The notes beneath the pieces are model-generated. The model made no database searches and was not told where the DNA came from. It was given only the letters and a program-made list of their open reading frames with translations. Shown here one piece after another: positions 1 to 64,000 of a DNA stretch of 64,000 nucleotides. The stretch comes from Chondrilla cf. caribensis (Eukaryota > Porifera > Demospongiae > Chondrillida > Chondrillidae), in contig OZ026563.1 of NCBI GenBank assembly GCA_964020155.1, positions 2,291,940-2,355,939 on the forward strand. The letters run 5' to 3'. Position numbers and translations under genes: made by a program. The stretch's first letter is position 1, and every line of letters starts with the position of its first letter.

Positions 1-310
1 CGGTACCGAAAAACTTCCTGAATATTTCGTCAGCATTATCTCCGAATATGTACGCTTCCGTGAAAGAACCACTGCTAGTGGGCACACCTCCTTTGAGGCC
101 TTCCTCCCCGTGTTGATCGTATATGGCCTTCTTCCTCGGATCACACAAGACATCGTAGGATTCGGCTATCTCACTGAATTTCTCACGAATCCCTGTAGAC
201 GGGTTCTTTTCAGGGTGGTACTTTAAAGACAGCTTCCTGTATGCTTTACCGATGTCTCTATCAGAAGCAGCGCGCGACAGTCCAAGGATGGCGTAGTAGT
301 CTTTCCCCAT
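1..310 (-). CDS. DNAJB13: DnaJ homolog, DNAJB13-like, 5' part only (runs off the window start)
   Basis: The minus strand is open from an ATG at 310 and begins MGKDYYAILGLSRA, a J domain at the very N terminus. The segment then reads through AYRKLSLKYHPEKNPSTG, REKFSEIAESYDVL and YDQHGEEGLKGG, so helices II-IV and the G/F entry are clear. Notably the J motif is HPE rather than HPD; vertebrate DNAJB13 also departs from HPD at this point (HPL), and DNAJB13 is a structural radial-spoke protein of motile cilia rather than a classical Hsp70 co-chaperone. The start aligns with the family start (MGxDYY). Only about 103 codons are in the window, so the client-binding C-terminal domains are not seen. 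Another class-B DNAJB protein is possible, but the lost aspartate of HPD and the ciliary partner across the promoter favour DNAJB13. Confidence 0.8.
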   Translation of the reverse strand, partial: MGKDYYAILGLSRAASDRDIGKAYRKLSLKYHPEKNPSTGIREKFSEIAESYDVLCDPRKKAIYDQHGEEGLKGGVPTSSGSFTEAYIFGDNADEIFRKFFGT

Positions 311-333
311 TTTGCCGAGCGGAGTATATTGTC
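311..333. promoter_or_regulatory. Shared divergent promoter of DNAJB13-like and EFCAB2/DRC8
   Basis: The two start codons (310 minus, 334 plus) lie only 23 bp apart; 62 bp if EFCAB2 starts at the second ATG (373). Transcription of the two genes must therefore start inside or beside the partner's coding end. No TATA box is visible. Both products are axonemal, so a common ciliary control region is a reasonable inference. Confidence 0.5.
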
Positions 334-645
334 ATGGCAACCACCCTAATTGATGCGCACCACAACTGTAAAATGGCTGATCAGAACGAGAAAGCCGAAG
401 AGACAAAAACTGAAGGTGACTCTATACTTGCAGAAATCAATCAGAAGATTGTAGATACGTTTGAGACCTTCGATCATGAAAATAATCAGACAGTAGATAA
501 AAGGTGATAAAGTAAATATTTTCTGTTTTATTATTCTTTGGCGTTCAAAATTGTTACTACTTTGAAATCCACAGGGAAATAAGTGCTATTGTACGAGCTC
601 TCGGTTGTTATCCTACTGAATCAGAGCTGGCAGAAATTCTTTTGG

Positions 646-700
<55 letters not shown>

Positions 701-3700
701 CAACTAGCGAGTCCAAACGAAAAATAAAAATATCGAAATTAAGGTTTCTTGTAGTATGAACTCAAAGACCTGTCTTCGAGAATTCCAAAAATATCAATAT
801 TGCCTCGGTAACTTCATTCTGGCCTTAGATACGTTCTTTCAAATTACAGCGGTAACGTAGCCATATTTTAATACTACGATATAGGCAGTGGGCGGCACCC
901 AACACTATTATTACGTAATACTCGGCGTAACGTCAATAGCAGCAGCGTATTATCCAAATAACAACTCAAAAGGATGGAAACCATTATAAACTTGTACTGA
1001 AAACACAAATGGAAAAGTTTTATGAAGGTAATAACTCAAGATCACCATTGTGATAGTCATCCAGCAACTCAAACTCGTAAATCTCATGTTCACCAAAGTA
1101 TATAACCTCAAAGAAGTTACTGTCAGGAATATTTCCTACTACCAGTCCATCATACCATGACAGGCCACCATCTTCATGGACAAATCGGTGAGTAATGCTG
1201 ACACCCACCAGCAATTTGGGGTTTGCCAAGATCTCTCTTTCAGTTGGACGTGGCATTCCATCCATTAGCTTACATAAATTTCTGAGGAGTTCATCAGAGG
1301 TTAACTGCTTTTTGCCCTTAGAATACTGAAATACTGCTTTATCTGGGAAACTTTGCTTTAAAACAACCTTCCTGAACTTCAGCTGGACTTTAAGTGCCTG
1401 TTTTCGATTGGATTCACTTGATTTCTCCTTGATTTTTGACACTGCAGCATCTTTTGTAGTCCAGAATCCTTCTTTTGAAATTTTGAGACACAGGGTACGC
1501 TTCATTTCATTCTCCACATTCTTCTTAATAGCAATAGCTTGCTCCTTCTTTAACAGCTGTATTTCCCTGTGCTTTTGTATTTCTGTTTTCCTCTGTCTGC
1601 CAATCTGTCTCTGTTCTCGCCCCAACTTCATACAAGCTTTAAAAATCCTCTTCTTCTCCTCTTCACTTTTGCATTGCAACCATTCGGCAGTTTTGTTGTA
1701 CTTGAACATAAGTATACTCTCTAAAGCAATCATAGAGCAGTTAGGTTTTTCTCTCAGCATCCTATGGAATAAGGAAGTGGAAGAAATGAATTAAATATTC
1801 ATCTTAATTCTGATGTATACATGCTAACATACCTATCCAAAATAGCGAAGTCACGTTCACTGCGAGCATTTGTTTTGGGAACAGTTGCGGTAACGTCATC
1901 TAGGTCTTTTGGAGAAGTACTGCTGAGTAAACCTCCTTCCAAATGGTCTCCCAGAAGGCGCTCCGATACTTGACTGAATGATTTACATAGCATCTGTAAC
2001 AGCTGTAATACTTGTGATTTGTCATCTTCACCGCTGATAAGTTCTTGAAATACATTATCATCGCCGTCAAGTTGATCCAGACCATTGCCTGTGAGCAAGT
2101 CAGTGGCATCTTTAGACCATTCGAGAAGGCTCCTGTACATTCTCTGATATTCCTGTCCAAGCTCACTCATACTCAATGGTGACTCGAGAATTCTCCACAG
2201 AGGACTAGTTAGGCATTTGCTAATAATACCCAAGGCGCAGCATCCAGTGAGGTAAAGGGGATGCTTGAGATCCCGAAGCACGGCTTGCAGTAGCATATTA
2301 CGAGAAGGATGTAGGTTGTCCAGGTATCTGATAAGGTGTTTACGAAGGTAGTAGATTCCAGCAGCATTGTGAAAGATGATATTAAATCTGTTTCCAGCAA
2401 ACTTTGCAACTGGAAAAATTGTGACTCCTTGGGTTTTGAGATATGCCTTGAACATTGTGTGACATCCAGCTTTTTGACAACACTGCTTCTGTATAGCTTT
2501 GCAAGCTGTACGAACTAACCGCATAGTTCCACATTCAGATGAAAATCCATCTGGGACAGCTGACTGTATGGATTCCCACTGTTGCAAAGTTGCCGATGCA
2601 GCATCAGCTAATGCAACCAGAAAATGAAGCCCACAGAAGAAATTGTTCATCTTTGAGATAGATGCTTGCTGATCTGATGTTAGTTCAGTCCATCCTTGGA
2701 TTACATCTGGTAGTACTTGATCTCGGTATTCTTCTAGAAGCTGATTGAAATTCTTTTCTACAACATGTCGATCTGACATGGTGTTCTTGATGGATGCCAA
2801 TATTTGCTTTGCTTTGCTATTATTCTGGTCATTTGGCTGGTTCACAGCACAGTATGCAGCTTCAATATCTGACAGAGATCGTTCAAGTATGTGTTTGAAA
2901 TCTTTTGCACCACCTGCTTTCATTTCAGTAAGACAAAGAGTGTACGATGACTCTTGTGTGGTTACTTGGAAACCACCATACTTTTCGCCAAACTTTGTTG
3001 TCCCATCAGAATGCAAGGTGTTGCTGGAGGGCTTTGAAAGCTCTTCAGCCAACTGCAGATGAGCTACTGACCTAGCTTCAACCATCATATTTGCTAGAGT
3101 GGACTTCTTTGGCAATTGACAAATGTCTTGCCCAAGTAAGTCAACAACAGCTCTGATGCATGCATCAACATTTCGGATGCTAACGTTGTGGCTCATCAGC
3201 TTCATGCAACATTCCCTAACTTTGTGATGGTAATAGCCTGCATCCATTGTTTGCATTTTACATGACCTAAGCTCTTTCAAGGCTTCACTAAGTTCATCAA
3301 CCTGTACCTCCAGCTCCTTCACTCTGACAGTAGTATCTTCTGGAATTTCATCATCAGATGTAGGCGATTTATCAGCAATTTTTCTCATATTTTTCAATTT
3401 CAAACGTTGCGATCTGGACTTATATTTCTTCACTTTTTTTTGGGTCGCGGATTTTTGATGGAGTAATTTATCTTTCAATGCCTTTATTTGTCTGTCGTGT
3501 CGCTGAGCATGTTTTCTTGCTGTAGCCTTGAGTACTTTGTTCTCAGCACTCAGCCTGATAATATGTTTCTTCTGTGTAGAAATTACTGCATCCCTCCTTC
3601 TCTCATGCTTGCGAATGTTCCGTACATTGGTACGACCAAGTATTTTTTCTGCAGTTCTGACCTTTGATCGAAGTAATTCTGCATCATGTAGAGCTGAATG

Positions 3701-5657
3701 CAATTCATCTGCAAGATCTCTAATGGTTTGCTGATAAGCTTGGTGTTCCTGGTGCCGTAGCAATGAATGCCTTTTTGAGTTACAATGTACACTGTCACGT
3801 ACGTATGTGTGGTGCTTTAGGCTGTTTAGTCTTGGGAATGCAGTAGGGAGATGAACAGAAACTATTAAGCTTTTCTAAATTCCGGCTGATAACAAGTTTA
3901 CGATGCTTTTGATAGAGAACAGAAAGAGATTTCAAAAGAGTGAGTTCAGCAGGTACATTCTCAGGCCAATTATTTCCAAATAATAGCTCCAGCCATTTCA
4001 GTATCATTCTCAAGGGCTGCTTTCTCAACTTTTGGAATCTTATTAGCTCAACAACTAAACCATTTGTAATTTTACTGACTGGAATAGCTTTTATTTGGCA
4101 ATTTGTGATATTCCTGGTAGTCAGTCGTAATGATCGAGTGTGTTTGCCAGGAAATAGACTCTCAGCCATTCTATCAGATTCTGCATGGAAATATGTGGGG
4201 CAAAAGTAATTTGAAAGAATTTACAGATGTTAAAATTTCAAAACCATTACCACAAATTTTTACTAAAGCCATCACTAAAGTGTGCTAAATTCAAGATTCT
4301 CTATCCCCCAATATCCCAATATCGCATAGTAAACATTACGCACTATGTCAAACAGGGTCGAAAATTCGTTATTATAATGTTTACACAGGCGATACTCTCG
4401 GTATTTAACAAATCAGCATTCCTTACCAGTATCTTTGAAAAGATCTCCTTTAGGGCTTCAATTTGATATGCGATGAGCGAGAACAGTAAACAAGCCGCTT
4501 GTGGAAACGATGACTTTGAAAGCGCGCGTTCGGTGCCGCATTAATGTATACAACCCTTAGGCGCCATTGGTTACGCAATATTATGACATCAGAATAATAA
4601 TTTGGACTCGCTAGTTCAACAGTACTATGTAATGGTACAGTGCAAACTTCATATCATGTATTTTTTAAAAATATGTGTGGTAGAAACCTGTTAAAACCTA
4701 CTACAAGGGACCCACAAAATCATTTTTGCAATCAGATGTTCTGAGTTTCTGTCAGGATTTACTTACTACTGTATGTAACTACTATAGCAACCACATAATG
4801 CTAAAAATTGGTTCGTATTCAACAGCAATAATATTTGTGTTGAGTGTATTTACTGATATTAACAAGTTTCTGCTGTATGTATTGGTGTAAAATTTCGTAT
4901 CCCAGGTGGAAGAAGAAGAACCAAGTGACTTCATACGTCTTGAAAAATTCCAACCTGTAATGGTGAAGATATTGGTGGAGAGGAGGTTTCGTCCTGCCAC
5001 CGAGGAGATGCTTTTGAAGGCATTTGAAGTTAGTCATTACTTGCCTACATGTGCATATACGTACGTATGTACGTGCGTACATGCTTAGGTACATATGTAC
5101 ATGTGGTTGATTTTGCTGTTGCTGCTCTTGAAACTATGCATGTATGCGTAGTACAGGTTAGGTACATTTCTTTCTGCTATGTACATACGTACCTATGTTC
5201 ATGATACGTACGTACGTATGTGTCAGGGTTCAATTCAGAATTGTCGCTTGGAATGAAATGTTGAATGGGAATAAATACTAACATGGTTGTAACAAACTTC
5301 TGTAAAGGGGATCACATTTGTGTCAGCCTAAGTGAAAGTAAATCATGGAGATAGAAGTAGTGTTTACATTCAATTTGATTCTTCATGTGTATTCCTTACT
5401 ACTGTAGCCATCAAATATTCACTTTATGTATAGTCATGTACATACTATGTACATTATATTCACATATTATGCAGGTATTAGACCAAGAGCGTAAAGACCA
5501 TTTAACACAAGAAGAACTATCAAAGTTTCTTACTGAAGAAGGAGAACCTTTCAGTTCTGAAGAAATTGAAGAGCTCATGGCGGCTGCTCTTGACCCACAA
5601 AAAGGGATTGTGAACTACAGGGACTATGTTCAACAGCTAGTTGAGGAACAGTCTTAA
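334..5657 (+). CDS. EFCAB2: EF-hand protein EFCAB2 / dynein regulatory complex subunit 8
   Basis: Four exons close in frame: 334-503, 575-647, 4906-5028 and 5475-5657 (182 aa). The product belongs to the calmodulin-like subunits of the nexin-dynein regulatory complex, which links doublet microtubules and regulates ciliary beating. Diagnostic segments are FETFDHENNQTVD, REISAIVRALGCYPTE, VEEEEPSDFIRLEKF, LRKAFEV-like LLKAFEVLDQE and EEGEPFSSEEIEE, which follow human EFCAB2 almost residue by residue. Metazoan orthologues begin MAD, so the second ATG (373, MADQNEK) may be the real start, giving 169 aa; 334 is the outer limit. Exon 2 ends directly at a (GT)n tract, so its donor lies in the microsatellite. 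Intron 2 is 4.26 kb because it holds a DNA transposon on the opposite strand. Confidence 0.9.
648..697. repeat. (GT)n microsatellite forming the EFCAB2 exon 2 donor
   Basis: An uninterrupted GT run starts at the first base after exon 2. The 5' splice site GTGTGT is therefore the first repeat unit and slippage would not move it. Confidence 0.9.
698..4620 (-). mobile_element. DNA transposon (~3.9 kb) with short TIRs, nested in EFCAB2 intron 2
   Basis: The sequence tagcgagtccaaa at 705-717 is repeated inverted as tttggactcgcta at 4601-4613. Just outside, the direct repeat gttcaac occurs at 698-704 and 4614-4620, read as a target-site duplication. Because the tip is partly palindromic (ctag), a shorter duplication (ttcaa) with a longer TIR (ctagcgag...) is an equally valid parse. 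Inside lies one long minus-strand transposase-like gene. The element sits against the (GT)n tract of the host intron and is antisense to EFCAB2. I cannot name the superfamily from sequence alone. Confidence 0.8.
1020..4169 (-). CDS. Transposase-like protein of the nested element (frameshifted)
   Basis: Three minus-strand blocks belong together: 4169-~3870 (N-terminal part), ~3874-1833 and 1761-1020. The last two join across a 71-bp GT-AG intron (1832-1762) to give ...DFAILDR|MLREKPN. The first two overlap in different frames around 3865-3875, with no convincing intron, which suggests a one-base frameshift or a very small intron. The central part has a basic coiled coil, then HSDGTTKFGE, NTMSDRH and NFFCGLHFLV. 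The two aspartates and the CxxH-like CGLH resemble the D-D-[C/D]xxH layout of RNase-H-fold transposases; this assignment is inference. The C terminus (about 45 aa before the stop) reads VGVSITHRF...YDGLVVG...YEFELLDDY, a Tudor/Agenet-like beta barrel. Similar multi-domain proteins are common in marine invertebrate genomes. Confidence 0.65.
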
Positions 5658-6452
5658 CTTTGCTCGTGTTTGTTCAATGCTCTCTCTTGTTTTTACATGT
5701 ACATATGTGATGTACTTTGTATATATGCTGTAATGATCCCAATACTTGTATTAATGGATACTGGTACCAGGTACTTGGTAACCATGTACGCAGTTGGACA
5801 CAAACTTTTGCCCTAATATGGTAGTGAGTTCAGTAGTGCTTTGGTGATAAGAGAACATTAATTAGTCTCACACATGTCCCAAAGTGGTTGCAATCATAAC
5901 TTATAGAGAGAGTCCACTACGCATACCTTGTATGCTTGCATGCACAATTTGAAATACCACTACTAGCACTGACTTTACAAACATTGTTCTATTATGACAA
6001 GATAGCTGTAGTCCAGTAATTTTACTGCTGACTCATCACCAACAGTGATGGTATTCACTGACTGTTTACATCTTGACAGGCATATAGTGTGTGGGTTGGA
6101 ATTTCCATGGGGTGTGTCTGAGGTGTGTTGACCATGTCCTCTCCCACACAATAATAGTATTCATGAGCACACTCATGGTATGTGCTTCATACACTATTAA
6201 ACAAATTTGTATGCTAATTATGCTAAATCTGTGTGGTCTGTATATTATTCATAGTCACCCCCCATATAGTATTTTGATATCTTTGGTTGTTTACCACTTA
6301 GAGGGTCCCCGGAACTCCTCCCACTGGGGTCATCAAATTGAATTACTATTGACTGGTAATACATTCTTTACATATCCAAATTAATTATTACTTGGGTATA
6401 TACATCTTATGTTACATCTATGCAGAATGTACACAGTCTGTAACAATCTAAA
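5658..6452. other. Intergenic, AT-rich; no gene seen
   Basis: This contains the presumed 3' ends of EFCAB2 (plus) and the CARD-like gene (minus), which converge here. No coding segment with recognisable similarity and no clear inverted repeat was found. Confidence 0.5.
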
Positions 6453-7901
6453 TTACAAAAATGTGAGTTCCTCACAAAGTTTACTGTTCGTGATGAAAAC
6501 AATGTTCGATTTTTCATGTCCTTTGGGATGAACTGTGTTAGCAATGTCTCTATGATATTCAGATTTATAATCATTTGTCACACGGGACAACCACTTGTCC
6601 ACAACTAGTGCTAGGGAAAGGTCCCGTTTGGCCATGTGCTCAATCGTGACATTCTCTTCTCTAAATCGCCTCGCTCTTGCTCGTAATGTTCCAGGTGTAA
6701 GCTGTTCACGATCCTCCATCAACTTTATCCGATCTGGTATTTGCTCAATGATCTCAGCCATCTGGAGGTAAAGACATGCTGCGTTGCATGCAATTCTACT
6801 CATGTACGCCTTTCGTAACAAATTATCCAGTCTACAGGCCACAGACATTGCCTTCTGGATGGCATCCCGTATGGTTGGCCATTCAGTCTCCAGCCGCTCA
6901 ATCTTGTTATTCTCCAAGATTTCAAAGAATGATATCCATGATAGCAACCAATAGAAATCAGCTTTTCCAACATCAGGAGCTGAACAGAGATTTACCTGCA
7001 TTTTTGCCTCTTCAAGTTTTCTTCTTGCCTCCACTGATTTGAACTCTCGAAGGTGTATACATGCTATGCGACGTAGGAGTCTCGGCTTCATGACTATGGC
7101 ATCATCATACATGATTTTACCACACCAAGACAATGCTTCCTCCAGTAATTCGACAACTTCTTCAGTTGATGCTATCTTTAGTACAATAGGGACATGGGTG
7201 CAGGTAGCATCGATAGCAAGAATCAACTTGGCTCGAACAGAGCAGCTCTTGGCCTCCTGCAAGTTCTCAAGGAACATGGTTCGAACTCGCTGGAAATTGA
7301 CTAGCGTCCCGTTTGACGAATCGTACCAGAACGATTTGTACAAACGATGCGACCTTGTCAATAAAGGAGAGTGGCTCGTTACTGGTGTCGGGTGAATAAC
7401 ATCCTCGAGGGGGTAGTCCGTCAACAAATCAATGCTGCGTCTTATTTCCCGCTCCACTAGGTCTCTGAGCGAGTCGTATTCTTTACGAGGTCCTTCTGTG
7501 TCGTTATATTCTTCTATAGCCTCTACGAACCTTTCATACGCCCTGGATGATTCTTCTTGCTGCGCTAGTCTCCCGATGTACTCAAGTAGACGCTGTGATT
7601 TCAATCGATCATTTTTTTCCAGCCGTATTTCTTCAAGAGTTTTTGCGGGTAGGTCCAAACCTTTCTTCGGGAGATAGTCGAGCAAAGGCATTGGACGTAG
7701 CATTCTCACCAGACTTGGGCGAGCATCATCGAAAACGCGTTTCCACAGTTGATACTGATAACAATCAGAAACCCCCCTCGTCGACGTAGTACAGTGACAG
7801 CCCCATCCTTGAGACTGTCGAGGTCTTTTGACTCGCATATAGGTCACTTCGGAGTCGTCTTGAAATGTTCTCTTTGTAAGCACTTCCGTTTCCTCGAACA
7901 T
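6453..7901 (-). CDS. Single-exon protein with N-terminal CARD-like domain, otherwise unknown
   Basis: An uninterrupted 482-codon frame starts at ATG 7901. Residues ~50-130 look like a death-fold CARD: helix 1 LWKRVFDDARPSLVRML, then PMPLLDYLPKKGL, the typical AKTLEEIRLEKN, DRLKSQRLLEYIGRL and AYERFVEAIEEYND. The remaining ~350 residues are predicted helical with repeated acidic/basic heptads (for example TEEVVELLEEAL, SVEARRKLEEAK, RRFREENVTIEH) and may form an alpha-solenoid; no catalytic motif, membrane span or signal peptide is visible. CARDs mediate homotypic assembly in apoptosis and innate immune signalling, so an adaptor or sensor is plausible. I do not recognise the C-terminal region and the CARD call rests on pattern only. 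The intronless structure is unlike its neighbours. Confidence 0.7.
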   Translation of the reverse strand: MFEETEVLTKRTFQDDSEVTYMRVKRPRQSQGWGCHCTTSTRGVSDCYQYQLWKRVFDDARPSLVRMLRPMPLLDYLPKKGLDLPAKTLEEIRLEKNDRLKSQRLLEYIGRLAQQEESSRAYERFVEAIEEYNDTEGPRKEYDSLRDLVEREIRRSIDLLTDYPLEDVIHPTPVTSHSPLLTRSHRLYKSFWYDSSNGTLVNFQRVRTMFLENLQEAKSCSVRAKLILAIDATCTHVPIVLKIASTEEVVELLEEALSWCGKIMYDDAIVMKPRLLRRIACIHLREFKSVEARRKLEEAKMQVNLCSAPDVGKADFYWLLSWISFFEILENNKIERLETEWPTIRDAIQKAMSVACRLDNLLRKAYMSRIACNAACLYLQMAEIIEQIPDRIKLMEDREQLTPGTLRARARRFREENVTIEHMAKRDLSLALVVDKWLSRVTNDYKSEYHRDIANTVHPKGHEKSNIVFITNSKLCEELTFL

Positions 7902-8837
7902 CGTCTTTAATTTGGGGCGATCGAATCAAAATGAGTCAAACGTGAGTAACGTAGTTTTTATCATTATGATAAGACTGAGTAGTATTACAATAATGATTGT
8001 TAAAATAGTATTAATACTGTATATAAATTAATTATAAATAGGATTAATATTGTAATATAATATATTGTTGAGTACATAATTTTATTAGTATTATTATTAT
8101 GACATAATTGGTAACATACATACTAATTGTAGGGACATCAATCGCTAGAGGTTCATCCATACACCCCCTAAAATATGCAGTTTGGAGTGTCTGTGGTTCA
8201 TCAATGTCCCAGCAATTGAAAAGGGAATTTTTATCTCATACGTCCCTAGCCCTATAGCTGCAGACTGGTCTGTGCATGCCTTGCTTGCACTTGTGAAGCA
8301 CATACTGTATAGCAGGAAATTTTCGCAGGACAAAATTTTTGTGGATGCTGGCCACAGTCACATGATAGAATGAGAATGCCAAATTTGTGGATAAAATGTT
8401 CGCGGACGTTAGGCCAACCATGAAATCCACAAAAATTTTGTCCCACAAAAATGTCCCGCTATGCAGTACATCCTTATAAAGCTACATAATGGTTCACTAT
8501 TATAAAATTAGTCTGAATTTAATGTATTATTGTATATACAATTGAACTGTATACATGCCTATGAGTGTGGAGTAATAATGGTATAATAATATATGTACAT
8601 AAAGGTGTATGTACACCTCGACCTTATATCAGTAGGACAAGCAAGCTTAAGCCAGCTGTAGCTGGATATCAGTCTGTTTCAAAGCCATCAAGTATATCCA
8701 TGAACATGCAAGGGGTGTTAGGGGTATGAAATACAATTACACCAGCAAATTACAATTCACATTGTACTTTGTAATAGCAACCATTACGACTATTAATAAT
8801 GTTGATTGTTTCTAAATCATTGAAAACCGGAACAGAT
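7902..8837. other. Intergenic with one MITE
   Basis: This is an AT-rich spacer upstream of the CARD-like gene and downstream of UCHL5. Apart from the hairpin element at 8303-8468 no structure or coding segment is evident. Confidence 0.5.
8303..8468. mobile_element. 166-bp foldback MITE
   Basis: The left arm tactgtatagcaggaaattt is matched by the inverted right arm ending ...cccgctatgcagta. The complementary stretch continues inward through gacaaaatttttgtggat, about 44 bp per arm with a few mismatches. TA flanks both ends, as expected for a Tc1/mariner-type target duplication. A related fragment occurs at 43402-43440. Confidence 0.75.
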
Positions 8838-8940
8838 TTAGGCCTTAGGTTTCTCCTTTTCATTCTTCTTCTCTTGAGCTTTCTTCTGAGCCTACAACAG
8901 GAAAGGATTTGAGAAAGGAAATTATTATGATGCGTCAAAG

Positions 8941-9004
<64 letters not shown>

Positions 9005-9053
9005 CACACTAACACACACACACACACACGCACACACACACACACACACACAC

Positions 9054-9131
<78 letters not shown>

Positions 9132-12100
9132 TCTCCACTAGGTCAACTAATTGCCCTTGTTTTGCAAGAAGTTTCAACACCTCCATGACCAGTGGGAGAT
9201 AGTTGTGACGTCGTCTTATGTTCTCCAGCTGAATACAATCACAAGACAACATGTCAGTCAAGTGTGTTCACAGGGAATCAACTAAAGACATGTAAACAAT
9301 GGCAGTGTGGGTGTGAGGATAGGAAGCTTGTCATGTAGACCTGTAGCTACATCGCTAACACCTGTACAGCCACTCCCCCATTGTGTGTTTACAACTCATT
9401 GTGCTGTGTCCACAAGTAGAATACATGCCTGTTGACATCAACTAGATACAGTACAACAAGTGCAGATCAATACGTCCATTCAGTCAGTGGATATCAACTT
9501 CAATCAAGAAGATTGAATTTGTCAATTGATCAATAAGATTGAACTTGCAGTACACAATACAACCTACAATCATTCTAGTCAAGATTATAGATACTCTATA
9601 CTATTTGATCTATGCTAAATCTAGGTAGCAATTATATTCTGCAACATTAAGCCAACATACGTACATTGACTCTCAACCTCATACGTATGTTGTATGTATG
9701 TTTTGCAAGAAGTTTCAATGCCTACAAACATACACATACTTATAGTCTGTGACAAATTTAAGGCCTATAGGTCAATATGATGCGAGTCAATTTGTCCAAA
9801 CATCACATTTTGGCAACACTTGCCTTATACTTCTGATGCTTATCCTCCTCCTTAGTGACCTTCACTTCAAGCTCTCTGATTTCTTCATCCCCACTGTCAA
9901 TAACAGCTTGGAGCGCCTCAGGGTCAGAGGGGAGGTCTCCATTGTCCTCCATTGATTCACCACTGATAACTGCTTCCATCTGAATAACGTAGTGAGAGAG
10001 TGTTACGGCAAATATGCTTAATCAGCAACAGAATTGTATGTACAATGGTACTTATGTATACAGTAGAATCTCACAATTGATATCATCTATGTATTGTATA
10101 CCAGAGTGATTGCAGTCGTGAGGGTGTACTGATAAAGAGTATAGGGTGATGCAATACAGAAATTCATGGAACTAGGAAATAGTCGTTTTATTACTGAGGT
10201 GAAGGTCCCTTGTAATAAGTTATATGTACAAGTACAGCAGTTCGTTATGACTTACATGAGTCAGAGATTAGGGATAATAAGCAGAGACCAAATGCACACA
10301 CACATACATACACACACACACACATGTATACATACACACACACACACACGTACACACACACACACACACACGTACACACACACACGTACACACACACACA
10401 CACACGTACACACACACACACACACGCACACACTTGTACTCACCTTTGCTACTGCCCTTTCCACTCTGTTCTGCAAATCTTCAATCCGCCGCTGATAAAT
10501 CACTTTACGATCAGTGACTATTGCAAGTAAATTGAACCTCACTTCATCTGATTCAAAACTACATGTGACGAAATAGATTGCATTCAGGGTAGGTATGATA
10601 AAATGAATTGTTGCTATCAACCCACAAGTGACACTTGCAACATTGTAATGAAATTGGTCCACTTTTGCATGTCAATTATACCACATAAAACACATGTATC
10701 ATGTCTACTTGAGGTGCATCCGATTTGTCACGAGTCCGGAGGGCGAGTGAACAAATCCGGTACACCCCAAATAGACACGATACAAATGGCTTGTATCCCG
10801 AATCTGCTTGGTCGACGTATTCGAATTTTTACTGCAACCATAGATACTCTAACACCTTTAGTTTAGTTTAGTTGTTAGAGTATCTGTACGATGGCGAAGT
10901 CGAAGAAAGTTCTTACGCTATGAATGTGCCAGAAGACGATTTTGAGCCTCCAAAAAAACTGTGCAAACCCTAAAACACCGCCGTTACTAAAGCAGAAGCT
11001 AAACACGCCAAAGGATATTTGGTAAGGTGTCCTAATTTCGGACATCAAGTACCATAATCTATCTGAAACTTTCATACGTTAGTAGCTTTGGATGCTTCAT
11101 AGATTGAGGATCAGTTCTATACAAACTTGATCCGAAAATTGGTTCGTGAAGAGAATTGTAATTGCTACAATCCGAAGCGTCCGTTATTAGGAAGCGTCCG
11201 GAATTAGGGCTCCCCACCATGTATTCCAAAAACACGGAAAGAACACAAAATGCGCTGTAAACGTCTCCAATTCTTCCGTATACATTAATTGTTATTTTAA
11301 AGGGGCGCTTAGGGACATTTATACCCCGCGGTGTATCGGATTTACAACGTTGTTTTTGGTGCCTTTGAAGTATGACGTCATCGGGATACAAACATGCATG
11401 TACCCTCACACACTCAAACACACACACCTTTGCATTCTCCTATCTAGCACTGGCTTCACACTCTTCAACCAGTCACGAGAATCACATTTACCAAGATCAA
11501 TGGGTCCTTCCCTCAAACCATCAAGTTCGTACAACCTCCCATCAAACGGTACATAGGCCACAAAATGGTAGGCATCTTTGTCCTTTGGAACAAGACTGTC
11601 ATCGAAATCAAACATCTGTTGTCTACACAGGCACAGAACGACACACCTCATTATAGGCTTACACAAGGCGTACAGTTAATTCAAAAGGAATTCAAACATA
11701 AATTTCAACCTTTATATCTACATTTTACAGCTCCTGCTGGGAGGGGGGCGGGGGCGAATTTGAGTGGTAAAAAATCCTAGTCTAGTACATATGATGAAGC
11801 CTGAGAAGTGTCTGTGTTCTGTGTTTGGCCTTCAGTAAGGCCACAGGCTACCACGTCAGGTTCACAATAGTCTAAAGGGGTTTCCCATGATCCCAACACA
11901 CTCCATGGGCTCACAGACTTGAATATCCATAAGCATACATGCATGCACGCAAGCATATGGATATTTCCATCTGATTCCACCGTCCAGACATCTCACCTTG
12001 CAAAACTGTTGTGTACTTTTCTAATGTCGTCTGAATTTGTCATAGCCAGCCCTTTATCCTGTTGGAGAGGTAGGAGTGAGCACACGGTATAATGAGCCAA

Positions 12101-13679
12101 ATGTGGTGATTTCAAGGTTGGCTCGCCACACATTCCAACACAAGAATAGTAACACAAAATACAAAAACTGCTGGATTAATAGTGACCACTACTCAAAACA
12201 AAGTACCCTAGTTAGTACATACATACATACATACACATGTACTCCTGGTTAAATCACACACTTACTATCTAATGTATACTATTGAATTGCCTGTAGTAAT
12301 GAAACCAAATACTCTGATAAGAAGAACAGATTTGGTGTCCTCTTCATTGTGTTTACGAAGCAGACTGAACTTCAAGGATGTTTGTATGTATGAACACAAA
12401 CAACTCACGGCTGGGTCAAAGCTAGTTGTGAATGCTTTGAAATCAGTCAGGACTTTCCCCAGTGTCACGTCAGGGTGTTGAGTGTTCAGGAGCACACTCA
12501 GGATGGCCTGCGTCGCACAGGCATTGTGAATAACCTACGTATAGATATGCATTCATACAGAAGGACACGGGAAAGAGAACGATGGTATCACTATCTCCCT
12601 GTCAGTGCAACATTAGATACAGTGGAGTCTTGTTACAATACATCTCAGGCAGACATTGAAAGTAGCTCCAGGAGTACACTACCACCTGTTGAAATTCATA
12701 GTAGGCCCGAACTAAACTCACGGAACAAACAAGTATACAATGGAATTAGTTTGTAATGAATGTTTTAATACGAAAAACAGGTTTGTGGTGGATTTTGTTA
12801 TAAAGAACTCATTATAATGAATTTCTTCATAGTACAACTAAAGTGGAGCCTCTCTATAAAGGACACATTGGAACCAGGTAATTTATCCACTGTAGAGAGG
12901 TTGTCCACTCTTCAGAGGTGAAAAATGTATCAACACTAAAGGGAACTCTATTCTTGGTGTCTTAGAAAGTGCCCTTTGTAGGGGGTGACTCATATGGTGT
13001 CCTTTATTGGGAATGTCCTTTAGTAGAGGTTCCACTGTACTTGTCACAGGTGGTATATATACTGCATAGTTCAACTGGTAATAATTCCTGACCTTGTAAA
13101 GCTGGTCTCAGCATCCCTGAGACTGATGCAGCACAATACAATGGAAACAGACTTCATTAACTCACTTGCTTTGCAAAGAATATTTGGTCCAGTCTACTGT
13201 CCTGGACAATAGAGCCAGCTGGTTCCTCTCCTGGTCTGTACTTGAACAGGAATATCAGACCATGACATGGCCTAGAGAGTTTAAAGTACCTCACAGAGTC
13301 AATCCATCCCAGTGACCAGCTGTCCTTGTGTAAAACACACTCACTTTAATGTTTCCAACGATTCTTCATCTAAACTCCATATTTCTTCCACGCTTAATCC
13401 CTCTACACCTGTAAAAATGTGAGCATTTGGTATTAACGGACACAGCAGGCTACACTAGAGATAGCATGTAAAGGATACACACTACGGTATGTGTGTGTCG
13501 CGTATGTGGATAGCAAAACGATTAGCTGTTGTTTTTGTAAGGACCGTCAAGATACTAATGTACTGAATTTATCTCTAGCAAAAATAACTAATAATACAAT
13601 TGTTGAATTCACCGAAGCCCTTTATCAACTCTGTGAAAACACCCGGGTCACTCTCAATCAAGCACCACTCTTCGGCCAT
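8838..13679 (-). CDS. UCHL5: Ubiquitin C-terminal hydrolase UCHL5 / UCH37
   Basis: Ten exons close in frame (347 aa): 13679-13613, 13408-13345, 13271-13166, 12534-12409, 12058-11997, 11622-11428, 10558-10444, 9979-9824, 9228-9130 and 8891-8838. It is a peptidase C12 deubiquitinase that works at the proteasome 19S cap and in INO80. The N terminus [18 protein letters not shown] and [15 protein letters not shown] are diagnostic. The catalytic set is complete: Gln in FFAKQ, Cys in NACATQAI, His in [10 protein letters not shown] and Asp in [11 protein letters not shown]. The C-terminal ULD segment [17 protein letters not shown], which in orthologues binds ADRM1 or NFRKB, and a KEKE-like tail ([14 protein letters not shown]) follow. 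The exon 8 donor is GC (AAG|GCAAGT). The exon 9 and exon 6 donors lie in GT repeats. Confidence 0.95.
8941..9129. repeat. (CA)n microsatellite, ~190 bp, in UCHL5
   Basis: This is a near-continuous CA run with a few interruptions (acaacacac, acacgcac, cactaac). On the minus strand it is (GT)n, and its first unit supplies the 5' splice site of UCHL5 exon 9. Confidence 0.95.
10297..10433. repeat. Interrupted (CA)n microsatellite in UCHL5 intron
   Basis: CA runs are broken by repeated cgta and cata units, next to the exon 7 donor at 10443. Confidence 0.9.
10695..10784. mobile_element. 90-bp MITE with ~33-bp terminal inverted repeats
   Basis: The left end tgtatcatgtctacttgagg continues as tgcatccgatttg. 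It is mirrored by caaatccggtacaccccaaa followed by tagacacgataca. The arms make up most of the element, with a short gagtccggagggcgag centre. The same left end occurs at 39041, upstream of the Speedy gene. Confidence 0.75.
12840..13039. mobile_element. ~200-bp MITE, acagtgg...cctctctataaagg type
   Basis: The left end aagtggagcctctctataaa and right end tagtagaggttccactgta are inverted copies. The internal blocks ccactgtagagaggttgtcc and ggtgtcctttattgg repeat the motif. It shares ends with the copy at 17069-17246. The CAGTGGAACCTC-like tips recall pogo/Tigger-type ends; that class call is inference. It lies in a UCHL5 intron. Confidence 0.7.
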
Positions 13680-13791
13680 TTTCTTCTGCAACGTGTAATT
13701 GCGCAACACATTACCGCTAATACATGTATACGTGTAATCCATTTATGATAGCCTTTACCTACGTACTTTGATGTACATTCTTATAATACTT

Positions 13792-13797
13792 TTTATT
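13792..13797 (-). terminator. Candidate poly(A) signal of VPS45 (AATAAA on minus)
   Basis: The hexamer lies 212 bp past the VPS45 stop and only 113 bp upstream of the UCHL5 start codon. The two same-strand genes are therefore packed tightly and the signal marks the probable transcript boundary. Confidence 0.45.
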
Positions 13798-14008
13798 GCG
13801 TGTAATTTGTTGAGCGACTTAATTGTGTTGGGCATATACATCCTATTATCACAGTACATTGGTAACTTCAATAGTATATTAACAGCAATACAATACAAGA
13901 TAGGCACACAATAGGTATGTAGGTAGAATTTAAACTTAAAAATAACAGAAATACTTAAGCTCCGAAAGCAGTGTATTGAAGTCCCAATTGAGGTGTTGTC
14001 AACTATCT

Positions 14009-16041
14009 CTATTTTCCCTTTGGTAAGGTAGGATCCCATAGACACTGAGTCAAGTAGGGGGGCCTGGATGCTTCATGTGTGACTTCCTCCAAGAAGGATC
14101 TCGAGTTGTGGATGTACGTCCCACCTAAAATGACTCGACATGAGTGTGCTGCGGATACATCAGCTACAACCTTAGCCTCTGCATAAGTAGCTCCTCCCAC
14201 AATGAACACGATCACATCTTGCGGTTTGTAGTCGGGTGGAGGCCTGACCTCGTATGTCTCCACTGTAGGGTACGTCTCTGCCGACAGTTTCCCTTGAATG
14301 GCCTCAATAAGAATTTGTTTGAGTATGGGGACATGCCTGACGTATATGTTCGTTGGTTCCTCTTTCTCCTTCTTCGACTGGAAAGGATTTCTTACAAATT
14401 TCTTAACTTTTTCAATAGCCTTGTGCTTGGCAAATGGATCAATCACCCGCTGACTGTCATACTTAGCCATTCCGTCCAGGAACTACAAGGATTAAAGCAA
14501 ACACTAGAGTTAAATATAACATTATGTAACTGCATAATCATTGTTGAAACCACTATGCACTCACTGGAAGGCTATCTTTGTTCATTTTTACTAAAACATC
14601 TGTTACATCCTTTGCATCTTTGTACCTCAACTGATACAGTAGACCCAGCCGCACTTGATCATATGGCCTGATCTCGGGATTCTTGAAGAGATTCATCATT
14701 GCCTATCAGCGTAAAAGCAGTAAACGGCAGACATTAATGCATCAATTATGGAATCAACATGAACAAGTCCTTAGCAGTTTAAAACACTAGGCATGTAGGC
14801 TGCTAGGCACCTGCAACATTACAGCAAGAATCAATACAGTATAAAGTGTTCACCTCCTTGACTCTGCTCCTATCATCTCCTTCCACAATTTCCTGCTCAA
14901 CCTCTGAGACTGCCATCAGATGATGCATTTTCACCATGCGTGTAATCTCAGAGGTGAGGCCTACGTGCTTGAACGTTGTACTGGACAGCTTCTTAAATTC
15001 TGGAAAATTCTCAATAAAGGTTTTCATTTCTTCTATTGAATCCAGCTGCTTGCTGCCTGCTACTTTTGTCTGATATTCACGCATCAAGACTTGTGTAATC
15101 TCGCCTATTTCTCCATAATTTTTGTACATATTCTCTCTGATGAAATCATCATTCTCGGCAGAGAAGGTATATGCCTTTTCATCCTTGCTGAGTCCTGGCA
15201 TTTTAGAGACATCGATCTTGTTCTGTTCAATTGTCAACAACTCATGAGCCTGAGCGTGATAGTACCACTGGTTCAGGAGCGGCGTTGTGGCATCATTGTG
15301 TCGATCCAAGATGAGCAACAGAGGCGGGATTGTGCGTTTCTTCGACGCAGCTGCAAATTGACGGGGATGTGCCTGGTACATTTTTACTATAGCTTTAGCT
15401 AGCTCTTCCGTGGGGCGATTTTTCACATGGCGGACCACGGGCTTGCATTTGAGGGACAACAGAACAGACGTCAAACCCATGCAAGTTGAATCCAATGCAT
15501 CAATTACCCATTTACAACTTCCGGGTCTCAACACGTGTCTCAAGTTGAAGGTGAAGAGATTGTTGGTGACAGGGGTGTACTCTGTGTACATTTCCTTCAC
15601 TTCCTTGATTACCTCGTGCTCATCCGCTTTGGCGATTTGAGAAAGAGCGTTCTCCGTGCTCATGTCATCCTCCAAGTAGTAAGAGAAGTAGACGTAATAC
15701 GCGCAGAAAGCAGGTCTCTCCAATTCCCGGCACAGTGCAGCCACGTTCTCTTGGGTCGGGCGAATATAGACGATAGCATTCAAGTGCTTCATCTTCTGCT
15801 TTCTCTCGACATTGAGGAGCTCGTATAGGTAAACCCCTTTTTGGCCAAGGTCGGACTGATTGTACACTATACTCACCGTGGAGAGGGTCACCTTATCAAA
15901 CAGGAAAGCCTTCATTCCTTCACCACAGTCGGCAAGCATCTGATCAATGTACAACCTAAACGCCGCCATGAGGTCCATCCCAGTAGGACCCGTGTTGGGT
16001 GGTTTCTTCTCGGCTGTAAATCGCGCCACGGATACAGCCAT
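14009..16041 (-). CDS. VPS45: Sec1/Munc18-family vesicle-fusion regulator VPS45
   Basis: Three exons close in frame (599 aa): 16041-14854, 14702-14565 and 14482-14009. SM proteins clamp syntaxins and promote SNARE assembly; VPS45 acts on TGN-to-endosome traffic. Diagnostic stretches are GEGMKAFLFDK, KHLNAIVYIRPTQENV, the domain 3a signature PPLLLILDRHNDATTPLLNQW, SAENDDFIRENMY, FPEFKKL and near the C terminus DVIVFIVGGATYAEA and RVILGGTYIHNSRSFLEEV. The ATG at 16041 gives a ~20-residue N-terminal extension (MAVSVARFTAEKKPP) relative to human; an internal methionine in GMDLMAAF could be an alternative start. It shares a ~330-bp upstream region with the divergent gene at 16370. Confidence 0.95.
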
Positions 16042-16369
16042 TATTGCTTCGGTCGAAAAGGTTACGAAGAGTAAAACCCTTACAAAATGTCCGAACTCCT
16101 CCTTTTAGGGAAATTTGGCGCATTTAGTGTCGTTCCCATACCCACTTCAACGCACGTGATGTACTAGGATATTGCAACCACTAGTACTGCTGCCTATCAT
16201 GCGCCGATTGGTGGACGGTTTTCTCCAATGTACTTTCAGTGTTCCTAAATGGACCCTCCAACCACAATAGAGAGTAGCTTTTATCTATTAAGTAAATCTT
16301 AGTAGTATAAATCCTACAGGCGTTCTTTGGATAGTCGGTGATTCCTGATCCTCCGTTTCTGCTCGGACA
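16042..16369. promoter_or_regulatory. Divergent promoter region of VPS45 and the 16370 gene
   Basis: This is a 328-bp head-to-head spacer with no repeats or open frames of note. Promoter function is inferred from gene orientation only. Confidence 0.4.
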
Positions 16370-17946
16370 ATGTCGGAAGAATTGAGAAAAGCGGCCATGA
16401 TAAACGCTTATTTGAAGCGACAGTCATTAGCGGACGAAGCAGTCCAATACGAGATAAAGCCGTTTGTTCTGCCTCCATTGCATGGACGTCGGTCCAGTGA
16501 CAGACCTCGAACCTCACCTAGTCCAAGAATACTGCCTCTACCAAGTTTGAGAAGGCGTACTACAGCGGCATTGGATTTTCCTTTGCATCCACCCGCCCTT
16601 CCTAATCGTAACCGTAAAGCTTTATGCTCGCCCACGCGTAAGAACAATCCTCAGCCCGGTGGACTAGCCTTCCAGAATCCTTACAACAGACACAATAGGG
16701 TATGAGAGAATACTTTAGTCTTCGTGTGAGAGAGTACGTACACGAGAGAGTGTATGTGTGTGTGGAGATCACGAGTTATTCGTTTGGGTTGCATCTTCAT
16801 CCTTGTATCATTGTACTCGCATCGCAGTCTTATGAAATATGGCAACCCAACTTGAACGTGATTGAAGCCAACATCCCAGGAATGATGGAGCATTTAAGTA
16901 AGATGGAAATATTGTAAAACGAGTCATTTCATGCTGTGATGTACAAAGCATACTAGACATGGATTAAATGCTTCGAACCTTATCTACAGGAGATGTCAAC
17001 TTTGTTTGTAAGCATTCTGGCTACAACTCAAGTCCAAATAGTGAGTAAACAACTCACCACAGACTAATACGGTGGGACCTCTCTATAAAGGATACTTTGG
17101 GACCATAATTCCAATCCTTATTACGGAGGTTTCCTCAATTCAGAGGTAACTTAATACACTACAGTACTACACTGGGACACAGAATGGTGTCCTTATTATA
17201 GAGGTAGCCCCATTTCTTGGGGTTGAAATAGAGAGGTCCCACTGTAGATGTGTGTGAATGTCTGTGGATCCACCATTTTTTTTTCTATCCTGTATGAGCT
17301 CATAGGGGGAATTCCCGAGGCAAAGTACAGTGACCAGTCCAGCTATAGGCAGATGTTTCAACAAGCTGATCTCAACACCAATGGCCAGTATGTTCACCCA
17401 ACAAGGTTTGGCCATAGACCCAACACACGGCCTGCTGTTGGAATTGGTTAGTCAACTTTGTCAGCATAATTATGCATGTTTACTGTATATATTATGTATA
17501 CAATAAACAGTGATAATCTAACACTTTGGCAAAAACTGGCATGTCAGATTGTGAAGGTTGTCAAACTATTGAGATAGGCTGTGTATAGTGCAACGTGCTC
17601 AGCAAGTGCTGTTTAGTACACACCTCTATAAATACATACATTTCACTTAGTCCATATGTTATTGTACATTATGTCAAACTGGACTGCAGCAGTTACCTCT
17701 GATGAAAAGATTCAATTTTCCCTTCAAAGTACATTTTACAGAGCGGATCAGACTGTATAATTCCATGATAATAACTATTCTTCAGTGTATGATGTGTTAA
17801 TAGGTTGTTAACGCTATCTAACTAACTATCTGTTTTATTACATGTATGTGTGAATAATGAATGTAGTCTTTTGTGGTAATGTTATGTCTTTTTGTCAACT
17901 TCTTTCAGTTCCCAATGCTATTGCAAGGAAGCATCTCAATCAGTAA
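16370..17946 (+). CDS. Small Arg/Pro-rich protein, not recognised
   Basis: A five-exon model closes in frame (198 aa): 16370-16699, 16828-16897, an 18-bp microexon 16990-17007, 17306-17446 and 17909-17946. The N-terminal exon is basic and proline-rich (RTSPSPRILPLPSLRRR), the type of disordered region seen in microtubule-binding proteins. The C terminus carries YSDQSSYRQMFQQADLNTNG, HPTRFGHRPNTRPAVGIVPN and ends AIARKHLNQ. I do not recognise a named family. Short SYR...RFG motifs and the ciliary content of the region hint at a microtubule inner or axonemal protein, but this is speculation. The first and last two exons are well supported by phase; exon 2 and the microexon are less certain. A MITE sits in intron 3. 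Confidence 0.6.
17069..17246. mobile_element. 178-bp MITE, same family as 12840-13039
   Basis: The left end ggtgggacctctctataaag and the right end atagagaggtcccactgta are inverted repeats. Internal aatggtgtccttattatagaggt matches the other copy. It lies in an intron of the 16370 gene. Confidence 0.75.
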
Positions 17947-18705
17947 TAATGTTTTAAACTCATTTTTGAATGATTTGTGTAATTATGTACATATATTTGT
18001 GTGATTCCAATTGATTGCTCGTGTATTGACTTAGTGTGTGTGTGTGTGTGTGTGTGTGTGCTTGCGTGCACACGTGTGTGCATCCCATTGTAAATATACA
18101 GTGGGGAAAGCCCAGTGGTAGATGTACGTAGTATGTAGTTATTTCACAACACAGTAGATATTTGACAATACATACTAGGTACTGTATTTCACAATGTTCC
18201 CTGGATGGCTACTTAGCTATAATGATAGGTATATCACGACACACTTATATGGATATTCTTGTGTATGCATGCTAATTTTTTAATAATAGCACATTGATAC
18301 GTATACCCTGTAATAACTTTGCAGGTAAGTTTGTTGGTTATTGAATATAAATTATAATGGCCATGGTATATATTATTATAGATGTTGCCACATGCACACA
18401 CATGTAGGACATGCCATATTATGTATGCAAGCATGGCATACATATATAATATTATATATATTGAAATTCACATTGACATTGGTGTTCAGAGGCTATACAT
18501 GTATGGACATAGACAGCATGCATGATCAAATTTATATTCAATAAATATACAATAATATCATTACATGAACACTAAAATAAGATTATCTCCCAAAACATTA
18601 TTACTGAAAACTAGTAATTATGTTATGAATGACAAGTACACATACATAAAAAGTAAGAGCTGGTGTATGTATATAAATACATGGAAGAATTCACCATAAT
18701 TTATA
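17947..18705. other. Convergent intergenic spacer
   Basis: Between the 3' ends of the 16370 gene and EVI5. It holds a (GT)n tract at about 18034-18060 and AT-rich sequence; no gene seen. Confidence 0.5.
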
Positions 18706-30278
<11,573 letters not shown>

Positions 30279-31538
30279 CTACAATATTACATAATTAAGC
30301 CCGTCTACAGTCTAGAAGCCATCTCGACACAGATTATATACATCAACACGCGAATCCGACAGCCATTTTAATTTCATTCGTCAACTACATGACGTAATGT
30401 GGATGCTCCTCCATGTTACGAAACATTTGACCGGCGTCAAATTTTGGCAAGATTTTTCTCGTCGCAAATTGACCTGCCTAGTACGTTTCATCCCATCAAA
30501 GTGCACGTGAATGGCAGGCAATGTTTGTTATATAACTTAGCCATTGTAGTGCAGTACTCACTAGTGTCTCTGGTACTATGGTGTCAAATTCATTCATTCA
30601 GTCGGGTCTGACACCACATGACCATTTCCAAACCATTTTGTTAAAACATCTCCTTGGGAGGCTGTGTGTAGTTAGTAGTGGCAGTGATGCTATGGGGTTA
30701 AATTCTGGTCAGCACTACACTCACCAAACCTATGAATGATATGGTCGAAACACCTTGGGAGATTGAATGTACTGTTATATGCATAATAATATATTTCGAT
30801 ATTATTTATATGTAATGATATTTTATGCTGAACATATGCATGATTATCTGTTGCAGTGAGTGATAGCTATTTCCTATAGGATGAAATATTGCTGCCACAT
30901 TTTATCCTGTGGATGTGACAGTAAAAAACTTGAATATCCTTTGTTATTTGGTGGTAGGATAATTTTTGGCTGGGTATAACAAAATTACCCTAGGTCAAAA
31001 TTTTGGATGGATCAATTCTTGCCATGACAGAAGTGTTCCAGCACACATCCTATAGTTTTGGTCATATGGGATGCCTTGCCTTATACATATTAGTCACATC
31101 ATTTGATCTAGTGTCTCACGATGTGCTGAATATTGTTTTTGACACCTCATTTTGCTGCATTCAGTATTCCCTAATTTTATGTGGAGTACAGTTGTAAACA
31201 AATTTGAAAATCTGAGTTGTTCTGCCTGCTTTTCAAAGATTATATCAGTAACTTATATAATATTATGCATACAAATCATTTGGAAAGTCAATTGAGCATT
31301 GTCTTAATGGTGTCTGCATACAGAACTATGCTTTGGGTCCAGACAGAGTTCTCTGCTATGTAAATCTTGCATGGTGGCAGGTTAATGGCCATCCCTAGTG
31401 TAAATAAGCAGACAATTAAATTTACTGGATGCAGTGATTAAACTCAGTTCATCACCACCGGCCATCATAATACACAGGTATGAAACTGATAATTCACATG
31501 TATTACAATGGTTGCTATGGCAGCACTTCATCATAAAA
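30279..31538. promoter_or_regulatory. Divergent spacer between EVI5 and LRRIQ3
   Basis: A 1.26-kb head-to-head region, AT-rich, with no recognisable gene or repeat. It should contain both promoters and possibly a non-coding first exon of EVI5, whose transcript could begin further upstream than the ATG at 30278. Confidence 0.4.
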
Positions 31539-34500
31539 ATGGCGACTGCGATCGGTGCACCTACGTATACCAAGAACGGTAGTACGCAATCTCAAACAAA
31601 AGACCTGCTTTCTAAAAATATCGAGTCACGTCTCAGAGAAGCAGAAATTTGTGCTCGAGACAAAGGATTGTTGAAAAGCCTCAACGAAGCTCTTTTGGTG
31701 GAAGAATATGGCGACGATTGTATTCCCGAAGAATTGAGTATTATTAATTTTAGCGGTTCAGGCATTGAGCGGATGGAGAGCTTTTCATTATTACTGCTCA
31801 CAAGACTTACCGTTTGTATTCTTCGAGACAATTACATAGAGGATATCACTCCACTGGATGTATGTACCAATCTCATCAAGCTGGATGTATCCAACAACCA
31901 AGTTAGTTCAGTCTGTGATATGTTTTGTCTTGCATCATATGTGTATGAAGCGGTTTAGTATTGCTGGACTCTAGGAATATACAGTATCTACACACCTATA
32001 TTCCTGGTCTCATATTATGGTAGGAAGGTAGACACGTACGTATGTATGTATGTAGGTAGTGTATGTTTCTGTATGTACATAGTACTAATATACATGTTTA
32101 GAGTAGCTGTGGTCTGTGTAAGCTAAATTATACTACTGTAGTTATATTATTGTCCAAATTGCGCAATATGCAGTCACTGTGTACTGAATTACTATTGCTC
32201 CATGGATGAGAGCTATGTACGTACATGAGAAGCATACAAGCTTTGTCATGCGTACGTACATACATGTCTGCTAAGTAACATTTGTAAATGAAAGCTGTGT
32301 TGTTCATACATACGTATATATAGGGTTGGTGAATCCCAGGGTCCTAAACCCATTGATTGCTATTACAGTGTACATATATTGAACATGGTCATGTTGCTTA
32401 TGTATGTAGGTATGTATGTACATACGTACATACGTACATACATATAATAGAAATGGTATGTTATTACTAACTCTTGTATACATACTTACATACGTACACA
32501 TGTGCATATACTGTATATACAGTAGAAACTCTACATGGAACCCACATAATTAGTTCATATTCTTCTTGTCAGGATTTTCTCACTACAGTATATATAGTAC
32601 GTATGCATACTCCAGAGGACCAAATAATTCCCAAAAATTGGTTTGTGTTGAGTGTCAGTCATGTTTCCACTGTGCGTACGTATGTAGGTACGTACGTACG
32701 TACGTATGTATTATATGTATACTGTATATATGTATGTACGTGCATTGCATGAATATGCTTACCTATACACGTACATATGTATGTATTAATAATATCATTC
32801 AAAATATTCCACTTCAGATTGCCTGCCTTCCACCAGGGATGTTTTGGGCTCGATTTCCTCAACTCATTGTCCTTTACCTGCACAACAACAATATCCACAA
32901 GTTAAATGAAGTGATACACCTGGGACACTGTACAAAACTACAGATATTGACCCTGAATGGTACCCCAGTCAGCCTTACAAAAGGTTACAGACATACTGTC
33001 GTGAACAGGTTTGTGAATGAAGTTCTTTGTGTTCCCTAGATTCCATGTACTTAAGTACGTATGTATGTATATTATGTGTGACCCTGCAATTACATCAATT
33101 GAAACAAGCTATTTAAGTTGAAATACTCACATGGCTGCAACACACACACACTCGAAGTACGTACTTGGGCATCATTTTAAGGTTCAAGAGAACCTTTGCT
33201 GAAGACATTACGTATGTTTGGGGAATCCTTTGCGCTTAAATTCCAGTTGAATTTCAAATTCTTGGCATTTTGAAATTGGCAATCTGTTTAGCATTATATA
33301 CGTAAATTATAATATGCATGTGAATTTATTGTTGTGGTTACATATAGGAGCCAATTTCATAGTAATAATAATTATATACACATTCACTCACACAAAAAGA
33401 GACAATTAGGCAATTCTAGTCTACAGAGTCGATAGTAGTGTCAATCGCAATGGAATCCATGATGGGAAAAGTATTCTGCACTGCAATAGCAAACCACTGA
33501 ACTGCGTATATATTGAGTGTTATGTACGTACCAGAAGTGGAAATGAAAATAATGTAGGCACTGTCTGTATATACGTACATATACAAAGTGTACACACATG
33601 TACGTATATTAACATACATATGTACGTATGTATCCAGTGTATGTGTTCATATTGCGTTGTATATACGTATGTACGTATACATGTGCTGTTTTTTGTTACA
33701 ATTGGATCCTCCAGTGTCTCTACTTTGAAAGCATTGGATGCTTATGTGATCTCGGATGAAGAAATAGTAGAGAATCTCCCAATGAGTGGAAGGTTTGCTG
33801 CCTTCTCTAAGGAACTGAGATTGAGGAGAATATATCAACTTTGTCCAAAGGTATGTAGTGTGTATACAAAGATATTGTGACAATACAACATGTATTCTTC
33901 CAAATCAAGTACATATGTAGTTAGCACTTCATATAAGTTTCTGTTACTCCCCATATAGCAGGCAACAGCAAGAGATGAGGTACAGGTTCTGAGGTCCTTA
34001 CTAAGTGAGATCAACAGGACAATAGCCAAATGCTCCCCCATCGTAATTCTGCAAAGATATATTCGGGGTTGCTTGACACGTAAGCAGTTGAAAGCTAAGG
34101 GGATCTGTATTCAAAGGTAAGCCCACTGTAATCAATAGCATTTTACATCTATACAGCATATATGTATGTAATATTTGGTACATACGTACGTACGTACGTA
34201 CGTATATACGTATGTACCTATGTATTTACGTACATACATATGTACGTACGTATGTATGTATGTACATGCAATGTAGGGAGTATGTACATACGTACATACG
34301 TTCATATGGTATTGTACGTACGTATATAACTCATATCATGGGAATCCTTATATTTACCTGACATGATGTATACACAATATCTTGTATGTTTTGTTGTAGG
34401 AAACCTTGTGAAGTACTCTCACCCAGGAGTAAACAGACTGCAAAACTCAACCTGAGGCGTCTGCGAAAATCTGACATTTCAGGTGACCCTTTTCAACCCA

Positions 34501-35927
34501 GCCCACCTCGCATACACATCTTTGTGAACATGCAGGAATCTAATGAGAAGGCTGATCATCAACACACCCGTGAAGCTGCTGTACATGCTAAAGAGAAAAC
34601 AGATGAGAGAATGAAGAAGGACCTCCAGGACAGTATACAACAGAGTGACTTAGTTAGATCAAAAGCTGTTAAAATCGTCCAGCCTCCCAAAGCACTAGGG
34701 CATCAATTGACCTGTATAACAGCAGGTACGGATCCATCTGGCAATGAGAATGACATGTCCTCGGTTGAGTCAGATGTGGAGGAGGAAGAAGGTGTCACTG
34801 AGGAGCTTAGAGGACAAGGAATTGACATCCAGTTTTACAATCCAACTGCCAGTATGAAACTGTGTAGAAAATTGGACAGATATTTCATGAAGAAAGCCAC
34901 AGCCAAAATTGAAGCAGTAAAAGCTTCCCAAAGAGTGGTTAGAATCCCTCCAAGTCAGGATGTGCTGCTGAAGGATGACTTGGACTTTCGACGATTGCAT
35001 GGCACAATGAATCTGTCCACACTAGAATCAGTGTCAAGAGCCTACCAAACTGTGAAACAGCAAGATGTAACAGAGTCTAAGAAAACCCTAGTGTTAAATA
35101 AGATGAAGGAGAGGCTGGATGCTAAGAGGAAGATAGATGAATACCGTGAAAAGAAAAAGGAAGAAATTTCACAGTGGAAGCAAACCCATAAGGAAAGCTT
35201 GGAGAAAATGCGTGATCACTGTAACTTTGAGGATGGGCTAAGACGAGAGGTTCACTGTGGAACTGTCAATGTGAAGCGTTTGCAAGAGAAGGGTCGAAGG
35301 AGTGAGGTGGAGTTTGTCCGTGATTTCAGCGCTGTTAACAGCACGGTTTCCGATTCATTGAAAAAGGAAGATCACAAAAGTAGATGTGAGGAAAAACTGA
35401 GAACAAAGCAGTGCAGTGTCAAAGAGGATCGCGAAAATGCATCAGTTAGTCATCAGATGAGAATTCAACAGCAGGAAGAGAAGGCGGAGTTGGTGCGACT
35501 CAAGTCTTCACAGGCTAGATTGCAGTTGATGAGGGACAAGTACAAGGCTCTACTAGATAAACAGAAGGCAGTAAAAGAGAAAGTGGCTAAAGTGAAGAAT
35601 TCTCTCCCGCCATGTACATCTCGCATGACGCACAAAGTCTCTATAAAACCTGTCAAAAGTGATGCTCTTGATCGTAACGTTGTCCTCCAATCTGGATATG
35701 ACAGTGCCATGGATCCTCATGCTGCTTTCAGTCAGAATTCTCCAAACGTTGTGAATATTTCAATGCCTGATAGTAGCTTGGGAGGTCTCACTTACTATGG
35801 CCTACCAGCTGGACGTATCCTTCAACATTACTCTTTTATTAACATGGAGCAAAATGAAGTCAACACAGAAGATGAGTTTTCCCTACCAATGCTTATTGAG
35901 ACTATATCATTGCTACAAAGGAATTAA
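31539..35927 (+). CDS. LRRIQ3: Leucine-rich repeat and IQ-motif protein LRRIQ3
   Basis: Five exons close in frame (791 aa): 31539-31901, 32818-33008, 33715-33850, 33959-34116 and 34400-35927. LRRs occupy roughly residues 60-170 (LTVCILRDNYIEDITPLDVC, LIKLDVSNNQ, LIVLYLHNNNIHKL, LQILTLNGTPVSLTKGYRH). The LRR cap continues with LKALDAYVISDEEI, almost identical to vertebrate LRRIQ3. An IQ motif, VILQRYIRGCLTRKQL, would bind calmodulin. The large last exon is charged and coiled coil (KMKERLDAKRKIDEYREKKK), then low complexity. In other animals LRRIQ3 is expressed mainly in ciliated and testis tissue. The ATG at 31539 (MATAIGAP) is preferred; an upstream in-frame ATG exists at 31434. The exon 4 acceptor is a tandem NAGNAG (33957-33961). 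Confidence 0.92.
34155..34330. repeat. TACG/TATG tetranucleotide repeat tract
   Basis: Alternating tacgtacg and tatgtatg units in the last LRRIQ3 intron. Such self-complementary tracts recur across introns of this window. Confidence 0.8.
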
Positions 35928-36122
35928 ATGATTACAATTCAATAACATCTAACGATAATTCATGTAATAGTAGCACGTTATTTTTATTTCATAATATGTA
36001 TTGATTGTGTTTGAAGTTGCCGCCTATACGTCATAAATAGGGGATTGTCCCTAACACCCTAGCAACCGTCGGTGTTGCTATGGACTCAGAAAACTGTTGC
36101 TCGATGTGACTGTACACTCAAC

Positions 36123-37148
36123 ATGAGCAGAAAGGAGCTAGAAGCCTTGGGAAATCAAAGAGAGTCTTTGGATAATAACCCTTTACTTATCCACGTGAGT
36201 TTATATATAGACACCATTTTGGATACTTGAGTTTTTATCGCACGCACCATCGGCGGCGATATCACTTGGGTAGTGGGTTGGATTAAACTATTTACTGAGA
36301 AATGGTTTACTTATCACGACAGAGCGCACACAACGTAGTACACAAGTCTCGTTTTCACATTATTCCCTACAGTCCCAACTCGGAAAACCAAGGTCAAGAT
36401 GCTTCACCTTGCCGGGACCTGATTTTACTTATGGAATGAAGAACATTTGCGTGGACGGAGGTGCATCTGAAGGTTTGCTGAAAGAGAATCATAACATACA
36501 TATACTCTCTAATATCATTTGAAGCCGATCTACAACAGTGAGAGCAAAAACTGTACCTTTCAGTATTGTAGTTGCATCATCCTAGATCTAGAGTGTTGGA
36601 CTTGTCCTGTGGTGTGTGCTCACTGTTTGAGCTCTGTTTACAGGCAAAGCAGTGCAGCTGTAGCTTACGTAAATGACACATATATGGTAGTGGAAATGAG
36701 TTGTGAATTTCATGATTATAAAAAGGATGAACTTTGCGCATGTGTGTTTAAAACTGTATGTGTTTGGTAACAAACACGGGGATATCCTTATGTAACGATG
36801 TACTCTTTCCCCACTCCATCAAGCTCTGTCTAATTGGTATGTATCCCCTACAAAACAAGTAAACAAGCCAAAAGAATTGGAGAGAGATTTCATCACACTC
36901 AACAAGGCTGCTGTGGAAGCTGGGCTCACAACTGCTTACCAGCAGTCCCAGTTCAGAGCTACTCATGATATTCGTCGTAAACCTCTGGACTCCATAAGAG
37001 AGAAGTCTGGCAAGTCAATAAGGTTCCCCCCAGATATGACATTCGGTATATCTACAAGGTGTGTGTGCTTACACATTCTCATGGGTATATGTGTTTACAT
37101 GTTCTTGTGTTTGTGTATTTGAATGTATATATACATACATATATGTTT

Positions 37149-37226
<78 letters not shown>

Positions 37227-38323
37227 GTGTGAGTGTGAGTATAGATTTTTGCAACATACGTACCTACTGATAAGGGTTAACACTTATGTACTTTTCCTTG
37301 TGACGATAAACATGTATTCTTTCAAAACACGTATGACTGAATATGTCATTCTTCTGGTATGCACAGGCCCTCAACTCCAATATTTGAGCTTCTCAGATAC
37401 AAGTACCAGGATATGTGGCTACAAGATATGAAAGAAAGTGAAAGAAAATTCAGAGAAAGTGATACAGAGAAGGTATGTACGTACCTACGTATGCATGTGC
37501 ATACAACCTGTTTAAACATACTATGTACATGTAGGGAGATATTATGATATTATATCAAACATACGTACGTACGTAAGTTTGCGAAGTATGTATTTCCCAT
37601 TGGATACAGCACTACATATGTACGTACATACATGTATTTGTATGTTCATATGTATATGTGTGTACAGTTACTCCTTTCTATAAGTGCATTTGTTATGATT
37701 GTACCTGTGCCTATGAAGAGATTCGTGCTTTCATGTGGTGCACCAGCCTGCATGTCGCAGATTCTCCATATCTTGTTCTATTGTACTATTGTACTATTAA
37801 ACGCCGTGTATGTACATATGTATATATTATGTATGTTGTTGATTTATTGCTAGAAACGCCAACTTGGGAATATTCGTGAAACTAAAGCATCCATGCTGAG
37901 GAAGTATGTTGAACCAGTGGATCCAGGTCCTTTGTGGCATATGAAGCAGTTCACTAGTGTAAGTCTGTACATATGTATATGCAGTAGGCATGTGCTTTAA
38001 TGAACGGAGTTACTATGAGTTACATGTGCATGCACAGCCATGGTTGTTGTGACTGTCACGAACTCAAGGCTCAAGATTGAATCCACTTTTCAACTCACAT
38101 TGGACCATAATTTTTAACAATATTAATGTGATTGAACAATCTCGGTAATGCTGTACTTTTGAATATCCATACGTATGTCCCTACATATGTGTAGGTTCCC
38201 CCTCGACTGGATACATTCAGATCACCTGAAGCAAGAACCACTGCCTTCCACCATCACTTATCAGACTCCACTTCGCGGAAGGGTGTATTTGGACATGGAG
38301 TTTATGAAACAGCCAAAACTTAA
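36123..38323 (+). CDS. CFAP77: Cilia- and flagella-associated protein 77
   Basis: Six exons close in frame (248 aa): 36123-36194, 36373-36472, 36824-37058, 37367-37472, 37854-37958 and 38195-38323. CFAP77 is a microtubule inner protein of ciliary doublets. Diagnostic blocks are FTLPGPDFTYGMKN, VDGGASEALSNWYVSPTK, LERDFITLNKAAVEAGLTT, QFRATHDIRRKP, RFPPDMTFGISTRPSTPI, ELLRYKYQDMWLQD, LGNIRETKASMLRKYVEP and PPRLDTFRSPEARTTAF, following human CFAP77 in order and spacing. The protein is slightly shorter than human and ends GVYETAKT. The exon 3 donor is a gtgtgtgtg stretch. The gene lies 195 bp after LRRIQ3 on the same strand, and its promoter must fit in that gap. Confidence 0.93.
37149..37222. 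repeat. (GT)n microsatellite in CFAP77 intron
   Basis: Pure GT run about 90 bp past the exon 3 donor. Confidence 0.95.
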
Positions 38324-39214
38324 CACTACCAAGTCTTTACTACTTGACGTAATTGCTGTTAGACATAATATTGTTTATTATTGTGTAATAATGGGATGCA
38401 TTGATCTATTCTTGATTAGATGTGTACTGTTAATAAGCAATGACAGACAAAGTACAAACTATTGTCTACAATGAAATTTATAATTGAAACACTAGTGAAA
38501 CTTAGCAGACAAACAAATATTAAGCTGAACCCACTTGCACTTCTCTGTAATGAAATCTACTACAGTGGAACCTTTCATATCCGGGCGGTGTGGGACCAAG
38601 GGTGCCCGTAACTATGAAACCAACAATTCATTGGATTTGTACAACAATGAAAGTAGAAAATATGATATTCAGTCATCACTGTATAATAATATGTAAAAGA
38701 TACAACAATATCAGGTGTTACAGTCATTAATATTCTTGGCTTTCAAATGAATTGAAGTATGAAATGCAGTGATGTTCGTTTAAGGTTTTGCGCTCTTTTC
38801 ACTTGTCTGTGTTTTAGCTTTCACACACAAGTAGTTAAATCTTAAGTATTGTTTGTTATTGCCAGAAATACTGACGGCATTCCCTCCCCAGTAAATTAAA
38901 ATCGATTCCCCCCTCGAATTAATCGAACGCGTTTCATTTTAAAAGAACCTTCACTGTAGATAAAGCCGTTGCCGTTGTGTAGTTACATGATGCGACAAGT
39001 TGTCTGCATGTTATTGTGATGTGACATGTTCTATTAATTTTGTATCATGTCTACTTGGGGTATATCCGATTTGTCACGAGTCTAGTCCCGCCGGCGCGAA
39101 GCGCCCGAGGGCGAGTAGATATGATACAAGTACACAGAGACTACTCGTCTACAGGAATACCACGAATAATAAGCAAGCGCTTCAGCTGTTACATGTGTGG
39201 AGTCGCGGAAGAGG
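38324..39214. other. Spacer between CFAP77 and Speedy with repeat fragments
   Basis: It holds a tacagtggaacct end at 38561 that resembles the MITE tips at 12840 and 17069, with a tcactgta end near 38950, but the two ends pair poorly. A second element is at 39041-39128. No gene seen. Confidence 0.5.
39041..39128. mobile_element. MITE copy related to 10695-10784, in the Speedy 5' region
   Basis: tgtatcatgtctacttgggg followed by tatatccgatttgtcacgag matches the copy at 10695. The far end gagtagatatgataca mirrors the left tip. It carries a GC-rich centre (cccgccggcgcgaagcgccc) and lies 87 bp upstream of the Speedy start codon. Confidence 0.7.
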
Positions 39215-40027
39215 ATGGTGACTGTCCTGAGTTTCTTCGAAAATCCCGAAGAAGAACCCTATTCCAAGCGGTCCCGTTCTTCTAGAGTTGAAGAATGTGC
39301 TCCTTTCAGTTCCTGCAGTATCTTGTCGAGAAACATGCCCAGAAAAATTCTACAAAGGCAGCGTTCACCCGGGAACGTCTGCCTGACTGCTTTTTTCCGT
39401 CTTCTAGAGAGTGAGGTTGTTCAGGATTTTTTTCTTGTTGACTGCTGTGCCAAAGTCGCAGACAAATACGCGGTAGCAATGGCCTACGTGTATTTTCGAA
39501 GGGTTAACCTGTCTGTTGACCAATACACGATACTCAATTTCTTCGTTGCTTTATACCTGGCCAACGACATGGAAGAGGACGAGGATGACAAGTATGAAAT
39601 ATTTCCGTGGGCTCTCGGGTCTAAGTATAGAAAACGTATACCGTACTTCCTGAAACTGAGAGAAGAAATGTGGAGGAAGATGAATTACAGAGCAGTTGTG
39701 AGCTGCAAGACATGTGAAGAGGTAATTGCAATGGCTCCCAATCATAGTGTGTGGAAGCGCACCCGTCATGACCATCACAGTGGAGCTAAGAGAGGCTATT
39801 TGCATTCCACTCATGGTGTTCCCGGCATGAGATGTGAAGACTGTAAAAGCCTCCGTGACATCTCAAATCAAAGTTGTGATGACAGCATTAATGGTAATTT
39901 GAATAAAGAGAATCATCAAAAAATGCAAGTACCCCCAAAGCAACCAGAAGTTGAGGAACAATGTGATATCCTTGATGAAATTGATGCTGCTAGTCGAAGT
40001 CAAAAATGTATCTATTACAATATATAG
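39215..40027 (+). CDS. SPDYA: Speedy/RINGO cell-cycle activator of CDK1/CDK2
   Basis: A single open frame of 270 aa. RINGO proteins bind and activate CDKs without cyclin and act in meiotic maturation; SpeedyA also tethers meiotic telomeres. The Speedy/RINGO box spans residues ~55-190: [87 protein letters not shown], followed by the basic [11 protein letters not shown]. This matches vertebrate SPDYA in every helix. The ATG at 39215 ([14 protein letters not shown]) is the first in frame after upstream GTG codons. The N terminus is Arg/Ser-rich and the tail acidic. The gene has no intron here, whereas vertebrate SPDYA is split, so a retrogene origin or ancestral intron loss is possible. Confidence 0.92.
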
Positions 40028-40445
40028 ATCGTTTGAAGATACCATTTCTCAGATTGCATTTCTTCGCTAAATTATCTGGAAAGTCTTCATTGCATACTTT
40101 CCATTAATGCATTTGTCAATGTACCAGCTTTTTCTTGTGTGTATAATGTTGCAATGTAATATTATGTATTATGTGCATAACTTGTGTAAATAATATCGTA
40201 ATTTGCAATTGTGTATCCTGTATATTTTCATGTTATCATGTGTACCCCAAACCTAGATAATTATAAGATGTTGTCCTAACCTTTCTCCATTGCCATCATT
40301 TTTGTATCTACCTACAATCTGTACCCTTCACACTTTTAACTTACGTATATCTTAATATTTCCCCCACTTTATGTTACTATTTAAGTGTATGATAATATAT
40401 TGAATTCTGAACATTAATTTATATTATATTTAATTATTTATAATA

Positions 40446-40477
<32 letters not shown>

Positions 40478-40779
40478 GATGTATATTTGTCTTTGTTCTA
40501 AAATTTAATAAAGTTATTTAATTATATTGATGAAATTTCAATCCAAATTGCCGTCAGACAGAATATAACGTATCTTGCCTACATGTCATTAACTCTCATA
40601 CCATGTTGGATGTTAATTTTACAGTATTGTTATATTATTGAACATTATATATCATTCTGAAGTGCATTTAAATGCAATGATTATGATTATTATTATCATA
40701 ATATAACAGCATAGACAAATGTTTATAAAAATATGATTAAAGAGCAAATTGAATATTGACAGTAAATTAAGCATAAAAT
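40028..40779. other. Convergent AT-rich spacer
   Basis: 3' region shared by Speedy (plus) and HS6ST (minus). It contains a (TTA)n run at about 40453-40478 and the poly(A) signal at 40507; no other gene seen. Confidence 0.5.
40507..40512 (+). terminator. Candidate poly(A) signal (AATAAA) of Speedy
   Basis: AATAAA about 480 bp after the Speedy stop codon, in an AT-rich context. It would give a 3' UTR of about 0.5 kb. Confidence 0.5.
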
Positions 40780-41931
40780 TTACACCTGTTGTATCACTTT
40801 AGCATCATTTATCCTCTCCCAAAATAAATCCGTTGCATATTTATACAGCCTCATGTCTAGTTGGTTCTTCTTAATCACAAGAGAAGTTTCTTCATTGGAG
40901 TACAAAGTTGTCCTGTTTTTTGGTGTTTTTTGAGTAAAAGGGCGTACAAAGCGAACACCAAAGGTGTACTCAAACAGCATCTGACTTTCATACTGAAATT
41001 CTTGCAGGGCAAAATATGACAATTGTTTAAGGTTGTTCATTGCACTAGACAGTAAAATTTCCTCTTTCTGGTATGTCGTGAAACTTTTATCACATGGAAC
41101 CAGTGACCAATCTGCTAACATGAATGTTTGCCGGTTTCCAGCAGGGTTGAAAGGACACTGTAGAAACTGTTTGAAAGACAGTGTTGTTGAATTCGCACCA
41201 TAAAGTTGAAAACACTGGAAAAAACGGACAAATCTGTCATTACATGAATCAACAGAACGGGACATATCCCATCCATGCCCAAAGGAGCGATGCAAGTGCT
41301 CATATTCACTGAAGTAGCGATCAACAGGGTTCCTCATTACAGTCACATACTTGTACAAACGGTTAGTCGTGTTATAGGTTTCCTTATAGAAATCAGGTAC
41401 ACAATCTTGGAGCATAGTCCAGTCTGCGTGTACGCCACACTTCCAACCGGTGGTGTACCTTGAAAACAGCCACGTGTCCTTTCCCAGACGTCTAGGACAC
41501 GTACACATATGTACGAGTTGACTGTGTCCTCTTTGCGATACTATGAAAGGATTTATCGGATGTCGTACTTGCAGGCTTTTAGGCCCGAGGTCGGCTCCAG
41601 TTCTAGGCCAACATAAACAAGGTGTGGGGAGTATCAGATCTAAAAGGTGGAGTCCGAACAATGAGCCAGAAGTCTTCTGAATGTGGAGAAATACCATGAC
41701 GTCTCTGTCCTCGAAGTTAAACTTCGTGCTGTTGCTGCTAGCGCGGACGGTTGATTCTTTGGACACCGAACGGTTTGAGGACTCTACTTTTGCGGGGATC
41801 CATAAGGATGGCATTTCACTCCGGTATACAAAATCGATGCGCATCCACTGATTATGAGTGAATGCGATTAGCGATGTTACCAGAATTGCACTGAGGAGAA
41901 TGATGGCAGACACCTTCCTTTTTCTTTTCAT
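40780..41931 (-). CDS. HS6ST: Heparan-sulfate 6-O-sulfotransferase
   Basis: A single exon of 383 aa. The enzyme transfers sulfate from PAPS to the 6-O position of glucosamine in heparan sulfate, in the Golgi lumen. It is a type II membrane protein: basic MKRKRK, then a hydrophobic anchor (ILLSAILVTSLIAF, residues ~10-25). The 5'-phosphosulfate loop is VFLHIQKTSGSLFG (family FLHIQKTGGT, with Ser for Gly). CTCPRRLGKDTWLFSRYTTGW and CGVHADWTML (with the family's catalytic-type His) follow. The 3'-phosphate loop is VMRNPVDRYFSEYEH, and further family blocks are NRQTFMLADWSLV and LFEYTFGVRFVRPF. N-glycosylation sequons occur in the stem (NRS, NST). Length fits the family. It is head-to-head with the sacsin-like gene, 307 bp between start codons. 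Confidence 0.93.
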   Translation of the reverse strand: MKRKRKVSAIILLSAILVTSLIAFTHNQWMRIDFVYRSEMPSLWIPAKVESSNRSVSKESTVRASSNSTKFNFEDRDVMVFLHIQKTSGSLFGLHLLDLILPTPCLCWPRTGADLGPKSLQVRHPINPFIVSQRGHSQLVHMCTCPRRLGKDTWLFSRYTTGWKCGVHADWTMLQDCVPDFYKETYNTTNRLYKYVTVMRNPVDRYFSEYEHLHRSFGHGWDMSRSVDSCNDRFVRFFQCFQLYGANSTTLSFKQFLQCPFNPAGNRQTFMLADWSLVPCDKSFTTYQKEEILLSSAMNNLKQLSYFALQEFQYESQMLFEYTFGVRFVRPFTQKTPKNRTTLYSNEETSLVIKKNQLDMRLYKYATDLFWERINDAKVIQQV

Positions 41932-42238
41932 GGTGTTTCTTCCTTGGCCTAAGACATATCCAGTCTTAGACTAGCTAGTTAACTGACTAGAAGGACATCT
42001 AGTCGCTCTGTAAAATGTCTGTTCCTTTGTCCATCAAACGCCCAGAAGGCGTGGAGTTGGTGTAGCAGGACGCCTTCACGTGCACGGCAATATTCTGCGA
42101 AACGGCGACGTTCCTGGAACGAAAAGTACTTGGAACGAAAAATCGTTTTCTCTTTCACTTTGTGAAGAGTAGATTCTGGAGGAGTAAGACTTAAGGAAAA
42201 TCGAATAAGCTATCTCTACTGCAAAAGTAGCGTCAACC
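41932..42238. promoter_or_regulatory. Divergent promoter of HS6ST and the sacsin-PARP gene
   Basis: A 307-bp head-to-head spacer, relatively GC-rich compared with its surroundings. A near-duplicate ttcctggaacgaaaa / acttggaacgaaaa lies at 42111-42140. Promoter function is inferred. Confidence 0.4.
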
Positions 42239-45200
42239 ATGAGCGAGGCGAGCTCTGGTGATTCAGACGAAGAACCAGGTAAAGAAATTGTGTACTGATC
42301 TGCATGCATAAGCACGAGTTGAAATGGTTCTATGTTTCAACTGTCCATATTCAGGTCGTTTTGGCACTCGTCAGGCTCCTCTAACAACGCGTCTGAAGAA
42401 GATTTTATCAGATTACCCACCAGGAGCCCAAATACTAAAGGTAGGTCTGCATTATTCTGATCTGTTGCATGGGACTCAGTGAGTAGCACGCATCACGGTG
42501 CTCGTGTGGATTGCATTAACCAACACTCGCCATTCTATTTGGTATAGGAGTTGATCCAGAATGCTGACGATGCTGGTGCTACAAAGGTAGCTTTCCTGAT
42601 TGATCCAAGAACACACCCAAACGAAGACTTACTGATGAAGTCCTTGTCAGAGCTTCAAGGACCTGGTCTCCTAGCTTGGAACAATGCATCATTTGAAAAG
42701 GGAGACTGGACCAATATTGGAAGACTGGATCAGAGTTCCAAGGAAGGGAAAATTCTGAAAGTAGGGCGATTTGGGATTGGATTCCAGTCAGTCCATCATA
42801 TCACAGGTGAATATAGCTAATATCTCCCTATTAATAATGGCAATCAGCTATTAATAGCAGATTAAAATAGTATGAATTTAACATGAGTGTCCATTTTAGT
42901 AATTTGTTTCGTTAAAACCACATTTGTTACACATGGGATTCAGTAAAAACTAATTTTGAAGGTGCTAAACAAACAATGATTTTAAATGTACCTGTAGAGC
43001 TGCTGTATGGCCAGCCTCCTCTCCAGATCTCTCCCTACTGTAGAGTGATCTGGCATATTTGCTCAATATTTTGACTAAACAGAAAATTAGAGTTATAAAA
43101 CATAACATAGCAGGACCCCTCAGATATTGTGAAAAAATGGCAAAGGTTTGAACATTATCTGATATTCACTCATTATAATAATTATCATTTATAATGTACA
43201 ATAATAATAATAATTGTACATTGAGATGGTGAACGACCATATCAGGGAAGAGCTAGAACACACAATGCATGGCAATCGGACGTTTTTACAACACTCATGA
43301 ATTCATTGTTGCAACTCTTTAATATTGTGTACAACATGTGATTGCACTAAGAATATCTATACATGAACCGAGCAAATAAAGAATAGAGGCAATAAATTTA
43401 CATACTGTATGACAGGAAATTTTGATGGGAATTATGTTTGGGAAATTTCTGGAAATTCAGACTTCTTGAAGGCAAAACCTCAAGTGTGTGTACTAGTAAA
43501 ACACATAACCTATTATTATAATAATATTATGTATAGAACTGTACATCATACTCATACAATATTATTATAATCAACCATTTGCAAAAAGTAAATTTCAATT
43601 TGACATTTCTTTCTCCTTTACAGATATTCCCATTATTATCAGTGGTGACACAGTTGGCATCATTGATCCCCATACCCACTTTATATGTGATATGGAATTG
43701 GAAGATGAATCCAGTACTGGGAAGAGATTTCCTCTTCGTAAGGCTAATCGTCACAAGGATCAGTTCGCACCCTTTGAAAATCTCTTTGGATTTACATCCG
43801 ACACAAGTCACTACAATGGGACATTGTTTCGTTTTCCCTTCAGGAGGACCTCGTACCATAAAACCTTCTCAAAGAAGGAGCTGAAGTCAAAGATTTCAGA
43901 CAAAATATTTACAGCAGAAGGAGCTATACGGGAGCTCTTTGATACACTCTATGAAGAGGCTGCACATCTACTGTTATTTCTGAAATCCATAGAGTCTGTT
44001 GAACTGTACACCTGGGACACAGCCGAGAATAAGATGAAACTGTTTCTTCAAATTTCTCTTTCAGATAGCTGTCTTCCCCGCATTCGACAGTTTCGCCAGA
44101 CCTGCCAAAACAGTTGTCAGTTTGATCGGTCAACCACTGTACTGGCAACCTGTTGTGTCTGTCTCCTCTTACAATCAACCCAGAAACAGTTCAATTGGCT
44201 GTTGTGCAGCACTGTTGGCAGCTCTGATGCCAAGCTACTGGAGTTAGCCGCTAAGCTGAAGGTTACTCCGTGGTCTGCTGTTGCAGCTCCCTTGCCGTTG
44301 TCAGTAACTGTGGAGTGTATTGCCAAATGCCACCTTGTCACACCTCGAATGAATAGTGAGACAGTCATGCAGACATTGTCCCACCATTTCAGGACCCCTG
44401 CAGAGATCGCAGATGACTGGAGACCTCCAGAAGAACAACAAATCGGGTACCCTTTCTGCTTCCTTCCTTTGAAGGACCCCACAGGTCTTTCCATTCAGGT
44501 CCATGGCTACTTTCGTGTTTCCAGCAACCGTCGTAGCATTGAATGGCCTTCTCCAGGTGATACTGGCGAGCAGGCTATTTGGAACCAGCACCTAGTTCAG
44601 ACATCACTGGTGCCGTCATATGCCATTCTTTTGGCTGCAAAATCCTTCCTCTTCACCTACTCAAGGTCCCTGAAAGACAAGCTTTTTTGGGACCCATACT
44701 CCTGGTGGCCCTTGGAACAACAGATACGAAACAGCCCTGTGTGGAGGGATATCCTTGAACCAGCCAATCTCTTACCATTCATGTGTGGGCTCAAGCTCTT
44801 TTGGAGTCCCTCTAATGGTGGTCAGTGGATCAAGGGTTCTGATGCTGTCCTAGTGACAGAAGGTACTCCACCTCTCATTGTTCGCTTACTGATTTCCTTT
44901 GGCTGTCCAATTGTGAATCCACCTACTCCCGTTAAAGAAACCTTCAACTCTTTGAAGGATGTAGATGTACTTAAGGAAGTAACTCCTCAATATGTGCGAG
45001 AGCAGCTGAAGAAGATACCCAGCCAGTGCCTGAGAGACCTTGAACTCCTTGTTGCTGTACTGGAGTACATTGTATCTGACCTCTCCAATAATTATTCAGT
45101 TCTTGAAGGTCTTCCCGTCATCCCTGTAGCTAACTCGGAATCTGCACCTGTATCATTCTGTAGGTCAAATCTTCCCTGGACCACTGAACGAATATTCATT

Positions 45201-48200
45201 GTTACTGATCCCGATGTGTACAAGCTTCTCTCGAATCTTAAGGATAAGATGATTTCTCCTGATCTACCTGATCACCTTACAAGTATATTCCGTACTATAG
45301 CTCGTTCGGGAGAGTACACATTAGCAGAAGCCACACCGGAGGAAATCTGTCCTCAGCTTATTTCTGAATCAATGAGAAAGTGGATCGGCAAACTGTCACA
45401 CAGAGTACAGTGGACACCAGAAAGAAATGGTATGCCTGGGAAGGACTGGCTGAAGCTGCTGTGGAAGTGGACACAAAAGAATAGTGTGTCCTTGCTTGAA
45501 TTAAAGGAATTACCCATCATTCCTCTACAGTCAATAGATGTGACTACATCGTCTTCTCTGGAGTTAGTCTCGACTGACTTCAACCTGTTTTGCCTGAGAC
45601 GTCCTGCACAGAGTGGTAGCATGCCTGAAGAAATGTACAGAATAGCACAAACTTTGGGGTGTACTCTCATTGACCACTCCAGCATCTTTGTACACCACAC
45701 AGAAGAACTGGAACAGCTATTCCCTACAATGACTCCACAATCACTCCTCAGTAAAATGAGGTCCAAGCCACGGATCATCAACAAAGTTGTGTCTTTGGTA
45801 AATGAGGACAAAAATATCCTGAGGACTTTTCTCTTTCAAGTATTGCTACAGAGACCTCAGGGTGTTTGGGGATACTTGAAATCATTTATATCCACTCCGC
45901 ATGGTGACCAGTTGTCTCAGGACCTTATAGACTTCTTCAAGTCTTTGCCATTTTTTGCCGTAGGAGTCGGTGCATCATCTGTTTCCTATATGAGTCTTTC
46001 TGATCCTTCTGTCATTTTCCCTCCTAACGACATCAATACCTTTCCTAGTGATGTTCAATTCCCTCCCAAAGTCCTCCGAGTGTCACCCTCAGAGAGGACT
46101 GGTTACAACATCCTGCTGACGGAACCTGTTTCTCATAGTCACTTCATTACTGGGTGTGCATCTTTTGCCTTGGATCTCACTTCTGCTATGAAAACTAAGG
46201 CCTTCATCTGGATATTAAAGCAGTATCGGTCAAACAGGGATCAGGATGTGCGGGAGTTCTTGCGTGGAATAAAACTTCTACCTTCAATGAATGGAGTTTG
46301 GAGGCAAGCTGACCAGCTGTATGATCCTGAAGACAAGACACTGAAGCATATGTTCTTTGACTCACAGTCGTCCTTTCCAGCATCTGAATTCCAGTTCTTT
46401 CTCCCTGAACTGAGAGAGATTGGACTCCTGACATGGAAGTCAGTAAAGGACAATCAATCCCTATTTGAGAACTTTGTCACAGACAGGGCACGAGCAATAT
46501 CAAGGAGTTTGCCATGTAACTATGATAAAGCTAAAGAATGTTCAAAGAGTATTTTGAAAGCAATACTTGTGAGGGATAATTACAGTGCCACTTTTTTGCC
46601 TCAGCTGAAAGAAATCAACTTTCTTGCATGTGAAGCCAATCCTCCTAAAACTTACCCTTCAGAGCTACACTGGGCAGGAACAGGCATGCCTTGTTTCCTG
46701 AGACCAGTGTCAATGTGTACCGGGGGTAGGTTGGACCAAATGGCTAATCTTGTTGGATCCTCCATGCCAGTGGTGTCATCAGAGTATTTGGACACTATAG
46801 TGCAACTGTATCCCAAGCCCGCCTTCAAGGGATTTTTCAAGACTAGCATGATGGATGCTGTCTGTCAACACCTCACCAACATTGTATCCCTCCCCAAAGC
46901 AGTGTGTCAGAGGTGCGGACCATACATCACAGAAATGATGGAGGATGTGTACAGATACTTGAACAAGAATTCTTCCGCCATCAATCCACATCTTACGCCA
47001 CGCACAATGTGGCATGAGCAGATTCGCATGTTCTTGCCAATTGACATGGTTGCTAAAGAAACAGACATTGATGTTTCCCTTGCTCCTTACCTTTACAACC
47101 TCAAAGACCTACCAGGAGCTCTCAGGTATGAAGAGCTGTGGAATGCTTTAGGTATCAAGGCGAAACACATTCCATCAGACTATTGTCGAGTGCTGGAGGA
47201 GATTCGAAAAGAAACAGTTGCTAATGATCGAAGTCTCTCGGACCATCAGGTCACCATGGTTGTTCACATTTTACAGTTCCTTCATAAGCAGTCATTCTCA
47301 GGAAGTGTCCTTATGCCCACTGCTGAGGGTAGGCTACTATCAACACAGAAATGTACTTATGATGATCGCAACCTCTCCGATGCAAAACAGGGTTTACTCA
47401 ATACTCGCAAGGATATCACATTCACACACAGGGATATCCCAAAGGCTATTGCAATATACTTTAAAGTCCCTCCTATTTCAAGTAAGATTGCCAAGCCGAG
47501 GGGGTTCCAAGTGAGAAGTAATGTGCACTTCAAAGGTCAAGAAATCCCTCTCACAAGGCGAATCAGTAACATCATCAAAGACTATGAAGACAGGATTGAT
47601 GTATTCAAGGAGTTAATCCAGAATGCTGATGATGCTGGTGCTACAGAAGTGAAGTTCTTGATTGACTGGAGACAACATCCAACAGAGGACCTGATGTCAG
47701 CAGGTATGAAACATTGGCAAGGACCAGCTCTGTACGCCTACAATGACGGTGTTTTCAGAGATGAAGACTTTGAACATATCTGTAAAGTTGAAGGTGGCAC
47801 AAAACTGAACGATCCCACTAAGATTGGTCGATTTGGTCTTGGTTTCTGCTGTACCTATCAGTTGACAGATGTCCCTAGCTTTGTCAGTAGGAGGCAGTTG
47901 GTGGTATTCGATCCACACCTCCATTACCTTGGGGAATGTGCATCCAACCAAACTGGGATCATGATTGACTATGTGTCTGAAAATACTGATATGATGTCAT
48001 TTTATAAGGACCAATTAGTGCCATTTCAAGATGTATTTGGGTGTAATGTACTAAACCCACCTAGTGAAGGGGACGGTGGCTATCCTCACACACTGTTCAG
48101 GTTTCCATTCCGAACAAAGTCCACACCAAGGTCTGACATCTGTGGCAAGGTATTTGATGAGGATACAGCTTGTGAATGGAAAGAGTCTTTCAAAACATCG

Positions 48201-51200
48201 GCTGAAAGAATGCTGGTGTTTCTTCGACATGTCAACAAAGTAGAGCTTTATGAGGTGAAAAGAGGAGCATCTGTTGCTGCCATGAAGTGTGTCTGTTCAG
48301 TGACTTCAACAGTTGAGGAACACAGGGGTTCTTCAGATCTAGTGCAAGAATACAGACTGTCACTGCAGCAGTCCTCACAGTACCTGTACAATATGCCAAT
48401 AGAGAGGAAAGGGATGAAAATCAAGAGAATTTGCATTGAAGTTTATAAAGGCTCAGGCAGTGCTAAATCCAAGAAGTCAAAAGGTGGCAAAGTTGTATCT
48501 GATGTTTCACACCAGCTGTGGATGGTGTCGTCTGTCCTGGGAAGTGGTAATAGCCTCAGAATGGCATGCAGTGTCTATGGCAGATCTAAAGGCTTGGTAC
48601 CTTTAGCCGAAGTAGCAGTCAAAGTAAGTAGAGAGGGGTCTCTACTGCTCCCAAAACCTTGTACAGGACAAGTCTTCTGCTTTCTACCACTTCCAGTATC
48701 CACTGACCAGAAATGTTTGATTAATGGCTACTTTGAAGTGTCTACTAGTCGTCGCAACCTCCTCCACCTACAAGCTAGGCAGTTGGGAGAGAAGAATGAT
48801 GACCACCGGTGGAACCGCTGTCTTATCCAGGATGCACTGTCAGAAGTATTCGGAGACATGCTGGCAGACCTTCAAACGTGCAACTGTGATAACATTCAAT
48901 TACCAGACAGCTTCTTGGCCAGCTATTATCGTATCTGGCCCATCCTAGACTCTCAGGATGACATCAGTAGAGAGTTGAAGGGTGAGTTCATGAAAGGTCA
49001 ACTACTGTCTGCTGACCCTCGGCCACTATTCTACACACAGTCATGTGAGTGGTGTAGTTGTAAAGAAGTTTCTGTACTGAGTAAAGCCTTCCGAACAATC
49101 TTCGCCAAAGCTGTTCCTGATGCAGTTACAATATTGACAAAATATGGAAACAAACGAGTAGCATTGAATGTACCAGAAGAAATATTGACAATGCTGCAAG
49201 CGAACATCAATGTGATCGAGCCCATGATGTACATCAGAGTTGTTTTGTTACCAAATCTGGAGCAGATTGGAGACGATGACAAAGAAATGAGAGACAGGCA
49301 AATAAGGCTCTTATTGCAGAGGTTCAAAGCACTAGAAAGTGAAGATGAAGGGCTGACCCGCCTCATGAGGAGACACTGTTGCATTCCTACAGAACCACAT
49401 GGTACTTTGAAGAAACCAGAAGATCTTATTGACAGCAGTAGACCTCAACTTGCTGGTCTCTTTGATGTGGATGAAGAGCGATTTCCTTTGAAAGATTTGC
49501 TTCAGCGCAAAGAACAAGCACAGACTCTGCGTCAATTAGGAATGGCTGAATACACTTTAAATGATGCTGATGTCATTGATAGAGCAGAAACTGTTCAAGT
49601 TATAGTCTCTGAGAATGATGTCAAGAAGGCTAAGATGAGGAGTGTGAGATTACAAGACTACATAACCAAGAAAGGTTATCTTCCTGCTCACACCAAGAAA
49701 AAACTGGAGGATATCCCTTTCCTTCCAGTAAAGCAGCGACCTCCTAACATCAGTGTACCATGGTGTGGTGATAGTCATTTTGGAGCATCATCTCAAATGT
49801 TTGATGAAAAGCACATGGATCTCATTTTCACCACAAGAGTTGTTGCTGATTGCAAGTCCAACATTTATGATATCCTGCAGTTCCGACCCCGTCCCATTGC
49901 AAATGATGTCATCTGTCATTTGAATGCATTGCATGAATGGGAAAAGAGCCACAGTCCCCTGCAAGGAGAAAACAAAGCTTTCATTTCCAAAAGCATTGAT
50001 TTGGTTTACACCTTCTTGGACAGGTCATTAAGGAAAAAGCAACACAACATATATTTCAACAGTGTCTGGGATGACAATAGTGGTACTTTTGTACAAAATG
50101 GGAAGCTGTCCCTTACTTCACCAATTAGTGTGTCCCTTGCTCCTTATCGTTTGACGAAAAAAGAGATACCAGCATTGAGGAAACATGACACTCTTTGGAC
50201 AACTGTTAAAATTTCAAAGCACTTATCTGTACAGAATTTTATTGACATCCTGGCAGAAATGGCTGCTTCCTCTGAACCACTCAATAAGGAGATGATAACT
50301 GGTATCCTTCAGTTCCTTCTTGGCAAACTGAGTGAAGAACAAAAGAGAAATGTGTTGTTGCCGACAACAATGTCAACATTAGTGCCATGTAACCAGTGCT
50401 ACTATGATGACCGACACAGGGATGAATGCAAGAGGGGATCTCACTTCCTCAAGAAGTACACTTTTGTTGACTCACTTGTTGTGTCTCAACCATTAGCAGA
50501 GTACTTTGGAGTCTGTCCAATATCCAGCAAACTAGGGAATCCTGAGAAGCTCAAGATGAAGTATGAAGAGAAAGGTCAAAGGATTCCAGTATCTCGAAGG
50601 ATTAACAGAATCCTAACAGAGTACAAAGAAATGAACGATGTGTTCAAGGAACTGATCCAGAATGCCGATGATGCTGGTGCTACTGAAGTAAAGTTCTTGA
50701 TCGATAGAAGACAGCATCCAACAGACACTCTTTTCCAACCAGAAATGGAAGACTTACAAGGACCAGCACTGTATGCCTTCAACAACAGTGTATTTAGCGA
50801 TGAAGACTTCCAGAACATTTGTGAGTTAGAAGGAGCCACAAAGAAAGACAATCCAACAAAAATTGGTCGTTTTGGTCTCGGATTCTGTGCCACCTTTCAT
50901 TTGACTGACGTCCCAAGTTTTGTTAGCCGAGACAAGGTAGTTTTTCTTGATCCTCAAATGAAGTACTTGAATAAGGTAACTTCTGAAGGAGGTGTACGGT
51001 TTAACTTTGTTAGTGAAAGAGCTGAAATAGAGGAATTCTACCATGATCAAATGCTGCCATTCCAACATGTGTTTGGCTGTATGATACTTGGATCAAAGGA
51101 TGAGTATAACGGTACACTGTTCAGGTTTCCTTTCCGGACTGCAGCACAAAACGATAGTGAAATTATTAAACAGATATTCAAAGATCAGGAAGTCAATGAC

Positions 51201-54200
51201 ATGAAAGAGTCTTTCATGTCCTCAGCTCACCTGCTGCCTGTGTTCTTGCAACATGTGAAGAAGATTGAGTTGTGGGAATTGGAGAGGAAGGCTAAGGACC
51301 CTAAGAGCATGAAACTAGTGTTGTCCGTGGAACGTGATACACCTCGTTCATTCCAACCACTGGAAGTGTTCAAAGACAACAGAGATAGTGGTTCCCTCCC
51401 ACAGTACTCAGCAACGGAGCAGTTTAGTGTGACTACTAAGAGGATGGCCATGAAGACAGGTCCCACCAAGAAAGTTTCTTCTAAAATGACAACTTCATCC
51501 ACCAAGTGGATTGTTGGATCAGCTCTTGCCAGACCTGGTTCACAATCATGGAAATATGCCTGCTCCCACAAAAATGATGGACTTGTTCCTCTCACTGAGG
51601 TGGCAATCTCCACAAAGGGACAGTCAATGATTCCTAACCTACGTAGTACAGGACATATCTACTGCTTCCTTCCTCTACCCATTGTCATCAACGATCTACC
51701 CTGTATGATGAACGGATGTTTTGCTGTTCCTTCAAACCGTCGCACCTTATCAGATCTAGAGAATGAAGATCAGAAAACATGGAATCACTTTCTCATCAAA
51801 GAAGTATTAGTAGAAGCCTACCTGTCTCTACTACGCTACCTAACGACCACAATGCCAACAGAGGAAGCTGCTTTTAAAGAATCACTGGCTGCATACTACA
51901 AACTGTGGCCAATAGCTCGTTTGAGTCATCCTGTTAGCAAGGAGCTGCGTAAAGGATTTTTGACAGCTTTAAAGTCCTGTCAACTCCCTTTAGCATGCAT
52001 TCCATTACAGCAAGGACAATGGCTACCTGTCAATCAAGTTAAAGTCTTGGAAGTTTCTTTCTACAGTACAGTTTTATCTCCAATTCGAAATGAAATCCTG
52101 AAGGTACTGCTTGACAGGGGGTACAAAGTTGCTGAATTAACTCAAGACATTAGAAAATCACTGACGTCTGAATCCCACTCTGTTGTGTTAACATTCACAT
52201 TTTCCACATATTGCCATGATGTTTTGTTGAACAACTGGGATGTGGATGATGCTGAATTGAGAGATAATCAGCTCCTTTATGTTCTGGAACACTTCAAGGC
52301 TTTGAAAGAAGAACATAAATGGTTGGAAGACCTGCTGAAGACCTCTCCCTGCATCCCTTGTGAGCCTGACGGTACAAGATGTCTTCCAACCACACTCATC
52401 TGTCCTGAAGGAATGCTGAAGGAATTATACAATGTGGAGGAGAGACGGTTTCCACAAGATAGATTCTTACAGAGCGTGGAAGTGAGAAAAACCCTCACAG
52501 ATCTAGGGATGTCACAATATTTTTTGAAGGATGAAGATTTACTAGATAGAGCTCGGACAATTGAGGACCTGCCACACATTCAAGCTATGGAAAGATCCAA
52601 TAGCTACATTAGGTATCTCACAGCAGTACGTTTTCGTCATTTGTTGATGCAGAACCGTGCTGGGACTTTCAGCACTCACACCGTTGGTAATCCTGTACTT
52701 CATCAACTGCAAGAGATTTCTTTCCTTCCTGTACGACAACGACCAAAAGATACTACTATTCCTTGGGCTGGTGACAACTGGAATTTTGCCTCTCCAAACT
52801 CTCTGTATTATTCTTCATTTTCTCACATAGCATTCACCCAAGGACTTATCTTAGCAGAAACCAGCCGAGATATTGAGGATCTGTTCACATTCAAAGTCCC
52901 AATTCCAGATTATGTTGTAGATCACTTGGAGACTATTATCAGTTGGGTAGAGGAGCTGGATGATGAATCTCTCTCAGAAGCTAATGCTGTGTTTTTGGAT
53001 CATGTCATGCCTGCAGTCTACAGCTTTCTAAATAGAGAAGTCCAACCTGCTAAGATGTACCAGTCAGCCATTGAGAAGAGTCCTGGCGAGAGGACATTAG
53101 AGACCAGATTGTCTAGACTGTGCACACGACCCTGCATTTGGCAGAGATTGGGATCTGAAGGAAGGTTCTTAACTCCTGCTCAAATTGTCACGTCTTATCG
53201 TCATACAGATTGCTATCCATACCTAGTCAAACTGAGCAATGTGAATGGGAAGTACTTACCTCTCTTTGAGGTACTTGGAGTAAAGAAGGTTCTTACACTA
53301 TCTCTACTGGTACAAGTGCTGCAATCCATCAAGGACGACATGGATGGCAAACCAGTTCCAGAGTCCATGTTGGATTTCATAGTTGACATTTCCTCATTGT
53401 GTGGTCAGTGTCACCCAACACAGAAGGTGTATGGAATGAATATAAAACTATCTAAAGAAGACACTAAGAATTGGGACAAATGGAAGTTTTTTCTTCCTAA
53501 TGAAGATGGTGTGATGTCACAATCTAATCAGCTTGCCTACAGAGAAGATATAGCATCTCGGTTCTTCCTTGCTGAACTGTTGGAGGGACAAACCCAGTAT
53601 GTACACCCACGTATACACAAGCGAGATGCTATATGTTTAGGAGTGGAAGATGTACTTACCAATATTAGGTGTGAATTTCAAGACAATGAGTTTCTAAAAG
53701 AGGTGGAGTTTGGGCAACACGAGCATCTCTGTACCAGACTCAATAACATCCTGTCACAATATCCGTGCGATGTGTCAATTTTCAAAGAGTTCATTCAAAA
53801 TGCCGAAGACGCCACAGCCAGTGAGATAGCCTTTGTTGTTGATCGAAGAGATACATTTGGAGAAAAGTCCTTGATGGCTGACAATGCCAGTTGGAAATCT
53901 CTTCAGAGAATGCCTTCACTGCTTGTATTCAACAACCGGATGTTCGAAGAGAAAGATATTGAAAGTATCAGGCAGCTAGGAGTAGGTGGCAAAGGAGAGT
54001 CATTGGACAAGATTGGTCGATTTGGGATTGGATTCAATGTAGCCTACCACGTCACAGACTGTCCCATGTTTGTATCATATGGAGAAGGTGGCCAAGCAAA
54101 AAACTTCTGTGTGTTTGATCCCAACTTTCACTTTGTGCCCAAAGCAAGATGCAAACAGCCAGGAGCAAGGTACATTATGAAGAATGTTGATGGAAAAAAT

Positions 54201-57200
54201 AGCAGTGAACACTTTCAAGACCAGTTTGCTCCTTTTCTCGTAGACATTATTCCCACAGTGGCCTCCACCATTGATGGCTGCTTTGATGACTATTCCACCG
54301 GGTGGCCTTCTGGTTTTGCTGTGTTTCGCTTGCCATTGACTAGATCAGCAGAATGGTCTAGTACACGTTTAAATACAAAATTGAAGAAAGGGCATGAAAT
54401 GAATGTTGAAGAGCTTCATTCACTGCTACAAGACTTAAAGTCACAGGCTCCCTCAATGTTGATGTTCCTCAGTCACTTGAAGCGGATATCTGTGTTTGAA
54501 ATATCTAAAGATGGTCGGGTAGTTGATCCCTGGTCTGTGGCTGTTCGTCACACAGAGGATGGAGCTAGGAAGTGTGCTGCATTTGCCCAAAATGTACATG
54601 AAATATGCTCCAAGATCTGCAGCCAAGACAGCTTAACAACAATTCCACCTAGTCTAATTGTGACCTACAGTATTGACGTGAACATTTCAAGACCAGATTC
54701 ATCATTACATAGAGCAGAAATGACAGGTACTCGCACGTCCTCTTCAGTACACAGGAAATACACTAAATACCATAGCTTATCGGCAGAAGATAAAGGACCA
54801 TTGAATACACGTGACCCTCCAAAGCATTGGATCGTTAGCAAACGCTTTGGAATATCAGATGTACCAGAAAGTCTCTTGTACCTAGCAGGAGACAACCATC
54901 TCTTTCCAATAGCAGGTGTGGCTGTACCCATCACAGACCAGAGGTCAGGAGAAGAGTTCACTGGTAAGCTCTTCACTCACTTGCCCCTCCCACTGGAGAG
55001 TGGTATTCCAGCTCATATTAATGCTCACTTTTGGGTGGACCAGTCACGTAAACATTTGGAAAACACAGGATCTGGAAGGACAGAACCATTAAAAGACTGG
55101 AATAAGGTGTTAACTCAACAGGTTGTATCCCGAGCATATTTGGAGGTATTACTCAAGTGTAGAGATTACGTTTTGAAAAAAGATGCAAGCTCTGAGAAGT
55201 GGTACTACAATCTGTTTCTCACAAGAGAAGGATTATCACAAACTTTAGATGGTTTCAACTTGAAAAATGTTATTTATAAACTTCTTCTTGAGGGTGAAGC
55301 TGAAGTACTGTTAGCTGATGAGCTAGAACAAAAGGATCCCGGGCTGAAATGGCTAGCGTTGACTGCCAATCAGCAGAATCCAACCAAAGGATGGTTCTTC
55401 ACTGGTCATGAAGATATCAGGAAGGTTCTGCTGTCTCTAGGAGTACAGATTACAGTAGCACCTGTGTCAGTGAACCTTACTGCTAATATGTGCCATAAAA
55501 CAATTTTCTTCGCAGCTGAAATTAATGTGAAGACTGCCTACTCTGGTGAAGTGACCCCAGAACTTGCCAGGAAATACCTCCAAACACCTGCTCAACACTG
55601 CAGTGTCAGGAAAGATGTGATTATACCAGCTCTAGTACCTCTCCTGCAATATGTACTCAGTGATATCTCATCTCCTGAGGAGTGTTACAAGGTGGATGGA
55701 CTACCGTTGATGTTGACATCCAATCACCAATTTCAGCCTATTGATGTCAATATTCCACTTTACAAACAGAAGTTTATCAACCTTCTACCAAAGCACAAGG
55801 CTCAATATTTTATTTCTCCGTTATTAATGCAAGATGAATCCCTGAGAGCAAAACTGACACAGTTGAAACTCGTGCAGCTTGTCACACCTCAGTTTGTTGC
55901 TGGACACATTCAATTGGTGAAGCAACCAGTGGTAGATCTTTCCAAATGTGACTGCAGCTTGCTTGTCAACTTGTGGAAGTACCTTGCACACATGGCTACA
56001 ACCAGCTCAATATCCCTGGATCATTTCTCTGAGGTTGCCATTATTCCTACTAACCAGTCAACCTTAGTGTCTGTTGACATGGCAAAATCTATACTGAGAG
56101 AGCATGGGTCTGTTCGTTTGCTTAAGAAGCTAGCAGTACCTGTGGTGAATTTCTCAGTGCTTAGTAATCTAGGACATTCCTTGACCAGCAAGTGTACTGA
56201 CCTTATTCGTCTGCGATTGGCTGTAGAGAACAATCCAAATGAAGTGCTCTATGTACTCCAGACAGCACTTGAGCAAAGTCGACTTCAGTCCTGTACTGAT
56301 ATAACGGACAGTATTGCCTATGAGTTCATTACATTTGTTACAAACAGCCATGATCTGAAATCTTATAGGAAGACCTTACGACACCTGGCCATCTACAAGA
56401 TGGTGAATGGAGAATGGCAATCATTGAAAGTAGGCCAGCAAGTGTATGCTCTCCCGCAGGAGAGGGTACCTCGTGACGGTCTCAAGGATATCCATGACTC
56501 ATACCACTCTTCAATGATTGAGATACAACCAGGTCATACTAACTTCTATGAAGCTGTTGGTATTCAACTTCTCACTGGACCAGTTGATTTCTATCAGAAG
56601 ATTATAATCCCAAACTTTTATAGCCTTTCCACTGAAGCAATGATTGTTCACCTACAGTACCTGACAAGGAACAGGATGCAAGGTGGATATTCTGACATCC
56701 TGCAGCAATTGAGTGTAATTCGCTTTATTCAAGAGGGAAGGAGGAGTCATCGTTGTTGTGTGTCAGATTATTACGACCCAGAAGTGCCACTGCTGAGGGA
56801 ATTTCTCCCTGAGGACAGCTTCCCTCCATCACCTTGGTTGGAGCACCTGGACATCCTAAGACAGATTGGACTCAACACTACTGTCACTGACAGCCTTTGG
56901 ATACAGTTTGCAAAAAAGCTGGCACCTTTACCAGAAAGTGAGGCCAAACAAAAGTCTCAACTACTGCTAGCATCACTGCAACAACGAATAAGGAAAGTAT
57001 TGTTTCCAGATATGCTACCTTCTACTATCTCCAAGACAGTAACTGCTGAGGACAGACGGAATCTTGTTCAATTCCTTCGGTCAATTGCTGACATCCATTT
57101 TGTTCCTCGCCAATACTCTCCAGAGGTTGATTTGCTGTTTCATCAGTTGAAAGTTGATGATCATTGTTCACCAAAGTTTCAGTTGGTTTGTTTCAGAAAT

Positions 57201-60200
57201 TCATTCCTTTGTGAACCTGGACAAGCACAGTTAATATGCTTAACCAGTGCACACCCTCTTGTGGAGTCTACACAGTTGATTGGTCGATGTATCCTAACGA
57301 AAGAAGCAAGAAAAGTCTTTGTGAATGCTTTGAGCATGAAACTGCCCACAATTAAAGATGTGTGTCAAAACTTACTAGAGCTATCATCTGCTGTTGATGA
57401 ATGTACACTGTCCTCCAAGCAGTCTGTTGATGTTACTAGAAGGCTTCTATCTCTTTTTACTGATCTGTATAACTTTATCTGTTCCAAAGACCTGAGTGTA
57501 GTGAAGGCTGTATTGAGTGATAAAAAGTGCCTCTTCTCACCAAGTGATGATGGCACAACATTCAGGATATCCAAAGGCTCTGAATTGGTCAGAGATCATA
57601 ATATCACCCCTCGTCCATACATGAAGAAGTTACGTTGCCTACCTTCATACCTCAGAGATCCAAAATACACATCTTTACTCACTGAAATTGGAGTAATGTC
57701 GACTATCTCTGTGGAACATTTCATTCGTCTGATGTATACATTGCATGCATCAGATGAATCTTCTAAAGATCCTAATTGGAAAGAGTGTGTTAAAGCTCTC
57801 TATGAAGACCTTGTGCATTTCCTTCGAACGTCTCGAAACAGAGATGACATAGAGTATGTACACAACTGTTCATGTGTCCCATTACCAGATGAAGGGATGG
57901 TGTTACGTCCATCAAAGCAGCTTATTCTAAATGATGCCCAGTGGATCAAGAGCAGGCTGGATGAAAGTTCAGAATACCATTTTATATTACCTCCTCCTCC
58001 ACTCCAAGGTGGAGGGGATATTACCCTGCCACAGTGTCTGAAAGTGAAGGCCCTGAGTACACTTGTCTATGAAGAACTGGACAAAGATGCTGTATTAGAC
58101 AGGGAAAATCGTTGTGAAGGTGATTTGAGGGCAGAAATTAAAGGAGAGGGCGATACCCATGCTGTGATCCAGGAGTGTCCTTATTCCGGTCCATTTGTCC
58201 ATTTTCTCCGATCTGAGGAGTTTGAGACTGGTCTGAAACGATTGATAAGCCACAGTTTGAATGGGAAACCACTCACTAGAGAACACCTGGACAGTATTCA
58301 GGAGGTCCAAGGGCTTGAAGTGAAGTGTGTATATGCCATTAGAACAGCACTCAAGAATAGTAGTACACAATTTACTATTCCTGGCAGTGAGAAAAATGAT
58401 GTTCCTTGTTACCTTGATGAAGGATCCTCTCCAAAGTGTCTCTATGTGAGATTTCACCCCAAGAATGGCGGACAAAGGAATGTCCTACTTTTGCAACAAG
58501 TTGTACGAAAGTTAATGAGGTTATTGAAACGTAATGTAGAAAGCGCACATTTACTATCATTGTTGGAATCATGTGATCCAGAGAAAGTTAAGCAGACCCT
58601 GGATTGTCTTGAAATTAAGCCTTACAGTTCACAAGATGATGAAGATGCTAGTCTTTTAACTGAGGAGGAAGGACGTGGGACTGTTATTGAAGACTTTGAG
58701 TACATTATGACTTGTAACTTTAGAGAAGATGACTTAGTCAAGTACTGCAAGGCTGACAGTGAGACTGTGGTTGCCAGGGTGATAAAAATGGAGAGTCCAG
58801 ATGACCTGAGGGAATATCCCTACCCTCTCACAGTACATTTGAAGATATCATCTGATGATGAGATTAAAGTAAACAAGATGAACTCTTTGTTGGTTTGTAG
58901 ATTCCTACCACAAGCGGAAGTAGCCCGGCTAAAGACATTGTACTGTATCCAAGGTTCAAGCAATCCCTCTGGTCTGTCTGAGGAGAAGAGCATTGTACTT
59001 GAACTTCCTTGTGGAGAGAAACGACAACTCAAGACCTACATCTCTACAGTTCTAAAGACTGTTCAGAGGTTGTATTCCAAGGAACAGATATACTTCAGTA
59101 TTGAGAGACTCCTGTTTCAGCTACACTTTGACTGTGTACACAGGCACAAGCAACCTGAGATGTTCCTTCAGGCAGTCCGTACATTCTTGATTGAAGTTGA
59201 GAGAAAATTGGATAATGAAGAAAATAAGGCATTTCTGGATTCCCTTCATGCTAAGATCTCAACCATGGAATCTCAGGTCCAGTCAAAGCCGCAGTCACAA
59301 TACGAGGAGGAAGACAGTGAGATGAGCTCTGTAGCCTACAGCCAAATGAGCTCGTGGTCTGTACCATCTAGCACACAACAACCTGTGGGAGCTCCCACCA
59401 ATACTGCCACCATTGGGCACTATGGTACAGGGTCCACCTTTCAAGGTACTCCAGTACTTGCTTCTGCTCCTACAGGCCACTCACAGCATCAAAGAAGGGT
59501 AGGTGGTGTGAGAACCAACTATCCGATTCATCCTGGCCCTGCTGGAATGCAAGGTGGAGGTGCTTATATCTGGGGAATTGGACCAGGTCCTTCTCCTGGT
59601 ACTGGTCAAATTTGGCCTAGTTCTGTTGTTGAACCAACCCCTGAACCACCTCCAAGAGTCAGCATGGATGATGCCCGTGTGTGGTTGAGAGATGTGTCTG
59701 ATACAGTCAACATAGTTAACCACTTATGTCAACAAACAAGAGAAATTGAAGTTTTAGGACAAGATGGAGAGATGGAGAGAAGGGAGGCATACCAGTACCC
59801 TGCTGCAGTCTGTTTCTACGCCCATGAGATTGTTCTCAAGTGTCTGAAAGCTCTGTTCTTTGCCTACTGTGGTCTCCCAGGAGAGTTACGGGAATGCAGT
59901 AATCTGGTGGAACTCCACCAACAGCTACTCACTCATGCAGAAATCCCCCAACCAGTGAGAGACCTGGAGATGTACGTTCACTTGGTCAGTGGACACGGCT
60001 CAACCTGCTGTGGATACCCTTCATTTGATCCACCTAACACACCTAATGACACACACTCTCCAATAGCAGCCAGAGAAGTACTAAGAGCAGCAAGGGCTTT
60101 TCTGGATGGTATCAAGAGTTTACCCGAAATTCGGCCATATTTCTCAGCTAGGGTGGATTTGCCTCGACCGCAAGCTCAATTACAAGGTAATGTACAAAGT

Positions 60201-61178
60201 TGTTATGTGTTTAAGGTCTTGCTTGTATTGTACATAGATGTATTGGGGTTGTTGGGAATGTTCATACTGTTTGTGTTGTCAAACAAGCTTTCATATGGCT
60301 TCTTGTATAGTCAACATTATAACTATTATGTACATACTATGAACACAAGGACTCCATGTCCAATTTACTATGAATTCTGACAATTACGCTACATTTGAAT
60401 TTACAAATTGATGTGGAAAAAAATATGTTTTATGGGTGAGGTTAGATGTCTGGTAGACAATGTCCAAACATGAGCACTGCTAATTGCAATCCAATGTGGT
60501 TCTGCACTATTTTCATTGTGGAGCTGTGGTGCAGTTGTAGCTACTGTACTGTGTTTTTATATACCTGTAGATCGTCCAGACACCTGGGAGGGAAGTGGCC
60601 TTCTTGTACCAATAGATCCGCACAGCAGAGAGTACAGAGAAATTGAAGGACTCTTCAGAAGCACCATGCCATCATCTCGTATAGAAAAGATCGAAAGAGT
60701 TCAGAATGAGAGTCTTTGGAAGCGCTTCAGAGACTGTAGAAGAAGAATGGAAGAACATTTCCCATCTGCTGGAGAGAAGAAACTCTTTCATGGAACCAGC
60801 CAAACTAATCCTAAAGACATCTATGGTGGAGATGCTGGATTTGATCTACGTCACAGTGGTACTGGGATGTGGGGAGTTGGAAGTTACTTTGCAGTCAATG
60901 CATCTTATTCCCAAAGATACTCATACCAAAAGAGGGTCCTTGGCCAGTCTAATCCACTCCACCAGATGTTTGTGGCTAAAGTGTTGACTGGTGCTTGCAT
61001 AAGGTTAGATCCAGACCATCAATTGCGATTCCCTCCAGAGCGCACTGACCAGCAAGAAGGCGATGTTAAGATCAGGAGAAGGCACGACAGTGTGCAAGGA
61101 ACCACAAGAGGGTCTGAAGTGTACATCATCTACGACAACGCTCAGTCCTATCCAGCCTACCTTATTACCTATACCTGA
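42239..61178 (+). CDS. Giant sacsin-like protein with four GHKL modules, J-like, HEPN and C-terminal PARP domain
   Basis: Five exons close in frame (5,851 aa): 42239-42278, 42355-42440, 42548-42806, 43624-60186 and 60571-61178. Four sacsin-type GHKL ATPase modules start near residues 43, 1457, 2470 and 3516, each with (K)E(L/F)IQNADDAGAT-like box and GRFG(L/I)GF. Each is followed by FCFLPLP...GYF.VSSNRR-type SIRPT sequence and helical linkers. Around residue 5287 a J-like segment (SIERLLFQLHFDCVHRHKQP) has HFD for HPD. HEPN spans ~5475-5627 (DARVWLRDVSD, YPAAVCFYAHEIVLKCLKA). The last exon encodes a PARP catalytic domain (~5650-5851): KLFHGTS, GVGSYFAVNASYS, EVYIIYDNAQSYPAYLITY, giving H-Y-V at the H-Y-E positions, as in mono-ADP-ribosyltransferases. 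Sacsin is a mitochondrial/cytoskeletal co-chaperone; the added PARP suggests ADP-ribosylation of clients or an immune role (inference). Confidence 0.9.
42807..43623. other. Intron 3 of the sacsin-PARP gene with MITE fragment
   Basis: AT-rich 817-bp intron. catactgtatgacaggaaat at 43401 matches the left arm of the 8303-8468 hairpin element; the right arm is missing. Confidence 0.55.
59040..59215 (+). other. Degenerate J domain inside the giant protein
   Basis: The segment TYISTVLKTVQRLYSKEQIY, SIERLLFQLHFD, then PEMFLQAVRTFLIEVERKL aligns in position and helix pattern with the J domain of sacsin (family core RLYLKWHPDKNPEN...VFKHLQNEINRL). The HPD tripeptide needed to stimulate Hsp70 ATPase is HFD here and the basic loop is altered, so Hsp70 activation is doubtful. 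Confidence 0.6.
59664..60120 (+). other. HEPN domain inside the giant protein
   Basis: MDDARVWLRDVSDTVNIVNH opens the domain, as EARRWLRQA does in sacsin. The closing YPSFDPPNTPNDTHSP and AAREVLRAARAFLDGI also match sacsin's C terminus. No catalytic RxxxxH motif of HEPN ribonucleases was seen at the usual place, so a dimerisation/nucleotide-binding role as in sacsin is more likely. Confidence 0.8.
60571..61178 (+). other. PARP catalytic (ART) domain exon
   Basis: The entire ART fold is encoded in the separate last exon, after a 384-bp intron with standard donor and acceptor sites (CAAG|gtaatg, cctgtag|ATCG). Catalytic His at ~5723 (LFHGT) and Tyr in SYFAV are present; the third position (eight residues before the Gln of DNAQ) is Val. 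Confidence 0.85.
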
Positions 61179-61339
61179 GAACTAACTACATAGTTTAGAA
61201 CTGATACGTACATAAATAGGCAGCAGTAGTGAGCTAGCTATTAATAGGTCTCCATAACTTCCAAGACTATTAACTATAAAGTGGTAATAGTTTGTACCAC
61301 TTATGTATTGATTTAGATAATAATAATAATAATAATAAT

Positions 61340-61345
61340 AATAAA
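61340..61345 (+). terminator. Candidate poly(A) signal at the end of an (AAT)n run
   Basis: AATAAA lies ~160 bp past the stop of the sacsin-PARP gene, at the end of the (AAT)n tract. Confidence 0.4.
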
Positions 61346-61680
61346 ATTATGTTGCTCTACTATTGTATGATGCTGACAACATGATTTATTATAATATCAG
61401 CTGTAGAAAATTTGAAGAATTGGATTATATATATATGCATGTATTATATTAAATAATTAATAACAATTTACACTCAATACTATGTAGCTAATTGTACATG
61501 TATGACAAATATATTCTTATACACATAATTTTAATTGTGATGACATGGATGTGATTAGGATATTATATATAAATTATTATGCCTTATTATAACATCTGTT
61601 ACCATAGAAACAGTACTATTATACAGCAATTTTATAATGTATAAAACGTTAGCAACAGTATAAAGCGCTAGCAACGGATG

Positions 61681-61816
61681 CTATACTGGTTAAGACATGG
61701 ACACTCGGGCTGTATGACATATAAAGTACACTCCCCCTCGGGTGCTACACGCTCTCAGAACTTGGTATTTTATATGTCATAATGCCCTCGTGTCTACGTC
61801 TTAACCACTAAATAGA
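61681..61816. mobile_element. 136-bp foldback MITE
   Basis: The left arm ctatactggttaagacatgg continues as acactcgggctgtatgacatataaa. The inverted right arm runs from tttatatgtcataatgccct through cgtgtctacgtcttaaccac to taaatag. The central loop is about 30 bp. Confidence 0.75.
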
Positions 61817-62555
61817 TACTGGATGTATGACATGAATATTAATTGTCCAATATATACATGCATGCACAGATATTATCGTACCAAGTTCAGCATTATCAAG
61901 ACTTAATTAAAGGTGCCCATCCATATACATATGTATGATAGATCCCCTGTGTGCCATTTTTTACCCCATAAACCTTGGGTACACCAATAATAATTATGTG
62001 GATAAATTAGGAGGTATATTACCCTGCAGGCTGTATACAAATATTATAGGTGAAACCCATCACACAGTATTTTGAACTAGTGTATATAACTTATAATATT
62101 ACGAATCCGTGTGTCCACAGACACTATGAACTAATGTAACGTGAAAAATTATATTCAACTGTCCCTGTGGACCGATTGAAAAATTACCACATAAGGAAGA
62201 AAATGGCTGACAGTGTAATTTATTATTAAGTACATGTCTTAATGCACCATACTTGCATATGGTATTTGTTCATTATCCCATGCATGATGTAAAATACAGC
62301 AAAAATTTACATGTTGGGTTTTAGAATACTACTGTTGTAAACTGGTTTTAAACTCTTTTCCCAATCATGGGTTCATGTTGCACAAACCCAATGTTGTGTT
62401 ATAATAAAAATACATGATGGATATTAAACAAAAACCATGACAAACCCATAATTGGAAAAACTAATTTTTATGGTGTGTTTAGTGTCAGAGGAGGTATATA
62501 CTAGTTGTACTTGGTCTTTAGATTGATAGAACATTAAGCGGTCAAACTCGTCATA

Positions 62556-62897
62556 ATGCTGAAACCTTCAGTTCTTCAAAACTGCCACAGTGATAAACCC
62601 GAGTTCCACGCCGAGGTACAGAACCATGAGGTTAGTTCACCATTTCCTGTGTTGGCTTTGTTTCATGCGAAATGACAGCAGTGAAATGTATGTTATGTAC
62701 TGGCAACTTCACGTGTGTAGTGATAGATAGATGATAGATAGATAAATTTCAATTTTCAACAGGAAATGCACCTTCAGCTGGTCTTCCAAGGGATCCTGCA
62801 AAAGGTTACAAATTTGACAAGAATTTACACGGCAGTAATGAGTAAGGAAAATACAGAAAAGAAATTTTTAAATAATAGCACAAATAAAAATGTATGA
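62556..62897 (+). CDS. Possible small two-exon gene, 69 aa, unknown
   Basis: ATG 62556 opens MLKPSVLQNCHSDKPEF and runs 25 codons to a donor (CATGAG|gttagt). An acceptor caacag|GAA at 62763 continues in phase as EMHLQLVFQGILQKVTNLTR to a stop at 62897. The second exon looks amphipathic and helical. I recognise no family. It may be a real small protein, the start of a longer gene, or chance; support is only phase and splice-site consistency. Confidence 0.3.
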
Positions 62898-63150
62898 TTT
62901 GCGAGGCCATTTTATATGAGAGATAAAATAAACAATAGGAATAACCAATAATTGGAAGATGAAAGTAAAATAAAAATCACAACACAATAGCCACAATACA
63001 AGATAAATATAAATACATTCAGGCAACAATTATAAAGTTATCAACTGCCAAGCGAGTTAGAATTCAATATTTCTAATCATTCTCTTGAATGCGTTAGCAT
63101 TTTGCAGGACCTTTATATCGTTTGGTAAATAATTCTATCTTAGACTAGCT

Positions 63151-63816
63151 TCAAAGTAAGGACTTGCAATAGATCTCAGACCTTACATTGGGTATAATCA
63201 ATTTATTGTCTTTACCTCTGGTTCTCCAATTACCAATCTGCCTGTTTGTTGTGAAAAGCTGACAAGGTTGATCAGGGGCCTCCTTTCTAATACATCTACG
63301 TATTAAAATTAATCGTAATCTCTCTCCTCCTTTAATTTCCAACGTGGTCTACCCCAGCTGTTCTTGCAATCCCTCACTAAGAGCTATAGGAGATTTATTC
63401 AAAATTATACACACCCCATAGTTCTGTAGTCTCTTTAGCTCATGTCTCAAACTTTTAGTGCACTTCATCCATATTACTGAGCAGAAATCTAGATGTGGAA
63501 GAACAATTGCATTATATAGGTTGGTCTTTATGCTAGATGGTAGGGAATGTTGGAGCATCTTCGGTTTTGCTAGGCCGACACATGCCTATCTCTTAATTGC
63601 CTTAACATGTTCCGCAAACTTCAATTTGTCATCCAGAAGGACACCGAGGCATTTCACTACATTACTTCTCCCTAACTTGTTTCTTTCAACTTTTATCTCA
63701 ACCTCATCAGCCTCTTTTTCCCCGGAAGTATGGATATAGTGAACGATATGAGTTGTTGGACTATTGTTGAACACGTCTATGGTATTATCACACTGATAAT
63801 CAACAGTTCTTTTCAC
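63151..63816 (-). pseudogene. Decayed non-LTR retrotransposon reverse-transcriptase fragment
   Basis: One minus-strand frame runs from about 63816 to 63151 with two in-frame TAG stops (near 63585 and 63345). It contains VVKCLGVLLDDKLKFAEHV, then SLPSSIKTNLYNAIVLPHLD, FCSVIWMKC and LKRLQNYGVCIILNKSP. This is the thumb/C-terminal region typical of CR1/Jockey/RTE-like LINE reverse transcriptases. The catalytic YxDD part is not in the window or has been lost. A dead copy, probably 5'-truncated. Confidence 0.75.
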
Positions 63817-64000
63817 AAATTATTCAACTGTACAACGTTTCACCCATCACGGGCTTCATCAGGTACAAAAATGATCTACACTATAAGAAACATTAGTTAT
63901 TGGCTAAAGCTAATGGCCAATCCATTGGTCACAAGAAGTGGCCAATAGATTGGCAGATGACAGTTCACTTTATATCCCTAATAAGGGAGTCCCACACTGG

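Follow-up and report, generated by a model that had tools for sequence, protein, structure and literature searches.

A sacsin-type gene carrying a PARP catalytic domain on its last exon in the demosponge Chondrilla cf. caribensis

The window, i.e., the whole stretch of 64,000 nucleotides analysed from the demosponge Chondrilla cf. caribensis, contains a sacsin-type gene (T1) composed of five exons with GT..AG at every exon border and giving, once spliced, a single frame of 5,851 residues with a stop only at its end. The features of this gene are the following:

42239..42278, +, exon 1: 13 codons from the ATG on, one extra base and a GT donor, with the frame continuing into exon 2
42355..42440, +, exon 2: start of GHKL module 1, placed by the spliced frame
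42548..42806, +, exon 3: N-box ELIQNADDAG and G box KVGRFGIGF of GHKL module 1
43624..60186, +, exon 4 (16.6 kb): last part of GHKL module 1, followed by modules 2-4 with linkers and HEPN
43624..44039, +, remainder of GHKL (SACS) module 1: SACS positions 109-243, C18:2335547-2335978
47547..48275, +, GHKL (SACS) module 2: 254 bits, E..N and G boxes intact
50586..51308, +, GHKL (SACS) module 3: 265.1 bits, boxes intact
53718..54512, +, GHKL (SACS) module 4: 196 bits, boxes intact
59124..59132, +, His-Phe-Asp at the aligned position of the canonical sacsin HPD: J domain not recognisable
59802..60107, +, HEPN domain (CCGYPS): Pfam 21.5 bits, Arg of catalytic type replaced by Gly
60187..60570, +, phase-1 intron between HEPN and PARP: 384 bases, GTAATG..CTGTAG
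60571..61178, +, exon 5: PARP14/15-type catalytic domain and stop, Pfam 81.8 bits
60789-60791, 60885-60887 and 61119-61121, +, catalytic triad in exon 5: His, Tyr and Val, respectively, from alignment with PARP15 and PARP14

Taken alone, the big frame of exon 4 runs over 5,623 codons from stop to stop. Exon 1 supplies an N-terminus of the same length as that found ahead of RFGT in P0076, a JGI protein considered below. The sequence of T1 is not a local assembly error, since P0003, an ORF of 5,562 residues on an ENA contig corresponding to the T1 protein without its first exons and PARP, is 99.98% identical to it over 5,498 residues. The exons on either side of the last intron join in phase 1 (60186/60571), and the Pfam match in exon 5 covers profile positions 1-197 of 199, i.e., the full catalytic domain. 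The first-pass annotation, which had described a continuous reading frame with PARP in a separate last exon joined in phase, is borne out on both points.

In T1, the Pfam SACS profile scores 332.6 bits in one piece and 435 bits in the next, and both the E..N box and the GRFGxGF box are kept in all four GHKL modules, the first of which is split over exons 2-4; the four sacsin-type modules initially annotated are thus recovered. As in human sacsin, repeated GHKL/SIRPT modules are followed by a C-terminal HEPN within a single giant exon, with three modules in the human protein versus four in T1 (3 or 8 elsewhere in the genome), and module 1 of P0076 matches the human SR1 structure 5v44 (E 1.4e-60). 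Human sacsin also has an N-terminal ubiquitin-like domain (PMC8745260), for which T1 has no room because only about 14 residues separate the start Met from GHKL module 1. As such, the claim of an order as in human sacsin holds for the GHKL modules then HEPN, but not for the N-terminus. Unlike human sacsin, moreover, T1 ends with PARP and lacks HPD.

The HEPN domain annotated in T1 falls just under the Pfam cut-off (21.5 versus 22 bits) and is upheld by profile matches, a profile made from nine HEPN copies matching the HEPN structures 1ufb (E 1.6e-4) and 1o3u (E 3.6e-3), and human sacsin HEPN (3o10) at E 0.4 only. Four of the ten sacsin-PARP genes of the genome, which are presented below, are above this cut-off. 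At E 1e-3, the genome profile search gave no HEPN match in the six tandem copies T1 to T6, where HEPN rests on alignment, with a segment identity of 86-89% for T2-T5, and on the tail for T6. The Rx4-6H motif of HEPN RNases is not found in the six tandem copies, Gly replacing in each of them the Arg taken to be the catalytic one; this Arg is retained in the other four genes. In the family to which T1 belongs, HEPN is probably a non-catalytic part, dimerising or nucleotide-binding.

All 49 SACS matches scored in the genome can be assigned to ten genes, located as follows:

C18, six tandem genes, T1 (the window gene) to T6
C18:2551501-2582050, -, seventh gene of C18, eight GHKL modules: 9,227-codon open frame with nine SACS matches, the reading covering the 3' part only
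C11, two sacsin-PARP genes
C21:1730001-1744875, -, one sacsin-PARP gene, with its SACS and HEPN on separate open frames

In all ten, a PARP match lies downstream of SACS on the same strand, and no PARP-less sacsin occurs among the scored SACS matches of this genome. The number of GHKL modules is 3, 4 or 8 depending on the gene. The intron separating HEPN from PARP is in phase 1 in T1-T6, as well as in the other four genes, where it was read directly from the DNA.

Sacsin repeats with PARP were also found in three further proteins when other organisms were searched, namely P0076, P0126 and P0124, the latter from Amphimedon. In P0076 (4,823 aa on a JGI contig of 15,455 bases), HEPN leads to PARP unbroken. 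Its HEPN side is identical at 222 of 222 residues to the genomic ORF P0020, up to ...HLQQEEEQ, where P0020 enters an intron and stops and P0076 continues with DRPYNWEG and the PARP domain; this point of divergence is the same phase-1 place as the T1 join. P0126 (4,611 aa on 14,732 bases, JGI) is a second unbroken HEPN-PARP protein, 50% identical to P0124 over the HEPN-PARP part. From contigs too short for introns like those of T1, we infer that P0076 and P0126 are transcripts. P0076 as a whole looks like a chimeric assembly or a recombinant of two paralogs, with residues 110-1000 being 92% like P0014; its HEPN-PARP stretch is consistent with one paralog type, and only this C-terminal stretch is used as evidence.

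A wrong joining of two adjacent genes, one for sacsin and one for PARP, could be suspected on the grounds that the two parts sit on separate exons and that many Pfam records of genomic ORFs are devoid of PARP, the latter because the ORF ends at the intron. Against this stand the same intron phase in 10/10 genes and the contiguity of P0076, P0126 and P0124. A PARP gene with its own start is further spoken against by the exon frame, which in T1 has no ATG ahead of the domain, the first Met being residue 32 of the exon, and none of the six array copies has a start codon there. A wrong joining is thus highly improbable, and the PARP exon is considered as part of the sacsin gene.

Respective to its catalytic domain, exon 5 has PARP15 as its best PDB match (E 7.4e-24). 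The alignment with PARP15 and PARP14 places the NAD+-binding His and Tyr in T1, with Val as third residue; PARP15 has Leu there. A Glu as third residue is the mark of poly-ADP-ribosylating PARPs, and members of the PARP14/15 group, with His-Tyr and a third residue other than Glu, are mono-ADP-ribosylating. Of the 13 aligned sacsin-PARP domains, 12 retain His and Tyr, i.e., those of 9/10 genes of this genome and 3/3 relatives, with Val (9) or Ile (3) as third residue. As His-Tyr is kept and Glu is replaced by Val or Ile, mono-ADP-ribosylation is predicted for the sacsin-PARP domain. Not all copies would be active, since at the triad positions the C21 copy shows Arg, then His, then a deletion, and its frames are split; it reads as a pseudoenzyme or a decaying gene. 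The predicted structure of the PARP domain is poor (pLDDT 51.6), and its Foldseek matches to PARP12/15 (TM about 0.5) agree with the sequence and add little.

PARP14 and PARP15 share with T1 the catalytic domain, but they carry macro/KH/RRM/WWE domains where T1 has a sacsin body, with no macrodomain nearby. In the genome profile search, no macrodomain match was found on C18, C11 or C21. The genome contains 52 macrodomain matches, most of them on C23, and further PARP matches on C23 and C4; the macro-PARPs are located elsewhere, apart from the sacsin-PARPs. In a 23-row PARP tree, the vertebrate PARP14 are set apart (91/100) and three non-sacsin PARP exons of the genome are mixed, without resolution, among the sacsin PARPs, which leaves a one-time acquisition of PARP unsupported.

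The J-like segment of the first-pass annotation does not hold. When compared with 53 canonical sacsin J segments, the T1 segment reaches an HHalign probability of 0.6%, HPD is absent and a J domain by sequence was rejected; at E 1e-3, no DnaJ match lies inside the ten sacsin-PARP genes. In a sequence alignment of sacsins, WHPD occurs in those from Oscarella, Sycon, Actinia, Acropora and sturgeon at the position where PARP-fused rows have LHF. or similar, and the sacsin of Branchiostoma belcheri has HPE. Among the matches listed, a [WF]HP[DEN] pattern occurs within the last 900 residues in 53 of 153 proteins. In a tree of the last GHKL module with 149 rows, all four PARP-labelled rows fall in a clade of 73 rows supported by an SH-aLRT of 88, i.e., below 95, in a tree rooted at midpoint. 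This clade has no HPD row, with the absence being weaker for some ENA rows that are incomplete, and the 53 HPD rows belong, without exception, to the other 76. The deepest fork of this clade divides it into 32 and 41 rows, and each half includes PARP-labelled rows, ENA ORFs ending at the intron being unable to show PARP; the fusion is thus older than the divergence of the Amphimedon and window sides and, as read from the alignment and tree, HPD would already be gone by then. Mutation of the HPD His is reported to make human SacsJ defective in binding Hsp70 (PMC9779362). Since the PARP-carrying rows are without HPD, the chaperone link to Hsp70 was probably lost, not kept, in sacsins with PARP.

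Between array copies, dN/dS of the PARP exon is 0.32-0.71 in 14/15 pairs and 0.05 for T5-T6, and that of the big exon is 0.32-0.40; the PARP exon is under purifying selection, somewhat less constrained than the big exon. Over whole exons, no pairwise dN/dS exceeds 1, i.e., no positive selection is detected among array pairs. A 98-codon end piece with a dN/dS of 1.99 between T1 and T2 was set aside, its dS of 0.04 being too little. In 14 of the 15 pairs, dS peaks in the middle part of the protein, e.g., 0.17 N-terminal, 0.82 middle and 0.19 C-terminal for T1-T5, with T4-T5 being nearly flat (0.17, 0.20 and 0.18). T4 changes its nearest copy along its length, from T3 to T6 to T1: over the N-terminal fifth, and again near 2100-2500, this is mostly T3; through a large part of the middle it is T6, and near 4600-5600 it is T1. 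This pattern of constant ends and a varied body is as gene conversion or unequal exchange would give. A similar concentration of diversity, between the Hsp90-like and J parts, is described for an Acropora sacsin-like gene (PMC8626496). T5 and T6 (C18:2441731 and 2469205) are near-identical (big-exon dS 0.009, PARP exon dS 0.041), as either a recent duplication with later exchange of the 3' end or an assembly duplication would give.

The gene model, the architecture found in 10/10 genes, the contiguous relatives, the triad kept in 9/10, the loss of HPD and the mosaic divergence are best explained, and rather probably so, by a demosponge sacsin family whose output shifted from recruiting Hsp70 to mono-ADP-ribosylation and whose recombining tandem array fits a stress or immune effector. 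By analogy with sacsin and Hsp90 relatives, the GHKL body, of ATPase type, would bind unfolded or foreign targets, and the modules with intact boxes would cycle with ATP and hold the target. HEPN may pair two chains, dimerisation being described for human sacsin (PMC9779362, PMC8745260), and this pairing would bring the terminal PARP close to the target or to the twin chain, so that one ADP-ribose could be transferred to the target, the partner or the protein itself. That GHKL/HEPN selects and PARP tags, as first suggested, is compatible with the predicted anatomy. The role would be in stress or immune defence, not in routine folding. Nodavirus repeatedly induces sacsin in fish, in reports also listing PARP14 (PMC8875540), and, in Acropora, a response to an immunogen and old haplogroups are described for the sacsin-like gene (PMC8626496); a defence context is preferred on account of these responses, the behaviour of the array and the uncoupling from Hsp70. 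A tentative extension, possible at best, is an innate-defence receptor-effector family derived from sacsin, in which arrays would vary the recognising GHKL body and the constant N-terminal and HEPN-PARP ends would deliver mono-ADP-ribosylation; if true, this would be a chaperone-derived counterpart of receptor-enzyme immune proteins.

The same anatomy could also serve stress proteostasis, with a chaperone for misfolded proteins whose PARP would label clients to be triaged or degraded, or would regulate the protein itself, and with the array providing dosage. Sacsin is indeed described as a chaperone-type protein (PMC3710099, PMC8745260), and both the boxes kept in the four GHKL modules and purifying selection across the whole gene would fit, but HPD is lost, and the variation in copy number, module number and mosaic structure is unusual for a pure housekeeping chaperone, making this alternative somewhat unlikely. 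Catalytically dead PARPs exist, and the PARP end might act mainly in binding or as a scaffold (NAD+ or ADP-ribose sensing) or else be decaying. The catalytic residues gone from the C21 copy and the upper dN/dS of 0.71 in the PARP exon point this way; retention of His and Tyr in nine genes and all three relatives speaks against it and renders it improbable.

As to previous records, the combination had been put forward as new, which stands in that no description of a sacsin-PARP fusion was found in the literature searched, as far as the sources were covered, but P0124 is already in NCBI as 'PREDICTED: sacsin-like [Amphimedon queenslandica]' (4,699 aa, SACS and a terminal PARP), and there is here a family of ten genes. 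The HEPN-PARP part of P0124 is 39% identical to that of P0076; its record differs in being a prediction with a name omitting PARP and HEPN below the Pfam threshold. PARP occurs in at least three SACS proteins among the 153 compared, the protein search having listed 120 of 2,245 matches, and only to that extent is it absent from the sacsins of other animals. In the portions covered of two surveys including Amphimedon, 'PARP' does not occur in the main text of that on HEPN (PMC3710099) and sacsin is not mentioned in that on PARP, where all six PARP14-like Amphimedon proteins carry a macrodomain (PMC4245714). The former proposes the Amphimedon sacsin-DEATH proteins as lineage-specific fusions for host-pathogen conflict; these have a DEATH adaptor and no enzyme, whereas the T1 family ends in a predicted enzyme. 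Both halves are known, then, and the joint is undescribed in the literature searched, though it already exists in a database as a predicted protein. Sacsin, encoded by a gene involved in human disease, has a function still under debate. A lineage in which the Hsp70 link was probably dropped and an ADP-ribosyltransferase placed after HEPN would indicate that the GHKL body can drive another output, and targets labelled by the PARP end would reveal what sacsin bodies bind. It would likewise give the antiviral-type PARPs a chaperone-type body, and an early branch of the animals a candidate for a diversifying defence family.

Around T1, a sulfotransferase-type ORF (40780-41970, -; Pfam Sulfotransfer_2, 50.5 bits) lies head to head with the start of the sacsin-PARP gene, about 270 bases apart. 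The window further contains a Speedy/RINGO (Spy1) ORF (39173-40027, +), a Sec1 family ORF (14803-16104, -) and, at its left end, a DnaJ domain match (116-301, -) unrelated to the sacsin genes.
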